Assembly (NCBI GenBank): GCA_002163135.1
Contig: MAAN01000005.1
Location: 1 to 59,041, forward strand
Reading direction: 5' to 3'
Length of the DNA: 59,041 bases
Source: Alphaproteobacteria bacterium 46_93_T64
GTDB lineage: Bacteria > Pseudomonadota > Alphaproteobacteria > Sneathiellales > Sneathiellaceae
The first letter of the stretch is position 1. Each line of letters opens with the position of its first letter. The notes under the pieces were generated by a model that saw only the letters and a program-made list of their open reading frames with translations, did no database searches and had not been told where the DNA came from. A program made the translations under genes and the position numbers. This document shows, in pieces, positions 1-59,041 of the stretch.

Positions 1-49
1 AGCCTTGTTACTAGAGCCGCCTGTCTGCATTTGCGGCACACAAACCTAC

Positions 50-123
50 TGGGGAATCGTCTAATGGTAGGACAACGGACTCTGACTCCGTCAATCGTGG
101 TTCGAGTCCACGTTCCCCAGCCA
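50..123 (+). tRNA. tRNA-Gln (anticodon CTG)
   Basis: The 74-nt sequence folds as a full cloverleaf. The acceptor arms TGGGGAA and TTCCCCA pair, the anticodon stem ACGGA/TCCGT encloses the loop CTCTGAC with anticodon CTG, and the T-arm carries GGTTCGAGTCC. Discriminator base G and an encoded CCA end follow. It reads glutamine codon CAG. No gene precedes it in the window. Confidence 0.95.
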
Positions 124-391
124 ACATAAACCCTTAGAAAACAAAACACGTTTAAAGACGACAGGGCGTCCGACCTTGTATGTGTATCCGTAACTATGAC
201 AGGATTATGACGAAGCCGATTCAAAAGAACCAAATCTTCCAAGTTTTTGAAATTAAAATCCCTGTATTTCTGCGACGAACAGATTTCTAATCTAGGATTG
301 GCGAAGTCTAAGTTATTTACACTTCCACATTGCTCAATCAAGGAACTCTTGCGCCCACGTACTAAGCGAGCCTAATATATGGGGCGGTTTT

Positions 392-613
392 GTGGTTAAG
401 GAATTTACCCTGCTCGGAAGCCCTGAAAGTAAGCGAATGAAGTTTCTTGAAACTGTTACTAAATTCAAGTTGTCTATTTCAACTGCTGTGGTAGCGCTAG
501 TCATTTGCGCGTTTGGATATATTAATTCCTATGATGATCCGCTAATTAGCTTTTTGATATTTGAACTATTTTTTTTACAATCTGTTTCGTCGAAGAATTA
601 CATAAGGTTTTAA
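392..613 (+). CDS. Possible small membrane protein, unrecognised
   Basis: This open frame of 73 codons starts with GTG. It encodes two hydrophobic stretches (about residues 28-44 and 51-62) after a charged N-terminus. I recognise no family and see no convincing ribosome binding site before the GTG, so it may be chance. The DNA around it (124-735) has no better gene; if this frame is not real, the whole stretch is non-coding. Confidence 0.22.
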   Translation: MVKEFTLLGSPESKRMKFLETVTKFKLSISTAVVALVICAFGYINSYDDPLISFLIFELFFLQSVSSKNYIRF

Positions 614-735
614 CGGGAAAGTCGGGGCTATTCAGTTAGATTATAATCAACTAAAATTCTCCTAGCTATAGGAGGCGCTTACTTCCATACAATCTGAAAA
701 TAATCTAGTGGCATCTAAGTCTCACTATGACGGGT

Positions 736-1062
736 TTATGACTTTGTTTCTCCCACCCAACGATTTTCAACCACCTGATAATGTGTTACAAAATGATCAG
801 GATCGAGTTCGTACTTATCATCTTCTGGATAGAGTCTAGCGATTGAAATGTCATCCCCAGCGAATGCTGTGATCTGCTCAAGGTTCTCCCAGTAGGAAAT
901 CAAAGTGATTTCTACAGAAAACTCGAGGTCGCGGGTCAGTATCTGAGCTCCCTGAAAGCCTATTGTTTCCGATGTTTCCTTTACCCCCGTTTGATAGAGA
1001 TGATCGATGAACCCCTGTTTATGAGCCAGTGGACATCTGGCCTTCCATTCTCGTGCTATCAT
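736..1062 (-). CDS. Antibiotic biosynthesis monooxygenase (ABM)-fold protein
   Basis: The 108-residue protein has the size and pattern of a single-domain ABM / dimeric alpha-beta barrel protein. An N-terminal strand (IAREWKARCP) is followed by a helix with LYQTG, a strand around GFQGAQIL, EFSVEITLISYW (the usual strand ending in W) and a final strand HFVTHYQVVE. Such proteins act as small monooxygenases or heme/quinone-binding enzymes; the substrate cannot be told here. The ATG is preceded by GGAAAG at good spacing. It stands alone, with no co-oriented neighbour. Confidence 0.7.
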   Translation of the reverse strand: MIAREWKARCPLAHKQGFIDHLYQTGVKETSETIGFQGAQILTRDLEFSVEITLISYWENLEQITAFAGDDISIARLYPEDDKYELDPDHFVTHYQVVENRWVGETKS

Positions 1063-1248
1063 TTCAGCTTTCCGGTGCTTTACATAAAGAATTTAGGCTA
1101 CATGAGAACTCATTAGTCCGTTGTAAAGTTCGAACTTAAGCTATGCCTGCCTAGCAATACAGAATTATCCTGACTTGTTCGAGACACTCATTATGAGGCT
1201 CTACGTCCAACCTCAAGTCGCTGGGGAATAGGACGAGGCCGTTTATTT

Positions 1249-1276
1249 TTGACAGAATTTTGTGTGGACATATATT
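1249..1276 (+). promoter_or_regulatory. Candidate sigma-70 promoter
   Basis: A perfect -35 box TTGACA is separated by 16 bases from TATATT. It lies about 120 bases upstream of the small membrane-protein gene starting at 1399, in the otherwise gene-free interval 1063-1398. That interval also contains a C-rich run near 1300 and nothing else I can interpret. Confidence 0.4.
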
Positions 1277-1398
1277 CATCCCGTCGTAATCTCCAAGTCC
1301 CCCCCCTACCCCCTATCTTTTTGAAAATCAGTCGACAACATGCGCAATCATTAAGAGCATTACTTGTTCAAAACAACTAACAATATTGGTAACAGAAA

Positions 1399-1671
1399 AT
1401 GACCTTAAAAGTACTTAGAGTAGTAGCATTCACATTCTTTTCTTGCTTATGCTTGTTTTCGGCAACGACTGCCAACACTGGATATTGGGATCAGAAATTG
1501 GGTGGAGGTGTGCACCCGCTAGCGGCGTTAGGTGGACTAGTCGCGGTTGCTCTTTTTGCAGCTTTTATATTTTTCAGAGATCGCCACGATCAATTGCTGT
1601 GGGATTTCTTGCCACTAGTATTTTGGTTTTTCGCCATCGTCTCTGGAGGCTTTCTAGTTTTTCTCAGTTAG
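1399..1671 (+). CDS. Small membrane protein, unrecognised
   Basis: The 90-residue protein has three hydrophobic segments: an N-terminal signal-like or anchor helix (about 5-22), a second helix around ALGGLVAVALFAAFIFF, and a third near the C-terminus (LVFWFFAIVSGGFLVFL). The short linker FRDRHDQ between helices 2 and 3 should face the cytoplasm. No family was recognised. The ribosome binding site is weak, but a good promoter lies 120 bases upstream. An alternative overlapping frame at 1443 looks like a shadow. Confidence 0.45.
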   Translation: MTLKVLRVVAFTFFSCLCLFSATTANTGYWDQKLGGGVHPLAALGGLVAVALFAAFIFFRDRHDQLLWDFLPLVFWFFAIVSGGFLVFLS

Positions 1672-1769
1672 CCAATTAATGATCAACCTGCCCATTAGCC
1701 CAACCCACGCGAGACAGTTCAATGAGACACACAAAATGTACTATTTGGGTTGTTAACGCTGCCTCGAGA

Positions 1770-1799
1770 CGTTAGACTCTTAACCTCTAGAGTCTAACG
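1770..1799. repeat. Perfect 11-bp inverted repeat (hairpin)
   Basis: CGTTAGACTCT and its exact complement AGAGTCTAACG flank an 8-base loop. There is no T-run on either side, so it is not a classical terminator. It lies between the small membrane-protein gene and the convergent phosphatase gene. Confidence 0.7.
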
Positions 1800-1928
1800 A
1801 TACACAAAGAGGCCTTTAATGATCTATGGCTACACCCGAGTAAGCACCGTTAGGGGTACTTGCTAGCGGCTAAACGAAATAAGAAAAAAAGAGCCAATCA
1901 ATAAGATTTCCGCAACTTATCGGAGAAC

Positions 1929-2513
1929 CTAGACTTCCGCCATTTTCCAAATCATGTCACGTAACGTAAACCGATATGGTGTTGCATTCTTGGCGGGTTT
2001 TGGTGCGCCGAAGAGTTGATCGCAAAGTGCGCTCATGACGCCGTAATGACTGACGATTAGGATTTTTTGAGCGGGAAATTCGGATAACCATTGATTAGTC
2101 GTCTTCAAGACGCGGGAACAAACTTGATCCCACTCTTCGGCATCATCGGGCAAGGATGTGCTGGACGCAATGTCGAGGCCGGTGCTGCCTTCGGGGACAA
2201 TGTCACTGACTAGGCGGCCTTCAAGGCTGCCGAAATTGCGCTCTATCAGATTGAGGTCAGTTTGAACGGGGATGCGTAGTTTTTCTGAAACCACCTGAGC
2301 CGTTTGATAGGCCCGTTTTAACGGGCTGGTGACAATCAAATCGACGCCTTCACTGGCTAACTGAGTGGCTGCGGCATGGGCTTGCGCCAACCCGCTCGCG
2401 TTCAAGGGACGATCAGAGCGTCCTTGCAGCAGACCATCCAGATTCCAGTCAGTTTGACCGTGGCGTAGGAACAGAAATTCATTGGTTTTATGCAGTGGCT
2501 GTATTTGGTTCAT
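1929..2513 (-). CDS. Histidine phosphatase family protein (phosphoglycerate-mutase-like)
   Basis: The hallmark phosphohistidine motif LRHGQTDWN lies near residue 16, followed by GLLQGRSDRPLNASG, the usual 'l.G..D.pLt..G' stretch. The second catalytic histidine is in ILIVSHYGVM. The family removes phosphate from small molecules or proteins through a covalent phosphohistidine; this one is cytoplasmic, with no signal peptide. I place the start at ATG 2513 because homology begins there. A TTG further upstream (2549) adds a Cys-rich, unconserved leader. It is a single gene, so the substrate is unknown. Confidence 0.85.
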   Translation of the reverse strand: MNQIQPLHKTNEFLFLRHGQTDWNLDGLLQGRSDRPLNASGLAQAHAAATQLASEGVDLIVTSPLKRAYQTAQVVSEKLRIPVQTDLNLIERNFGSLEGRLVSDIVPEGSTGLDIASSTSLPDDAEEWDQVCSRVLKTTNQWLSEFPAQKILIVSHYGVMSALCDQLFGAPKPAKNATPYRFTLRDMIWKMAEV

Positions 2514-2853
2514 TGGAGAATTTGTACAGGAGCACTGAGCGCGGTTCAAGCAACCGATCTACTTTCCCACCTTTAAAATATAAAGACAGCAGGGCGCAAC
2601 ATTGTAAGTGCCGATCGACCTTCATGTTATTTCGTTTGAGTGGCTGCGGCATTCAAGCCAGATACACCACCTACTCTAAGGTTAAAACAAGCTAAATCGT
2701 TTCACCATAAGGTAGATCGAGAAACATTTCACTCCTAGGATATTCACTTGTATGCTAGGCACACACATTCGAAAACCTTACACGCCAGATCTCATTTCCG
2801 TTTGTTTTCAACATCTTACAGTCGGTCACTTAGGGCCCTAGTTCCTCATCCAA
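2514..2853. other. Gene-free interval
   Basis: About 340 bases separate the phosphatase start and the end of the TetR gene. It presumably holds the phosphatase promoter on the minus strand. I see no RNA gene, repeat or credible small ORF; the frame at 2495-2695 is a shadow without a start signal. Confidence 0.5.
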
Positions 2854-3426
2854 TCAAATGTCGAGGAATTTAGTCACTTCCCTGATATAGGTCTTTAAGT
2901 CACCTTCTACCTGAATACGGTTGTCTACAATAAGAGATGCCAATCCGTGAACAATTGACCATGCAGAATCCGAAGCAAAATCCACACCTGATATTTTTTG
3001 GACGGCCCCTTCCATGCAACCGAATGCCGCATTAGCTTCAATCGAATATGATTCACTTTTCGGAAATTCTGCGATGACATCACCAAACATCAATCTAAAG
3101 AGCGCTTTATTTTCTATAGCAAATTCAACGTAAGCCACTCCCATATTGGATAAAACATACCTATATTCTTCTGTACTTTCGCACTCCTTCAACTCGGATG
3201 AAAGGGCATACTTGAGCTTGGAAAAGCCTACAGCGGCAACTTCCACCAACAAGGCGCTTTTATCTTTAAAATGTGCGTAAGGCGCGGCCTGACTGACACC
3301 TGTTTTTTTTGCAATATTTCGAAGAGTTACTTTATCTAGACCCTCAGTAACAAGTGTATCGAGGGCCGTCATTAGCAATGCGTTTCGAAGATCGCCATGA
3401 TGGTATGTACGTTTTGCTGTGTTCAT
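2854..3426 (-). CDS. TetR/AcrR-family transcriptional regulator
   Basis: The N-terminal TetR helix-turn-helix is clear: YHHGDLRNALLMTAL, then TLRNIAKKTGVSQAAPYAHFKDKSALL. It is followed by a ligand-binding C-terminal half of about 130 residues of the kind seen in TetR_C (WHG) members. The length of 190 residues is normal. The gene is divergent from the carotenoid oxygenase gene, and a 14-bp inverted repeat lies between them, so it probably represses itself and the oxygenase until a small hydrophobic ligand binds. The likely start is ATG 3426; GTG 3432 is also possible. Confidence 0.9.
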   Translation of the reverse strand: MNTAKRTYHHGDLRNALLMTALDTLVTEGLDKVTLRNIAKKTGVSQAAPYAHFKDKSALLVEVAAVGFSKLKYALSSELKECESTEEYRYVLSNMGVAYVEFAIENKALFRLMFGDVIAEFPKSESYSIEANAAFGCMEGAVQKISGVDFASDSAWSIVHGLASLIVDNRIQVEGDLKTYIREVTKFLDI

Positions 3427-3450
3427 AACCACATTCTGTACCGCACGTTC

Positions 3451-3491
3451 TTTACATTGTTAAGTTTTATTTGCAATCTTAACACTGTAAA
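3451..3491. promoter_or_regulatory. Inverted-repeat operator between TetR and carotenoid oxygenase genes
   Basis: The half-sites TTTACATTGTTAAG (3451-3464) and CTTAACACTGTAAA (3478-3491) are complementary at 13 of 14 positions. They sit between the divergent starts, just upstream of a candidate -10 box TATACT (3507-3512) for the oxygenase. The arrangement is typical for a TetR-family repressor controlling both directions. Confidence 0.7.
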
Positions 3492-3542
3492 GTTACTGTT
3501 CTAAAATATACTAAATCAATTCATCTGGAGAGGGAGAGAACC

Positions 3543-4988
3543 ATGGCGATGGAAACAGCGGGAAATACGGCATTAGATTGGCGCATGACATTAGGTCAAA
3601 CTTTGGCTGAAGAATATGACTATGCACCTGAGATAGAGGGTAAAATTCCCGAAGGATTATCTGGTGCTCTCTATCGCAATGGACCCGGCCGGTTTGATCG
3701 TGGAGGACGTCGTAAGCAAAGTCTTCTTGACGGTGATGGCATGATACAGGCCTTTTATATATCCGATGGCAAAGCCCAATACAAAAACCGCTTCGTGAGA
3801 ACTGAAAAGTTCCTTCAAGAAGAAAAATCCGGAAAACTAACCAATGAAACCTGGGCAACGCAGGCTCCTGGTGGATTTTTAATGAATTTGGGTCTTCCGA
3901 AAATCAAAAGTCAGGCTGGAGTAACGCCGGTTTATCGAAATGACAAACTCTACGCGTTTGACGAAGTATCCGCGCCTTACGTTCTCGATGGCGATAATCT
4001 TAATACCCTCGGCACCGAAGAGATCGGAACGATAAATCTAAAGAATTATAAAGCCCATACGAAGATTGACCCCATAACGGGGGATTGGACCCTGTTCGGG
4101 GCAGAATTTGGGCGTTTTATGAAAGCCCAATTTATTATTCAAAGTAAAACCGGAGACATAAAGAGCGAATTTTCCTTTAATCTTCCCAGATCAGCCTACA
4201 TGCATGATTTCTTTCAGACCGAAAATTATGTCATGTTGAACCTTCATCCAGCTGACTTGAAGCTGGCCCCAACACTGACAGGTATGTCCAGTTTTGTGGG
4301 ATCCCTTAGTTGGAAACCCGAACGTGGTAATCTTCTCGTAATTATGCACAAAAGCGGGACACAGGAGCCAATCGTTATTGAAGCTCCAACAGCTTGGATG
4401 TGGCACAGTTTTAATAGTTACGAAGTTGGAAATACAATAATTGCCGATTTCGTTGGCTTTGATGAACCAGATCACTTTTTGGGAGAAGATGCAGCGTTTA
4501 AAGCAATTATGAACGGATCACTAGGCGTTTCAAATTCAAAGGGACTCGCGCGTCGCTACGAAATTGATTTAACCGCAAAAAAAATAAAGGAAAGTATCGT
4601 TTCTGAAAAAGCGTTCGAATTTCCAACGATAAACATGTCACGAGTAAGCCGCGACTATCAATTTGGCTATACTTCTATGGGGATTGAAAACAACGTTTTC
4701 CATTCAGCACTAGCACGAACAGATTTTCAAACAGGTTCAGTCAGCAGCTATGATTTTGGAGATATGTGCCATGTCGGCGAACCTATCTTCGCTCCCGACC
4801 CAACAGCAGTCAACGACGAAGGAAAAGGCTGGTTAATGACAGTTGGTTTGAATGGGAAAACAGGTAAAAGCTTTTTGGCAATACTTGAGGCTTGCGCATT
4901 GGAAAATGGCCCTGTTGCCACACTCTCGCTTACGCACCACACGCCATTCAGTTTTCATGGCTTCTGGCGAGACAAATCGGTTAGTTAG
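3543..4988 (+). CDS. Carotenoid cleavage oxygenase (RPE65 / lignostilbene dioxygenase family)
   Basis: The 481-residue protein has the family length and the four iron-ligand histidines: H172 (YKAHTK), H221 (YMHDFF), H288 (MWHSFN) and H472 near the C-terminus (SFHGFW). The opening GALYRNGPGRFDRGG and LLDGDGMIQAF are family signatures. These iron(II) enzymes cleave a double bond in carotenoids, apocarotenoids or stilbenes with oxygen; the substrate is not identifiable. The start follows a strong GGAGAGGGAGAG site. The divergent TetR gene and intervening operator suggest substrate induction. The last 4 bases overlap the end of the convergent small gene. Confidence 0.93.
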   Translation: MAMETAGNTALDWRMTLGQTLAEEYDYAPEIEGKIPEGLSGALYRNGPGRFDRGGRRKQSLLDGDGMIQAFYISDGKAQYKNRFVRTEKFLQEEKSGKLTNETWATQAPGGFLMNLGLPKIKSQAGVTPVYRNDKLYAFDEVSAPYVLDGDNLNTLGTEEIGTINLKNYKAHTKIDPITGDWTLFGAEFGRFMKAQFIIQSKTGDIKSEFSFNLPRSAYMHDFFQTENYVMLNLHPADLKLAPTLTGMSSFVGSLSWKPERGNLLVIMHKSGTQEPIVIEAPTAWMWHSFNSYEVGNTIIADFVGFDEPDHFLGEDAAFKAIMNGSLGVSNSKGLARRYEIDLTAKKIKESIVSEKAFEFPTINMSRVSRDYQFGYTSMGIENNVFHSALARTDFQTGSVSSYDFGDMCHVGEPIFAPDPTAVNDEGKGWLMTVGLNGKTGKSFLAILEACALENGPVATLSLTHHTPFSFHGFWRDKSVS

Positions 4989-5236
4989 GAGCGTTTACCC
5001 AATTTTCCAACAATACCTGTAATTTCACCGAGTTCTTTGGAAAGGTTAGACATGCTTCTAGCCTTTTCCAATAAGGTATCGGAATTCTTTTCAGCAACTG
5101 TTTCTGCGAGCATATCCAACGCAGCCAGATTAGCCATGTTTGCCCGATCAGCAACAGTTTTCCTGCTCATAGTAGGTGTTTTTGAGAAGTCAGATTTCAA
5201 ATCACTGACAAGTGCTTCAAGTTCGACCTGATGCAT
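4985..5236 (-). CDS. Small coiled-coil protein, unrecognised
   Basis: The 83-residue, highly charged, mostly helical protein has no Cys, no signal peptide and no family I recognise. The ATG at 5236 follows a GAGGG ribosome site; a GTG lies one codon upstream. The stop overlaps the stop of the carotenoid oxygenase gene on the other strand. The amphipathic pattern (LDMLAETVAEKNSDTLLEKA) suggests a helical bundle or partner-binding protein. Confidence 0.55.
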   Translation of the reverse strand: MHQVELEALVSDLKSDFSKTPTMSRKTVADRANMANLAALDMLAETVAEKNSDTLLEKARSMSNLSKELGEITGIVGKLGKRS

Positions 5237-5477
5237 CACGTTATCCCTCTATATTCAACCCCTCGGCCTTTCCCTACCCAGTAAGAAAAAACCCGTAGAA
5301 AAAACCTACCCCTATTCTCTAAATAATTCCTTAACAGGTGCTTTTCGACAAATTTCAATAAATTTTAAAAAAAATATTTTGCAAACAGGTTCTTAACTAT
5401 TTTAGGCGAAAGTCCCCTCATGCTTTACACGGCATGGGTATCTAAACGTTTGAAACAAAACGAAATCGGGGGCAGAC

Positions 5478-5816
5478 ATGAGTGCAGAAAATTCAGATAA
5501 TAGACGGGAACACAAGCGCATACTGGTTTCCAAAGCGACTTTAGTTAAAACTGACAATAAAGAATTTTCCGGACGTATCCTAAACATCTCGGCAGGTGGT
5601 GCAGGTATTTGTATGGATGTTCAATTGGTGGACAGTACGCATATCACAGTCAATATCGAAAATGTTGGTATGATTCCGGCCAAAGTTGTACGCAAGATGA
5701 AAGACGGCGTTGGCGTGAAATTTGAAATTTCCAAAGAGAAAGAAAAGCGTTTCATTGAACAAATTACTGAAATTGTTGAATTAAAGCGCAATGAAGAGGC
5801 AAATAAAATAGCCTAA
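5478..5816 (+). CDS. PilZ domain protein
   Basis: A single PilZ domain of 112 residues carries the c-di-GMP-binding signature: an N-terminal RR..R box (NRREHKRI), then the second motif NISAGGAGI, where D/NxSxxG is expected, and a C-terminal strand/helix VGVKFEISKEKEKRFIEQI. It probably senses c-di-GMP and acts on motility, adhesion or polysaccharide output. The presence of HfaB-like and adhesin genes at 55-59 kb fits such signalling, but there is no direct link. The ATG is preceded by GGGGG. A low-GC spacer separates it from the upstream genes. Confidence 0.85.
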   Translation: MSAENSDNRREHKRILVSKATLVKTDNKEFSGRILNISAGGAGICMDVQLVDSTHITVNIENVGMIPAKVVRKMKDGVGVKFEISKEKEKRFIEQITEIVELKRNEEANKIA

Positions 5817-5920
5817 CTATTTGTTTCTAAAAAATCTCAGAAACTTTTGTAACAAATTTGCAATAAACGTATACTCCTCAAAAAAAGAATAAAAGATTCT
5901 TAATTAAGAGGGGCCGAAAT

Positions 5921-6676
5921 ATGAGTAATGTAAGTAGTTCTGTTGGAATTGGGGGAGAATTCAATGCTACGAAAAACCCTCCGATCTTCCTTTGGCTTTA
6001 TTTTCCACCTGTAATGATTGCTGCCAGCTTAATCTTGCGTGTCAGTAATCCCGACTTTTATTATTCCTACATGGAGGGTGAACTCGGGATTGTTGAAAAC
6101 GCAACAGTACTTCTACTCCTGCCCGCATTCCTGTTTGCTCTTAGTGCGTTCATAATGGCGCGCAGCCTGAACAACCCTTTACTACTCGGCTGGATACTCC
6201 TGAATACTATCGGGTGTTTCTATTTCATGGGAGAGGAAGCCAGCTGGGGACAACACTGGTTTGGTTGGTCAAACGAGGGAATTTTTGCAGATCACCCACG
6301 CGGTGAAACCAATATCCACAATACAAATCACTGGTTCGATCAAAAACCGAAAGTACTTGTTGAATTTTGGACGATGATTGGTGGCATAATTGTGCCCGCT
6401 TGGCTCTGGATCAAGAGTAGAAAATTGACTGCCAGCAGTAGTAATATTTGGTATTGGATTTGGCCTACATATGTCTGTTTTCCAACTGCTGTAATTTGTC
6501 TTATCGTTAAAAACATCGAGCGAGGAAGGCAGTCATTTCACTTAGATTTCGCGCCCCCATTTGATATTCGATTTAGCGAACCACAGGAATATTATTTCGG
6601 TTTATTTTTCTTAATATACATGCTTTCCTTATTCTTGAGAGTTCGGCAAGAAAAGCAATCGCAGAGCAATATTTAA
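5921..6676 (+). CDS. Polytopic membrane protein with GEEASWGQ motif
   Basis: The 251-residue protein has about six hydrophobic segments. A conserved-looking block GEEASWGQHWFGW, followed some 30 residues later by ETNIHNTNHW, matches a pattern I have seen in an uncharacterised bacterial membrane-protein family (GEE.SWGQ...E.NlHN). The polar cluster of Glu, Gln, His and Trp between membrane segments suggests a catalytic or metal site at the membrane face, but no function is known to me. A strong ribosome site, GAGGGG, precedes the ATG. The stop overlaps that of the convergent gene by four bases. Confidence 0.6.
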   Translation: MSNVSSSVGIGGEFNATKNPPIFLWLYFPPVMIAASLILRVSNPDFYYSYMEGELGIVENATVLLLLPAFLFALSAFIMARSLNNPLLLGWILLNTIGCFYFMGEEASWGQHWFGWSNEGIFADHPRGETNIHNTNHWFDQKPKVLVEFWTMIGGIIVPAWLWIKSRKLTASSSNIWYWIWPTYVCFPTAVICLIVKNIERGRQSFHLDFAPPFDIRFSEPQEYYFGLFFLIYMLSLFLRVRQEKQSQSNI

Positions 6677-6927
6677 CCACCTTGTCGCCCGGCATATAAC
6701 ATTTGTCGGGCGTCTTTATAGAATTCCTCTGCAAGCAGCATTTCAGCCCGTAATTCAGCTAGCGACTTATTTGTATCTTCCTCAGATAATTCTGCTGCGT
6801 CAGCAAAACTTGACAGTTGTTCCACCCCTGACTTGGCAGCAAGAGCGAGCCCTTTTTGCAAGTAAGCAGCCTTCCGGTTTTCGATCCAATGCAATAAAGC
6901 ATCCACTTGTTCCTGAGTAATTTCCAT
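6673..6927 (-). CDS. Small helical protein, unrecognised
   Basis: The protein of about 84 residues is strongly helical and acidic/alanine-rich (ITQEQVDALLHWIENRKAAYLQKG). No family was recognised. The start could be ATG 6927 or a GTG at 6978, which would add 17 residues; I prefer the ATG, since the added piece is basic and unlike the rest. The stop overlaps the convergent membrane-protein gene. Confidence 0.5.
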   Translation of the reverse strand: MEITQEQVDALLHWIENRKAAYLQKGLALAAKSGVEQLSSFADAAELSEEDTNKSLAELRAEMLLAEEFYKDARQMLYAGRQGG

Positions 6928-7085
6928 TTTTCTTGCCCAAAATGCATATGTTTTATGCGTTCTTACCTTCGAAGACACGAACTATTAACCTTGCATGCTT
7001 ATTACAGAAATTATAGTAAAATTAATCGGAATATCAGAACAACCATGATAAAGTTTTTTGTCACAGGTTGCACAAAGGTTCGCTA

Positions 7086-8351
7086 ATGACTTCGCTTACT
7101 CCTCAAGAAATAGTAATTATGCTGGAGCAACACAAAAAGTGGCTGCGCAACCCAAAAGAGGGCAAGCAAGCTGTTTTCAAACAGGTGGACTTGTCTGGTG
7201 CAAATCTCGAAGGCGCAAAACTTCAAAAATCGGTTTTTTCGGGTTGTCGCTTGTCGCGCGCTATTCTTCGCGGCGCCAACCTAATTTCTGCAGATCTATT
7301 TGCTGTGGATTTTACAAAAGCTGACCTTACAAACGCGCTTTTAATTCGCGCCGATTTACGTGGGGCCGAACTCCGGGGGGCACGGCTTAACGGTGCAAAT
7401 CTACAAGAGGCCGATTTCAGAGGCGGCTCAATGATCCTTGCGGGCGGTAAAACTGTTACTTTCGGATCTTCAAATCTTTCTGATTCAGATATGGAAGATG
7501 TTATTGCAGAAAAAGCGAACCTGACAGGCGCCAATCTATCAGGAGCCCAGCTCACCAATGCCAATCTCGCATATTCTCAGCTTGGTGGAGCTGATCTATC
7601 CGGGTCTCACCTTGAGAATGCGTCGCTGTTGGGTGCAGATATGTCCAACTGCAATCTAGCGAATTCAAACCTCAAAGGTGCTGATCTATCTGATTCCAAT
7701 TTGTCAGGCGCAAATGTTGAAGGCTGCGAACTTTCCTCAGCAATCTTGCGCGGAGCTAATCTCGATGGCGTTGAACTAGAAGAAGATCAAAAAATCAAAA
7801 AGGTCGAAGCAGTGGCGCCTACGGCGACACCTATCTCACCCAATCTCAAGGCTATTTTGGAGCTTCATTTCAAATGGGTTGCTTCAAACGGGGGATCAGG
7901 GGAAAGAGCAGACTTACAGGACATGGACCTTTCGAATATGGATCTAAGTAACTGTGCCCTAAGCGGTGCAAATATGCGTGGATCAGACCTCTCCAACACT
8001 AATTTACAAGGATCTCAGATGGTGATGACTGATATGTCTCACTGCAAATTACTCAATGTAAATATGTCCAACACTGTTATGGAAGGGATCAATCTGACAC
8101 GAGCCAACCTATCCAAAGCAAATCTCACAGGTGCTATGATAACTGCTGTGGACTTAAAGGGCCCAAAAGGAGAACCAATGGGCAAGAAATGGCCCGCAAA
8201 CCTTGCCGCAACCGATTTTAGAGGTGCGATCCTAAAAAATGCTGACATGACCGAAGCCAACCTGATTGATGCCAACTTTCTAGGAGCTGATCTAACGGGC
8301 GCCGTAATGAAAAATGCCATTATTGAAGATACAAAGTTTGATCCTCAATAA
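7086..8351 (+). CDS. Pentapeptide-repeat protein
   Basis: The 421-residue cytoplasmic protein contains two long runs of A(D/N)LxX pentapeptides (for example ANLEGAKLQK, ADLTNALLIR, ADLRGAELRG), roughly residues 35-235 and 275-415. A non-repeat linker rich in K, A, P and T (EEDQKIKKVEAVAP) separates them. Each half starts with a similar helix (LEQHKKWLRN and LELHFKWVAS), so the protein looks like an internal duplication. Such repeats fold as a right-handed quadrilateral beta helix. Some members mimic DNA and protect gyrase, but here the role is unknown. ATG 7086 is preferred over TTG 7068. Confidence 0.88.
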   Translation: MTSLTPQEIVIMLEQHKKWLRNPKEGKQAVFKQVDLSGANLEGAKLQKSVFSGCRLSRAILRGANLISADLFAVDFTKADLTNALLIRADLRGAELRGARLNGANLQEADFRGGSMILAGGKTVTFGSSNLSDSDMEDVIAEKANLTGANLSGAQLTNANLAYSQLGGADLSGSHLENASLLGADMSNCNLANSNLKGADLSDSNLSGANVEGCELSSAILRGANLDGVELEEDQKIKKVEAVAPTATPISPNLKAILELHFKWVASNGGSGERADLQDMDLSNMDLSNCALSGANMRGSDLSNTNLQGSQMVMTDMSHCKLLNVNMSNTVMEGINLTRANLSKANLTGAMITAVDLKGPKGEPMGKKWPANLAATDFRGAILKNADMTEANLIDANFLGADLTGAVMKNAIIEDTKFDPQ

Positions 8352-8372
8352 ACCAAGTTTTAAACAGCAGGT

Positions 8373-8675
8373 TTAGTAAATCTTTTTTTCAGCCACACCG
8401 ACTTTGTGCTCATAAATATGCACGAAGTACCCCGCCATCGGATTGCGCTCCAAGTATTCTTTCAAGTAATCCCGGCAGGCCATACTCGCATCTCGGATTA
8501 TATACTGCCATAGCGGCTCCATGGGACCTGTACGGGTGTCATGATGCGGAATACTGACGGATCCCCCCCACTCCACATTAAAACCCGATAGGTAGTTTTC
8601 TGCATAGTGGCAAAAGACAGACGCTTCATCAATTTTAACGCCTGATTTATTTTCGAAACATAACCGTAAATCCAT
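8373..8675 (-). CDS. Conserved-looking hypothetical protein
   Basis: The 100-residue protein starts with a beta-type stretch MDLRLCFENKSGVKID. The middle carries PHHDTRTGPMEPLWQYI and a helix RDYLKEYLERNPMAGYF, and the protein ends in K-rich residues. The His/Trp-rich centre looks conserved, but I do not recognise a family. There is no signal peptide. It is monocistronic and convergent with the pentapeptide gene. Confidence 0.5.
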   Translation of the reverse strand: MDLRLCFENKSGVKIDEASVFCHYAENYLSGFNVEWGGSVSIPHHDTRTGPMEPLWQYIIRDASMACRDYLKEYLERNPMAGYFVHIYEHKVGVAEKKIY

Positions 8676-8862
8676 GAAAGTTACTCCGTTCAGGGTAAAT
8701 TCAGTGTTTTAAGTGTCGCAGTCTAAGTAACGCGGCAAATATAAATAAACATTTGTCTCTTTGCCAACGTCGCTATCAATCCAGATTGCCTCACCCAGTA
8801 TATTCTCTAAAGTATACATAAAATACTAATTCTTACACTGATATCCAGCATCGAGTTGCACT

Positions 8863-9168
8863 TCACTCCAATACAGGACGCATAAACGATCGTTCGTAAC
8901 TTATGATACATCGTGTGTCATTTGCGTATTCAAAGGCCGTTTGACACTCAGCATCTTGCTCACTGTTAGTTCTGTATGTTTCGTATTCCGCAAGATTTGG
9001 AAAACTAAACAATGCATAGGCGATATTGTTCGCGCCTTCATGGGGTAGGAAATAGCCGTGATGTATTCCCCCAAATTTCTTCACAAGCGGAATCCACATT
9101 TTGCTGTAGTTTTCGAACTCATCAATTTTTTGAGGATCAAGTACATATTTCAGATAACATGTGATCAT
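8863..9168 (-). CDS. NIPSNAP family protein
   Basis: The 101-residue protein begins MITCYLKYVLDPQKIDEFENYS and continues with the family pattern WIPLVKKFGGIHHGYFLPHEG, then YALFSFPNLAEYETYR. NIPSNAP domains are dimeric alpha-beta barrels of unclear function in bacteria. Start choice: ATG 9168 follows GGAGAAGAG at proper spacing, and the homology starts there; the in-frame ATG at 9255 adds an unconserved basic leader. Confidence 0.85.
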   Translation of the reverse strand: MITCYLKYVLDPQKIDEFENYSKMWIPLVKKFGGIHHGYFLPHEGANNIAYALFSFPNLAEYETYRTNSEQDAECQTAFEYANDTRCIISYERSFMRPVLE

Positions 9169-9345
9169 ATCGGACTCTTCTCCAGATTGCAGGAACATAG
9201 GCTTCATCATAATCGGAAACCTGCGACTTAAAACCGAAAACCGGCTATTAACCAAATCGCTATATAATATTTATATTGGAGATTATTGTTTCGGGATCTC
9301 TCCAGATTTATCTGGTTTTCGATCTGTACCGAAAGAGCGGCGAGA

Positions 9346-9420
9346 TGGCATCCCCTAGGAGAATTGAACTCCTGTTTCCAGAATGAAAATCTGGCGTCCT
9401 AACCACTAGACGAAGGGGAC
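9346..9420 (-). tRNA. tRNA-Glu (anticodon TTC)
   Basis: The reverse complement gives a 75-nt cloverleaf. Acceptor arms GTCCCCT and AGGGGAT pair with a G-U at 1:72, the anticodon stem CCAGA/TCTGG encloses loop TTTTCAT with anticodon TTC, the T-arm has AGTTCAATTCT, and GCCA follows. It reads GAA/GAG. A promoter-like pair of boxes lies upstream. Confidence 0.95.
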
Positions 9421-9441
9421 ACACTGTGTCGCTGGAGGCAG

Positions 9442-9470
9442 GATTTAAAGGTCTTCTGCCTACTTAGCAA
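9442..9470 (-). promoter_or_regulatory. Candidate promoter for tRNA-Glu
   Basis: On the minus strand, TTGCTA is followed after 17 bases by TAAATC, ending 21 bases before the first tRNA base. The spacing is right and the hexamers are moderate matches. Confidence 0.4.
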
Positions 9471-9537
9471 GAAAAAAATTCGATCTTTTTAATTTTTTTT
9501 TTGTAATGCCCCTGAGGACCGCAGTTTCCCTTTCTTA

Positions 9538-11322
9538 TCAGTTTATTCTGAAAGCATCGTCAATGAGGATTTGCGAGGAGGTTTGCCCCTTCCATGTGTT
9601 CTTTCTGAGGTGACCTGCGATATGAAACGACGCACCTTGATGAGATATCAAGCTGTCGCCTAATGGCGTCTCCAGACTTTTGAAGCTAATTCCGGTTAAC
9701 CGACCACGATTCCCAGCACCTGTCAAAATCACGCGCACATGATTTTCACCAACTATTGAAGCTTTAACAATTCTGGCATTACTTATCACAAATCGGGGTT
9801 CTGGATTTCCTGCACCATAGGGTCCAGCCATATCCAGTTGATCTATAAGATCAACTGTTGCCCCTTCGACACTAAGTGCACCATCCAACCCGAGACTGGC
9901 GGTTCGGATAGCATCTTTAACGTCACTTCTCAGCCTGTCGTTTAGAAATTCTGTAAATTCTTCCAATTTACTTTTATCAATGGTGAGGCCTGCCGCCATA
10001 GCGTGCCCACCACCAGCAATGATAAGTTCTTTATGTCTGGCAGCACCAATGGCTGCGCCAAGGTTCACTCCGGTCACAGAACGACCTGATCCCTTCCCTT
10101 GCTCCCCATCGAGCGCTACGACGACTGCAGGCCGTTGAAACGTCTCTTTCAAACGACTAGCAACGATCCCAATAACGCCCGGATGCCATCCTTCCCCGGC
10201 AACGACAAGAACCGCAGGGTCGCTGAGGCAAATTTTTTCAGCCTTCAGCATGGCCTCTTCTGTTACTTGAGCCTCAATTTCTTTGCGCTCGTGGTTATTT
10301 TCATCCAGGAACTGTGCGAGTTTACTGCATTCGTCCGGATTAGTACTGGAAAGAAGCCGCGCACCATATTCAGGCTTGCCAACTCGACCGCCCGCATTTA
10401 CCCGAGGGCCGAGGATATAACCCAAATGATAGGTACCAGGTGCCTCATCCAACCCTGATACGTCTCCAAGTGCCACAAGGCCCGGATTTCGGCGCTGAGC
10501 CATTACCTTCAAACCCTGAGCTACAAAGGCACGGTTTAGTCCTTTAAGGGGCACTACATCGCAAACTGTGCCAAGTGCCACCAGATCCAGCAACTGCATA
10601 AGGTTAGGAGGCGCTTTATCGCCATACCATTTATTTACGCGTAGCAATCTATTGACTGCAACCAATAACAAAAAGCTCACACCAACTGCTGCCAGATACT
10701 CGTATTCCTGACTTTCGTCATGGCGTTTCGGGTTAATTACCGCCACCGCTTCTGGCAAGCGTGTTTCAGCTTGATGATGATCTACTACTATAATATCGAG
10801 TCCGATGGATTTGGCGTGAGACAAAACATCGAAAGAAACGATCCCGCAATCTACTGTTATAACAAGGTCAATCCCCTGCGCCTTCAAGTGATCAAACGCG
10901 GGGCTATTCGGGCCATAGCCTTCTTTCAACCGATCAGGAATATAAATAACAAGCGGAATACCGATCAGATCAAAGAAACGTTTCAGGAGCCCTGAAGAGG
11001 TTGCACCATCTACATCATAATCACCAAAAACAGCGATTTTTTCGCCACTATTTATGGCATCAACGATACGTGATGCACCTTTGTCCATGTCTTTGAATGT
11101 GGAGGGATCGGGCAGAAGATCCCGCATGGTTGGTTGCAGGTATCTTTCGGCCTCATCCGGCGGAATATCTCGGCCGGCTAGAACGCGCCCGACAATTTCC
11201 GGAACACCAAGTCGTTGGGCTAGTGTGAGGCTCAAGCGGTCATCATTTGACCGCAAGCGCCATTTTTTGCTTTTGAGTGAGCTTTCAACACCCAAAAAAG
11301 CTGGTATTTCTTGCTCACTCAT
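9538..11322 (-). CDS. recJ: Single-stranded-DNA-specific 5'-3' exonuclease RecJ
   Basis: The 594-residue protein shows the DHH-family motifs in order: FGDYDVDGATSSG (motif I, near residue 100), ITVDCGI, VVDHHQAE (the DHH motif) and AALGTVCDVVPL. The DHHA1 part follows with GWHPGVIGIVASRL and the GGGHAMAAG motif, then the OB-fold C-terminal region. RecJ degrades single-stranded DNA 5'-3' in RecF recombination and mismatch repair and needs Mn/Mg. It is the last gene of a minus-strand operon, 18 bases after glpX. No clear hairpin follows the stop, only A/T-rich runs. Confidence 0.97.
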   Translation of the reverse strand: MSEQEIPAFLGVESSLKSKKWRLRSNDDRLSLTLAQRLGVPEIVGRVLAGRDIPPDEAERYLQPTMRDLLPDPSTFKDMDKGASRIVDAINSGEKIAVFGDYDVDGATSSGLLKRFFDLIGIPLVIYIPDRLKEGYGPNSPAFDHLKAQGIDLVITVDCGIVSFDVLSHAKSIGLDIIVVDHHQAETRLPEAVAVINPKRHDESQEYEYLAAVGVSFLLLVAVNRLLRVNKWYGDKAPPNLMQLLDLVALGTVCDVVPLKGLNRAFVAQGLKVMAQRRNPGLVALGDVSGLDEAPGTYHLGYILGPRVNAGGRVGKPEYGARLLSSTNPDECSKLAQFLDENNHERKEIEAQVTEEAMLKAEKICLSDPAVLVVAGEGWHPGVIGIVASRLKETFQRPAVVVALDGEQGKGSGRSVTGVNLGAAIGAARHKELIIAGGGHAMAAGLTIDKSKLEEFTEFLNDRLRSDVKDAIRTASLGLDGALSVEGATVDLIDQLDMAGPYGAGNPEPRFVISNARIVKASIVGENHVRVILTGAGNRGRLTGISFKSLETPLGDSLISHQGASFHIAGHLRKNTWKGQTSSQILIDDAFRIN

Positions 11323-11340
11323 TTGGTATTTCCTATTACG

Positions 11341-12297
11341 TTATGCGCGGTGATTACCACGGATGTAGCGAACTGTGCCAGTGTGGGAGCGCATGACAAG
11401 TGTTTCGGTATGAACCCGATCACCAACCTGTCGAACACCTTTTAGCATAGAGCCATCAGTTACACCTGACGCTGCAAAAATCACGCTGCCTGAGGCAAGT
11501 TCTTCCAGATTGTAAACCTGATTAAAGTCTTTAACACCCCATTTGATGCCGCGCGCTTTCTCATCGTCGTTACGGAATACCAGACGGCCTTGCATTTGAC
11601 CGCCAATGCAACGAAGTGCTGCTGCTGCGAGAACACCTTCAGGGGCACCGCCAGTACCCACATACATGTCAATGCCGCTATCTGGGTTTGAAGTTGCCAT
11701 AACTCCAGCAACATCACCATCTGAAATTAGTGTGATGCGGGCTCCGGTTTCACGGATAGATTTAATAATTTCAGCGTGACGAGGGCGATCGAGAACACAT
11801 GCCATTGTTTGACTAACCGGCACACCTTTAGCTTCTGCAATAGCGCGCATGTTATCGCCAGCAGATTTGTCTATATCGATGATACCTTCAGGAAAACCAC
11901 TGCCAACAGCAATTTTTTCCATATATGTATCAGGGGCATGCAAAAAGTTACCTGATTCAGCAAATGCAATAACAGCGAGCGCATTTGGGCCGCCTTTAGC
12001 TGTTAATGTTGTACCTTCAAGTGGGTCCAATGCGATATCGATTTTCGGACCTTTGCCGCTACCAACTTTCTCACCAATATATAGCATTGGCGCTTCATCG
12101 CGTTCACCTTCACCGATCACAATTGTGCCGTCGATATCAAGTTTATTGAGTGCGGTACGCATCGCGTCAACGGCAGCTTGGTCGGCAGCTTTTTCATCGC
12201 CAAGGCCAACCAAATGACAAGCTGCACGAGCAGCTGCTTCCGTCACACGAACGATTTCCAGAGTTAATTTTCTATCAAGTTTAGCAATTTCAGACAT
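11341..12297 (-). CDS. glpX: Class II fructose-1,6-bisphosphatase GlpX
   Basis: The 318-residue protein carries the class II signature IALDPLEGTT (metal and phosphate site) plus VIGEGERDEAPML and YVGTGGAPEGVLAAAAL. It converts fructose-1,6-bisphosphate to fructose-6-phosphate for gluconeogenesis, using Mg or Mn. The length is normal. It lies 49 bases downstream of hom and just upstream of recJ, a gene order I know from several alphaproteobacterial genomes. The operon mixes amino-acid, carbon and repair functions, so transcription is probably shared for chromosomal rather than pathway reasons. Confidence 0.97.
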   Translation of the reverse strand: MSEIAKLDRKLTLEIVRVTEAAARAACHLVGLGDEKAADQAAVDAMRTALNKLDIDGTIVIGEGERDEAPMLYIGEKVGSGKGPKIDIALDPLEGTTLTAKGGPNALAVIAFAESGNFLHAPDTYMEKIAVGSGFPEGIIDIDKSAGDNMRAIAEAKGVPVSQTMACVLDRPRHAEIIKSIRETGARITLISDGDVAGVMATSNPDSGIDMYVGTGGAPEGVLAAAALRCIGGQMQGRLVFRNDDEKARGIKWGVKDFNQVYNLEELASGSVIFAASGVTDGSMLKGVRQVGDRVHTETLVMRSHTGTVRYIRGNHRA

Positions 12298-12346
12298 TTC
12301 ATTTCATCCAAAAATGGGGCCAAGTATTTGCTTGAGCCCCATGTTA

Positions 12347-13627
12347 TCAAAGTTTAGCTATTCGGATCATGCGTGGCTTCGCCAGGCTATGATCAAATTT
12401 TTCAATTTTAGACAGCGCTCTCAAAAGTGCGTCTTCTTTCACTTCGTGCGTTGTCAGTACAACAGACACTTCCTCTTCCGGCGCGCGTCCATGCTGCAAC
12501 AAACTCTCAATCGAGATTTCTTCATCCCTGAATGTGGCAGAGATATCGGCGATCACACCAGGTAAATCCAATACGGTCAGTCGAACATAATAGCAGCCAA
12601 CATGACTTTCTACGGGCATTGTCGGAATTGCTTTTAAGCGCCCAACAGGAATACCAAATGTTGGTGAAATACGGCCAGCAGCAACATCGACTATATCTGC
12701 GACAACCGCAGAGGCGGTTGGCCCCTCACCTGCGCCGCGTCCTTCATAGACAGTGCTATCGACAAAATCACCCTCAGCTACAACCGCGTTAAACACGCCC
12801 GATACGTTGGCGATTGCGGTATCTTTTCGAACCATGCAAGGGTGAACCCTTTGCTCAATTCCACCGTTATTTTTCCGAGCCACACCAAGCAAACGAATTC
12901 GATATCCAAACTCTTTTGCAAAGGCAATATCCAGCGCAGAGACTTCGCGAATACCTTCGATATAAACATTATCAAAATCCACTGGGGTCCCAAATGCTAT
13001 ACTGGTCAATATTGCCAGCTTATGCGCTGCATCAACGCCGTCCACATCAAAGCTTGGGTCTGCTTCTGCATATCCAAGGGCTTGCGCATCACTAAGGATT
13101 GCATCAAAATCGCCACCTGTTTCTTCCATTTCAGTTAGAATGTAGTTACAGGTTCCGTTCAGAATGCCATAGACCCGGGAGATTGCGTTACCGCTCAAAC
13201 CCTCGCGCATTGCCTTTACGATGGGAATCCCACCCGCAACCGCGGCTTCGTAATTAAGCGGCGCGTCATTTTTTTCTGCGAGTGTCGCAAGCTCTGTTCC
13301 ATGGACCGCAATCAAAGCCTTATTCGCGGTTACAACAGGCTTGCCAGCTTTAAGAGCGGCGACACAAAGATCCTTTGCCACGCCTTCACTGCCACCGATC
13401 AGTTCCAATATCATCTCGACATTTGGATCGCTGACCATGTCAACGGCATTGGTGTACCACGTCATCCCATCTAGTGAAACGCCGCGATCTTTCGTTTGAT
13501 CACGCCCAGAGACAGCAACCACTTCCAGTTCCTGACCGCAACGGTCTTTTAACAATTCTGCATGGCTCTGGAGGATTTTGATAACCCCAACACCAACAGT
13601 TCCAATTCCTGCAACACCAATTTTCAT
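12347..13627 (-). CDS. hom: Homoserine dehydrogenase
   Basis: The 426-residue protein has the N-terminal nucleotide site GIGTVGVGV, the catalytic domain motifs GTCNYILTEM and EADPSFDVDGVDAAHKLAIL (family signature with the catalytic Lys and Asp), and a C-terminal ACT domain (residues about 345-425, beginning YYVRLTVLDLPGVIADI). It reduces aspartate semialdehyde to homoserine for threonine and methionine; the ACT domain is the likely site of threonine feedback. The start is one base after the alaC stop, implying translational coupling. A homoserine sulfhydrylase at 53.4 kb uses the product's ester. Confidence 0.97.
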   Translation of the reverse strand: MKIGVAGIGTVGVGVIKILQSHAELLKDRCGQELEVVAVSGRDQTKDRGVSLDGMTWYTNAVDMVSDPNVEMILELIGGSEGVAKDLCVAALKAGKPVVTANKALIAVHGTELATLAEKNDAPLNYEAAVAGGIPIVKAMREGLSGNAISRVYGILNGTCNYILTEMEETGGDFDAILSDAQALGYAEADPSFDVDGVDAAHKLAILTSIAFGTPVDFDNVYIEGIREVSALDIAFAKEFGYRIRLLGVARKNNGGIEQRVHPCMVRKDTAIANVSGVFNAVVAEGDFVDSTVYEGRGAGEGPTASAVVADIVDVAAGRISPTFGIPVGRLKAIPTMPVESHVGCYYVRLTVLDLPGVIADISATFRDEEISIESLLQHGRAPEEEVSVVLTTHEVKEDALLRALSKIEKFDHSLAKPRMIRIAKL

Positions 13628-13628
13628 A

Positions 13629-14849
13629 TCATTTACCGCTATTCTTTGCGTGATAGGCAGTCAGATGCTTATCAGACTCTGACAAAAATTTCTTTATGTT
13701 TCTTATTGCCTGACGAATACGTTGTTCGTTCTCCACCATAGCAATACGTACAAACTTGTCCCCGTGCTCTCCAAAGCCGAGCCCGGGTGCAACCGCAACT
13801 TGCGCTTCTTGCAACAAGAGTTTTGAGAACTCAAGACTTCCCAACGCAGTAAAAGGTTCCGGTATCGGTGCCCACGCGAACATAGTTGCGTCCGGAAGCG
13901 GTATTTCCCAACCTGCAGCCGCTAAGCCATCAATCATAACGTCCCGCCGAGCCCGGTACAAATCACGTGCCTCTTGCACACAATCCTGAGGGCCATTCAA
14001 TGCAGCGGTCGCCGCAACTTGAATAGGAGTAAATGCGCCATAATCCAAATAGGATTTAATTCTGGTTAGCGCCCCGATAAGTTCTTTGTTGCCGGTTGCA
14101 AAACCCATACGCCAGCCAGGCATTGAATAGGTTTTAGACAAAGACGTAAATTCAACAGCTATATCTTTCGCACCTTCCACCTGAAGAATTGAAGGTGGTT
14201 TTTCATCGCCGAAATATATCTCAGCATAGGCCAGATCAGACAAGATATACATATTGTGCTTCTTGGCGTAATCGACAACTTTACGATAGAATTCCAGATC
14301 AACTGTCATCGCCGTCGGATTAGACGGAAAATTCAAGATCAGACAAACTGGTGTTGGAAAACAATGCCGCATCCCACGTTCCAGCGCCTCAAAAAAATCA
14401 ATATGAGGGCCAACTTCAAAATGCCGAACAACTGCACCCGCGATGATAAATCCGTATGGATGGATCGGATAGCTTGGGTTTGGAGACAAGATCACGTCAC
14501 CCGGCGTCGTGATGGCCATGGCAAGGTTCGCTAGCCCTTCTTTTGAGCCTAGCGTTGCAATAGTTTCGGTATCCGGATCAATATCTACGTCAAAGCGGCG
14601 TTTGTAATATGCTGCGTTGGCACGGCGTAATCCGGGGATACCACGACTTGTAGAATAACGATGCGTCCGGCCATCCTGAACAGTCTCCACCAGCTTATCG
14701 ACAATATGCTGAGGTGTCGGGCTGTCAGGGTTGCCCATCCCAAGGTCAATGATGTCCTCTCCGGCCGCTCGGGCTGCTGCTTTCATACGATTAACTTCTT
14801 CAAATACGTACGGGGGCAGTCGCTTAATGCGATGAAAATCGGAGTTCAT
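13629..14849 (-). CDS. alaC: AlaC-type alanine-forming aminotransferase
   Basis: The 406-residue fold-type I PLP enzyme matches E. coli AlaC closely along its length as I remember it: RIKRLPPYVF, GEDIIDLGMGNPDSPTP, YSTSRGIPGLRRA, GSKEGLAN, NPSYPIH, NFPSNPTA, and the PLP-lysine segment SLSKTYSMPGWRMGF. It transfers amino groups between glutamate and pyruvate. Many databases call such proteins LL-diaminopimelate aminotransferase, but the AlaC similarity is stronger. It is the first gene of alaC-hom-glpX-recJ. A GAGAAAAGG ribosome site precedes the ATG. Confidence 0.9.
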   Translation of the reverse strand: MNSDFHRIKRLPPYVFEEVNRMKAAARAAGEDIIDLGMGNPDSPTPQHIVDKLVETVQDGRTHRYSTSRGIPGLRRANAAYYKRRFDVDIDPDTETIATLGSKEGLANLAMAITTPGDVILSPNPSYPIHPYGFIIAGAVVRHFEVGPHIDFFEALERGMRHCFPTPVCLILNFPSNPTAMTVDLEFYRKVVDYAKKHNMYILSDLAYAEIYFGDEKPPSILQVEGAKDIAVEFTSLSKTYSMPGWRMGFATGNKELIGALTRIKSYLDYGAFTPIQVAATAALNGPQDCVQEARDLYRARRDVMIDGLAAAGWEIPLPDATMFAWAPIPEPFTALGSLEFSKLLLQEAQVAVAPGLGFGEHGDKFVRIAMVENEQRIRQAIRNIKKFLSESDKHLTAYHAKNSGK

Positions 14850-14954
14850 TGGCCTTTTCTCTATATCTAAGGGTGTGTAGATGCCAACGCGTCAAAATCT
14901 CATCCAGAAATTTTAGGCGCGCGGCGAATTAAGCAGTGTTTAAACGATGTTTGC

Positions 14955-16106
14955 TTACTTTACGAGGAAGATTTCAGTCCGGCGGTTTTTAGCTTCATCA
15001 CTCGGCATCGATTCACGCGTTACAGGGATACTGTCACTTAACGCTTCCACCATAATATTACTTGGTGCAACACCAAGCTTGATCAATCGGTTCACAACAA
15101 CACCAGAGCGTTCCTGAGAGACCCGTAAATTTACAAGTTTGTGCCGATCGACAGGTAATTGCCGTGTGCGGCTAGAGGCATGACCGACCACTTTAACCAT
15201 GGCGCCGGATTGTCTCTGCGCTTGAGCAATTTGCTTAAGCTTAGATACATCTGCTGCACCCAAACGCGCGGAGCCCGTGTCAAAGTGAATAACTGCTGCT
15301 GGTGTTCCTGATGCAGAAAATCCACCTGTAGACTGCTGACCAGTTGCGGCACCATATCCAAGTGATACTGGTTGATTATAGGTATCTCGAACAACTTGTG
15401 ACACCGCTACTGCCGAAAGCCCCAATGGTCGCACATTAAGAGACTGGAACTGCATATTTGCGGGAAGAGTCGTTGTCGTTGCCGCCGATGCAGCCAATTG
15501 CTGCTGATACACATCGCTGACCCCGGTACCACTAATAACGATAGTTGATCCACCGGGCACTTGCGTTGCATACGCTTGTTGCGGCGTCGTTACCGGCGCG
15601 GCGTTCGGCATAAGCTTCAAACCACCTGACGTTTGTGTCGCTGTTGGGAACTGCGATACGGCTTGTCCCGGCTGAGCAAGCTGCGTGCTAGCCACCGGCT
15701 GAGTAGGAGATGGCGTAATCGCAGGTCCAGTGGCGGCCGCCACAACAGGTGGTTTTGGAGCCTCCATTGATTGTGGTGTCGTCGCTGCGCGAAGATTGTC
15801 ATCGGTATATTGCGCGTTCTGGCGATCCGCCTTCAACCCTTCTTGAATTGAGGAGGCTTCTTCGATAGAAACTGTTTGGCCCGCGACATCAGGAACTTGG
15901 CCCAGCTTAGGGTATTCTTCATTCGCACCGGTGGTTTCAATTGGTTTTCCGGCTTCTTCATCATCAAACCAGTTCATTGGATTAACCCAATCCGGAGTGG
16001 AACAACCAGCTACGGTTAAAAGAAGTGCGCCCATCACCAATTTGGATGCGCCCTTCTTCAACTCAGTAGAACCGAAGAGTTTGGAATTTTGAAGTGTCGC
16101 CATCAT
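14955..16106 (-). CDS. OmpA-family outer-membrane lipoprotein
   Basis: A lipobox TVAGC places the acylated Cys at about residue 35, counting from ATG 16106. A long low-complexity Pro/Thr/Gln/Ala-rich linker (about 60-270) follows, then a C-terminal OmpA/MotB peptidoglycan-binding domain: IHFDTGSARLGAAD, VKVVGHASSRT, LRVSQERSGVVVNRLIKLGV and the closing NRRTEIFLV. The domain should anchor the outer membrane to the cell wall. Spacing to alaC (about 105 bases) and a different theme suggest its own transcript. The start is uncertain: ATGs at 16124 and 16178 are also in frame. Confidence 0.85.
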   Translation of the reverse strand: MMATLQNSKLFGSTELKKGASKLVMGALLLTVAGCSTPDWVNPMNWFDDEEAGKPIETTGANEEYPKLGQVPDVAGQTVSIEEASSIQEGLKADRQNAQYTDDNLRAATTPQSMEAPKPPVVAAATGPAITPSPTQPVASTQLAQPGQAVSQFPTATQTSGGLKLMPNAAPVTTPQQAYATQVPGGSTIVISGTGVSDVYQQQLAASAATTTTLPANMQFQSLNVRPLGLSAVAVSQVVRDTYNQPVSLGYGAATGQQSTGGFSASGTPAAVIHFDTGSARLGAADVSKLKQIAQAQRQSGAMVKVVGHASSRTRQLPVDRHKLVNLRVSQERSGVVVNRLIKLGVAPSNIMVEALSDSIPVTRESMPSDEAKNRRTEIFLVK

Positions 16107-16346
16107 TGTCGCCCGTACCTGCATCAATTTGCGGGTTCTTAGCACAATCAGGCTTCTTCCCCCAATTGGCATCCCCACCTAAAATGTTTCTCACTAACTT
16201 AAAGCATATCGGCAACAATTCCGCAATATTTTCAATGTATATATAAATAAATGCAGTCAAAAACCTTTTTTTTCTGCTCTAATAGCAGCATCTGATAAAG
16301 TGTGAATATCCACACGCTGACAGCAATTGAACCAATGGGGACGCAA

Positions 16347-18173
16347 ATGTCAGAAAAACAAGAAAGCGTATTTAGTCCAACCCTTCCAGAGGGTTCCCAA
16401 GAATTTGCAGACAACATGGCAAAGATCTCGCAGAAAAGCATGGACTTGGTAAACGAGTTTTACGCGTCGCAAAGTTCCTCAAAAAATGTCGAACTGGATC
16501 CCCTGAATATTGGTAGCGCCTTTTTGAATTTGACCACAAAAATGATGGCCGACCCTGAGAAGCTCATAAACGCACAAGCAGCGCTTTGGCAAGGTTACAT
16601 GAACATCTGGCAAAACATGGCAACGAGTGCCGGTGATCAGCAGAGCATCCCCGTAATTGGGCCGGAAAAAGGCGACAAACGTTTTCGCTCTGACGAGTGG
16701 AACAAGAATCAAATTTTCAACTACATCAAGCAAACCTACCTTCTGACTGCTAAAAGTATAAATGATCAGGTCGCTGATGCTGAAGGATTGGATGAAACCT
16801 CACGCAGGAAAGTAGATTTCTATACAAAGCAATTTACCGATGCCTTATCACCCACCAACTTCTTTTGGACCAATCCGGATGTTTTGAAACGTACGCTTGA
16901 GACGAAAGGTGAAAACCTGGTCACTGGCCTTGAACATCTGTTGGAGGATCTAAAATCAGGCGACGGCCAACTAAGCCCTCGTATGGTGCCTGACGATGCC
17001 TTTGAGGTCGGCAAAGATATTGCAGCAACACCGGGTAAAATCGTCTTTCAAAACGATCTGATGCAGCTTATTCAATACACGCCGACCACAGACAAAGTGT
17101 ATAAAAAGCCACTTCTAATTACACCACCGTGGATAAACAAATTCTACATTCTGGATCTGAAGAAAGAGAATTCATTTATCAGCTGGTGTGTTGATCAGGG
17201 ATATACAGTTTTCATAATTTCTTGGGTTAATCCTGACGAACGACATATAGAAAAAACGTTTGAAAGCTATATGTCTGAAGGTATCTTGGCAGCCCTTGAC
17301 GCCATAGAGCAGACGACCGGTGAAAAAGAAGTCACAGCTATCGGTTATTGCATCGGCGGAACGTTGATGTCTGCGACTTTATCGTACATGGCCTCTATGG
17401 GGGAAGAACGCATTACAGCCTGCACCTTCTTCGCGGCTCAAGTAGATTTCGAAGACGCAGGAGATCTATTGCTGTTCACAGATGAAGAACAAGTGCAGAT
17501 GATTGAGCGTAAGATGAAAACTGCAGGTTTTCTAGAAGGCCGCAATATGGCGACGACCTTTAACATGTTGCGTTCTAACGATTTAATCTGGTCTTTTGTG
17601 ATTAACAACTACCTCATGGGAAAAGATCCATTCCCGTTTGATTTGTTGTTCTGGAATTGCGATACGACCAATATGCCGCCAGAGATGCACAGCTTTTATC
17701 TGCGCAATATGTATCAGAAAAACCTACTGCAAAAACCTGGCGGATTGACCCTTGGTGGACAACCAATTGATTTGTCGAAGATTAATATACCAATTTTTGT
17801 TCAGGCCAGTAAGGAAGACCATATATCCCCATTTGAATCCGTTTTTAAGGCCACAAAATTAATGAGCGGCCCGGCCGAATTCATGTTGTCAGGTTCAGGG
17901 CATATTGCAGGCGTCATCAATCACCCCAATGCGAATAAATATCAACATTGGGTAAATTCATCGAAGAAGAATTATAAAACAGCCGGTGATTGGTTTGAAG
18001 ATGCAAAAGAACATCCGGGTTCGTGGTGGCCGCATTGGAACAAATGGCTTTCCAAGAAATCTGGTCCAAAAGTTGCAGCCCGCGATCCGGCTAAAGGTAA
18101 GTTAAAACCCATAGAAGATGCACCGGGATCTTACGTGAAGGTTGTCGCTAAAAAAGGTGCTACCGAAGAATAA
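16347..18173 (+). CDS. phaC: Class I poly(3-hydroxyalkanoate) synthase PhaC
   Basis: The 608-residue protein has the PhaC N-terminal domain and an alpha/beta-hydrolase core with the lipase-like box GYCIGG (catalytic Cys near residue 335), the Asp in SKEDHISP and the His in SGSGHIAGVINHP. Other hallmarks are PLLITPPWINKFYILDL, SWVNPD and WWPHW near the end. It polymerises 3-hydroxyacyl-CoA into storage granules. Length and the C-x-x-P-free box fit class I. The start is ATG 16347 with GGGGA upstream; a GTG at 16302 is in frame. No phasin, phaA or phaB is adjacent. It is convergent with the carbonic anhydrase gene. Confidence 0.96.
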   Translation: MSEKQESVFSPTLPEGSQEFADNMAKISQKSMDLVNEFYASQSSSKNVELDPLNIGSAFLNLTTKMMADPEKLINAQAALWQGYMNIWQNMATSAGDQQSIPVIGPEKGDKRFRSDEWNKNQIFNYIKQTYLLTAKSINDQVADAEGLDETSRRKVDFYTKQFTDALSPTNFFWTNPDVLKRTLETKGENLVTGLEHLLEDLKSGDGQLSPRMVPDDAFEVGKDIAATPGKIVFQNDLMQLIQYTPTTDKVYKKPLLITPPWINKFYILDLKKENSFISWCVDQGYTVFIISWVNPDERHIEKTFESYMSEGILAALDAIEQTTGEKEVTAIGYCIGGTLMSATLSYMASMGEERITACTFFAAQVDFEDAGDLLLFTDEEQVQMIERKMKTAGFLEGRNMATTFNMLRSNDLIWSFVINNYLMGKDPFPFDLLFWNCDTTNMPPEMHSFYLRNMYQKNLLQKPGGLTLGGQPIDLSKINIPIFVQASKEDHISPFESVFKATKLMSGPAEFMLSGSGHIAGVINHPNANKYQHWVNSSKKNYKTAGDWFEDAKEHPGSWWPHWNKWLSKKSGPKVAARDPAKGKLKPIEDAPGSYVKVVAKKGATEE

Positions 18174-18181
18174 TTCTCGGC

Positions 18182-18700
18182 CTAACCTGCATTGTAAATT
18201 TGCGCTAGTTCCGCATAATGCTTGGAGCCTTTTGTTAGGTTCTTCTGCTCATCTTCGCTCAACTTGCGAAGAAATTTGGCAGGAGAACCTCCCCAAAGCT
18301 CACCTTTGGGAACGCGCTTGTTTGGAGTAACCAGAGCACCAGCGGCGACCATAGCGCCGCTTTCAACCACAACACCATCGAGAACTACTGTCCCCATACC
18401 CACGAAGCTGCCATCTTCTAGCGTACAGCCGTGTATGATGCAATTGTGGCCAACCAGAACATCATCTCCAATAGTCGTTGAGTGCGTCCCACCAGAGACA
18501 TGAATGACTGTGCCGTCCTGAATGTTGCTTCCCTTACCAATTCGAATGGAATGCACATCGCCGCGAACAACACAGTTAAACCAAATGCTTGAACGGGCAC
18601 CAATGACCACATCACCAATCACATCGGCAGACGGTGCTATAAAAACATCTTCTGCAATATCAGGTGTCATGCCCTTAAAGGTCAAAATGTTCTTTGTCAT
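18182..18700 (-). CDS. Gamma-type carbonic anhydrase family protein (left-handed beta-helix)
   Basis: The 172-residue protein is built of hexapeptide repeats (ADVIGDVVIGARSSIWFNCVVRGDV and onwards) and has the three zinc-ligand positions of the gamma-CA family: His in VIHVSGG, HNC in VGHNCIIHGC. It forms a trimer binding zinc between subunits; in vivo it may be a carbonic anhydrase or an acyl-modifying relative (YrdA/PaaY). ATG 18700 follows AAAGGGAT and lies 25 bases after argC, so the two are probably cotranscribed. Confidence 0.88.
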   Translation of the reverse strand: MTKNILTFKGMTPDIAEDVFIAPSADVIGDVVIGARSSIWFNCVVRGDVHSIRIGKGSNIQDGTVIHVSGGTHSTTIGDDVLVGHNCIIHGCTLEDGSFVGMGTVVLDGVVVESGAMVAAGALVTPNKRVPKGELWGGSPAKFLRKLSEDEQKNLTKGSKHYAELAQIYNAG

Positions 18701-18725
18701 TAGTATATCCCTTTTATTCTTTGTT

Positions 18726-19787
18726 TTATGGGAAAAGCGCAACCTGTTCGAGACCAAGTGTTTCGTCAAAACCGAACATAAGGTTCATATTCTGGACGGC
18801 CTGACCACTGGATCCTTTCACCAGATTGTCAATTGTAGCTATTACTGTCGCACGGCCAGGAATTCTGTCTTCGAACACATTTATAACGCAGTTGTTTGAT
18901 CCCCGAACCATTTGCGTTTGCGGCAGATCACCTTCTTTTAACAACCGAACAAAAGGTTCATTCACAAAAACTCGCTCGAATTCAGAACGAAGATCAGCAG
19001 CTGTTTTACCAGAGCTCAGTTTTACATGGCATGTCACCAACTCACCCCTACTCATAGGAACGAGATGCGGGACAAAATTCACTCGAATATCGGTGTCCAG
19101 CATTCCGGCAGAATTCGCAACTTCCTGTTCGATCTCTGGTGCATGACGATGTTTGGAAACACTGTAAGGGCTAAGTCCCTCGCCGGCTTCACTGAACAAT
19201 GTGTTTTGCTTGAGGCCCCGTCCCGCGCCAGTAAGCCCCGATTTCGCATCAATCACGAGATCTAGAGGATCAATCAGTCCGGCAGCAACAAGCGGCAACA
19301 AAGCAAGTAGAGTTGCCGTCGGATAACATCCGGGGCACGCCACGAGGCGAGCGGCCTTCACAGCATCACGGTTAAATTCAGTAAGGCCATAAACTGCGTC
19401 TTGTTGCAGGCCCATGGCCATATGCTTATGCCCGTACCATTCGGCATAAGTATCTGCGTTTCTAAGCCTGAAATCTGCAGATAAATCAATGACTTTCACT
19501 GTTTGTGGTAATGTCGCGATAATTTCCTGTGTCGTACCATGAGGCAAACCACAGAATACGACATCAACCGTACTCCAATCAGCATCACTAACGGAGATCA
19601 TATCGGGCAATCCATACCCGCCTAGATGCGGGTACACTTCTTCGACAGATTGTCCCGCTTTCCGATCTGCGGTTAGCAATGTCAGTTCAACGCCTGGATG
19701 CCGTAGGAGAAGCCGCATGGCTTCAGCTCCTGTATACCCGCTTGCACCAAGAATACCGGCCTTAATTTTTTTTATGTTGTTGCTCAT
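18726..19787 (-). CDS. argC: N-acetyl-gamma-glutamyl-phosphate reductase ArgC
   Basis: The 353-residue protein begins with the nucleotide-binding AGILGASGYTGAEAMRLLLRHP. The active-site Cys is in VACPGCYPTA, and DAKSGLTGAGRG and KHRHAPEIEQE follow. It performs the third step of arginine synthesis, reducing N-acetylglutamyl phosphate to the semialdehyde. ATG 19787 is preferred (GGAAGG upstream). In many alphaproteobacteria, as I recall, argC directly follows rplM-rpsI; here rpsI lies 30 kb away with accessory DNA between, which suggests insertion. Confidence 0.97.
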   Translation of the reverse strand: MSNNIKKIKAGILGASGYTGAEAMRLLLRHPGVELTLLTADRKAGQSVEEVYPHLGGYGLPDMISVSDADWSTVDVVFCGLPHGTTQEIIATLPQTVKVIDLSADFRLRNADTYAEWYGHKHMAMGLQQDAVYGLTEFNRDAVKAARLVACPGCYPTATLLALLPLVAAGLIDPLDLVIDAKSGLTGAGRGLKQNTLFSEAGEGLSPYSVSKHRHAPEIEQEVANSAGMLDTDIRVNFVPHLVPMSRGELVTCHVKLSSGKTAADLRSEFERVFVNEPFVRLLKEGDLPQTQMVRGSNNCVINVFEDRIPGRATVIATIDNLVKGSSGQAVQNMNLMFGFDETLGLEQVALFP

Positions 19788-19832
19788 TTTAATCACTGCC
19801 TTCCTATTTGGGAAAGCAGACCTCTCAAAGTA

Positions 19833-20165
19833 TTATTTTGTCAGATAAGATTTATGTTCGCCCTTTAAAACTTTATCGGCAAACCAAATCAAAACATTTA
19901 GATCGAAAACTTCAGCAGTTTCTTCGTCCATTCGGAGTCGGCCGAGTTTCAATCCAGACAAAATTTCCTTTTGAGCTTTTCGCAAGAGTGCGCCTCGAAC
20001 AGAACCGCGAACATCCAACTGATCTTTCATTTCAGTCAGCAGCTCTTCTTCAGTCAGGCTGTGGGTATATTTTTTAATAACAACATCAAAGGCGCCTTCA
20101 GCATTCAATTGAATGCCAAGCGCTTCAGCTGTTATATCGTCCACTTCCTTAATTGGATAATCCAT
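19833..20165 (-). CDS. Hypothetical protein, unrecognised
   Basis: This acidic, helical 110-residue protein includes LTEEELLTEMKDQLDVRGSV and RKAQKEILSGLKL. No signal peptide, membrane segment or metal motif is visible. It lies upstream of argC on the same strand (about 45 bases), so it may be cotranscribed with it. I do not recognise the family. Confidence 0.6.
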   Translation of the reverse strand: MDYPIKEVDDITAEALGIQLNAEGAFDVVIKKYTHSLTEEELLTEMKDQLDVRGSVRGALLRKAQKEILSGLKLGRLRMDEETAEVFDLNVLIWFADKVLKGEHKSYLTK

Positions 20166-20218
20166 TGATCCTGTTCCACATATCTAGCATCGCTTTGGGA
20201 GACGTTTCATACACCAAA

Positions 20219-20704
20219 TTACGAAACTGGCAAAGCCTTCTCGTAATAATACTCTGTCGTATTGCTGAGATCGTGCAGAACACGCGTTAGTGTTTTCCCT
20301 GCAAAGCCTCTTTTTTCATAAAGGAGATGTGCCTCATGAAAACGAGTGTCGGTCCACAGTTTAATATTTTCAATGTTCATTTTCGAAGCGGAGCTTTCCA
20401 CTAAATCACACAGATTTGTCGCCAACCCTTGCCGGCGGATATCTGCATCTACATACAAATGCTTTAACTCGAAGCCGTCAGTTGTATTTGTATATCCGAT
20501 TGAGCCTATGATCTTGCCGTTTAGTTCAGCAACCCAGAATTCACCATTTTGCTCGGCAAAGAATGAGGCAATATAGCGAAGCTGAGGCTCTTCTGCATCC
20601 ACATCCAATATACAACCTTCGTAATCTTCATAACATTTAGTAACCAGATCTATAAGACCTTCGGCGTCACTGTTGTTAGCGGCTCTATAAACAATTTCCA
20701 TCAT
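20219..20704 (-). CDS. GNAT-family N-acetyltransferase
   Basis: The 161-residue single GNAT domain has strand WVAELNGKIIGSIGY, motif A DADIRRQGLATNLCD (the R-x-x-G-x-A/G acetyl-CoA loop) and the helix/strand ENIKLWTDTRFHEAHLLYEKRGF near the C-terminus. It should transfer an acetyl group from acetyl-CoA to an amine; the substrate is unknown. The start codons TTG-ATG-ATG are adjacent; I use the ATG at 20704. Confidence 0.88.
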   Translation of the reverse strand: MMEIVYRAANNSDAEGLIDLVTKCYEDYEGCILDVDAEEPQLRYIASFFAEQNGEFWVAELNGKIIGSIGYTNTTDGFELKHLYVDADIRRQGLATNLCDLVESSASKMNIENIKLWTDTRFHEAHLLYEKRGFAGKTLTRVLHDLSNTTEYYYEKALPVS

Positions 20705-20783
20705 CAATACTCTGACATTTACACATAGATTTTCCGCATACTAATCATGCTGTCCAGCTACCGCAATCCAGTTTTTCTCATGC

Positions 20784-21941
20784 TCAAGCTTTGATAAATT
20801 TATCTAGATATCCGTCTCTCAAATTCGCATACCAGGAGGGTGTTGCAGGCCAAGCCCAAAGGCGATCCAGCGCATCTTCAGGATAAGCAGAGATAAATGC
20901 TTTTTTGTTTTCGCTAGTTAGGTGATCAATAGCGCCAACAGCAACCGAATTATAACCAGTTTCATTCGCCACAAGTCCTGCGTTTTCTGGTAAGTTCGTA
21001 TATTTTATAAACTCATAAATCGCGTCTATATTGCGCGCGCCGACGGGGATAGAAAGACCATCCATCCAAGTGAACGCTCCTTCCTTCGGCGCTAAAAACC
21101 TGACAGGCTTGCCTTCTTTGAACATTCTTTGGGACGGACCATCCCACACTTGGCCCAAAATCACACGATCGCGCATAAAACCATTAATCTGATCCTCAGC
21201 ATCATTCCAATACCGCCTTACCCAAGACTTATGGTCGATCGCAAATTGAGTAATTTGATCCCATACATTCCTCATTTTCTCTTCGTTCTCGTACCCTTCC
21301 GCAAAGGATTGGATTTTACCCGCACCTTCAAGATATCGGCCAATACCTGCCAACATTGATTGCGGACGGCCCATAATTTTGCTTCTCATTTCCGGCTGCC
21401 ATAGATCACCAAAGGACAATTTGTCATACTCAGTGGTGAATTTATCAACACGATAGGCAAGAGCTTCCGCACCCCAAAGAAAAGGAATATGGCGAGATTT
21501 ACCGTCCCATGAAAAATTCTCTGAAAATTTGAGCATTGAAGGCAAAACTGCTTCTGTGTCGATCCTGTTCATATCAAAGTCGCTGAGCAAATCTGTATTC
21601 TTCCAGTGCTCCCCTTGATCGTTCGTTGGGCAAATCAAATCATATCCTGCCCCTTTGGACACGGATAGCTTCTTGAGCATCTCTTCGTTTGAGGCGACTG
21701 AGGTTTGTTTGATCGTTATTCCAGTTGCCTTTCTAAATCCATCTTTGAGCGAAACGGGGATATAGTCAGGCCAAATCATAAGGTTCAGATTACCGGATGA
21801 GGAAAACGCATCTTCTACAATCCAAGGGCTCAAAACTGCGGCGGACCCGACAACCACAGCCCCTTTAAGAAATTGGCGGCGGGAATGTTGCTTCGCAGCA
21901 GATATGGTTTTTCCAGCTGAAATTTGAGATCTTGATTTCAT
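20784..21941 (-). CDS. Polyamine-type ABC substrate-binding protein, Tat-exported, orphan
   Basis: The 385-residue periplasmic binding protein of the PotD class has a twin-arginine signal (HSRRQFLKGAVVVG). The mature part shows LNLMIWPDYIPVSLKDGFRKATG, YDLICPTNDQGEHW and a C-terminal VGARNIDAIYEFIKYT. It resembles the binding protein at 26046-27191 closely in these blocks, so the two are paralogues, but no permease or ATPase adjoins this one. It may feed the ABC operon downstream with a different ligand, or act with a transporter elsewhere. It is divergent from the LysE gene with 167 bases between. Confidence 0.88.
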   Translation of the reverse strand: MKSRSQISAGKTISAAKQHSRRQFLKGAVVVGSAAVLSPWIVEDAFSSSGNLNLMIWPDYIPVSLKDGFRKATGITIKQTSVASNEEMLKKLSVSKGAGYDLICPTNDQGEHWKNTDLLSDFDMNRIDTEAVLPSMLKFSENFSWDGKSRHIPFLWGAEALAYRVDKFTTEYDKLSFGDLWQPEMRSKIMGRPQSMLAGIGRYLEGAGKIQSFAEGYENEEKMRNVWDQITQFAIDHKSWVRRYWNDAEDQINGFMRDRVILGQVWDGPSQRMFKEGKPVRFLAPKEGAFTWMDGLSIPVGARNIDAIYEFIKYTNLPENAGLVANETGYNSVAVGAIDHLTSENKKAFISAYPEDALDRLWAWPATPSWYANLRDGYLDKFIKA

Positions 21942-22108
21942 GTTTGCCCACCGCTGATATTCAAATCTTACAAAAACCCTACTTAACTACAAAAAAGTTA
22001 AAGCTTTATAGCTGGTCCGTGCCCCATTTGTTTTGGGCCGCAAAAAGTGCCTTGTCCACGTTCCAAGGAATGGGTACCGTTACGCTCGTAATTATCAAGA
22101 GGCCATTT

Positions 22109-22756
22109 ATGTTCCCTGAAACGTCCACAATATTGCTTTTCATGACATCTGCTTTCATGCTGACCATCGCCCCCGGCCCCGACATAATATATGTTGCCAT
22201 GCGGGGACTTGCTCAAGGCTGGAAAGCTGGCCTTATTGCAGCACTGGGGCTCGTCACCGGCATTTTTGTTCACATCATTCTTGCGGCACTCGGTCTCTCA
22301 GCTGTTCTGGCAAGCTCGCCGCTGCTTTTTGCTGCTGTGAAATATGCAGGTGCCGCGTATCTACTTTACATTGGATGGCAAATTTTTAATGCGCCGCCCG
22401 TCACTATTGGACGCGATGATACGCAACCGCCTTTAGGACATATATTTCGTCAAACCATCTTTATGAATATCCTAAACCCAAAGGTAGCCTTGTTCTTTTT
22501 GGCTTTTCTACCGCAATTTGTTGACACAACGAGTGAGTTTGTCACTGAACAATTTGTGATTTTCGGCTTTCTATTCCAATTAAACGCTTTGCTGATCATG
22601 GGGTCTGTCGGATTGTTTTCAGGGGCTATTACGGCCCAACTGGGCAGGGGTAGTGGGAACAGTCGCTGGCTTACAAGAATAGCCGGTGGTTTCGTCATGT
22701 CACTGGGCGCGCTCATTCCTATTCGTGATATATGGGAGCATCTAAATCAGTCGTAA
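22109..22756 (+). CDS. LysE/RhtB-family exporter
   Basis: The 215-residue inner-membrane protein has about six membrane segments. The family signatures are FMLTIAPGPDIIYVAMRGLAQGWKAGL near the N-terminus and FRQTIFMNILNPKVALFFLAFLPQFVD in the middle. The family exports amino acids such as homoserine, threonine, leucine or lysine. ATG 22109 with AAGAGG upstream is the start; the longer frame from 21932 has no homology before it. The next gene (CAT) follows after 27 bases, likely in one transcript. Confidence 0.92.
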   Translation: MFPETSTILLFMTSAFMLTIAPGPDIIYVAMRGLAQGWKAGLIAALGLVTGIFVHIILAALGLSAVLASSPLLFAAVKYAGAAYLLYIGWQIFNAPPVTIGRDDTQPPLGHIFRQTIFMNILNPKVALFFLAFLPQFVDTTSEFVTEQFVIFGFLFQLNALLIMGSVGLFSGAITAQLGRGSGNSRWLTRIAGGFVMSLGALIPIRDIWEHLNQS

Positions 22757-22783
22757 TGCTCAGAGTTCTTGGAGAGCCAAATA

Positions 22784-23422
22784 ATGAAAGAAATTGATCT
22801 TTCCTGCTGGAATAGACACGAAACATATAAACTGTTTCGTGCGGCGCAAAATCCGCATTTCAGTGTGACGGCAGATATTGATGTAACCGCACTTATGAGC
22901 ACTGGTAAGGCTACGGGAATACCTCTCTTTAACTTCACACTTTATGCGCTTATGCGAGCCGTCAATTCGATACAGGAGTTTCGAACGCGGTTTACGGGCG
23001 ACAAGGTGTTTGAACTGGATGTAACAAATCCTTCTTTTACGGTCCCGATCGCAGATGATGCCTTCACATTTTGTGAACTTGAGTTTCATAAGGACTGGCA
23101 AATTTTCAATGCAAGATGTCTGACCGCCATTGCCAAGGCCAAAACCCATAAGCAGCTTACTGAAAATACCGACACAAATATTTGGACATACCTGACTTGT
23201 GCACCATGGGTTCACTTCACAAGCCTTACTCACCCGACAAGCGGGCCAGATGACTGTATTCCAAGAATTGCTTGGGGAAAATACTCTCAGCGCGGTGATC
23301 AATGGGTAATGCCTGTAAATGTACAGGCGCATCACGCTCTCTTGGATGGTTTTCATGCCGCCCGACTCTTCACAGAGACTGAGAAAATCCTAGCCGACAT
23401 TCCAGATCAGACTACCACATAG
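22784..23422 (+). CDS. Chloramphenicol acetyltransferase-family protein (CatA type)
   Basis: The 212-residue protein has the length of classic type A CAT. It carries the catalytic motif HHALLDG (HHxxxDG; catalytic His184), the expected NFTLYALMRAVNSIQEFRTR early on, and ISLT-like FTSLTHP further down. The family acetylates chloramphenicol from acetyl-CoA as a trimer, but many chromosomal members act on other acceptors. ATG 22784 has GGAG upstream; an in-frame TTG at 22769 is less likely. It follows the LysE exporter gene closely. There are no mobile-element marks around it. Confidence 0.85.
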   Translation: MKEIDLSCWNRHETYKLFRAAQNPHFSVTADIDVTALMSTGKATGIPLFNFTLYALMRAVNSIQEFRTRFTGDKVFELDVTNPSFTVPIADDAFTFCELEFHKDWQIFNARCLTAIAKAKTHKQLTENTDTNIWTYLTCAPWVHFTSLTHPTSGPDDCIPRIAWGKYSQRGDQWVMPVNVQAHHALLDGFHAARLFTETEKILADIPDQTTT

Positions 23423-23433
23423 GCCCGTCCACA

Positions 23434-23964
23434 CTAGTCCAATGCAACAAAACACTGGCCTTGCGTTTTTATTTTGATGACCTTGTCTCTTCTTGGCTCA
23501 CGAACGACATTCGGCTCTTCCGTGGCAGAATAAAACACTAACCGAACTGCATTTCCATCACCATCAAGTGCGGGAAAACCAACCGAATTAGCTTTAATAA
23601 CAATGCCCGTTTCAGAAATGCCATGCATCTTGTTGAATATGCCACAAGGTTTACTCAATGCCGTTTTGAAGCTCTCGCGAACAATATCATGATGCTCTTC
23701 AGCCCATAACTCCAGAAAATTATGGTCTGTATAATCCCAGCCAAACTGTTCCGAAAGCCCGGTGCCCATCAAACGGCATAAGATGTCACCATTTGGTTTC
23801 AATTCATAAATGGCAATACCAGGCAACAAATGACGTACTTTTGCTGGGTTAAATTCCGATTGGTATGGAAGTCCTTGTTCACGGCCCAAACCATTCCAAT
23901 AAGTTGCAAATTCAGCAACTTTTTTGTCCTGCCAATCTACATTAGAAAATTCGACCAACCCCAT
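23434..23964 (-). CDS. PAS-domain protein (PAS_5 type)
   Basis: The 176-residue stand-alone protein matches the PAS_5-like pattern common in alphaproteobacteria: YWNGLGREQGLPYQSEFNP near the start, then LPGIAIYEL, ILCRLMGTGLSEQFGWDYT, and FNKMHGI. There is no output domain. It may sense a small ligand or redox state and signal through a partner protein. It is monocistronic and convergent with the CAT gene (12 bases between stops). The long AT-rich interval upstream (23965-24161) presumably holds its promoter. Confidence 0.8.
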   Translation of the reverse strand: MGLVEFSNVDWQDKKVAEFATYWNGLGREQGLPYQSEFNPAKVRHLLPGIAIYELKPNGDILCRLMGTGLSEQFGWDYTDHNFLELWAEEHHDIVRESFKTALSKPCGIFNKMHGISETGIVIKANSVGFPALDGDGNAVRLVFYSATEEPNVVREPRRDKVIKIKTQGQCFVALD

Positions 23965-24161
23965 TTTTCACCACCAAAGCCATATGCATTTAGGCGAAAA
24001 CAACTACACCAATATAGAGAGACAAAACAATCAAAAAGATTTTAATCATATGACTTAAAGCAACAATAAGGAGAATTTTAAATTAATTATTAATCGTTAA
24101 AGAAGTGTTCGGCAGGGAAGCCATATTATTTAATTTACATGAATAGTTCCCATTTTAACGG

Positions 24162-24857
24162 TTACAGAAACGATGACATCTCGTTAAGTTCTTTTTTAAT
24201 TTGGGATTTTTTCGGTATCACCGCATCTTCTGCAGGGTGACCGACAACCAAAATCAGGAAAGCCTTTTCATTACTTGGCCGCTCACACACCTCGTTTAGA
24301 AATTTCATCGGATTAGGTGTATGCGTCAGGGTAGAAAGCCCGGAACTGTGTAGAGCATTGATTAAAAACCCTGTTGCGATTCCCGTGGACTCGTTGACAT
24401 AGTAATTTTTGAATGTCTCACCATCTTCGAGCACTCCATAGCGTTCTGCAAATACAATAATTAGATATGGGGCTGTTTCTAAGAAGGGTTTTTCCGTATC
24501 CGTACCAAGAGGCGCCAATGCATTCAACCACTCTTCCGCAGCTCGGCCTCCATAAAATGCACGCTCTTCTTCTTCCGCAGCTACTCTTATTTTTGCTTTT
24601 ATCTCAGGATCCCTAACCACGCAAAAATGCCAAGGTTGATGATTTGCACCGCTAGGTGCCGTACCGGCCGCTTTTAGACAGTTTTCAATCACTTCTCTTG
24701 CAACGGGTGTATCGGAAAATTCCCGCGTGGAGTGGCGTTTTTGGATAGCCACATAGAACTCAGCACTCCGCTTAATCATTTCCTCAACAGAAAGGTCCTG
24801 ACGATCAGGGTACGGAATAGGATCATATTTTTGTCCCGGGGTAAAAACTTTGCTCAT
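24162..24857 (-). CDS. Nitroreductase-family flavoprotein, iodotyrosine-deiodinase-like
   Basis: The 231-residue protein shows the FMN-binding RHSTREFSD and [12 protein letters not shown] at the N-terminal half. Later it has the IYD-like [24 protein letters not shown] and THTPNPM, and the closing LVVGHPAED. These blocks resemble the iodotyrosine deiodinase branch more than NfsB-type nitroreductases. It probably catalyses FMN-dependent reductive dehalogenation or another single-electron reduction. ATG 24857 follows GAAGG; the TTG at 24866 is less likely. Confidence 0.85.
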
Positions 24858-24948
24858 TCCCAACAACCTTCATGCCGCTTTTCAAAATAAAAAACATAAC
24901 GAAGTTAAGAAATTCAACCAACTATAAAAGTTTCAAGTTAAACTAATT

Positions 24949-25617
24949 TTATTCAGGGATCCTTAACGGGACGGATATGAGAACTCCGAATTCTTTTGGA
25001 AAATTCGCACTAATACGGGCATGAACAGCACCTTGCTTATCATAAAAGCGTGCTTTGCTATCAAGCGGCGTGATCGCTTCATGCCAAATTCCAGCGTCAA
25101 TACAAATACCAAAGCTTCCATCGCAATAAAACGCAACCCAGTCGTCAGGCTTCATATCATCGCCAGTTTTGGCAAGCGCTGCAATAAACGGCTGGCCGTC
25201 CAAGGGATAGAAAAGTTGTCCGCCATCCGGATGATGGTTCGCATGCCATAAAAGCAACTTTGAACGATCCGGGTTAGGGTTGTCGGTTTTGGCGTCTTCG
25301 GGATTTGTGCTCCACCCCAGAACATACTTGTCTTGCACTGCTAGATTTTCGCCGTACAAAACATCCCCTTCCCACCAGAAATCAAAAACCCCGTCAACAT
25401 AACCACCTTCATCGCCGGTACCGGCATCTACTGGGCGCCATCCAGTGTGCGGCCACTGGGTGATCGGAACCGGATGCTTTTGATGGTCAGTAACCAGCGT
25501 TCCATAGCCTGCAAAGCTCTCAGCCGTCGCTGTAACCAGCGGAATTTCAAAATGCGGCAAGCCCTCTGGAATGTCGGGATTCATATAATCAAAGCGTTGA
25601 TCGTTACCTTGAGACAT
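24949..25617 (-). CDS. Ureidoglycolate lyase (AllA)-family protein
   Basis: The 222-residue protein has the AllA-like cupin pattern: FAGYGTLVTD near the start, then HHPDGGQLFYPLDGQPFIAALA and the metal-site region GICIDAGIWHEAITPL. The family splits ureidoglycolate into glyoxylate and urea in allantoin breakdown. It carries an extra acidic insert (DVLYGENLAVQDKY...) and no purine-catabolism gene sits next to it, so the true substrate may differ. ATG 25617 follows GGAGAG. Confidence 0.78.
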   Translation of the reverse strand: MSQGNDQRFDYMNPDIPEGLPHFEIPLVTATAESFAGYGTLVTDHQKHPVPITQWPHTGWRPVDAGTGDEGGYVDGVFDFWWEGDVLYGENLAVQDKYVLGWSTNPEDAKTDNPNPDRSKLLLWHANHHPDGGQLFYPLDGQPFIAALAKTGDDMKPDDWVAFYCDGSFGICIDAGIWHEAITPLDSKARFYDKQGAVHARISANFPKEFGVLISVPLRIPE

Positions 25618-26045
25618 TTTTCTCTCCTCGGAGTAATTTTTTTTGTGCTGGCTATAATCTGTGCAAAAGAATGCTCTTCTAATAGCAAATGTCAAAATAG
25701 TTTCGGCCTTACAACTAATAACTCAAAATTATACTCCTAAAAATTCTCCGGAAAAGTGCTATTCTCTGAGCAGAATTCTCTTACGTTCACATAACAAACT
25801 AGCAGTAACCCGTGCCTTCAAAGTGTGCATTTTTGAAATAAAATTGCCTCCCATACTCGATCTACGAAATACTCATATTGATTTAACCTCGTTTAGCATT
25901 AAAAAATGTTTTACAGGACAGGAAGTGATGCTATCGTTTTCGTCAGAAATGAAAATCAAATGAAATTTGTTAGAAACTGTATTAGCAGTGTAACAAATGA
26001 ATGTAATTTTTCTGATTGTGGATTTGTTTTAACTGGGAGTCTCAA
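25618..26045. other. Divergent promoter region without genes
   Basis: About 430 AT-rich bases lie between the divergent AllA-like and binding-protein genes. They should hold both promoters. I found no convincing small ORF, RNA gene or symmetric operator; the frame at 25661-25963 lacks a start signal. Confidence 0.5.
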
Positions 26046-27191
26046 ATGACAAAATTAACACAAAAATCGACGTCACTTAGCCGTCGTACAATGCTTAAAG
26101 GAGCAACAGCAGTAGGTGCTTTTGCTCTCGCCGGTCCTGCCTATATCAAGAATGCGATGTCTTCTTCCGGAGAAATCAATATTCTGATGTGGTCAGATTA
26201 CCTGCCAAAACCATTTATTGCTGATTTTGAAAAAGAAACCGGCATTAAGATTAATTATACTGGTATCGGTTCTAACGAAGAAATCATCAACAAGATGAAA
26301 GCCAACAAAGGTGAAGGCTTCGATATTGTTTCACCAACTAACAACCAAGGTCTTGAGTGGGGTCCACTTCAACTGCTTCAGCCGTTTGATCTGAACCGTG
26401 TTGGCATCGATAAAGTTAATCCTGCTATGTCCGCCATCGGTAATAAAGATTGGAACTTTGACGGCAAAGGTTCTCATTGGCTGCCGCATATTTGGGGTAC
26501 TGAAGGTATCGCATGGCGTACAGATAAATGGGCACCATCTGGTGACGCACCAAGTTACGGCGATGTTTGGAGTGAAGAAAACGCTGGTAAAACAATGGGC
26601 CGTCCACATTCAATGATGTTGTGTGCTGGTCTTTACATGGAAACAATTGGCGAGTTGGATCCAGGTTCCATGTGGAAGGCATACGAGTCAGAAGCAACTA
26701 TGCGCCCAATTTGGGAAAAAGTGACAGCTTGGTGTATTGCTCGTAAGAAAAACCTGAAACTTCTTTGGAACGACGCTGATACACAGAAAAACGGCCTACT
26801 GAACGAGGGTGTTATTGTTGGCCAAACTTGGGATGGACCACCGATGGCTCTTAAATCAGCTGGTGAGCCAATCATGTATCAAGCACCAAAAGAAGGATCC
26901 ATGGCTTGGGTTGATGGCATGGCGATGCCTACTGGCGCTAAAAACATTGACCAAATCTATGAATTCATCAAATTCTCATATGCTGCTAAAAACGCAGGTA
27001 AAGCAATTGACAGCCACGGCTACAATTCTCCTGTAAGCGGTGCTGATGGATTTGCTGGAGATGCATATAAGAAAAACTTCTCTGATGCATATCCAGGAGC
27101 TTCGCTCACAAACCTGAACCCATGGCCGCCACAAGCGCCTTGGTACGCGGAAATCCGCACAGAATATGTGAACAAATTCAAAAGCTCATAA
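26046..27191 (+). CDS. Polyamine-type ABC substrate-binding protein (PotD class), Tat-exported
   Basis: The 381-residue protein has a twin-arginine signal (SLSRRTMLKGATAVGAFAL) and the mature start SGEINILMWSDYLPKPFIADFEKETGI. SNEEIINKMKANKGEGFDIVSPTNNQG and the terminal GAKNIDQIYEFIKF follow. It is the periplasmic receptor of the ABC operon that follows; related PotD proteins bind putrescine or spermidine, but opine and other small-cation ligands are possible. ATG 26046 with GGGAG upstream. A strong hairpin follows the gene and separates it from the ATPase gene. Confidence 0.9.
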   Translation: MTKLTQKSTSLSRRTMLKGATAVGAFALAGPAYIKNAMSSSGEINILMWSDYLPKPFIADFEKETGIKINYTGIGSNEEIINKMKANKGEGFDIVSPTNNQGLEWGPLQLLQPFDLNRVGIDKVNPAMSAIGNKDWNFDGKGSHWLPHIWGTEGIAWRTDKWAPSGDAPSYGDVWSEENAGKTMGRPHSMMLCAGLYMETIGELDPGSMWKAYESEATMRPIWEKVTAWCIARKKNLKLLWNDADTQKNGLLNEGVIVGQTWDGPPMALKSAGEPIMYQAPKEGSMAWVDGMAMPTGAKNIDQIYEFIKFSYAAKNAGKAIDSHGYNSPVSGADGFAGDAYKKNFSDAYPGASLTNLNPWPPQAPWYAEIRTEYVNKFKSS

Positions 27192-27208
27192 CTTTTAGAA
27201 TTGTTTTT

Positions 27209-27244
27209 CATATCCCGGGGCACAATCGTGTGCTCCGGGATATG
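27209..27244 (+). repeat. Intercistronic mRNA hairpin
   Basis: A long stem (CATATCCCGG / CCGGGATATG, extended by GCACA/TGTGC around a mismatch) sits 17 bases after the binding-protein stop, without a T-run. Such a structure typically stabilises the upstream message or partly attenuates, raising binding protein over the membrane parts. A smaller stem CGCC/GGCG follows near 27262. Confidence 0.75.
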
Positions 27245-27316
27245 TCTAAACATCAACTTTAATCGCCTCATTTTGCGGCGAACAAAAATCTTAGTGTTTA
27301 AGTCCTGGAGAAGTTT

Positions 27317-28429
27317 ATGAGCAAGGGTGTTGGCGTCGATTTAGAGGATGTCTGTATCCGGTTTGGTGACTTTGTCGCTGTCCGTGAAGCAAATGTGAGT
27401 ATTAAGGGCGGCGAATTCTTCTCCTTCCTCGGCCCATCTGGGTGCGGAAAAACAACAATCTTGCGCGCTGTTTCAGGTTTTCTGGAACCCAGCGAAGGTA
27501 GAGTGATGATCGGCGGTAAGGATATGGCGGGGTTCGGACCGAACAAACGCCCCACCGCACTGATCTTCCAAAATCTGGCATTGTTCCCACTTATGAAAGT
27601 CTGGGAAAACATTACTTTTTCTCTTGAAGTTCAAGGTGTTGGTAAAGCAGCCCGCCGTAAACGTGCCGATGAGCTTCTTGAAATGATCGCCTTAACTGGC
27701 CAAGGAGATAAACTCCCCTCAGAGCTTTCCGGCGGTCAGAAACAGCGTGTTGCCATCGCCCGCGCACTCTGTGCGGAACCAGATGTGTTGCTGCTTGACG
27801 AGCCGTTATCTGCATTGGATTTGAAGCTGCGACAGCATATGCGCACCGAACTACGTGAAATTCAAAAACGCGTTGGCATTACTTTTATCTACATTACACA
27901 TGATCAGGGTGAAGCGCTTACTATGTCTGACAATGTTGCGGTGATGCGGGCCGGTATTGTTGACCAGATCTCTGACGGCCACTCAATTTACAACGACCCC
28001 GCGACACCGTTTGTTGCCTCATTTGTTGGTGAAAATAATGTATTCCGCGGAAAAGTAAAATCCATCAATGGCGACCATGCAGTCATTGACACAAACAGAT
28101 CAGGTGATCTCGTCGCAAGAATCGCAACGTCGGCTAAAGGATCCTTGAATATAGGTGATCCAGCTATGATGTTCTTGCGTCCAGAGGCGTGTAAAATTGC
28201 AACTGACACATCTGCTGCTCAAAACAGACTTACAGCTAAAGTCCTCCATGAAGAATTTGAAGGACAAATTTACAACGTGTTCCTTGAAGGCGCACAGGGC
28301 AAAGAAATTAAGATGTCATTGGTCAATGTTGGACAAGAGCGTCAATCCAAACACTCTAATGAATTGACACTGGAATATAACCCTGACCAAGCCGTTATTC
28401 TGCCGGCTGGCGAACTCGCTAGCGAATAG
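27317..28429 (+). CDS. ABC transporter ATPase (PotA-like)
   Basis: The 370-residue protein has Walker A GPSGCGKTT, Q-loop FQNLALFP, signature LSGGQKQRVAIARAL, Walker B VLLLDEPLSALD and the H-loop ITHDQGEA. A C-terminal TOBE regulatory barrel (about residues 235-365) is typical of polyamine/iron/opine importers. It energises the permeases encoded next (9-base gap, then overlapping genes). GGAG precedes the ATG. Confidence 0.95.
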   Translation: MSKGVGVDLEDVCIRFGDFVAVREANVSIKGGEFFSFLGPSGCGKTTILRAVSGFLEPSEGRVMIGGKDMAGFGPNKRPTALIFQNLALFPLMKVWENITFSLEVQGVGKAARRKRADELLEMIALTGQGDKLPSELSGGQKQRVAIARALCAEPDVLLLDEPLSALDLKLRQHMRTELREIQKRVGITFIYITHDQGEALTMSDNVAVMRAGIVDQISDGHSIYNDPATPFVASFVGENNVFRGKVKSINGDHAVIDTNRSGDLVARIATSAKGSLNIGDPAMMFLRPEACKIATDTSAAQNRLTAKVLHEEFEGQIYNVFLEGAQGKEIKMSLVNVGQERQSKHSNELTLEYNPDQAVILPAGELASE

Positions 28430-28438
28430 GGCTGAATA

Positions 28439-29371
28439 ATGAACATAGCTAATTTCTTCAGAAATTATTTCGAAAAAAATGGTATTGGGCTAGGAACTTT
28501 CCTTCTAGTCGCTGTCGTTTTCTGGGTGGTTGTCCTCATCATCCTTCCTCAACTCTCAATGCTTGATTTCTCGTTCAGGCATCATTTGCCTCCCCCTGAA
28601 ATGGGAGGGCCTAAAGATGTATATACCCTTGAACATTATGAATATCTCATTTTGGGCGCGCCAGGGGCTGACACCTCATACAATGTCGTTGATCTAGGCG
28701 TTTTTGGACGTACCTTGATGGCTGCTGTCTTTGTCACGCTGCTCAATCTGGTCATTTGTTATCCCATCGCCTACTACCTTGCGCAAACCAAAGGCGGCGG
28801 CGGATATACTCGGATTCTAGTATTACTGCTGATTATTCCATACTGGATCAACGAAATCCTGCGGGCGTTTGCTTTCAGAATTATTTTTGGTGACAGTGGC
28901 TTGATCAATGAGACGCTGCTAGTTTTTGGCCTGATAGACAATCCAGTTGATTTCATCCGAGCTAATGTGGCGCTCTACGCGGGACTTGGCTATGCCTATA
29001 TCCTGTTGATGATCTTCCCCATTTATAACGTGATTGAAAGCCTTGATCGCAATCAGATTGAAGCCGCACGTGATATGGGGGCCTCATGGACTCGTATTCA
29101 CTGGCGAGTTGTTATCCCGTATGCGAAACCGGGCATCTCCTCTGGCTGTACTATGGTGTTCATGCTGACCGCTGGCGCCTTGGCCGCCCCTCAAATTCTG
29201 GGTGGGCCATCGAGCCTTTGGTTCACGCAAATTATCTATCAATGGTTCAACCAAGGCGGAAACTGGCCTCGAGGCGCAGCCTTTGCCATCGTTCTACTTG
29301 TAACATGTGTGATTATTGTATTGTCTATGATGCGAATATTTAAAGTCAGAATGGGAGATATCGGGAAATGA
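28439..29371 (+). CDS. ABC transporter permease (PotB-like)
   Basis: The 310-residue protein has six membrane segments and the EAA loop EAARDMGASWTRIHWRVVIPYAKPGI, which contacts the ATPase. LLIIPYWINEILRAFAFRIIFGDSGLIN is typical for PotB/PotH permeases. It pairs with the next gene product to form the channel. The final codons overlap the start of the second permease gene by four bases. Confidence 0.94.
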   Translation: MNIANFFRNYFEKNGIGLGTFLLVAVVFWVVVLIILPQLSMLDFSFRHHLPPPEMGGPKDVYTLEHYEYLILGAPGADTSYNVVDLGVFGRTLMAAVFVTLLNLVICYPIAYYLAQTKGGGGYTRILVLLLIIPYWINEILRAFAFRIIFGDSGLINETLLVFGLIDNPVDFIRANVALYAGLGYAYILLMIFPIYNVIESLDRNQIEAARDMGASWTRIHWRVVIPYAKPGISSGCTMVFMLTAGALAAPQILGGPSSLWFTQIIYQWFNQGGNWPRGAAFAIVLLVTCVIIVLSMMRIFKVRMGDIGK

Positions 29372-30645
29372 AATCCGAAAACTTCCTCCTCAAATTTTTC
29401 CTGGTCGCCTATCTCGTCGTCTTCTTTGGCTACTTGCTAGGCCCACTCCTCGTTATGAGTGTCACAGCATTTAACTCGCCAAGCTTCCCCAAATTAACAC
29501 CGTGGGAATGCCTGACTTTTGAATGGTTTGATGTTTTGGCGCAGGACGAGCGTATCATTACTGGCTTAAAAAACAGTCTGATTGTCGGCTTTGGAACGGT
29601 TATCCTATCTGTTGTGATGGGCCTTGCCGGTGCATTGATGTTGACCCAAATTTGGCCAAAAATGCGGGCTACCTACTACACGATTGTGATTGCACCGATC
29701 TTGATCCCGGGTGTTGTGCTCGGTATTTCAACCTTGGTTTTTTGGGACCGTGTCAGTGTTATGTTGGGTTTTGGCAGCGGAAGCTTCTTTCAAAACGGAA
29801 TTTTCCTGACCATCTTGGGGCAATCAACCTTTATTGCTTCCTATTGTATGCTCGTTTTCGTGGCGAGACTTCAACGATTTGATACAGGCCTTACCGAAGC
29901 AGCACTAGATCTTGGCGCTTCAAACGCTCAAGCGTTTAGAAAAATCTTACTGCCTTTCATGAAGCCTGCCATTGCTTCTGCTGCTGTGTTGGCATTTCTT
30001 GCATCCTTTGAGAACTACAACACAACGACCTTTACGTTTGGCAAGTTCCCTACTCTAACGATCGAACTTGCTCAAAAGGTTCGTTACGGTATCGACCCTT
30101 CTATCTCGGCATTGGCATTTATTATCATATGCCTGACCGTGATCGGAGCACTGGCTCATGAAGTGTATCGTCGCCGGCAACAACTTGCTCTTAATAACGG
30201 CGCACCACTAAGTGCTGTAACTGGGAGTTTTCAGCTACCGAAATTCTTACGTGGTAATCCGGCTGCAATTGTACTTGTCCTGATTTCACTTGGCGGTTTC
30301 ACCACTATCTGGTTTTCTCAAGTCTATAGCCCGAAAGAATGTATTCTGGATGTGCGGGAGCAAAAACGCATCCTGCAGGATCTACGCATTCAAGATATTA
30401 AACGTAAACGTCTGGAGCAACAGAAGGCAACGCAAGGAACACAAAGCACAGCTCCTGCGAACTCTTCAACTCTTCCTCAAAGCCCAAATAAGGGTGCATT
30501 TGGCGGTGTATTTGCACCGGACAACCTGAACAAGGAAACCGGGAAGAAAGCAGTCCCTCAAAGCCCTGGCAAGGGTGCGTTTGGCGGTGTGTTTGCACCG
30601 GGTAATCTAGATAAAACCGGACCTCAGGATAAGAAGTCCGACTAA
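29368..30645 (+). CDS. ABC transporter permease (PotC-like) with unusual C-terminal extension
   Basis: Residues 1-270 are a normal PotC-type permease with six membrane segments and the EAA loop EAALDLGASNAQAFRKILLPF. The usual length is about 270-300, but this protein has 425. An extra hydrophobic segment (about 299-320, AAIVLVLISLGGFTTIWF) is followed by a charged helical piece (ILDVREQKRILQDLR...) and a Pro/Gly-rich tail. Two near-identical copies of PQSPxKGAFGGVFAPxNLxK start at residues 370 and 398. If the seventh helix spans the membrane, the tail faces the periplasm. Its role is unknown. Confidence 0.9.
   Translation: MKSENFLLKFFLVAYLVVFFGYLLGPLLVMSVTAFNSPSFPKLTPWECLTFEWFDVLAQDERIITGLKNSLIVGFGTVILSVVMGLAGALMLTQIWPKMRATYYTIVIAPILIPGVVLGISTLVFWDRVSVMLGFGSGSFFQNGIFLTILGQSTFIASYCMLVFVARLQRFDTGLTEAALDLGASNAQAFRKILLPFMKPAIASAAVLAFLASFENYNTTTFTFGKFPTLTIELAQKVRYGIDPSISALAFIIICLTVIGALAHEVYRRRQQLALNNGAPLSAVTGSFQLPKFLRGNPAAIVLVLISLGGFTTIWFSQVYSPKECILDVREQKRILQDLRIQDIKRKRLEQQKATQGTQSTAPANSSTLPQSPNKGAFGGVFAPDNLNKETGKKAVPQSPGKGAFGGVFAPGNLDKTGPQDKKSD
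30475..30618 (+). repeat. Two-copy repeat inside the permease gene
   Basis: Units starting at 30475 and 30559 (84 bases apart) encode PQSPNKGAFGGVFAPDNLNK and PQSPGKGAFGGVFAPGNLDK. Differences are partly at third codon positions, so the coding content is preserved. Confidence 0.9.
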
Positions 30646-30655
30646 TCAAAAAAAA

Positions 30656-30691
30656 GGCGCCAAGGTCCAATAACTACCTTGGCGCCTTTTT
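30656..30691. terminator. Bidirectional rho-independent terminator
   Basis: A perfect 10-bp stem GGCGCCAAGG / CCTTGGCGCC with an 11-base loop is flanked by an A-run on the left and a T-run on the right. It lies between the convergent ABC operon and the YCII gene and can serve both. Confidence 0.92.
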
Positions 30692-30703
30692 AAATTCTTA
30701 AAA

Positions 30704-31012
30704 CTACATTGACATCTCTTCGGCAACTTCAATTGTACCAATATCTAAATGTGGGCACCCCTTCGCAATCTCAACTGCAGCGTCGAAGCTATCAGCTTCT
30801 ACAACTGAATATCCAGATATAGGGTTTGAGCCGCCATTATCGGCTACACCATTGGAACTTAGTGTTTTGGACATTCCCACTGGTGCCCCCGGGTTTACCA
30901 TCGCGGCCCCAACACTTTCCATCCACGCTCCCCAACGTGCCATTAAAGCAGCACCCGCTTCTGCACTCTCTGGTTTCTCATTCCCATGATAGATATATAC
31001 AAATTTTGACAT
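30704..31012 (-). CDS. YCII-domain (DGPF-type) protein
   Basis: The 102-residue protein starts MSKFVYIYHGNEKP and carries RWGAWMESVG and a closing VEIAKGCPHLDIGTIEVAEEM. That is the pattern of YCII-like ferredoxin-fold proteins, often found next to ECF-sigma or SRPBCC genes. It is divergent from an ArsR-SRPBCC operon, and both promoters carry the same operator, so the three genes probably form one regulon. Confidence 0.82.
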   Translation of the reverse strand: MSKFVYIYHGNEKPESAEAGAALMARWGAWMESVGAAMVNPGAPVGMSKTLSSNGVADNGGSNPISGYSVVEADSFDAAVEIAKGCPHLDIGTIEVAEEMSM

Positions 31013-31040
31013 ATTCTTCTCCTGTTATAAACAATGCGGT

Positions 31041-31068
31041 TTTATAGTGAACCAATTGGTTTAGTAAA
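31041..31068 (-). promoter_or_regulatory. Promoter of YCII gene with operator in the spacer
   Basis: On the minus strand, -35 TTTACT (31063-31068) and -10 TATAAA (31041-31046) are 16 bases apart. The perfect palindrome AACCAATTGGTT (31050-31061) lies in the spacer. A near copy sits in the divergent promoter. Confidence 0.7.
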
Positions 31069-31082
31069 ACAGTTTAAATATA

Positions 31083-31111
31083 TTGTCAACCATTTGGTTA
31101 AGTGTTAATTT
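31083..31111 (+). promoter_or_regulatory. Promoter of ArsR-SRPBCC operon with operator in the spacer
   Basis: TTGTCA (31083-31088) and TAATTT (31106-31111) are 17 bases apart, with AACCATTTGGTT (31088-31099) at the -35 edge and in the spacer. It differs from the palindrome of the divergent promoter by one base. Binding here should block RNA polymerase, consistent with autorepression by the ArsR protein. Confidence 0.7.
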
Positions 31112-31188
31112 CCTTTCAGTAAGTACGGCTCAACGATGTCGTTCTCGAAACCGGGTTACATAGAGCCATATAGGAAAGACCGATACAG

Positions 31189-31509
31189 ATGGAAAATCTT
31201 GACGAAACTTTTGCAGCGCTTTGCGACGGAACACGGCGCGCCATATTGGGCAGGTTAATGCAAGGGGAAACTAGTTTGTCAGAGCTTGCCGAACCTTTCC
31301 ATATGTCACAAACAGCTGTATCCAAGCATGTGAATATCTTAAGTGACGCAGGTTTGCTGGTCGTTGAAAAACGGGGGCGCACACGTCACTGCCGACTGAA
31401 TGCAGAACCGATGAAGCAGGCGACAAGCTGGCTTACAGATTACCAAGCCTTCTGGACACAACAATTCGACAATCTGGCGCTCTATCTCGCAACTGAGGAT
31501 GATAAATAA
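31189..31509 (+). CDS. ArsR-family transcriptional repressor
   Basis: The 106-residue winged helix-turn-helix protein has FAALCDGTRRAILGRLMQGE, LSELAEPFHMSQTAVSKHVNIL as recognition helix, and the wing GLLVVEKRGRTRHCRL. There is no CVC metal-sensing motif, so this is the non-metal branch commonly paired with SRPBCC proteins. Its stop overlaps the next start (TAATG), indicating coupling. It likely binds the two CCAAnTGG-type palindromes upstream. Confidence 0.9.
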   Translation: MENLDETFAALCDGTRRAILGRLMQGETSLSELAEPFHMSQTAVSKHVNILSDAGLLVVEKRGRTRHCRLNAEPMKQATSWLTDYQAFWTQQFDNLALYLATEDDK

Positions 31510-31979
31510 TGAACTTCATGACAAGTGAGCCCGGCAACGACCCTATTGTGGTTGAGGGATATTTTCCGGCAAGTCCAGAACGTGTTTTCAATGCGTGGAC
31601 TGATCCGGATATAATTATCAAATGGTTCGGAACAGCACCTAACTCCCTGCATTCTGCAAAAATCGACTTACATCTGGGCGGAGTATGGGAGTTCATAAAA
31701 TCCAAGGACGATGCCAAAACCATTGGATTTGAAGGGCAATACCAAGAAATCAAACCGGGCGAACAATTGATTTATTCATGGTGTCATGTAATCACTCATG
31801 CAGACGGTGAACGTGATGCGTCCCCCTACTCCCGCGTTGAAGTCAATTTCAAAGCAAAAGGTAAGGGGACGTATGTACAGTTGATCCACTCAGCGGTACG
31901 ATCAGAAGACGCCCGCTTGGGTATTGGTGGCGGTTGGAATGCTTCTTTTGGTTCATTATTGGATGTATTTGCGAATTAG
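31509..31979 (+). CDS. SRPBCC / AHSA1-type START-like protein
   Basis: The 156-residue protein has the AHSA1 pattern: FPASPERVFNAWTDPDIIIKWFG, GGVWEF, IGFEGQYQEIKPGEQLIYSW and a C-terminal helix preceded by GIGGGWNASF. This is a hydrophobic-cavity fold that binds lipids or small ligands. It is coupled to the ArsR gene and divergent from the YCII gene, a recurring bacterial trio of unknown chemistry. Confidence 0.88.
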   Translation: MNFMTSEPGNDPIVVEGYFPASPERVFNAWTDPDIIIKWFGTAPNSLHSAKIDLHLGGVWEFIKSKDDAKTIGFEGQYQEIKPGEQLIYSWCHVITHADGERDASPYSRVEVNFKAKGKGTYVQLIHSAVRSEDARLGIGGGWNASFGSLLDVFAN

Positions 31980-32038
31980 TGACGAAGGCGCCACCGATTG
32001 TGGCTCCTTTATTGAGAGCATGTATCAATAACCCTGCT

Positions 32039-32737
32039 CTAAAACGCCACTCCTGCGGTTAGACCTTTCTTGTTTATTTCTCGGAGAGCTTTCGTTAGTG
32101 CGGGAATTAGCTCTCGGTGTTTTTGATGAACGAAATGATACAACAGCCTTTTCTCCACCAGCTTGCTCACGACAATTACCTTATTATCCAGTGCGGCATA
32201 CTCTATCGCATCGATCGTGAGCATAATCCCCACATCCACACGCTCATGGGAAACCATATGAACAATATCTCTTGGAGACTGCACCGTGATACCTGAGTTG
32301 CCACCTGTTCGGTTTTCTACTAACCTTTTTATAAACGGTGTTGCGAATGTGAGCGTTTGGAGATCATCCCAAGACACTGAGGTAATGTCCGAAGATTTTC
32401 GAACCACTGCAGAAACAGACACTTCGAATATAGGTTCCGGAACCATTTCCAAATTTGGAAATAAATCTTCTACGCCCTGAACTTGTGCCAGCTCTGCATC
32501 ATACTTTCCAGAATTAACTTCAAGCAGGCTTCTTTTGGATGGTTGAAAATGAAAGCTCACATCCTGGCCAATGGCCTCATAGGCGGCTTTTGCTTTCGTG
32601 GTAAGTAAACGTGCCCGATCAGTATCAATCGTAGAAATTCTGTATTCCGAAGCATCTAAAGGCTTAGTTACTACTATTAATGTCGCGAAAGCCAGTATGA
32701 CAAACGCAATTTTCTTTTCCCAACGCAAACTACTCAT
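32039..32737 (-). CDS. Periplasmic solute-binding-like protein (family 3 type)
   Basis: The 232-residue protein has a signal peptide (KKIAFVILAFATLIVVTKPLDAS) and then a single bacterial extracellular solute-binding domain of the family 3 type: EYRISTIDTDRARLLTTKAKAAYEAIG, YDAELAQVQGVEDLFPNLEMVPEPIF, HEINKKG-like end. No transporter genes adjoin. Such orphan proteins often act as sensors or scavengers. It is separated by 450 bases from the divergent GAPDH gene. Confidence 0.75.
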   Translation of the reverse strand: MSSLRWEKKIAFVILAFATLIVVTKPLDASEYRISTIDTDRARLLTTKAKAAYEAIGQDVSFHFQPSKRSLLEVNSGKYDAELAQVQGVEDLFPNLEMVPEPIFEVSVSAVVRKSSDITSVSWDDLQTLTFATPFIKRLVENRTGGNSGITVQSPRDIVHMVSHERVDVGIMLTIDAIEYAALDNKVIVVSKLVEKRLLYHFVHQKHRELIPALTKALREINKKGLTAGVAF

Positions 32738-33083
32738 ACTAACGCCTCTTTAGAAGTTCTTTTTATATCAGGATATTACTTATATAATTGAATATTATCT
32801 ACCCTGTAATCATCTGTTTAATATAATTTTTGTTACAGTTGTTACGGTACCACCGAAACTGAACACAGAATTGAATGCGCATTTCGTTTTATTCAGTACG
32901 GATCTATAGCGGAGGCAACTCAAAGAAATACGAGAACAGAAAAAATCAATGAGCGACCTCATATTCGTGTTTTTCATCCTGTGTTTCTAAACTAAATTCT
33001 TCTAATCCAACTAGTTTCTAAAGGAGGAAAATTTAGGGTTTCCATATGGTGTAAGTTTGGCTATTTTCTGGATCAAATTCAGA

Positions 33084-33159
33084 AGCCACCTAGGTCGTGC
33101 CATACAGGGCAGGCTACTTCAGTAGCATCGGTCCAGCACCAACAAGGTGGCTATTAGCC
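33084..33159 (+). ncRNA. Structured 5' leader of GAPDH gene, candidate riboswitch or cis-regulator
   Basis: A closing stem AGCCACCT (33084-33091) / AGGTGGCT (33145-33152) encloses at least two smaller stems: TGCC/GGCA around 33098-33111 and GCTAC/GTAGC around 33113-33126. The 3' strand of the closing stem overlaps an alternative hairpin GGCT-att-AGCC (33149-33159) just before the ribosome site. Mutually exclusive folding like this is typical of a cis-regulatory switch. I know no named RNA family with this layout. Confidence 0.45.
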
Positions 33160-33190
33160 ATAAGCTATAAAGATCACAGGATATTTGAGT

Positions 33191-34630
33191 ATGATGAATT
33201 CAAGCGCCGAGCACTTTGACAAGTGGAAAGTACAACAAAGTTCGGCCGAACAGATGATTCCACTGGTTGGACAGCTATACCGTGATAACGGTGTTACAAT
33301 CAGGATCTTCGGTCGCCGTATTCTGAACAACAACACAATCGATATCATTAAAGCCCATCGTTATGCCCTTCAGATGGTTGGCGAAGAGCTTGATATCAGC
33401 AAAAGCCTCGAGTTGGTTCAAACCATGACCACTATGAATTTGGCTCCGGCTCGTGTCGATCTGGGAAAATTTTGCCACAAATTTATGCAAGAAGGCGGTA
33501 CAGCCGAAGCTTTTCTGAATGATCAACTGGAAAGTATCAACACTGGTAAGAGCAGTATCCTCGAAGAGCCCCAAGACATTGTGCTTTACGGCTTTGGCCG
33601 CATTGGTCGCCTGCTAGCGCGCATGATGATCGATCGTGTTGGCTCCGGCAATAAGATGCGGTTGCGTGCCATTGTAGTTCGTGGCGGCAAAGACGGCGAT
33701 TTGAAGAAACGCGCGAGCCTGCTACGTCGCGACTCAATCCACGGCGCCTTTAACGGCACCATCCAAGTGGATGAAGAAGAAAGCGCCATTATTGCAAATG
33801 GTGTTTATATCAAAGTCATTTACGCAAACTCACCTGCCGAGGTGGATTACACAAAATATGGCATCAACAATGCTCTGGTTGTGGACAATACGGGCATGTG
33901 GCGCGATGAAGAAGGCCTGAGCCAACACATCAAATGTCCGGGAGCTTCGAAAGTGCTTCTTACCGCCCCTGGTAAAGGCGATATCAAGAACATTGTATAT
34001 GGCGTAAACCATAGCGACATTGAAGCTTCTGATACCATCCTGAGTGCAGCATCCTGCACAACTAATGCCATCACGCCGGTATTGAAAGCCATCATTGATG
34101 AGTATGGGGTTAAAAACGGACACGTAGAGACCATCCATTCTTATACTAACGATCAAAACTTGATCGATAACTTCCACAGTGGTGACCGTCGCGGCCGCAG
34201 CGCCCCGCTTAACATGGTGCTCACCAGCACAGGTGCCGCCAGCGCCGTTGCAAAATGCCTTCCAGAAATGAAGGACAAACTGACAGGTAATTCCGTCCGA
34301 GTTCCAACACCAAACGTTTCCATGGCGATCATGAACCTCAATCTGAAACGCGAAACCAACATTGAGGAGGTCAACACATACCTTCGAAATGTAGCTCTGT
34401 ATTCTCCGATGCAAGATCAAATTGATTACACATCGTCCACAGAACTGGTTTCCAGTGACATGGTGGGCTCCACCCACGCAGGTGTAGTGGATTCACAGGC
34501 AACCATTGTTGATGGTGATCGCATGGTGCTTTATGTCTGGTATGATAACGAGTCCGGTTACAGCACTCAGGTGATCCGTATGATGCAGGAAATTGCCGGT
34601 ATTAAAATGCCAACGGTTCCTTCTGAATAA
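33191..34630 (+). CDS. gap: Glyceraldehyde-3-phosphate dehydrogenase, long form
   Basis: The 479-residue protein has a helical N-terminal extension of about 125 residues before the dehydrogenase proper. The GAPDH part begins with the NAD site LYGFGRIGRLLARM, has the catalytic Cys289 in SAASCTTNAITPVLK, and then TIHSYTNDQN, RRGRSAPLNMVLTSTGAA and VWYDNESGYSTQVI. The long-form enzyme occurs in some proteobacteria beside or instead of GapA. It oxidises glyceraldehyde-3-phosphate with NAD(P) and phosphate. ATG 33191 follows AGGA. A structured leader and a hairpin terminator bracket the gene. Confidence 0.93.
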   Translation: MMNSSAEHFDKWKVQQSSAEQMIPLVGQLYRDNGVTIRIFGRRILNNNTIDIIKAHRYALQMVGEELDISKSLELVQTMTTMNLAPARVDLGKFCHKFMQEGGTAEAFLNDQLESINTGKSSILEEPQDIVLYGFGRIGRLLARMMIDRVGSGNKMRLRAIVVRGGKDGDLKKRASLLRRDSIHGAFNGTIQVDEEESAIIANGVYIKVIYANSPAEVDYTKYGINNALVVDNTGMWRDEEGLSQHIKCPGASKVLLTAPGKGDIKNIVYGVNHSDIEASDTILSAASCTTNAITPVLKAIIDEYGVKNGHVETIHSYTNDQNLIDNFHSGDRRGRSAPLNMVLTSTGAASAVAKCLPEMKDKLTGNSVRVPTPNVSMAIMNLNLKRETNIEEVNTYLRNVALYSPMQDQIDYTSSTELVSSDMVGSTHAGVVDSQATIVDGDRMVLYVWYDNESGYSTQVIRMMQEIAGIKMPTVPSE

Positions 34631-34686
34631 TTACAAAGAAGCGATTTCGAGGCGACGTATTTCTTCGCCTCGAAGTTTCTTTGTAA
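34631..34686 (+). terminator. Terminator-like long hairpin after gap
   Basis: Starting at the base after the stop codon, TTACAAAGAA...TTTCGAGGCGA pairs with TCGCCTCGAA...TTCTTTGTAA, with one small internal loop. The T-rich 3' arm (TTTCTTTG) can serve as the U-tract. It also faces the convergent SDR gene. Confidence 0.7.
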
Positions 34687-34708
34687 AGTGATAGAAGTAT
34701 ATCGTTTC

Positions 34709-35449
34709 TTAGCGTGGCAACATCTGGCTTGCACGTTTTTCAACCGCTTTTGGATCGCCAAGCAGCCCCGCATGTAGCTCTTTTGCTGTCGCATCAGGAT
34801 AGATTTCCTCCTCCCCGTTTTCGAGACCTTCCAATACGGTTCTGGCCACAGAGTCAGGATCTGCTCGATCCATAGGGAAATGTGCCCCCATATCCGTTTC
34901 TACAGGACCAGGGTAGACACCAACGACATGAGTTCCATTGGCCGCCAATTCAGCACGCACACCTTGAGTTAAAGAATGAACGGCGGCTTTTGCGGCGCAA
35001 TAAGATCCGAGTATTGGAAAATTCACATGACCGATAATGGACGACATATTGACGATTGCACCTCCTCCATTGGCGGCAAGAATTGGGGCGAAGGCGCGTG
35101 TCATGTTCAGTGTCCCGAAATAATTGACTTCCATCTCATAGCGGGATGCCATTGGATCCTCTGCAGCGATTAAACCTTTGAACATGGCGACGCCGGCATT
35201 ATTGATCAGAATATCCACATCAGCGCATGCCGCAACGGCTCTTTCGATCATTTCAGGTTTAGTGACATCCAATTGGACGGAAACAACCCTGTCATCGCTG
35301 CTGGCAATCAAATCAACTATAGTGTTTGTATTCCGTACTGCTGCGTAAACTTTCTTCGCGCCCGCCTTCAATAATTCTTCGACGAAAGCCCGGCCAATAC
35401 CTCGATTTGCGCCTGTGACGAAGGCAATTTTTCCGCTAACTTTACTCAT
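34709..35449 (-). CDS. Short-chain dehydrogenase/reductase
   Basis: The 246-residue classical SDR has the nucleotide motif TGANRGIG, the NNAG motif (DILINNAGVAMF), catalytic Ser in VNMSSIIGH, the YCAAK motif (YxxxK) and the PGPVETDMG segment. It oxidises or reduces a hydroxyl/carbonyl with NAD(P). It is the second gene after the alpha/beta hydrolase (31 bases), so both are probably made from the palindrome-controlled promoter near 36.5 kb. Confidence 0.93.
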   Translation of the reverse strand: MSKVSGKIAFVTGANRGIGRAFVEELLKAGAKKVYAAVRNTNTIVDLIASSDDRVVSVQLDVTKPEMIERAVAACADVDILINNAGVAMFKGLIAAEDPMASRYEMEVNYFGTLNMTRAFAPILAANGGGAIVNMSSIIGHVNFPILGSYCAAKAAVHSLTQGVRAELAANGTHVVGVYPGPVETDMGAHFPMDRADPDSVARTVLEGLENGEEEIYPDATAKELHAGLLGDPKAVEKRASQMLPR

Positions 35450-35480
35450 ACTGATATCTCCTGAAAATAGTTTTAGAATT

Positions 35481-36416
35481 TTAGATTGTTTGCGTTAGAA
35501 ACTGGGTCGCGCGTCGAACAACCTCGGGATCGCGTAAAATCCGGGAATGACCGAGGCCACTTGTCGTACAGAGCTCCGCTTCTGGCCAAGCCTCAGCCAA
35601 CCTGCGCCCTTCGTCATAGGGCACCATCCGGTCTTTATTATCGTGGATAATAAGAGCAGGCATTTTCATATGAGGCGCGAGAGAGGTGCCTCTTGCTGCC
35701 TCAAAGTTCATCCCTGAAACTGCCTCCAGCTTATGTTGAGTGCGCCGGGTCACAACCTTGCTAAAGCCGATCATCATTGCAAGGCGGTGCAAGTAACCGC
35801 TTAAGTCTTCCGGCGGGGAAACATAGACGACACAGTTTGCTTTGATGCCGCGAGACAGCGCCAACGTGGTAGCAGCAGCACCATTGGAATGGGCAATAAT
35901 GCCATGTAACGGTCCGAGATGGTCCGTTATTTTCTCAAGTGCGTCAGCAACTTCTGGCAATGCCGTTTGAGTACCATCGGCTTCACCGTGAGCAGGAGAA
36001 TCGAAAGTCACTACCCGAAAGCCCATATCAAGTAACGGCTGAACAAACATTCCCATCTGACTGCCTCGACCAGAAAGCCCATGTACGAGCAAGATCGATC
36101 GGATTTTAACTTGTTTCATAGCCGACTCTGAAGGGCGACTGGGCTCCCAACTGTAAAGCGGCAGAAACTGATTTTCAGCAAAGGCAAAAAAATTGGTTTC
36201 TGCACCCTGCATCCACTCCCGCTCCCTTTTTGGCTGGTGATATTTTTGCGGTGTCATGAAAATATGTTTCAGCCAACGCGCTGCTAGCCACGGCATTACG
36301 ATCGATAACAATCTGGCAGATAAGCTGATCGCTAATAGAGTTAATGGTACCCGTTGTTTTTTAACTACCGGCTTTGTATTGCCAGTTACGACAATGGTGT
36401 TATCAGAAACTGTCAT
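35481..36416 (-). CDS. Alpha/beta hydrolase
   Basis: The 311-residue protein has an N-terminal hydrophobic stretch (about 22-45, LTLLAISLSARLLSIVMPWLA) that may anchor it to the membrane. The hydrolase core shows LLVHGLSGRGSQMG (oxyanion loop), the nucleophile elbow IIAHSNGAAA with Ser, the Asp in IIHDNKDRMVPY and the His in GLGHSRIL. Ester or lipid hydrolysis is likely. ATG 36416 follows AAGGA; the longer frame from 36479 reads through the leader. It is first in an operon with the SDR gene. Confidence 0.87.
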   Translation of the reverse strand: MTVSDNTIVVTGNTKPVVKKQRVPLTLLAISLSARLLSIVMPWLAARWLKHIFMTPQKYHQPKREREWMQGAETNFFAFAENQFLPLYSWEPSRPSESAMKQVKIRSILLVHGLSGRGSQMGMFVQPLLDMGFRVVTFDSPAHGEADGTQTALPEVADALEKITDHLGPLHGIIAHSNGAAATTLALSRGIKANCVVYVSPPEDLSGYLHRLAMMIGFSKVVTRRTQHKLEAVSGMNFEAARGTSLAPHMKMPALIIHDNKDRMVPYDEGRRLAEAWPEAELCTTSGLGHSRILRDPEVVRRATQFLTQTI

Positions 36417-36530
36417 CAATTTGTCCTTTTTAGATGGGCCAATTAGGGCTTTCCCCATACCGGAACACATGCAAGGCACTGAATGTACCTTTGCTGGATC
36501 CTACTTCGCTTTTTAGAGCGTCTAGTATTA

Positions 36531-36563
36531 AGTTGTATATACAACTATAATGGCGACTGTCAA
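36531..36563 (-). promoter_or_regulatory. Promoter with perfect 16-bp palindrome on the -10 box
   Basis: On the minus strand, TTGACA (36558-36563) is followed after 16 bases by TATATA (36536-36541). That -10 lies in the middle of the perfect palindrome AGTTGTATATACAACT (36531-36546). It drives the hydrolase-SDR operon about 115 bases downstream and must be repressed by a dimeric regulator not encoded beside it. Confidence 0.7.
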
Positions 36564-36628
36564 GTAGACGGGCCAGCAAAAACGCATGACACTTCTTTCA
36601 CATGTCTCAATACCAGTGAAAATTCGAC

Positions 36629-36665
36629 AAAAAAAAGGCCACCCGAAGGCAGCCCTTTTAATTTT
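36629..36665 (-). terminator. Minus-strand terminator without its own gene
   Basis: Read on the minus strand, a stem AAAAGG-GCTGCC / GGTGGCCTTTT with a TTCG-type loop is followed by a run of eight T. The nearest upstream minus-strand gene ends 430 bases away inside the island. It resembles the rpsI terminator at 50268-50302 in outline and may be that operon's original terminator, displaced by the island. Confidence 0.6.
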
Positions 36666-37097
36666 TCCAATATCGCCGAAGCGATAGAGATTAACGTTTT
36701 GCTAACTATACACTTTAAAACATGATATTTTTCATGAAGTTACCTTATATGAAAAATTAATGTATTACTTTTGCAAACAATTTTAAGTAAAATTGACCTG
36801 CGAATATCGGTGTTTCTACATAATCAATGGCAATGATCTGTTCCGTCGTTTTTTTGACCATTCTGTATTCAACATCAACTCAGCGCATTTTTGTCATTCA
36901 TCATGCTTTCATGTTCAAATAATTTACGCCCAAACTGAATAGCCCTTAGATTCGTAGACACTTTGCTGTCTAAAATGAAGCAAGGCGTTTAAGGTCAGTT
37001 AAGGTAATCATTACGCACATAAATTTGAATACAGCGTTATCGCTCAAGTTACAAAATGTGGATATGCAGTTTCTATTGTGTTTAGGTGAAGTGCTTG
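36666..37097. other. Left flank of the island, gene-free
   Basis: About 430 AT-rich bases carry no gene, RNA or repeat that I can support. The left island boundary should fall here or in the terminator just before it. Confidence 0.4.
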
Positions 37098-38354
37098 TTA
37101 GAGCTTTGAAAGTATGAATTTTAGTGCTTTTTCATTGTAACGTGAAATAGCACTACTAGGTAACTTTCCAGAATTTGCATAGTTTTCTGCATGCAATTTA
37201 TTTGTGAATAGAAAGTCTGAGTACTCTTTATTCAATTTCACAGCTTCTTCCTTAATGATCCTGTTAAACTCATACTGTTTAATTAATGGTTTATTCTTTT
37301 TGACCTCTGTTTCCAATTCTTTGTAAGAATAAGGATAGATTTTGAAAACCTCCTCCTTAATAAATTGTAGTGGCGCAGTATTGCTTTGGACTTCGCCAAC
37401 TAATCGTAAAGCTGGCTTCCCTGCTTTTTCAACGAATTCCCCTTCCTTTATGAATTTTAAATCAGGCAGCAATTTTTCATCAACGTAAAAACTACCTGCC
37501 TTTCCCTCAACTTCACCAGTAGAGATGTCCATAATTGCCGCATTCTCAATGCCAATTTGTAAAATTCTAGATAAATGCTTGTTCAAAACTGTTTCAGATA
37601 AGTTACGTACACGGTCTTCAATAATTTTGGATAAGTCACTGGCTGTGATAAGCCTGTCTTCTCCAATATATCTGTAATAAATTTTTCCTTCAGCCGTATC
37701 GTCTCCATCTTTTGCAAAAATTACAGGTTTTGTATGTGCTGGTGCTACATGGAAAACAGCAACTTTTTTACCAACAAAATCCAACACTTTTCGCTTAACT
37801 TCAATTTCTATTCCTAAGTTTGATCTGATAGTCTGATTTAGCTGATTGAAGTCAAAACTCTTAATCTTGGCTTCTTTTATGCCTACAATTTCCCAAGTCT
37901 TATCCACCACTCCTAAAACCAAATAACCACCTTTGTTGTTAGCAAAGGCTGCAATAGTTTTGATTGGCAGGCTGAAACCTTTCTTGCATTCAATTTGGTC
38001 AGTCTCAATTATGTCCAAATGAGTTGTAGAGTCTTTCGCCAATGGCAATAGTTTTGCTAATGTAGTTTCACTGATATGCGCAGCATCATCTGTTATTATT
38101 ATTTTATGAGAATTATAAGTACTTAGGAAAGCATCTGTAGCTGCATTGTCTGCAGAGCCTATGCCCAAATATTTCTTAATTTGACCATTTTTGATGTTTG
38201 ATATTCTGCCAGCATTGATATCTTTTGAAGCGTCGCCTCTATAGCGATTTATCATTCCAGAAATTTCCTGATTTTGATATTTTTCTGGCCTTTCTAAAAG
38301 GTTTTTTATGATACTTACTTCATACTCAGTTAGTGAGTTTCGTTTTTGTTTCAT
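37098..38354 (-). CDS. AlbA_2 (Schlafen-like) ATP-binding-domain protein
   Basis: The 418-residue protein has an N-terminal helical domain (about 1-75) with a DNA-binding look (EYEVSIIKNLLERPEKYQNQEISGMINRYRG). Next comes the AlbA_2/Schlafen-type domain: LDIIETDQIECKKGF, IKTIAAFANNKGGYLVLGVVDKTWEIVGI, LNQTIRSNLGIEIEV, GKKVAVFHVAPAHTKPVIF and YYRYIGEDRLITASDL. A C-terminal region of unknown fold follows. Such proteins occur in mobile elements and defence loci; Schlafen-type domains can cut RNA. It is divergent from the small integrase gene. Confidence 0.75.
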   Translation of the reverse strand: MKQKRNSLTEYEVSIIKNLLERPEKYQNQEISGMINRYRGDASKDINAGRISNIKNGQIKKYLGIGSADNAATDAFLSTYNSHKIIITDDAAHISETTLAKLLPLAKDSTTHLDIIETDQIECKKGFSLPIKTIAAFANNKGGYLVLGVVDKTWEIVGIKEAKIKSFDFNQLNQTIRSNLGIEIEVKRKVLDFVGKKVAVFHVAPAHTKPVIFAKDGDDTAEGKIYYRYIGEDRLITASDLSKIIEDRVRNLSETVLNKHLSRILQIGIENAAIMDISTGEVEGKAGSFYVDEKLLPDLKFIKEGEFVEKAGKPALRLVGEVQSNTAPLQFIKEEVFKIYPYSYKELETEVKKNKPLIKQYEFNRIIKEEAVKLNKEYSDFLFTNKLHAENYANSGKLPSSAISRYNEKALKFILSKL

Positions 38355-38409
38355 GTTGTGCTCAATAAATTTCAATACTAATTTAGAGAGTGTAATTTAG
38401 TTGGGCTTC

Positions 38410-38443
38410 AGAACCTAACAAAACTGTATTTTTCTTAGGTTCT
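38410..38443. promoter_or_regulatory. 9-bp inverted repeat between AlbA_2 and integrase genes
   Basis: AGAACCTAA (38410-38418) and TTAGGTTCT (38435-38443) are perfectly complementary, 16 bases apart. They lie in the divergent intergenic region. This could be an operator or a recombinase accessory site. Confidence 0.5.
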
Positions 38444-38546
38444 ACTATAAGCCATTGAAACGATAGGCTCTATTTCATCAGTTGCGACTGGCCTCATCAG
38501 ACAACATAATATTAGCTGTATTAATCAACTATTTTGTGAGATTTTG

Positions 38547-39116
38547 ATGAAGCAGGCACGTGTTCTTAACTCAATGGAAATGAAGCGTTTATTGGCTGTA
38601 ATTGAGGCTGGCAATCATCCAGTTCGTAATCGTGTTGCGATTATGCTGTCGTATTTGGCGGGGCTACGTGTTGGAGAAATCGCCCAATTAAAAGTCAGCG
38701 ATATATATGAAAATTGCACTTCAGTTCGTGAACAAATATTACTGCCAGCTGGATATACTAAAGGCAATGATGCCCGTTTGGTATTTGTCAGCAAGAAATT
38801 GAAGAAGGAATTGACTACTTATCAATCAAGCAGTGTATTTCCCAATAAACCAACCGCCCCACTCCTAACTACTCAAAAGAGAACTTCTTTTTCCCCCAAC
38901 ACCCTCTGTCAGTTATTTGGAGAGCGATACAAAAGGGCTGGCATTGATGGTGCGTCCAGTCATAGTGGAAGACGTTCATTTATCACCAAGATGGCCCATA
39001 ATGGCATTTCACCAAAAGTCATTATGACATTAGCGGGTCATAAACATCTAGGCACGACACAGCGTTATATTGACGTAAATGATGAAATGCTCAAGGCAGC
39101 GGTTGAAGTGATTTAA
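38547..39116 (+). CDS. Catalytic-core-only tyrosine recombinase
   Basis: At 189 residues the protein contains just the catalytic domain, similar in size to FimB/FimE inverters, without arm-binding or full core-binding domains. Catalytic residues visible: Arg41 (LAGLRVGEIAQL), His139-x-x-Arg142 (SHSGRRSF), the second His box LAGHKHLGTTQ and Tyr174 (RYIDVND). It is complete and probably active. Its 3' end, from the Tyr codon on, occurs again as loose copies at 40021 and 43222, and a mid-gene piece at 45223, so relatives of this gene have been cut and displaced in the same island. Confidence 0.9.
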   Translation: MKQARVLNSMEMKRLLAVIEAGNHPVRNRVAIMLSYLAGLRVGEIAQLKVSDIYENCTSVREQILLPAGYTKGNDARLVFVSKKLKKELTTYQSSSVFPNKPTAPLLTTQKRTSFSPNTLCQLFGERYKRAGIDGASSHSGRRSFITKMAHNGISPKVIMTLAGHKHLGTTQRYIDVNDEMLKAAVEVI

Positions 39117-39143
39117 TTGGCCATGCTGCGCGAGGCATCTTGT

Positions 39144-39770
39144 TTAATCGTCGCGTGATCTACTTAAGATTTCAAATATATTTTTGGTTCCAATAGAAGC
39201 TTGTTCTTCTTTTCCCTGATGTTTCGTTTTCATTAAATCTGCCAACTTGTCTTCCAAAGTTGTGAGCTTCAAGTCCTTGATCTTCATCTTTTTAGAGTTA
39301 CCACCTTGCTTATTAAGTGATCGCCCATAACGCAATCTTGGCGCATCTTCTGCTGTTAAATCTGGCATTTCGTTAGATGTAAAATTGAAATTTCTATCCA
39401 GCCACATGGCCAAACTAGAGTCAGTAGACAGAGCTTCTCTCAAATTCTCATAGGCACGTTCATATTTGGCCTGCACCTCACGATACAAAACGACAGATCT
39501 AGCTGAGTTGCCCTTGGCATACATTTTTTCTGCGCGTCCAGTTAAAGCGTCAGCACTCTTCAGCAACGCCAAATAGTCCAGCAAGCCGTCAGGGGCTTTA
39601 CGCATACCTTCTTCAAATTCTTTATGTGACTGCCAATTATCTTCATAGGCCTCAAATTCTTCTTTAGTAAGCACAGCACGCAGATCACGTTTTGAAACTG
39701 CGCAATCCGATTTCTGCCGCTCTATTAAAACGCGCAAACGTTTCTTTGTTTGGTCAGAATTCAACACCAA
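39144..39770 (-). CDS. Helical protein paired with the small integrase
   Basis: The 208-residue, charged, largely alpha-helical protein has a predicted coiled coil around YREVQAKYERAYENLREAL and a Lys-rich C-terminus. The family is unknown to me. It is convergent with the integrase gene (27 bases between stops). A decayed copy of its first 40 codons lies at 42866-42986, again beside an integrase tail, so the pair seems to have moved as a unit. The TTG/GTG start is preceded by AGGAG. Confidence 0.65.
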   Translation of the reverse strand: MVLNSDQTKKRLRVLIERQKSDCAVSKRDLRAVLTKEEFEAYEDNWQSHKEFEEGMRKAPDGLLDYLALLKSADALTGRAEKMYAKGNSARSVVLYREVQAKYERAYENLREALSTDSSLAMWLDRNFNFTSNEMPDLTAEDAPRLRYGRSLNKQGGNSKKMKIKDLKLTTLEDKLADLMKTKHQGKEEQASIGTKNIFEILSRSRDD

Positions 39771-39800
39771 ATCAGCCGCTCCTATTTGTCAGTAATGTGT

Positions 39801-39828
39801 TTGGATGTTTAAAAATAACACGTCCAAA
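39801..39828 (+). repeat. R motif, copy 1 (dif/att-like)
   Basis: The 28-bp site has near-complementary arms TTGGATGTTT and ACACGTCCAA around an A-rich spacer. This resembles a simple tyrosine-recombinase core site. It lies upstream of the 208-residue-protein gene. Confidence 0.6.
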
Positions 39829-39912
39829 CGATGCCATGCCTGCCCTTCAGCAACACTGTATTTTCTATCTAGGCGCTAAACACTACTTCTAAGTTCACTG
39901 CACATTGCCATC

Positions 39913-39940
39913 AAGATGTTTAAAAACAAAACGTCCAATT
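39913..39940 (+). repeat. R motif, copy 2
   Basis: AAGATGTTTAAAAAC...ACGTCCAATT, in the same orientation as copy 1, 112 bases to its right and 57 bases before a GGCC hairpin. The flanks (GGCTCTGCTG...GCAATCGCTT) recur at 43156. Confidence 0.65.
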
Positions 39941-39996
39941 GGCTCTGCTGACACTGCAATCGCTTCTGTTTTGCTATCCACCCAAAACAAGCTAAA

Positions 39997-40018
39997 GGCC
40001 TGTGGAGGTTAGAAGGCC
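39997..40018 (+). repeat. GGCC hairpin at integrase-tail junction, copy A
   Basis: GGCCT (39997-40001) pairs with AGGCC (40014-40018). It ends three bases before the displaced integrase 3' end. The same arrangement occurs at 43199-43220. Confidence 0.6.
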
Positions 40019-40020
40019 CA

Positions 40021-40070
40021 ATATTGACGTTAATGATGAAATGCTCAAGGCTGCGGTTGAAGTAGTCTGA
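40021..40070 (+). pseudogene. Displaced 3' end of small integrase gene, copy A
   Basis: The sequence reads (N/Y)IDVNDEMLKAAVEVV-stop, matching the last 17 codons of the intact integrase gene (39066-39116) at 44 of 51 bases by my count, taking the preceding base with it. Differences are mostly silent, so this piece evolved as coding DNA before being cut off. No integrase sequence precedes it. Confidence 0.85.
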
Positions 40071-40111
40071 GCCCTTTACAGTAGCTTGACGATGTGGATT
40101 CTTGGAAATAT

Positions 40112-40312
40112 CTAGTCTGCTTTGATCATTATATGAGTTTTGTCTGGATCAGAAAATTCTTCAAATGTTGGCATCTTTTCCCATTGAAACTTACCTCCAC
40201 AAGAGCACGTCATAATCATCATTCCATCAGTGGGCTTTTCTGTTTTAGCTAGGTTCTTCATTTCTTCTTGGTTGTGATGGTAGTCGCAGTGTGGACAAAC
40301 ATATTTTTTCAA
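40112..40312 (-). CDS. Small zinc-ribbon protein
   Basis: The 66-residue protein has CPHC at residues 6-9 and CSCGG at about 36-40, forming a zinc-binding pair, with helical stretches between and after. The start is TTG, directly after the stop of a second tiny Cys-rich frame upstream, which suggests coupling. The role is unknown; such ribbons bind nucleic acid or proteins. Confidence 0.6.
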   Translation of the reverse strand: MKKYVCPHCDYHHNQEEMKNLAKTEKPTDGMMIMTCSCGGKFQWEKMPTFEEFSDPDKTHIMIKAD

Positions 40313-40316
40313 TTTT

Positions 40317-40445
40317 TCATCTTCCTATTATTTTGAACTCTGTTCCACAAAAGCAAATGAATACATTTTTTGCCGTATCATCTTTTCTTGCATTCAATTC
40401 TGCCATAGCAGGCTTGTCATGATTTGCATTACAGCGACGACACAA
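40317..40445 (-). CDS. Possible tiny Cys-rich (zinc-ribbon) protein
   Basis: A 42-codon frame with a possible TTG start encodes CRRC at residues 2-5 and CFCG at 31-34, a complete four-Cys zinc site. It ends five bases before the TTG of the next zinc-ribbon gene. No ATG or good ribosome site is present, so it may be the remnant of a longer gene. Confidence 0.35.
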   Translation of the reverse strand: MCRRCNANHDKPAMAELNARKDDTAKNVFICFCGTEFKIIGR

Positions 40446-40682
40446 TATGTGTTTTATTCGTATTTTATTAAAGTTGATTGCTAAAGTAGAATATAATCAT
40501 ATCAATGGATGTAGCGCTAGGGTGTTTGTTTTGAGGTGTATCAGCACCTTACAGATTATATCTGCGCACCTGTAAAAATAGTACAAAATATAATATTAAT
40601 GCATTCTGTGATAGAAAGCCATAAATAGGCCATATTCCGCGATGATTGTGCTGCTAACGTCCTGCCTAAAAAGGAATGCTAT

Positions 40683-41498
40683 ATGAGAACGGAAAGATTT
40701 GAAGTGTTTCTGGCGGAAACCTTTGGAGGAAGGCCTTGTCAGATGGACACATCCATATATGCGGGCACTCCTTTTGATTGCGCATGTGGGCAAAAACATC
40801 TGTTTGATCATCACACTCAAGTATTGAGAGAGTTAGTTGGCCAGAGGTTGGTTTTTGGCTGCCCTGATAGTTCAGCAGTCACCTGTGTCAAGATGAAGGG
40901 TTTCTTTAAATTCAAAGGATTTGAAAGTGTTTTAGGTTGTATTGATATTCCTGATGAAGCTGAAAATAGTGATGATAGTGATAGTTCTGAAGATGATGTA
41001 GTGCTGGTTAAACTTGTTCAGGATGGACTTAATTTTTACAAGTTGATCTCTATTGGCAACAAGATGGCCTCTGCAAAGAACCTTGCCTCAGACAAAGGTT
41101 TTACTGAAATTATGTTCAATCAAGTAATGGCGCTTTTTGTATTTGGCAGCTTAGATTTTGTGGCCCATTCTGATCAATCTATATCAGGAGGAACTGTTGT
41201 AAACGCGATGACCAGGCTTCTTCAATCAGAAGATTGCTTCAATCTTGATCTAGAAGAGGCTGCTTCTTGGCTTGATATGGTTTGTGACGCTTCTGACGAT
41301 GAAGTCGTTGGTAATGTCATGCAGATTGGTGGGGAAACTATGGGCCTCATTTTAAAGAATACAATAGCTGGAAACGTAGACGCTAATTTTTCTGCGTCTG
41401 GTACGTTATCACATCTGTTTACTGATAAGGGAAAAAATGCATTCACTGATCCACAAGACTTGCGGGACAATCTGATTAGATTTCTAAATGCTTATTAG
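40683..41498 (+). CDS. Island cargo protein, unrecognised
   Basis: The 271-residue acidic protein is cytoplasmic by composition. The N-terminal part has C-x-C and H-x-x-x-HH residues (DCACGQKHLFDHHTQ), which may bind metal. A low-complexity acidic linker SDDSDSSEDD lies at about residue 100, followed by a helical C-terminal half. No family was recognised. It is flanked by the zinc-ribbon gene on the other strand and by the small membrane protein to the right. Confidence 0.6.
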   Translation: MRTERFEVFLAETFGGRPCQMDTSIYAGTPFDCACGQKHLFDHHTQVLRELVGQRLVFGCPDSSAVTCVKMKGFFKFKGFESVLGCIDIPDEAENSDDSDSSEDDVVLVKLVQDGLNFYKLISIGNKMASAKNLASDKGFTEIMFNQVMALFVFGSLDFVAHSDQSISGGTVVNAMTRLLQSEDCFNLDLEEAASWLDMVCDASDDEVVGNVMQIGGETMGLILKNTIAGNVDANFSASGTLSHLFTDKGKNAFTDPQDLRDNLIRFLNAY

Positions 41499-41812
41499 AT
41501 TGGAAATGAATACGACTGTAATATTTCAGAGGATAAACAAATGCAAGCTGAGGCTCTCCCATTAAATTGATCCGTTTTTTTAATCTCTAGAGTGAATGCA
41601 AATCCAGGGGATATTCATCTTAAATAAATTTGGCATTCATTTTAGCAAATAAGATAATGGGTGATCTTGCCCAATATCAAAATAGATGAATGTTATGCTT
41701 AGCGCTATCAATAGCGCTAGTCCAAGGTAGATGTATATCTTGCTCATTTGCCCATCCTTTTATAGTAGTATAGAGTTCGCTTACATTCTACACTAAAGAG
41801 GGGGCTGGCAAC
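41499..41812. other. Gene-free interval in island
   Basis: About 310 AT-rich bases with no ORF above ten codons that has a start signal. The promoter for the three following plus-strand genes probably lies in its last third. Confidence 0.4.
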
Positions 41813-41953
41813 ATGGAGAATGAAGCAGGATTGTCATTTGGCCAAATTTTGACTTTTATTTTATTTATGGCGCTTGGCTACATTGGTATAGGCTATTCAT
41901 CAATTCTACCAAATGGCATATGGTACATTCTCTTTGGTTGGCGGATGATATAG
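41813..41953 (+). CDS. 46-residue membrane protein
   Basis: MENEAGLSFGQILTFILFM begins a short protein with one long or two short hydrophobic helices and ends in FGWRMI. An AGAGGGGG ribosome site precedes the ATG, which supports translation. The family is unknown. It sits 54 bases before the secreted-protein gene and may share its transcript. Tiny membrane proteins in mobile islands are often toxins or entry-exclusion factors, but nothing here proves it. Confidence 0.5.
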   Translation: MENEAGLSFGQILTFILFMALGYIGIGYSSILPNGIWYILFGWRMI

Positions 41954-42007
41954 GTAACCTATAAGCAAATTTTTTGTCTGAATTACATGTTTTAAAAGAA
42001 CAACTTA

Positions 42008-42436
42008 ATGACTCAATCAACCAACCGTTTAGTATTCATGATAGTCGCTCTGACGGTATTAGCCTGTTTGATAATGGTAAATCCTGTTCAGGCATCAACT
42101 ATATGTTCGCAAATGAAAAATGCAGAGACTCAATTAAACAGTAGAGAAATGCGCGAAAAGTCCTCAAATGAGAATTTTATCCTAGTTAGTGTAAAAACTG
42201 ATTGTGATCGTAAGACAATTACCTATGAGGGTGACTTGATTTATAGTTACCAACAGCGAGGATATGAAAGTATTTCTGAGTATCACCAAATGCTATTGAA
42301 AGTAATGAGGAGTAACTTGTGTGCTGTACCTAACCAGATTGATCCTTTGAGGAAAGTTGGTTGGAATTTAATACATAGGTATTTTAGAGTTAATAGTCGC
42401 GTATTAGAGATATCAAGTAATGAAATTGTATGTTGA
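42008..42436 (+). CDS. Secreted or periplasmic cargo protein, unrecognised
   Basis: The 142-residue protein has a clear signal peptide (RLVFMIVALTVLACLIMVNPVQA, cleavage after QAS/ICS region). The mature protein of about 110 residues has four Cys, including the last residue, which may form disulfides. The family is unknown. It lies between two small plus-strand genes. Confidence 0.55.
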   Translation: MTQSTNRLVFMIVALTVLACLIMVNPVQASTICSQMKNAETQLNSREMREKSSNENFILVSVKTDCDRKTITYEGDLIYSYQQRGYESISEYHQMLLKVMRSNLCAVPNQIDPLRKVGWNLIHRYFRVNSRVLEISSNEIVC

Positions 42437-42481
42437 TATCTAACAATCAAAGCAGAAAACTGATGAAGGCGGTGAATAGCA

Positions 42482-42826
42482 GTGTTTGGATTATTTAAAC
42501 CTAGTCGTGAAAAGGTAGCCAATAAATATAAGGAAATGTTTGAGCCAGTACCTATTTTTGCTGCCGTTTATGGATTTTTTTTGAAAGAATCACAAAATGA
42601 AAAAGCAAAAGAATTCAAACGGAATTATGACACGTGGCGACATCTAGCGTTGTCACTAATTGACGAAGGAGATTGGCGCAATGAGGCCGCCTCATATATG
42701 GACGACATATTTAATAAAATGATGAACTATCCTGATTTGATTGCAAAGATAGATGACGTACAGGCTGAAAAGTCGTTCAAAATAATAATTAAGAACATTG
42801 AAGTTCTACATGAGATACTGAACTAG
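42482..42826 (+). CDS. Island cargo protein, unrecognised
   Basis: The 114-residue helical protein uses a GTG start. It begins FGLFKPSREKVANKYKEMFEPV and has the Trp-containing segment DTWRHLALSLIDEGDWRNEAA. No Cys or signal peptide is present. The family is unknown. It ends just before the decayed repeat block B. Confidence 0.5.
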   Translation: MFGLFKPSREKVANKYKEMFEPVPIFAAVYGFFLKESQNEKAKEFKRNYDTWRHLALSLIDEGDWRNEAASYMDDIFNKMMNYPDLIAKIDDVQAEKSFKIIIKNIEVLHEILN

Positions 42827-42865
42827 CCTACTCTATTTAATATTGCTTTGAACGCAGGCTTTTTC

Positions 42866-42986
42866 GTCTCAAACTCTTCTTTAATCAGCACAGCAGCTGA
42901 TCGCGTTTTGAAACTGTGCGATCCGTTTTCAAGCGATCTATCAACACGCTTAAACGTTTCTTTGTTTGGTCAGCATTTGACACCAA
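42866..42986 (-). pseudogene. Broken copy of the 208-residue integrase-partner gene
   Basis: The minus strand reads VSNADQTKKRLSVLIDRLK and matches the first 40 codons of 39144-39770. A one-base deletion after KRD shifts the frame, and homology stops near 42866. The upstream non-coding DNA is also copied up to the integrase tail at 43222. This identifies a whole duplicated block. Confidence 0.85.
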
Positions 42987-43015
42987 ATCAGCCGCTCATG
43001 TTTGTCAGTGATCTA

Positions 43016-43044
43016 TTTGGATGTTCAAAATAAAGACGTCAAAT
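43016..43044 (+). repeat. R motif, copy 1' (degenerate)
   Basis: TTTGGATGTTCAAAAT...GACGTCAAAT occupies the same place in block B as copy 1 in block A. The arms are more diverged. Confidence 0.5.
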
Positions 43045-43127
43045 TGATGCTAAGCTTGCCCTTCTTCAATTCAACAAGTTCTAGCAAAGATGAACTTCTA
43101 TTTAAATGCGCACTAATTATTACCATC

Positions 43128-43155
43128 AAGATGCTTTAAAACAAAACGTCCAAGT
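43128..43155 (+). repeat. R motif, copy 2'
   Basis: AAGATGCTTTAAAAC...ACGTCCAAGT, same orientation, followed after about 43 bases by the GGCC hairpin of block B. Confidence 0.65.
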
Positions 43156-43198
43156 GGCTGTGTTGCCGCTGCAATCGCTTTTGGGTTGTCAATCCAAA

Positions 43199-43220
43199 GG
43201 CCTCCGTGGACTAGGAGGCC
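43199..43220 (+). repeat. GGCC hairpin at integrase-tail junction, copy B
   Basis: Perfect 7-bp stem GGCCTCC/GGAGGCC with an 8-base loop. It ends one base before the Tyr codon of the displaced integrase tail. Confidence 0.7.
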
Positions 43221-43221
43221 C

Positions 43222-43272
43222 TATATTGACGTGAATGATGAAATCCTCAATATAGTTGCAGAAATAATTTAG
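43222..43272 (+). pseudogene. Displaced 3' end of small integrase gene, copy B
   Basis: It reads YIDVNDEILNIVAEII-stop, matching the intact integrase from the catalytic Tyr codon to the stop, more diverged than copy A. The break point is the same as in copy A to within one base. Confidence 0.8.
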
Positions 43273-43381
43273 TTATACGCTTTTGGATTCAATCCGCAGC
43301 AAGGCAGGTATCACGATTAAGTGCAATGATTTACTCTTTTTGGATAACACTTTTACTTGAGCCCCTACTTGGACAAAACAT

Positions 43382-43990
43382 ATGCCTGAACAACTCTTAA
43401 CTGTTGATGATATTGCAAAATCATTCGACATTTCAGCCGATGTCGTACTATTTCACGTAAATTCTGATAGATTACTGGCAAGAAAAATGGGACCATTTAT
43501 TCGATTCCATCAGGTAGATGTCAATGAGTGGGCTGATAAAAATGCATCGTTATTGATAGATCCCCCCACGTGGAACGAAAAACTATTGGGCGAAATCAGC
43601 CACCTAGATGGCTTGCTTCTCAAAACTCATTATGAGCATCAGAATGGTCCAGATTGGGTAAATGCAGTTCTGCAAGGTGATTTTAAGCAAATACCAGATC
43701 CCTTGATGTGGGATGAAGGAGCATTCTTATCAATGATCATAGATGGTTATTCTTTAGCACCTCTTTTAGGATTAAAGGACTGCGGCGATTTTGCAAACAA
43801 ATGCGCTGAAGAAGCTTCTGTAACTGGAATATGGAGCGGAAGTGCAACTGAACTATGGATATGCCTTTTTTTTGAAGCAAGACGTTGGCGGCACTATGCA
43901 GAAGAACCTCTAGGTGAAGAGAAGATATCTTTGGATAGTTTGTGTGGGACGTTAAGAAAGACTCTGATCGCTGAAAGCTCAAGAAAATAA
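43382..43990 (+). CDS. Excisionase-like HTH protein with unknown C-terminal domain
   Basis: The 202-residue protein starts with an excisionase/MerR-like helix-turn-helix (LLTVDDIAKSFDISADVVLFHVNSDRLLARKMGPFIRF, then VDVNEWADKN). About 140 residues of unknown fold with several Trp and Cys follow. The first domain suggests DNA binding, perhaps as a directionality factor or regulator. It is followed by the 370-residue gene after about 100 bases on the same strand; the two may be one module. Confidence 0.6.
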   Translation: MPEQLLTVDDIAKSFDISADVVLFHVNSDRLLARKMGPFIRFHQVDVNEWADKNASLLIDPPTWNEKLLGEISHLDGLLLKTHYEHQNGPDWVNAVLQGDFKQIPDPLMWDEGAFLSMIIDGYSLAPLLGLKDCGDFANKCAEEASVTGIWSGSATELWICLFFEARRWRHYAEEPLGEEKISLDSLCGTLRKTLIAESSRK

Positions 43991-44089
43991 TTTATATTAG
44001 ATGTCATCTTGATTAACTTGAGTACTAAGCATCAATAGAAGTAAGAGATATCGATGGGAATTGTGCCATCTTAACTACAGAGAAAAAGC

Positions 44090-45202
44090 ATGATTTTACA
44101 GAATAGACTCAACGAGTATGAATACGAAATGGGCTTTATTTTAGCTAATTTAGCCTATCATATTCATCCCAAAATAATTAGTCGCATTCAATATATCAAT
44201 AGGAACGAACAAAGCTATTTTGACGAACTTTTTGCTGGTAAGATTGATACAGAAAACTATCTGTATGATGGTTCTGCCTGTGTATTCCCTGGGGTTAGGC
44301 GTTACGTAAGTGGTAAAGGTAAAAAAAGAAGTTATAATTTTGAATATCAGGCCATAATTGATGACAATACGTTTCCACGCCATATTTGGTGTTTTCTTAA
44401 AAGTGGAAAAACGTACAGTGGCCCAAATTGGGAAAAGTCAGAACTGTCTGAATTTGAACTCGCCCATATTTTCACACATAAAGAATCTGAACTAGAATTT
44501 GAAAAACAATTTTTCTCTGAGATAGATGACGACTTATTGCCTTTTGGTGATTTTTCTTGTGCCAGTAATGTGATTTTGCTGCCTAAAGGAACTGCGCGAC
44601 CCACAGATAATTCAAGAATTATAAAGGCTGTATTCTACAAACGATACATTGACCTTTATGGCGAGGATTCACTTAATGGAAGAAGTGGTTTTAGAATAGG
44701 AGAAGTTCCAAAATGGTATTCTGAACTAAAATGGAACGAACCATATTTACCTGAAAATTGGGAGAAAAATATTGAGGCGCTAATGAATTACCGTACGAAA
44801 AGAATAACGAAAATCGTTCAGAAGGCTTTTCCTGTTTCTTCCACGAATAGTCCTGCGGTAAGCGTAACCAAAAGCAATCTGGTGCACAAACAATCAAAAA
44901 AGGGAATTAATGGTGATTTTCCAAAACTTAGTAAAATTGAACTTTGGGCAAAGCATCCAAATCAATTTAATCATAAAATTGTAAGAGCTTTTCTTAATCT
45001 TAGTGAAGCAGGAAACGTTAGCATTGATAGCTTGCGAAGCCATTGTGTGAAGCAAGGTATTCTTGCGAAAAATTTCAATAGTCACTTTGCATCAATGAAA
45101 ACCAACGCTGGTAATAGTCACGGTAAAATTTTTGAAGAATTTGATAATGGTTCCGTTGCAATACCTACAACTGTTCTAATGGAAATCAAACGCCATTTCT
45201 GA
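44090..45202 (+). CDS. Possible HNH-like nuclease, island cargo
   Basis: The 370-residue protein has a middle segment (about 120-185) with FELAHIFTHK and, after a spacer, SCASNVILLPKGTARPTD. This is reminiscent of the His-Asn core of HNH nucleases (H-I-x-x-H-K ... S-N-x-x-L-L) without the CxxC zinc pairs. The C-terminal part (about 280-370) looks like a small helical DNA-binding region (RSHCVKQGILAKNFNSHF). The assignment is tentative. The gene ends 20 bases before a mid-integrase remnant. It would fit a restriction-type defence cargo together with the HTH gene upstream. Confidence 0.4.
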   Translation: MILQNRLNEYEYEMGFILANLAYHIHPKIISRIQYINRNEQSYFDELFAGKIDTENYLYDGSACVFPGVRRYVSGKGKKRSYNFEYQAIIDDNTFPRHIWCFLKSGKTYSGPNWEKSELSEFELAHIFTHKESELEFEKQFFSEIDDDLLPFGDFSCASNVILLPKGTARPTDNSRIIKAVFYKRYIDLYGEDSLNGRSGFRIGEVPKWYSELKWNEPYLPENWEKNIEALMNYRTKRITKIVQKAFPVSSTNSPAVSVTKSNLVHKQSKKGINGDFPKLSKIELWAKHPNQFNHKIVRAFLNLSEAGNVSIDSLRSHCVKQGILAKNFNSHFASMKTNAGNSHGKIFEEFDNGSVAIPTTVLMEIKRHF

Positions 45203-45222
45203 AAAACAATATGCAGAAATAG

Positions 45223-45306
45223 AAGAGAACCGCTTTCTCCCCAAATACCTTATGCCTGCTATTTGGTCAGCGACATAACAGGGTTGGTATTGATGGCGCG
45301 TTCTAA
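45223..45306 (+). pseudogene. Internal fragment of a small integrase gene
   Basis: About 84 bases align with 38878-38960 of the intact integrase (region encoding FSPNTLCQLFGERYKRAGIDGA), with scattered changes and a stop. Neither the upstream nor the downstream part of the gene is present here. This is a third remnant of the same recombinase family. Confidence 0.75.
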
Positions 45307-45388
45307 ATAATCCATTCAAATTTAATCCTTCAAATTATTTCTGGATTTTGAATTTCCAATGAGCTTAGTAATAATAAAAAGTGAAACC

Positions 45389-45934
45389 TTACGGATGAAT
45401 ATGCCTCTCTTTAACGGTGAAATTATTAATACCAGCTAACTGATATCGTAAAAATGGGTCGTGCCCAAGCTGCCAATTTTCTGGCATTGATTTATTTAAT
45501 TTTGCGGCATTAATTTTATCGTCTTCTTCTTTCAAGACTATGCATCTAATACCGTATTCTATAAGTAACTTATGAATTTCTTCTCTGCTAGGTCGCGATG
45601 AAAAAATAGTCTGGGATAGAAAGGCACAAGGGACCAAATGCTCATGCATAAGATCTTTCTTTAGTTCTTTTGGAATTCTAACAATGCCGTTCCTTCGCTT
45701 TTCACCAAATTGAGCTATATACAAACGAGCTTCCTCAGATATCGCATCTGCTGATCTTCTATAGTCACCTATTTCAGACGAAACTCTAACTAATCTATTG
45801 GTTAGTTCTCGTTTTTCTTTATCGCTTGATTCACTATTTAAGCAAGCAACTATCATACTCGCACAAGTTCTGATTCTTTGTGACAAGTCTTGGTTCTCAG
45901 ACCTTAATTGAATTAGTTCGTTCCATATTTTCAT
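45389..45934 (-). CDS. Cargo protein with EHLVP...EED...MPxxW...RYxxAGI pattern
   Basis: The 181-residue protein has an N-terminal coiled-coil helix (about 1-75). A compact C-terminal domain follows with MHEHLVPC, IVLKEEDDKIN, SMPENW and FLRYQLAGI. I recall this order of motifs in unnamed phage- and island-encoded proteins; the His-Glu-His and Glu-Glu-Asp clusters could form a nuclease metal site, but no function is established to my knowledge. It is flanked by R motif copy 3. Confidence 0.5.
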   Translation of the reverse strand: MKIWNELIQLRSENQDLSQRIRTCASMIVACLNSESSDKEKRELTNRLVRVSSEIGDYRRSADAISEEARLYIAQFGEKRRNGIVRIPKELKKDLMHEHLVPCAFLSQTIFSSRPSREEIHKLLIEYGIRCIVLKEEDDKINAAKLNKSMPENWQLGHDPFLRYQLAGINNFTVKERHIHP

Positions 45935-46024
45935 CACATAAAATCCATCCGTAGGAGTAAGTTATCCGTACATTTCACGATGTTGATATTAAGACCCCGT
46001 AAAATGCGCGCCACCTAGTACCTC

Positions 46025-46052
46025 AACATGTTTAAAAATAAAACGTCCAACT
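46025..46052 (+). repeat. R motif, copy 3
   Basis: CAACATGTTTAAAAAT...ACGTCCAACT, same orientation as the others. The following bases (GACTATGTCG...GCTG) still resemble the flanks of copies 2 and 2', and a strong hairpin lies 69 bases on. Confidence 0.65.
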
Positions 46053-46120
46053 GACTATGTCGTAGCTGTGTTTGCAAAACCAAAAATCATTTTGAGCACT
46101 ATTCTTACAGACAACAAGTT

Positions 46121-46151
46121 CTGTTGAAATGGGTTGGTACCCATTCAACAG
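46121..46151. repeat. Strong hairpin beside R motif copy 3
   Basis: CTGTTGAAATGGGT pairs with ACCCATTCAACAG (13 pairs, one bulged A) around a TGGT loop. There is no T-run. It lies downstream of the GIY-YIG gene on the minus strand. Confidence 0.65.
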
Positions 46152-46200
46152 CTATTATTAAAATTTCATGGCATGTATTTGAAAAGTTTTTGGAAATTAT

Positions 46201-47025
46201 TCATTCAACTAAAATGGAGTTAGGGGAGAGCACCGTAACTTCTATTTTATCATCAAGGTTTTTGCTATTTTTAAACCAATAGGCCAATTGGCTACCCCCC
46301 ATTATTCTTGGGGAATTAGTATTATTTGCTGATCTATTTATATGCCCATCAATCAGGGCTAAATGTTTTCCACAAAATATTTCTATACGATCATGGTCTT
46401 CACCAAACGCCTCCATATAGGCTACTGGGACATTGAAGAAACCTTGATTGTAGTATGTTTTACGTAACTGAAATTGGAACTTTTGATCGACGTCATTTGA
46501 TATTGGTTCCGCAATATTCTCGTTAGCGGTTTGGCCAATAAAATTAGATGTTTTCCCTTTGGGATCACCAGTTAGACCAGTAATTTTACTCTGCATACCA
46601 TTCCAAGAGGGGCTTAGATTTGAGATTAAGCTATCCTCCAAGCCTGCCGCCACATTAACGTGAAATCCACCATAATTAAGCAATCCACTGTCAGGTAGTG
46701 CAAAAATATCAACGCCGTGACCTGCTTTCAATGAGGCAAGAATATTGTTTCTATTCTTTATGTTTGTTGATTGTGCTTTCCCTGGCTTGAGGTATCCATA
46801 CATTCGTTTTTTCAAAGGCTGCGTAGTTTTTCCTACGTACATTACCTTTCCCTCGCACACGAATGCGTACAGCACATTATTAGTGTTTTCTTGGCTATTT
46901 AGTTCTAAATCAACCTGTTCTTCTTTTAATTTCCAGCAACCTACTTTTTGAAAGCCAATATCAACTATTCGTTTCATTTGCTGCTTACCCCCATAAATTT
47001 TAAGTTTCTCTGAGATAGATTCCAT
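46201..47025 (-). CDS. GIY-YIG nuclease with C-terminal DNA-binding-type domain
   Basis: The 274-residue protein has a GIY-YIG core at about 48-145: LYAFVCEGKVMYVGKT (variant of GIY...YIG), KKRMYGYLKP, and a catalytic Glu in AAGLEDSLISNLSPSWNG. The C-terminal 95 residues (TYYNQGFFNVP, GKHLALIDGHINRSANN, SPRIMGGSQLAYWF) form a separate domain. A nuclease plus specificity-domain layout is known from type II restriction enzymes such as Eco29kI. No methyltransferase gene is adjacent. Probable DNA endonuclease, in defence or mobility. Confidence 0.8.
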   Translation of the reverse strand: MESISEKLKIYGGKQQMKRIVDIGFQKVGCWKLKEEQVDLELNSQENTNNVLYAFVCEGKVMYVGKTTQPLKKRMYGYLKPGKAQSTNIKNRNNILASLKAGHGVDIFALPDSGLLNYGGFHVNVAAGLEDSLISNLSPSWNGMQSKITGLTGDPKGKTSNFIGQTANENIAEPISNDVDQKFQFQLRKTYYNQGFFNVPVAYMEAFGEDHDRIEIFCGKHLALIDGHINRSANNTNSPRIMGGSQLAYWFKNSKNLDDKIEVTVLSPNSILVE

Positions 47026-47137
47026 CGCTATCCGCTGTAGTTCTTACATCTCCATTTATCAACATCTTTATATTGCTTTTGAGAATGGTAGCATTTTGAG
47101 TATTGCAGATGAATTGTTTAAAATTGAACTCATGTTG

Positions 47138-47272
47138 TTAGCAGTCAATTTTCTTAGTTGCTGAACATCTGTTTGTTTTCAACAACGCAGAGATGCATTC
47201 GTTTATTTCTGCTGTAAGCTCTTCCAAGCAGTAACCTTGGTGGCCTTTTCTACATATCTCTTTGTAACGCAT
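47138..47272 (-). CDS. 44-residue Cys-rich protein
   Basis: The ATG is preceded by AGGAG at eight bases. The product begins MRYKEICRKGHQGYCLEEL and contains five Cys and one His, including CRKGHQGYC, compatible with a small zinc site. No homologue is known to me. It lies upstream of the GIY-YIG gene on the same strand. Confidence 0.4.
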   Translation of the reverse strand: MRYKEICRKGHQGYCLEELTAEINECISALLKTNRCSATKKIDC

Positions 47273-47649
47273 AATGCTGCTCCTGAGATTTCTTGTTCTG
47301 TTTATTTATCAGCTGTTGTCTGGGCAGTTACTTACTCCAATAGCATTAGTTCTTAGTATGAATATTTAGTGATTTGTTGTTCTGGATATCATCTGATGTT
47401 TTCTAATAATATCTTCTATAACTGTCATCTGCTGTTGTTTCATTTAGACAATACTATTACTTACCCACCTGCTCAGTGCAAAAATTCCAATCCAAAAACT
47501 CTATTTTCTTCTTGTTATAATTGCGCCACGCAAGTGGAGTGTAATGTTGTGTAAAATAATTTCCCATATTGCGTAGCGTTGCCAACATCTAGGTCAAATA
47601 TTTATTGTAGAGCTACTGATTAAGAAATCAGTAGCTGCAGGTTCCAGTT
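47273..47649. other. Gene-free AT-rich interval in island
   Basis: No frame with both start and ribosome site was found. A 61-codon plus-strand frame (47369-47554) is Cys/Phe-rich, lacks a ribosome site and looks like chance. Confidence 0.4.
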
Positions 47650-48114
47650 TTAACTCTGGCTAAATTGAATGTTTTCTGCAGGATCATTAATGTAGATGGC
47701 TTTACCGCAATAACGGCTAAACGTTTTATTTGCATCCTCATCTGCTTGAGCATGCTTAATCTTGTTTGACCCACTAGGGATTAGTTTTTTCCAGACATCG
47801 CCCGCCTCTGTCTCAAAAATTTCATGTTTGTCAGAGCGCAGCTTAACCATTAGGTGCCAATGAATATTACTGTCCACATGCTCTACAAATCCATAGAATT
47901 GAGTGCGTTTATGTGGTTTGTTATGCCATCTACCGCCCAACATGAGACGATCATTTCTAGCATGCCATTCATGCAAATCTCTCGCAGCGTCTTGTACTGA
48001 CCAATAACGGCCAAAGGGTTGGGGGTTAAATGCTAGGCTAACAAAATAGTCCCAGTCTTTTTTGGCAGTCCATTGACGCCATGCTTCTTTAATATCTTTA
48101 TTGTTTATTGTCAT
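47650..48114 (-). CDS. HUH-type Rep-like endonuclease
   Basis: The 154-residue protein shows the three HUH-family motifs in order: motif 1 YFVSLAF (about 23-29), motif 2 HWH at residues 85-87 in NIHWHLMVKL, and motif 3 RYCGKAIY with candidate nucleophile Tyr135. This is a single-Tyr relaxase/Rep-like layout, as in rolling-circle replication initiators and related transposases. There is no helicase domain. A perfect 11-bp hairpin lies 88 bases upstream and may be its nick site. It sits between two integrase genes or fragments. Confidence 0.65.
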   Translation of the reverse strand: MTINNKDIKEAWRQWTAKKDWDYFVSLAFNPQPFGRYWSVQDAARDLHEWHARNDRLMLGGRWHNKPHKRTQFYGFVEHVDSNIHWHLMVKLRSDKHEIFETEAGDVWKKLIPSGSNKIKHAQADEDANKTFSRYCGKAIYINDPAENIQFSQS

Positions 48115-48201
48115 TTTTAGGTAAAATCACTCGTTACTAATCAGATCATCATCGACCCTTCCTATGTTTATTTATCAAAGTTGAAATGCATATGGTTTGA
48201 G

Positions 48202-48227
48202 TGAGGTGTCGCTTAGGCGACACCTCA
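48202..48227. repeat. Perfect 11-bp hairpin upstream of the HUH gene
   Basis: TGAGGTGTCGC and GCGACACCTCA flank a TTAG loop. There is no T-run on either strand. The position between the integrase remnant and the HUH gene, with a very stable short-loop stem, fits a rolling-circle nicking site or a simple stop signal. Confidence 0.7.
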
Positions 48228-48244
48228 TATTTACAAATGAAGAT

Positions 48245-48439
48245 CTATTTGGTTCTGGTTAGGGTATCAACCAGTTGTCTAGTCGTAGAGTGGCTGTAAT
48301 GATCATCAAGCATTTTGTAGCTCGTGCCCATATTCTTGCTCACAGCGTTGAGCTCTACCCCAATATTTAGACGAAGGGTCGCATATGTATGGCGCAGGCT
48401 ATAGGGCGTTCTTGTTTTACCAAAACTTTTTCTTAAGAA
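48245..48439 (-). pseudogene. C-terminal fragment of a tyrosine integrase
   Basis: About 64 residues (LRKSFGKTRTPYSLRHTYATLRL ... MLDDHYSHST) contain the second Arg box and the catalytic Tyr but no N-terminal two-thirds. It belongs to the same broad family as the 472-residue integrase but is clearly different in sequence. The break lies 18 bases from R motif copy 4. Confidence 0.8.
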
Positions 48440-48456
48440 GCTCAAACTGCAATAGT

Positions 48457-48482
48457 GAGTGTTTAAAAAAGAAACGTCCAAA
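48457..48482 (+). repeat. R motif, copy 4
   Basis: GTGAGTGTTTAAAAAAG...AACGTCCAA, same orientation as the other copies. It sits immediately at the truncation point of the integrase fragment. Confidence 0.6.
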
Positions 48483-48771
48483 TTTTTGCATCGTCGCAAG
48501 CTGCTTAAAATGAAATTGATACAGCGTAATTATCAGAGGCATCGTTGGCCTGTGGAATTTGTTTAGTACAGCCCACGCAGACACCAGCTTGCTCATGGAA
48601 ATACTTAAAAACACTGTCAGGCGAGCAAATAACAGGTATCGCGCAAACAACGATAACACCCACTCGTGAAACACTCATTGCCAAATAATTTCAGAAGAAA
48701 TTTTACCTTCAAGCTATATGGCAGAAATATCAAACTTCCAATTTGCCACAGCTCAAAATGAATTGACTAAT

Positions 48772-50190
48772 TTAGTTGGATGCCTTGTTTTTGTCGCTAT
48801 CAACAGTGGAAAAGCCTTTTAACAATTTCATCGCCAAATCCAAATTTCCCTCTTTGGCAAGTTCAAGAATATTTTGCGCGATCTTTTCTTCTGCTTGTTT
48901 GCTTTTCTTCCCTTTCTTTGTGTTAGCAGTTAGTTCATCACTTCGCCGTACATGATCACTATGCAAATAGTGTTTATGCAATTGGACTATGCCTGTTCCC
49001 ATATTGCCAGCAACTATGTCTAGCTTCGCATCATTCAACTCCAAGCGCTTAGTAGCGTAATAATGCCGCAAAGATGTAAGCGACCTTCTATCGCCATCAG
49101 CATCACATAAAATTCCCTTATCCCTGCCCTTATAAGGTACTTCCAACATGAATTTTTTAAACGTTTTATTGGGGTCACTTAATCTGCTGCCCTTGTTTGC
49201 GCAGAAAACAAAATCTTGTGGCTCTGTATGATTACTAATGCTGCGCACCTCTTCCAAATAACGCACTGCATTTGGTTGCGAAATGACTGCTCGTGTTTTG
49301 CCTTTTTTCGTATCGGCTCTCACACGTATTTCCAACTTTGTTTCATCGTCTGTATCAATAAATTTTTTAACGTCTTCCCATCGCATTTGCATTACTTCGC
49401 CAACACGCATGCCTGTATTCGCCATAAACAAAACTAAAAATCGAATGGTCAACCGTTGCTTTAAATGAAGTTCGTGCAGCTTGTTATTCTTCCAGATACC
49501 AGCACCACGGCTCCAATGATAAAGCTGCGTAGTCAGAACGTTATATTCCATATCATCAAACGAAGGCCGCCTAGCAGTCTCTCGTCTGTCTTTTTCAGGA
49601 ACTTTAACAGCGGGCAAAAATGGCAACATGCGTCGCTGATGTGCGTTAGACAATATTTGCCTAATTGCACTTTGTTCCATTTTTAATGTCTTGGAACTTG
49701 GAGTTTCTGCTGCATTACCAAATTTACCACGATCTTTTTCACCAGCACCACCAACTTTCCAATAGCTTTTACGCCAGCCCCAATAGCCATCCACGACATC
49801 TGGTGTTATGTCGTTTAATAGATATTTGCCAAAATATGGAATACAGTAGCGCCTGGCGTAATTCTTGTGCCAATTAATGCGGTCCTGCTGCCAGTCTCCA
49901 CGCTGTAACTGCCGCTCATACCAAAGTGTCCAAAATTGTGAAAATGTAATATCTTTGAGTGGTATGTTTTGTTTATGACGGTCTTGTAACTTGTAAAACC
50001 GCTGACGTGCCTCTGTTATTGCTTCTGCATCATCAACAGTTCCCAAGCTTTCTGTGATGTACTGTTTGCCAACTCTTGCCCTCATATACCAAATGGGCTT
50101 CTTCGTTACGTGTCTAACGAAAATGGCCAGATTTTTATCTAAATATCTGAAATCCAAATAGGATTTTGTTGTATTTCGCATAATTGCCAC
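48772..50190 (-). CDS. int: Phage/island-type tyrosine integrase, full length
   Basis: The 472-residue protein has an N-terminal arm/SAM-like core-binding region (about 1-200) and the catalytic domain with Arg in NTGMRVGEVMQMRWEDV, the second box SLTSLRHYYATKRL, and the Tyr in QLHKHYLHSDH. A Lys-rich tail follows. It starts next to the rpsI terminator and is the likely integrase of the outermost island. A 12-bp direct repeat links the DNA just before its start with the rpsI terminator. Confidence 0.93.
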   Translation of the reverse strand: MAIMRNTTKSYLDFRYLDKNLAIFVRHVTKKPIWYMRARVGKQYITESLGTVDDAEAITEARQRFYKLQDRHKQNIPLKDITFSQFWTLWYERQLQRGDWQQDRINWHKNYARRYCIPYFGKYLLNDITPDVVDGYWGWRKSYWKVGGAGEKDRGKFGNAAETPSSKTLKMEQSAIRQILSNAHQRRMLPFLPAVKVPEKDRRETARRPSFDDMEYNVLTTQLYHWSRGAGIWKNNKLHELHLKQRLTIRFLVLFMANTGMRVGEVMQMRWEDVKKFIDTDDETKLEIRVRADTKKGKTRAVISQPNAVRYLEEVRSISNHTEPQDFVFCANKGSRLSDPNKTFKKFMLEVPYKGRDKGILCDADGDRRSLTSLRHYYATKRLELNDAKLDIVAGNMGTGIVQLHKHYLHSDHVRRSDELTANTKKGKKSKQAEEKIAQNILELAKEGNLDLAMKLLKGFSTVDSDKNKASN

Positions 50191-50196
50191 CTAAAT

Positions 50197-50208
50197 GCTG
50201 CAACCCTT
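50197..50208 (+). repeat. Candidate att-related direct repeat, copy 1
   Basis: GCTGCAACCCTT, just upstream of the integrase start codon. The same 12 bases recur at 50290-50301 inside the rpsI terminator. Confidence 0.5.
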
Positions 50209-50267
50209 ATGCAAAACACACTAACTGTAATCTTTTTTAAATCAAGTACTTGTAAAGCTTCTGCAAA

Positions 50268-50302
50268 GCAAAAAGGGCTGCAGCCAGAAGCTGCAACCCT
50301 TT
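50268..50302 (-). terminator. rpsI rho-independent terminator (candidate island attachment site)
   Basis: On the minus strand, AAAGGG-TGCAGC pairs with GCTGCA-CCCTTT around a short loop and is followed by TTTTTGCT. It is the normal end of rplM-rpsI, and its 3' arm holds the 12-bp repeat shared with 50197-50208. Confidence 0.85.
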
Positions 50303-50332
50303 GATAACAAACAAATTTGTTCGTTTTCTGTT

Positions 50333-50851
50333 TTAGCGTTTTGAGAACTGGAAGCTACGACGAGCTTTCGCACGACCGTATTTCTTACGTTCAACAACCC
50401 GGCTATCACGTGTCAAGAAGCCAGCGGCTTTCAATGGACGACGAAGAGCTGGTTCGTAGTATGTCAAAGCTTTTGAGATACCGTGACGAACCGCGCCAGC
50501 TTGACCAGAAAGACCACCGCCTTTTGCTGTGCAAACAACGTCGAACTGATCGCTACGACCTGCAATTTCAAAAGCTTGTGCAAGGATCATACGAAGCACT
50601 GGACGTGCGAAGTATGTTTCTTGATCACGGCCATTGATTGTGATCTTGCCAGTACCTGGTTTGATCCAAACACGAGCGATCGCGTTTTTACGTTTACCAG
50701 TCGCGTAAGAGCGACCTTGTGCATCAATTTTTGGCTCTGGAAGTGGTGTTTCAATCACTTCAGCAGCTTCGATCACTTCAGAACCTTCAGTCGCGACAAC
50801 GCCGCTAGTCAGGTTTTTCAAGTCTTCAAGAGAGTTCAATTCATCAGACAT
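50333..50851 (-). CDS. rpsI: 30S ribosomal protein S9
   Basis: The 172-residue protein ends in the universal S9 tail ([22 protein letters not shown]) and contains [26 protein letters not shown] and [15 protein letters not shown]. An acidic N-terminal extension of about 45 residues precedes the conserved part, as in other alphaproteobacteria. It is translated directly after rplM (2-base gap). Confidence 0.98.
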
Positions 50852-50853
50852 TC

Positions 50854-51318
50854 TTAAACTCTCCGTGTGTTTTTAGAGTTCATAGATGCAACGTCCAGAG
50901 TTTCTGGAGATTGTGCTGCATGTGGATGCTCAGAGCCGCCATATACGTGCAATTTTTTCAACTGAGCACGACCAAGTGGACCTTTAGGAACCATACGCTG
51001 TACAGCTTTTTGCAGAACACGTTCTGGGTAATTGCCGCCCAGGATCTTGTCCATTGTGCGTTCTTTAATTCCGCCAGGATGACCTGTATGCCAGTAAAAT
51101 TTCTTGTCTGTCAATTTCTTGCCAGTCAGAGCAATATTTTTAGCATTAATAACAACAACGTGGTCACCACAATCGATGTTTGGAGTGAACATTGGTTTAT
51201 GCTTACCGCGTAGACGGTTTGCAATTATAGAAGCAACACGACCAAGAACGAGCCCTTCAGCATCGATCACTAGCCACTTGCTTTCAACCTCGGAAGGTTT
51301 TGCAGAATAGGTTTTCAT
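50854..51318 (-). CDS. rplM: 50S ribosomal protein L13
   Basis: The 154-residue protein carries [43 protein letters not shown] and the [12 protein letters not shown] segment. It is an early assembly protein of the large subunit. It is first in the rplM-rpsI operon, with a near-consensus promoter about 70 bases upstream. Confidence 0.98.
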
Positions 51319-51386
51319 TAAATTTTAGCCTTCGACAAGCGTGTCAAAACAAAATAAGGGAGCACATGCCCCCATAACTGATGCGG

Positions 51387-51415
51387 TTTATAATTTCACT
51401 TTGCGCATATGTCAA
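51387..51415 (-). promoter_or_regulatory. rplM-rpsI promoter
   Basis: On the minus strand, a perfect TTGACA (51410-51415) is followed after 17 bases by TATAAA (51387-51392). This is the strongest sigma-70 promoter seen in the window, suitable for ribosomal genes. Confidence 0.85.
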
Positions 51416-51450
51416 ACGAAAAAGGGCAATAAAAACACGACATTATTGAT

Positions 51451-51468
51451 GCGGTATTATAATACCGC
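51451..51468. promoter_or_regulatory. Perfect 18-bp palindrome upstream of rplM promoter
   Basis: GCGGTATTATAATACCGC lies 36 bases upstream of the rplM -35 box and 27 bases after the thioesterase stop. It could be a regulator site or a T-run-free terminator of the thioesterase gene. A related stretch TGATGCGGTTTATAAT covers the rplM -10. Confidence 0.5.
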
Positions 51469-51494
51469 TAAAAATGAGCCCTAATTTTCAGCGT

Positions 51495-51914
51495 TTATTT
51501 TTGCGGTGGGATTGCATAGGTCAGCGTCGCATGCGCAACCGGTTTTTCGTCCCCATCAGAATATATGGAAACATCCCCTGTTGCCAATAACTTACCGAGT
51601 TTAAGTAAGCGTCCCTCTGCTCTTAATTTTCCCGATTTTGGCTTCCGGAGGAAATTTATATTGAGATTTGTAGTTACTGCAAGTGCCACAGGGCCGATTT
51701 GAGCCAGTAATAATAAATACATTGTTACATCAGTCAGTGACATTAACGTTGGTCCCGAGACGGTACCGCCTGGGCGCAAATCTTTTGGTTTGGTCTGCAT
51801 CTGCATGACAATTGAGCTCGCATCAATAGACACCACCTCAAAGCCCATATGCTCGATCTCTGGGAACTGTTGGCCCATAAACTCTTGCAACATGGCGGGG
51901 GACATAACTGTCAT
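51495..51914 (-). CDS. PaaI-type hotdog thioesterase
   Basis: The 139-residue hotdog-fold protein has LRPGGTVSGPTLMSLTDVTMYLLL (helix with the catalytic Asp) and NINFLRKPKSGKLRAEGRLLKLGK, both typical of the PaaI/YbgC-like group. It should hydrolyse acyl-CoA thioesters. It lies upstream of rplM on the same strand but is separated by a palindrome and promoter. Confidence 0.88.
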   Translation of the reverse strand: MTVMSPAMLQEFMGQQFPEIEHMGFEVVSIDASSIVMQMQTKPKDLRPGGTVSGPTLMSLTDVTMYLLLLAQIGPVALAVTTNLNINFLRKPKSGKLRAEGRLLKLGKLLATGDVSIYSDGDEKPVAHATLTYAIPPQK

Positions 51915-52072
51915 GGGTAGGCACTCCGTTTATTTTTGTTCTTCGGTGTTCTATAGCCTTATTTTTCTAATCTGAACAGCCTTGGAAGTTTTCATCTGAC
52001 CATTGCACGGATTGTGAAATCGGTTAATCTAGCGGGCAATTAATAAGACAGATAAGTAAAAGAGGAAAAACC

Positions 52073-52879
52073 ATGCCCGCCCCCGACGCAAAATCAGCAA
52101 CGACAGATGAGCTAATCATAGTGTCGTGTGCCGATAAAGTAGCTACCATTTGTCTAAATCAGCCCAATTCTAGAAATGCGCTATCCTCACAATTGATGAG
52201 TGCACTACAAGAGACATTTACGGAGCTGGGAACACGCGATGATGTGGGCGTCATTATTCTGGAGGCCGCCGGACCAGTATTTTCCTCAGGCCATAACTTG
52301 AAAGAAGTGATTGGGGACAGCCGGAAAAAAACAATGTTGGCATTGTTTAATCAATGCAGTGAAATGATGCAGACAATTGTTAATTGCCCCAAACCTGTTA
52401 TTGCAAAAGTAAATGGCGTTGCCACGGCAGCAGGCTCACAACTTGTCGCAAGCTGTGACCTTGCCTTTGCGAGCAACACGTCACGCTTTGCAACTCCGGG
52501 CGTTAATCTTGGACTGTTCTGTTCCACGCCAATGGTAGCACTCAGCCGCAATGTCTCGCCTAAACATGCAATGGAAATGTTGCTAAGCGGTGAATTTATT
52601 GATGCAGATCATGCGGCTCGTATCGGTCTCGTCAATCGCGCAGTAGAAGAAAATGAATTGGATGAAACAGTCCAATCATTCGCTGCGCGTATCGCCTCGA
52701 AATCCGCATTGACAGTAAAAACTGGGAAAACAGCCTTTTACAAACAACTCCCCATGAACCTTGAGGATGCCTACGCGTATGCATCAGAAGTCATGGCGGA
52801 GAATATGCAAACTCTGGATGCCCAAGAGGGTATTTCAGCATTTTTGGAAAAACGTGATCCGAAATGGCAGGACAAATAA
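52073..52879 (+). CDS. Enoyl-CoA hydratase/isomerase-family protein (ECHDC3-like)
   Basis: The 268-residue crotonase has the oxyanion segments SSGHNLKEV and NGVATAAGSQLVASCDLAFAS. Both glutamates used by true hydratases appear to be replaced (Gln in AAGSQL, Gly in TPGVNLGLF), as in ECHDC3-type relatives, so classic hydration of enoyl-CoA is doubtful. The stop is directly followed by the next gene's ATG, so it is operonic with the CoA-binding and sulfhydrylase genes. Confidence 0.88.
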   Translation: MPAPDAKSATTDELIIVSCADKVATICLNQPNSRNALSSQLMSALQETFTELGTRDDVGVIILEAAGPVFSSGHNLKEVIGDSRKKTMLALFNQCSEMMQTIVNCPKPVIAKVNGVATAAGSQLVASCDLAFASNTSRFATPGVNLGLFCSTPMVALSRNVSPKHAMEMLLSGEFIDADHAARIGLVNRAVEENELDETVQSFAARIASKSALTVKTGKTAFYKQLPMNLEDAYAYASEVMAENMQTLDAQEGISAFLEKRDPKWQDK

Positions 52880-53374
52880 ATGGATCACAGTACGTATAGT
52901 GACGATTATATAAATGAAATTTTGCAGGATGTGAAAACCGTTGCGTTGGTGGGGGCCAGCGACAACCCAGTTAGACCATCCTATTTTGTGATGCGGTATA
53001 TGCAACGTAAAGGGTATCGCATTATTCCGGTTAATCCGGGCAAAGCAGGCGCAGAACTGTTAGGAGAGAAGATCTACGCCTCACTTGATGACATCGATGT
53101 TCCAGTGGACATGGTGGATTGCTTTCGAAATTCAGAAGCCATTCCCGCCATTGCCGAACAAGCCATTGCTATAAATGCAAAGGTTCTATGGACGCAACTG
53201 GGTGTCATCAGTCCAGAGGCTGCGAAGGTAGCTGAAGGTGCGGGCTTGCGGGTCGTTATGAACCGCTGCCCAAAAATCGAGTTTGGCCGCCTTTCGGGGG
53301 AAATCGCATATATGGGCGGCCGTTCCCGAATTATTTCTTCCAAGCGCAATAAACTACTAGGGAAACGAAAATGA
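52880..53374 (+). CDS. CoA-binding domain protein (YccU type)
   Basis: The 164-residue protein is a single Rossmann-type CoA-binding domain: VALVGASDNPVRPSYFVMRYMQRKGYRIIPVNPG, VDMVDCFRNSEAIPAIAEQAI, and the MNRCPKIEFGRL ending typical of YccU. It probably binds CoA or a related nucleotide. It overlaps the sulfhydrylase start by four bases; this trio is a familiar alphaproteobacterial arrangement. Confidence 0.92.
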   Translation: MDHSTYSDDYINEILQDVKTVALVGASDNPVRPSYFVMRYMQRKGYRIIPVNPGKAGAELLGEKIYASLDDIDVPVDMVDCFRNSEAIPAIAEQAIAINAKVLWTQLGVISPEAAKVAEGAGLRVVMNRCPKIEFGRLSGEIAYMGGRSRIISSKRNKLLGKRK

Positions 53375-54651
53375 CCGAACCAAAGTTCGAAACACTCTCC
53401 GTCCATGCGGGAGCGGCACCAGATCCAACAACAGGTGCGCGCATCACGCCAATTTATCAAACAGCATCATATGTCTTTGATGATGCCGATCACGCAGCCG
53501 AACTTTTCAATCTGCAAGCCTTTGGAAATATCTACACGCGTCTGACTAATCCAACTAATGCCGTGCTGGAAGAACGTGTTGCCACATTGGAAGGCGGTGC
53601 CACTGGCCTTGCTGTCGCGTCAGGTCACGCAGCACAAATGATCACCTTCCATACATTGATGGAACCCGGCGATGATTTTTTGGCATCCAGCAAATTATAT
53701 GGCGGCTCCATCACCCAATTCAGTCAAGCTTTCAAAAAATTTGACTGGAACGCGATTTTTGTCGATCCGACAGATCCTGAGGATTTCAGGAAAGCGCTGA
53801 CGCCTAAATGTAAAGCGATCTTCATTGAAAGCCTTGCCAATCCGGGCGGCGTTATAACTGACATAGAAGCCATCGCGAATATCGCGCATGAAGCCGGCAT
53901 CCCTTTGATTGTCGATAACACTCTCGCCTCACCCTATCTTTGCCGCCCGATTGAATTTGGCGCGGATATCGTGGTGCATTCCGCGACAAAATTCCTTGGC
54001 GGGCACGGTAATTCGGTTGGCGGCATTATTGTGGATTCAGGAAAATTTGACTGGAGTGCCAGCGACAAGTTTAAAACACTTAGCGAGCCAAATCCGTCTT
54101 ATCACGGCACGAAATTCCATGAAACATTTGGTGAGCTTGCCTTTGGGATTGCTTGCCGTGCCTTGGGCCTTCGGGATTTAGGTCCTGCGCTCTCTCCCTT
54201 TAATGCCTTCCTTATTACGACAGGTATTGAAACTCTCGCTCTACGCATGCGCCAGCATTGTGAGAATGCCCTGAAAGTAGCCGAATACTTAAGTCGTCAC
54301 GAAAATGTATCCTGGGTTTCCTACGCTGGACTTGCCGACGATAAGTATCATGGGCTTGCCCAGAAATATATGCGTGGCGGTGCCGGCGGTGCTGTTATGA
54401 CATTTGGCATTAAGGGTGGATATGATGCAGGCATCAAGATGGTGGAAGGAGTAGAGCTGTTTTCACACCTTGCTAATATTGGTGACACACGCAGCCTGAT
54501 CATCCATCCAAGTTCCACAACTCATCGCCAACTGGGAGAAGAGCAGCAGGTTGCCGCAGGAGCAGGCCCAGATGTAATTCGCCTATCCATCGGTATTGAG
54601 AATGTCGAAGACATTATTGCGGATCTGGATCAAGCCCTTAGCAACAGCTAA
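53371..54651 (+). CDS. metY: O-acetyl/succinylhomoserine sulfhydrylase (MetY type)
   Basis: The 426-residue PLP enzyme of the Cys/Met family has ARITPIYQTASYVFDDADHAAELF, YTRLTNPTNAVLEERVATLEGG, DNTLASPYLCRPIEFGADIVVHSATKFLGG with the PLP lysine, and SLIIHPSSTTHRQL. It makes homocysteine directly from activated homoserine and sulfide. The preferred ester cannot be told. hom at 12.3 kb supplies the precursor pathway. Confidence 0.93.
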   Translation: MTEPKFETLSVHAGAAPDPTTGARITPIYQTASYVFDDADHAAELFNLQAFGNIYTRLTNPTNAVLEERVATLEGGATGLAVASGHAAQMITFHTLMEPGDDFLASSKLYGGSITQFSQAFKKFDWNAIFVDPTDPEDFRKALTPKCKAIFIESLANPGGVITDIEAIANIAHEAGIPLIVDNTLASPYLCRPIEFGADIVVHSATKFLGGHGNSVGGIIVDSGKFDWSASDKFKTLSEPNPSYHGTKFHETFGELAFGIACRALGLRDLGPALSPFNAFLITTGIETLALRMRQHCENALKVAEYLSRHENVSWVSYAGLADDKYHGLAQKYMRGGAGGAVMTFGIKGGYDAGIKMVEGVELFSHLANIGDTRSLIIHPSSTTHRQLGEEQQVAAGAGPDVIRLSIGIENVEDIIADLDQALSNS

Positions 54652-54654
54652 TCC

Positions 54655-55035
54655 TCAGCTGTCGTAAACTGACAGTTCTATCAAATTCAAATCCGGGTCG
54701 CGCACATAAATAGATGTGATCGTCCCGGACGCTCCAGTTCGTTTAACTGGCCCTTCCAGTATTTCAACACCTCCGCCCTGAAGCTTCTTTTGGGCGTCCT
54801 CAAGAGGCACTGAAATTTCGAAACACAAATCTGCTGTCCCCGGAAGAGCCACATGCGCTTTTGGCTCCAACTCCCGGCCTTTGATGTGCAAATTTATCTT
54901 CTGAGCACCGAAATGTAATGCTTGTCGTCCTTCGCCAAAAGGCTCAAACGTCATTCCAAGTAAATCGCAGTAAAAATATTTCGTATTTTCCAAATTCTCT
55001 ACTGTAATAACTAAATGATCTATGATTTTTATCAT
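54655..55035 (-). CDS. VOC-family (glyoxalase-like) protein
   Basis: The 126-residue protein has the VOC pattern IIDHLVITVENLENTKYFYCDLLGMTF with the first metal His, QALHFGAQKINLH, and TSIYVRDPDLNLIELSVYD with the closing Glu. Candidate metal ligands H7, H53 or H55 and E121 are present. It is a lyase, dioxygenase or binding protein of unknown substrate. It is convergent with metY. Confidence 0.9.
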   Translation of the reverse strand: MIKIIDHLVITVENLENTKYFYCDLLGMTFEPFGEGRQALHFGAQKINLHIKGRELEPKAHVALPGTADLCFEISVPLEDAQKKLQGGGVEILEGPVKRTGASGTITSIYVRDPDLNLIELSVYDS

Positions 55036-55147
55036 TGTATTCCAAATTCTTTAAATAACATGCCATCGCAATTCAATTTATTATTTCATATTGAAAGTAA
55101 TGAATAAACCACAATTTCCGAATTCAGTTACTGAATAGGAACTTGAT

Positions 55148-55546
55148 ATGAAAAAATTACTTATAACAGCGGTGGCTCTTCCCGCATTACTTTTGAGTAC
55201 TGGCATTGCAAATAGTGACCCCGTTAGCGCCAGCATTGGTTGGTTCAGCAGCACAGGCTTCCAATCCTCTTACAGCAAATCCACAAAAGACTTACGGGCC
55301 AATTTAATCAAAAAGGCAGAAAGCGGATTTTACGACGGATTTGATACCTATTACACCGTCTTCAACTCCACAACCATCGGTGCGCAAGTTGTCATTTCAG
55401 ATAGCGAAATAACGGCTCAAACTATCTCAGCCTCCAGCTGCGGAAACATCAGCAGCCAAAACTCTGCCAACTCTGCCGGTAATAACGACAACTCTAGCGA
55501 AGGTGACATTACTTGCATCACAAATGGAGGCTCTAATGATAACTAG
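55148..55546 (+). CDS. Secreted HfaA-like adhesion protein
   Basis: The 132-residue protein has a signal peptide (KKLLITAVALPALLLSTGIANS). The mature part is Ser/Asn/Thr-rich with YTVFNSTTIGAQVVISDSEIT and a polar, two-Cys C-terminus. Together with the overlapping HfaB-like gene this suggests a HfaA-like surface-anchor subunit exported by a CsgG-type pore; the sequence itself is too low in complexity for certainty. Confidence 0.5.
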   Translation: MKKLLITAVALPALLLSTGIANSDPVSASIGWFSSTGFQSSYSKSTKDLRANLIKKAESGFYDGFDTYYTVFNSTTIGAQVVISDSEITAQTISASSCGNISSQNSANSAGNNDNSSEGDITCITNGGSNDN

Positions 55547-56372
55547 GCTCCTGTCCCTATCACTGGCATCGACCCTGCTGCTTGGTGGTTGTGTTGCGAA
55601 TAGCAAACAAAATGTAGCTCTGGAACAAGGCCCTCCCGTTGAAACAATCAGTACGCCGTATAAAGACTTACTGACGTGTATATCGGCTCAAAAAGCAATG
55701 ACTGGGGCATGGTCTGTTGGTGAAATTTCTGACGCCACGGGTAAAACTTCCACCAATACTGACGGAACGGGTCGGTTCATTTCGCAAGGTGCTGGCGACA
55801 TGATGCAGACAATCCTGTTAAATGCAGGGGCTGAAAAACTGCTCAACCGACGCGACCCACGTCCTGCCATCATGGAAGCAAAATGGGGCGTTCGGAAGCT
55901 CGATAAGGTGACCCCAACTGACTATTACATCACAGGGTCTATCAATACGTTAGATTTCCTGCCCGGTGCCAGCGCCGAAATTTCAGTTATGGGAATTGGT
56001 CCGCGTTATCGCCAGAACCGGGCCATCGTTGGGTTGGACCTCCATCTCACAGATGCAAACACCACCGAAGTCATTGCAGCCACTAATGTTTCTAAACAAA
56101 TTTTTGCAGATGAAGCCGGCTTTGGTATCGGTCGCTTTTTTGGCACCACATTTATTGATTTTGATATGAGCGCGGGCAATCGGGAACCCCTGCAACTCTC
56201 ATTACGTTCCATGCTGCAATTCGGATTATTCGAACTTTTAAAACAACGCTCCCCTGATCTTGAATCTGCTTGCCAGTATCTGGTGGATCAGGTCGAAGGC
56301 GTTTCCGAAATGAAAAGCGCAGAAACCAAAACAATCAAAGAAGATAACCATAACTTCCAAAGCGAAGAATAA
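55536..56372 (+). CDS. hfaB: CsgG/HfaB-family outer-membrane secretion lipoprotein
   Basis: The 278-residue protein has lipobox LLGGC (Cys19), then TPYKDLLTCI and the CsgG-domain pattern GEISDATGK...GRFISQGAGDMMQTIL, YYITGSINTLDF and IVGLDLHLTDANTTEVI. CsgG/HfaB proteins form outer-membrane pores that export curli or holdfast-anchor subunits. ATG 55536 with GGAGG upstream overlaps the end of the HfaA-like gene by 11 bases, indicating one operon with the genes on either side. Confidence 0.8.
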   Translation: MITRLLSLSLASTLLLGGCVANSKQNVALEQGPPVETISTPYKDLLTCISAQKAMTGAWSVGEISDATGKTSTNTDGTGRFISQGAGDMMQTILLNAGAEKLLNRRDPRPAIMEAKWGVRKLDKVTPTDYYITGSINTLDFLPGASAEISVMGIGPRYRQNRAIVGLDLHLTDANTTEVIAATNVSKQIFADEAGFGIGRFFGTTFIDFDMSAGNREPLQLSLRSMLQFGLFELLKQRSPDLESACQYLVDQVEGVSEMKSAETKTIKEDNHNFQSEE

Positions 56373-56415
56373 CGTTCAGGCGAGGTCAAATTTTTAATTT
56401 TTATAGGAGAAGTAA

Positions 56416-56976
56416 ATGCGAAAATTTCTATTATCTAGCGCTATTGTAGGCTTAATTCTTCCTGCCACAGTTGTATTTGCAGAAACTAACGGGATGCCAA
56501 ACGTAGATGTCAATGTGCCAGTGAATGTGCCGATTAACGTTACACTGGGCAACATTGGCGCCAACAACAGTAATATACAGGGCAATATTTCGGTCGGCGG
56601 TAATAACACTCTGCCAGGTTCTGGTGTCTTTGCTCAACAAGTCGGATATGGCCAAATGCTAGATGGTTCTGGCGCTATACCAACGATGAATGGCTCAGCC
56701 TTCCAAATTGGCCATATTGTCAGTCAGAACAACGTATTTAAAAGTATGCCAGTCGTGGCAAAACTTGGAGACAATGAAACAGAGACAGTCCCGCTGCAAA
56801 TACAATCTTATGCGGTCGGCGCGACAGCAGTGACGGAAAATAGTTATAACTATACACCTCCAGCGTATGATCAATTTGATATTTCCGGTAGATATTCAAT
56901 TACCTTGTATAAGTCAAACGGCAACGCCTTCTGGAATGGTTCCCTCGGAATTTATAGCAATGATGTTGTTCACTAG
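56416..56976 (+). CDS. Secreted Asn/Gly-rich protein of the HfaB cluster
   Basis: The 186-residue protein has a signal peptide (KFLLSSAIVGLILPATVVFA) and an Asn/Val-rich first part with a short self-similar stretch VDVNVPVNVPINVTLGNIG. No Cys is present. It does not resemble HfaD in length. Likely a surface subunit exported by the HfaB-like pore. A strong terminator follows, closing the three-gene unit. Confidence 0.6.
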   Translation: MRKFLLSSAIVGLILPATVVFAETNGMPNVDVNVPVNVPINVTLGNIGANNSNIQGNISVGGNNTLPGSGVFAQQVGYGQMLDGSGAIPTMNGSAFQIGHIVSQNNVFKSMPVVAKLGDNETETVPLQIQSYAVGATAVTENSYNYTPPAYDQFDISGRYSITLYKSNGNAFWNGSLGIYSNDVVH

Positions 56977-56984
56977 CATTCTTA

Positions 56985-57008
56985 GGGCGGCGGAAGTCGC
57001 CCTTTTTT
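56985..57008 (+). terminator. Terminator of the HfaB-like operon
   Basis: The stem GGGCG/CGCCC with an 8-base loop is followed by six T. It ends at the convergent ctaA stop codon. Confidence 0.85.
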
Positions 57009-58062
57009 AACTGTGTTTATTCGCGTGATAGGTAAAGGTTGCAAGTCCCAGCACAATCATACCACCCGTCTGATGCAATGCCCCAAGAGTTACAGGGACA
57101 ACGGCGATTAACGTCCAGATTCCTAGCAACACTTGTAACAATGTCGCGCCAAATAAAAACGCGGCACCTTTACGGCTCAAATCAGATTGTCCGTTATTTT
57201 TGGATTTCAGAAACAGCCAGAAGATTGCAGCAAAAACCACATATGCCATCATGCGATGGGTAAATTGAATAGTCGTCAGGTTTTCCAGAAAATTCATATA
57301 CCATGGTTGTAGATGGAACAGATCATCTGGCAGGAACCCCTCCCCCATCATCGGCCATTCGTTGTAAATAAAGCCCGCGTTCAGCCCCGCAACAAAACCA
57401 CCAACGAGAATTTGTCCAAAGACCAAAAGCAAACATATGCCTGATAGTTGGGTTAATGCGCCCGTTTTCGCATCCGCATTTTCACGTGGATATAGCAGAT
57501 CAAGTACCGTCCACAGCAAGGCCACAAATATAAGGCATGCCAGCGACAAATGGGCCGTTAGGCGGTAATGGCTTACATCGGGGTGATCTACCAAACCGCT
57601 TTTGACCATTAACCAGCCCATGACACCTTGGCTCCCCCCTAAAACGAGCAGCCCCAAAAGTCTTGGAATGTGGCTCGCAGGAATTTTCCGCAATAGTAAA
57701 AAAGCGAGAAATGGCAGCACAAATGCCAGACCAATTACGCGCCCGAGCAATCTATGAGAATACTCGAAAACAAAAATCCCCTTAAACTCATCAAGGCTCA
57801 TCCCTTTATTAACTTTCTGATATTCAGGGAATGCTTTATATTTGTTAAATTCCTCTGCCCATGCCTCCGTCCCGATTGGCGGTAGCCATCCGGTCACCGG
57901 ACGCCACTCAACCATGGAAAGACCCGAATTTGTCAAGCGCGTCACACCGCCCAAAATAACCATCGCGAAAACAAGCAGGGCAACCATTAGTAGCCAGCTT
58001 GCAATTAGTTTTTGGTTCGTTCTTGGCATTGAGAAGCCATATGTCTGTGTCTTGCTTTTCAT
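57007..58062 (-). CDS. ctaA: Heme A synthase CtaA (COX15)
   Basis: The protein of about 350 residues has eight membrane segments and COX15 hallmarks: VILGGVTRLTNSGLSMVEWRPVTGWLPP, FVFEYSHRLLGRVIG, SHYRLTAHLSLA, FVAGLNAGFIYNEWPMM, FTHRMMAYVVF and LGALHQTGG, with four heme-ligand His. It oxidises heme O to heme A for cytochrome oxidase. ATG 58062 is my start; an in-frame codon at 58194 adds 44 unconserved residues. ctaA often lies near this ribosomal/sulfhydrylase cluster. Confidence 0.95.
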   Translation of the reverse strand: MKSKTQTYGFSMPRTNQKLIASWLLMVALLVFAMVILGGVTRLTNSGLSMVEWRPVTGWLPPIGTEAWAEEFNKYKAFPEYQKVNKGMSLDEFKGIFVFEYSHRLLGRVIGLAFVLPFLAFLLLRKIPASHIPRLLGLLVLGGSQGVMGWLMVKSGLVDHPDVSHYRLTAHLSLACLIFVALLWTVLDLLYPRENADAKTGALTQLSGICLLLVFGQILVGGFVAGLNAGFIYNEWPMMGEGFLPDDLFHLQPWYMNFLENLTTIQFTHRMMAYVVFAAIFWLFLKSKNNGQSDLSRKGAAFLFGATLLQVLLGIWTLIAVVPVTLGALHQTGGMIVLGLATFTYHANKHS

Positions 58063-58354
58063 GCGGCGAACATACTCTGGTTTGGTTTTTATTTGCAATG
58101 CCAATAACAAGGGGTTTGGCGTAAGTAAATTTCCTTTATCCAATATCCCGATGGAAAGCAGTTCAGAATTCGAGCAGGCCCAACTAGTGAGCAAAATCGA
58201 GATATAAAAATCTAAAACACACGAGGTGCAAATTCAACTTTCATAATATTAGTAAAGTTGAATACAACTAATAATGTAACCCATTAATGAAATATAAAAC
58301 AATTCCGCATGAAATAGGACTGCAGTACTAAGTATAGTGGCTTGGAGATGTAGA

Positions 58355-59041
58355 ATGAGTGACAGCACTAAACAATCAAAAGACGAATTGCACCAAGATT
58401 TGGAGCAATTACTATCAAACAGTTCTACGCAAGGTTCCAAGTTAACTGAAGAAGAAGATAGTATTAAGGGTGACAAGGCGCTTGACGAAAGCGACCTTTC
58501 TTTATCCAGCATCCATACTGGAAGCGGTTCCGAATACGAAAATTCCCAAGCAAAAGAAAACAAAACAGAGACTACGGCTGAAAATAACTCAACCATTGCT
58601 AGTGTCGTTGATGAGAATTCGATTGAAGAAAACTCCACCGCGGAATTCCGATCATCTGAAGAATCACTCCCTAGTACACCAATCGAGGTTTCTGCACTTT
58701 TAAGCGAAGTTCAAGAGAGTGTTCAGGTTGATGCAGAAGGAATTGATCCGTCAATTTCCCCTCTTCTTGCAGGTACTGATGATATTGAAACGCTGCATTC
58801 TAATCGAGAGCAAGCTGAAGATAATACAAATCCAGTCGTCACATCTAACGATGGACAAGAAGTAGAACTCAATAATGCCGCACCAGAAAGTGTGGCCCTT
58901 GATACAAACTCAATCGATGAAGGTGCCTCAATTGGCGATGTGGTCGGAACCGTCTCAGCGACAGATCCTGAAAGTGACACTCTCAGTTATTCCTTGTCCG
59001 ATGATGCGGGTGGCATGTTTACCATTGATGCCTCAAGCGGT
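58355..59041 (+). CDS. Large cadherin-type adhesin, 5' part
   Basis: The frame is open from ATG 58355 (GGAG upstream) to the window end, 229 codons without a stop. The first 175 residues are acidic, Ser/Glu-rich and disordered with no signal peptide. A cadherin-like repeat then begins: LDTNSIDEGASIGDVVGTVSATDPESDTLSYSL. Such giants are usually type I-secreted adhesins with a C-terminal export signal. Proximity to HfaB-like genes suggests a surface-attachment locus. Confidence 0.8.
   Translation, partial: MSDSTKQSKDELHQDLEQLLSNSSTQGSKLTEEEDSIKGDKALDESDLSLSSIHTGSGSEYENSQAKENKTETTAENNSTIASVVDENSIEENSTAEFRSSEESLPSTPIEVSALLSEVQESVQVDAEGIDPSISPLLAGTDDIETLHSNREQAEDNTNPVVTSNDGQEVELNNAAPESVALDTNSIDEGASIGDVVGTVSATDPESDTLSYSLSDDAGGMFTIDASSG

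What the first reader, a model, noticed from the sequence alone, without database searches (positions are those of the whole stretch)
39066..43272. Displaced 3' ends of a small integrase gene, each cut at or within a base of the catalytic Tyr codon and preceded by a GGCC hairpin
The intact core-only recombinase gene ends with a 51-base segment from Tyr174 to stop. The same segment, without the rest of the gene, recurs at 40021 and 43222. In both copies the break point is the same to within one base, and a GGCC stem-loop sits directly before it. Differences from the intact gene are largely silent in copy A. By analogy with tRNA-targeting islands that displace the tRNA 3' end, this suggests an element that inserts into the 3' end of its own integrase gene, restores the gene, and pushes the old end outward, building a cargo array. 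I know no described element that uses its integrase 3' end this way.
Basis: partly seen in the sequence, partly recalled or inferred. Interest (0 to 1): 0.8.

Follow-up and report, generated by a model that had tools for sequence, protein, structure and literature searches.

The report
Displaced recombinase gene ends in island
A small mobile DNA island carries an intact recombinase gene followed by leftover copies of that gene's tail, most likely scars left as newer cargo pushed older cargo outward, and not proof that the recombinase inserts DNA into its own gene.

Summary
The two tails are real (A 40020-40070, B 43222-43272). They are not independent: both follow the same ~370-bp stretch (A and B 75% identical), and only B's GGCC hairpin beats shuffles. 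I found 50 related loci, mostly alpha- and betaproteobacterial. In 18 of 24 loci with a full-length integrase, the two genes point tail to tail and bracket a variable slot (2 bp to 9.7 kb). Sister islands lose similarity at the small gene's stop codon. Relatives also carry displaced 3' ends, but broken elsewhere (about codons 98-109 and 129-138), and the tail DNA shows no extra synonymous constraint. The recombinase is Xer-like, with a dif-like palindrome upstream. Best reading: sequential displacement of old gene ends by new cargo, as proposed for rhs and T6SS loci, in an island family that I did not find described. Site-specific insertion at the gene's 3' end is not excluded for this lineage.

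The parts
36691..50349 (.). whole integrated island, ~13.6 kb, at the 3' end of rpsI; short att-like overlap 36691-36707 / 50333-50349 (14 of 17 bases alike by eye)
   Evidence: empty site in a same-genus genome: window 36627-36707 matches L137 2145-2225 and window 50333 onward matches L137 from 2209; rpsI homology in 18 of the 23 other genomes of the genus starts at window 50333-50335, the other 5 gave no match
37098..38375 (-). Schlafen AlbA_2-domain gene, left part of the island
   Evidence: Pfam PF04326, E 3.8e-16
38410..38443 (.). dif-like palindrome upstream of int, candidate recombination site
   Evidence: AGAACCTAACAAAA ctgtat TTTTCTTAGGTTCT; similar form and place in many relatives
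38547..39116 (+). intact core-only tyrosine recombinase (int)
   Evidence: PF00589 E 7.6e-27; XerA/XerD-like
39144..39770 (-). reverse gene, unknown function, also found close to int in three Polynucleobacter loci
   Evidence: ORF cluster 10; no match in Pfam or NCBIfam, one weak PADLOC match E 0.009
39651..40019 (.). unit A: 5' end and leader of the reverse gene, up to the junction
   Evidence: 75% identical to unit B
40020..40070 (+). tail A, displaced int 3' end (Tyr codon reads Asn)
42868..43221 (.). unit B, same leader with only a remnant of a reverse gene
43222..43272 (+). tail B, displaced int 3' end, more diverged
45214..45303 (+). middle piece of another int copy (residues ~109-138), no tail behind it
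46023..46059 (.). partial third copy of the unit (C), no tail
   Evidence: 86% over 37 nt, E 3.4e-5
47650..48114 (-). weak Rep-like (REP_ORF2-G2P) gene
   Evidence: Pfam E 0.0039, below cut-off
48254..48427 (-). C-terminal remnant of a second full-length integrase
   Evidence: 43% to residues 364-422, E 7e-5
48772..50190 (-). intact full-length integrase beside rpsI, presumed integrase of the island
   Evidence: PF00589 and Phage_int_SAM_3; island end at rpsI

Best explanation
The tails are scars of sequential displacement. The island has a cargo slot that begins at the stop codon of a small Xer-like recombinase gene and ends at the far integrase. When DNA from a related island recombines, the conserved int gene and its upstream region act as the homologous anchor on one side. 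The other side joins without homology (illegitimately) inside the resident int gene. The incoming int then leads, and the old int keeps only a 3' piece, which moves outward with the older cargo. Repeats of this build an array: intact int, tail A, tail B, piece C. Shown: the tails, the remnants in relatives, varied break points, the variable slot, the sharp edge at the stop codon. Inferred: the anchor-plus-illegitimate-join mechanism. I also infer that the recombinase is a single-recombinase Xer/dif-type resolver of the excised element, not the agent of cargo entry.
For: Displaced 3' ends with an intact int on the same strand upstream: window A and B, L026 (1), L040 (3), L050 (2). In the stretches of these four loci no lone 5' piece of the small gene was found; window piece C has neither end. 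For the remnants mapped, no N-terminal half was detected within 900 bp upstream; in L067 a 5' piece lies about 2.6 kb away from the 3' piece. Break points differ between loci. 29 of 31 sister pairs that I chose drop to 46% ungapped identity or less in the first 50 bases after int, while the 50 bases from the Tyr codon keep 74-98% (exceptions L053/L054 98% and L046/L047 58%). Six Methylobacterium islands also drop sharply at the far integrase's stop codon, 15 of 15 pairs. The slot runs from 2 bp (L051) to 9.7 kb (window) in 18 convergent loci. No synonymous constraint in the tail: 11 tail against 31 body codons, p 0.43. Palindrome upstream of int: at most 5% of 60 shuffles do as well in 16 of 43 loci; 12 of 15 sites tested showed only themselves in their locus. 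Two of three plasmid relatives looked at lie near a ParA gene. A like pattern and mechanism are proposed for V. cholerae T6SS arrays (PMC5361080, passages read).
Against: Tails A and B break exactly at the catalytic Tyr codon, unlike the other remnants. Tail A is nearly free of damaging changes although its unit differs by 25% from B, which is easier to explain if junctions form repeatedly at one site. A leader motif recurs five times on one strand, which illegitimate joining does not predict. Remnant break points fall into two loose clusters; block-wise conservation of the gene may produce that, or hot spots may. Sharp edges at stop codons are also what selection on the genes alone would give. 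No strain series shows one insertion step. The relatives were found partly through the YIDVNDEM peptide, which favours 3' pieces. For the resolver role: 27 of 43 loci have no upstream palindrome better than shuffles at the 5% level, 3 of 43 have a 10-11 of 11 palindrome downstream, and the three plasmid relatives do not show the same site form.
Confidence: 0.55

Rival explanations
1. One reading: cargo units enter by site-specific recombination at the 3' end of int, restore the gene with their own copy of the tail, and push the old tail outward, like cassettes of an integron.
For: Same break to one base in A and B. Both tails keep frame and stop. Divergence from int grows outward (7, then 12 of 51). 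In B the outer GTCAAT/ATTGAC and inner GGCC arms fold as a nested hairpin that takes in the start of the tail.
Against: Break points elsewhere differ. Junctions A and B share flanks. A's hairpin is no better than shuffles and lacks the outer arms. The tail has no DNA-level constraint. 36 of 47 relative genomes searched hold a single match of the tail motif with up to one mismatch.
Confidence: 0.17
2. Ordinary accretion and decay: whole related islands, or [int + reverse gene] blocks, were stacked or duplicated at rpsI, and most of each older copy was deleted; A and B are a duplicated relic.
For: Remnants of both integrases occur in one island. Units A and B are homologous over ~400 bp. A reverse gene of the same group lies close to int in Polynucleobacter as well.
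Against: No lone 5' pieces of the small gene in the window, L026, L040 or L050 stretches. No recognised island-backbone gene lies between tails A and B. Plain duplication does not explain different cargo in each block.
Confidence: 0.25
3. A different element, with its own lost integrase, uses the int 3' end as its attachment site.
For: Integrases often target 3' ends of genes (general knowledge); this island itself sits at the rpsI 3' end.
Against: The segment from the int tail to tail A (955 bp) holds one reverse gene with no recombinase family match; no such integrase was found.
Confidence: 0.03

Closest known systems
C-terminal / effector displacement arrays (rhs; V. cholerae T6SS effector-immunity arrays, PMC5361080)
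   Same: Intact leading gene, displaced 3' end behind it, older cargo pushed outward; the paper proposes homology-facilitated illegitimate recombination (passages read). The rhs work (PMC2935791) was seen as a listing and as cited there.
   Different: The anchor gene here is a recombinase gene in a mobile island, and the cargo is not immunity genes.
Single-recombinase Xer/dif systems (XerH/difH, XerS/difSL; PMC5357621)
   Same: Xer-like catalytic domain and a palindromic site close to the gene; [quoted passage not shown]
   Different: Core-only, about 190 aa, carried by islands; activity untested.
Integrons
   Same: Array-like cargo next to a tyrosine recombinase gene; nested hairpin in copy B.
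   Different: Integron-integrase model TIGR02249 scores 41 bits against a cut-off of 265; cargo lies at the gene's 3' end; an attC search proper was not run.
Archaeal 'suicidal' integrases (SSV, pTN3; PMC8371274)
   Same: A recombination target inside the integrase gene would be a shared idea.
   Different: There the gene is split on integration, and the review reports them from archaea only (passages read); here int is intact in the integrated island.

Membership tests
C-terminal displacement array | intact gene followed by displaced 3' ends on the same strand | tested here: met
   window, L026, L040, L050
C-terminal displacement array | variable break points | tested here: met
   about codons 98-109, 129-138 and 174
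C-terminal displacement array | conserved anchor upstream, variable cargo after it | tested here: met
   homology upstream of int in several sister pairs, drop at the stop codon in 29 of 31 pairs
C-terminal displacement array | single-step insertion seen between strains | not tested
   no close strain with the island was at hand; only the window's own of 25 genomes of the order has int at E 1e-20
3'-end-targeting element using int's own end | same break site in independent insertions | tested here: not met
   A and B share ~370 bp upstream; other loci break elsewhere
3'-end-targeting element using int's own end | target end conserved as DNA across the family | tested here: not met
   no excess synonymous constraint in 49 genes
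3'-end-targeting element using int's own end | excised circle or joint | not testable with these tools
   no reads available
Integron | integron integrase family | tested here: not met
   TIGR02249 41 bits, cut-off 265
Integron | attC sites behind cassettes | not tested
   no attC model was run; only one B hairpin of nested form
Single-recombinase Xer/dif module | palindromic core site near the gene | tested here: met
   window site reached by 0 of 60 shuffles; 11 of 43 loci with 10-11 of 11 paired arm bases upstream against 3 of 43 downstream; not seen in that form in the three plasmid relatives
Single-recombinase Xer/dif module | recombination at that site | not testable with these tools
   needs an assay

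The most novel reading that the evidence does not exclude
In this lineage the 3' end of the recombinase gene, with a nested hairpin carried by the incoming unit, is a true recombination site, so the island is an integron-like cassette machine that evolved independently and hides its attachment site inside its own recombinase gene.
Probability: 0.13. Interest if true: 0.85.

Novelty: new variant of a known kind. Interest (0 to 1): 0.42.

Why it matters
If right, a widespread island family in alpha- and betaproteobacteria changes its cargo in a slot set between two tail-to-tail recombinase genes, and leaves scars that record past cargo. Two slots tested (L026, L036) hold defence-like genes; the window's own slot gave only weak matches. 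It would extend the displacement mechanism proposed for toxin loci to recombinase genes, and it gives a testable role to a family of core-only Xer-like recombinases. That I did not find the family described rests on searches of one open library.

Tried and rejected
Searched for decayed integrase body before tails A and B: none. Tested the tail for DNA-level constraint: none. Tried to use the silent changes in tail A as proof of recent detachment: not decisive, because some of them may lie on the int branch. Searched for more tails in the class (1 of 385 genomes, the window's own) and in IMG/VR (one contig, the same as), and for the gene in the genus (24 genomes) and order (1 of 25): nothing new. 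Looked for Rfam matches in the island: one sub-threshold hit. Tried to read the 21-bp motif as a recombination site or a coding stretch: no case either way. The clusters of break points were considered as hot spots, but block-wise conservation of the gene could create them. FimB/FimE, strand-biased elements, RIT trios and GInts were considered from memory or listings only.
Full report
1. Observation. The window lies in a 4.0-Mb, 41-contig genome. The intact gene is 38544-39116; from ATG 38547 it encodes 189 residues with Tyr174. The 51-base end recurs at 40020-40070 and 43222-43272 with 7 and 12 differences. The match of tail A to the gene has E 1.7e-12. A profile of 41 sequences, the window's own included, finds no integrase body before either tail (best whole-frame E 0.31 for A, 1.2 for B), whereas the same search finds piece C with E 1.4e-6. 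A later search that took in the tails matched A from profile position 172 and B weakly from position 142.

2. The DNA before both tails is one homologous unit of about 370 bp (39651-40048 with 42868-43250, 75%, tails partly included), covering the 5' end of the reverse gene 39144-39770 and its leader. A third partial copy lies at 46023-46059. A 21-bp motif in this unit occurs five times in the window with up to three mismatches, all on the + strand, against 0.01 expected. In the whole genome a shorter form with up to two mismatches has eight places, five of them in this island; the reversed control pattern has twelve places. The hairpin before tail A is not better than shuffles (z -0.3), the one before tail B is (z -4.1).

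3. The island. A same-genus genome has the empty site: window 36627-36707 and window 50333 onward meet there with a 17-bp overlap. The island is therefore about 13.6 kb and sits at the 3' end of rpsI. The full-length integrase 48772-50190 lies at that end and is the natural candidate for integration (inference). A remnant of a second such integrase lies beside it.

4. Relatives. A genome scan gave 50 loci (52 of 88 pattern stretches encode a relative), mostly from alpha- and betaproteobacteria by their record titles; L062 is labelled gammaproteobacterial. Open frames of at least 60 aa in 52 sources (the window, the 50 loci and L075) were clustered: a full-length integrase group occurs in 28 of 52, partial frames and the duplicate L075 included. 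Counting only frames of 300 aa or more and dropping L075, there are 25 in 24 loci. Eighteen loci have it downstream and convergent with the small gene, with gaps of 2 bp (L051) to 9655 bp (window). Six loci have it upstream on the same strand, and one of these, L030, has a second one downstream on the same strand. L025 and L026 have tRNA genes at one end with 45- and 47-bp direct repeats. Slot cargo of L026 and L036 (seven proteins) matches defence-type models, strongly for one protein of each (E 5.8e-20 and 6.9e-23), weakly for the rest. In the window, ten island proteins gave three with matches: 3.8e-6 for the Schlafen-type gene outside the slot, 3.6e-4 and 0.009 inside it.

5. The slot edge. 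In 31 pairs of loci that I chose for similarity, compared without gaps, the 50 bases from the Tyr codon keep 74-98% identity; the next 50 fall to 46% or less in 29 of 31, the exceptions being L053/L054 (98%) and L046/L047 (58%). In six Methylobacterium islands the other edge is as sharp: 66-84% just inside the far integrase gene, at most 38% just outside, in 15 of 15 pairs. Sharp edges at coding ends are also what selection on the genes would give, so they show turnover but not its mechanism. One pair, L038 and L074, keeps homology past the stop codon.

6. Remnants elsewhere. With an intact gene upstream: L026 one, L040 three, L050 two. Lone 3' pieces: L069, L071, L073, L074. L067 is split, with a 5' and a 3' piece about 2.6 kb apart, and holds short repeats. 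First profile position matched: L026 98, L050 100 and (weakly) 109, L069 99, L074 100, L073 104, window C 106; L071 129, L040 132, 133 and 138; tail A 172, tail B weakly 142. Plain tblastn had begun later or earlier in some (L069 106, L071 133, L073 63, L074 119), so these positions carry an error of several codons and, for L073, more. In L069 the upstream DNA reads to me like a transposase (recalled, from the letters, not searched). The Tyr-codon break was thus seen only in this window among the loci examined.

7. Is the tail a DNA site? Over 49 genes, excess synonymous entropy is -0.060 for 31 body codons and -0.039 for 11 tail codons (p 0.43). This does not support a site shared by the family; it does not exclude one in a single lineage. 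In 36 of 47 relative genomes the tail motif occurs once with up to one mismatch; several copies close together occur in those of L040 (4), L050 (3) and L067 (2). A one-mismatch match 21.7 kb from the gene on the contig of L038 was not looked at.

8. What the small recombinase may do. Its nearest families are XerA and XerD. In 43 loci with enough upstream DNA, the best 11-bp palindrome has 10-11 paired positions in 11 loci upstream and in 3 loci downstream; in 16 of 43 at most 5% of 60 shuffles reach the upstream one. By eye 21 of 43 share the form AA...TT with an 8-base centre at about -129 to -178. Of 15 sites searched for in their own locus, 12 found only themselves; L067 has one before its second copy, L058 and L025 show weak matches. 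Of three plasmid relatives looked at, two (35% and 39% identical) lie near a ParA gene, and the closest one (60%) does not; none shows the same site form. This fits a resolver with one site per element, but as inference only.

9. Literature. The T6SS paper PMC5361080 describes successive displacement with shifting back of a 3' end and proposes homology-facilitated illegitimate recombination; it also notes the likeness to integrons, without evidence for an integrase (passages read). Passages were also read of PMC5357621, PMC8138268 and PMC8371274. Other papers were seen as listings with the start of the abstract.

10. Verdict. The array is real and the idea of outward displacement is good. The step to a self-targeting integrase is not carried by relatives. 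The wider family of two-recombinase cargo islands is the more solid and more general result.

Noticed in passing
39807, 39918, 43133, 46030, 48461 (+): A 21-bp motif GTTTAAAAANNAAACGTCCAA recurs five times on one strand (up to 3 mismatches), near the upstream end of reverse-strand genes or gene remnants; it may be an operator or a right-end mark.
   Followed up: partly
48254-48427 (-): C-terminal remnant of a second full-length integrase directly beside the intact one.
   Followed up: partly
L051 2720-4509: In a betaproteobacterial MAG the two recombinase genes abut tail to tail with a 2-bp gap: an apparently empty cargo slot.
   Followed up: no
L067 (several places): Identical ~40-100 bp repeats in both orientations lie in and around recombinase genes, like small transposable elements.
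   Followed up: no
G000:C11:123063-123626 (L002): A second core-only recombinase, 37% identical, elsewhere in the same genome.
   Followed up: no
L053 10588-10720, L055 10578-10854: Imperfect inverted repeats spanning 133 and 277 bp begin right behind int in Polynucleobacter.
   Followed up: no
Caulobacter phages of the phiCbK kind: Distant core-only relatives (about 31-33% identical) sit in large Caulobacter phages.
   Followed up: no
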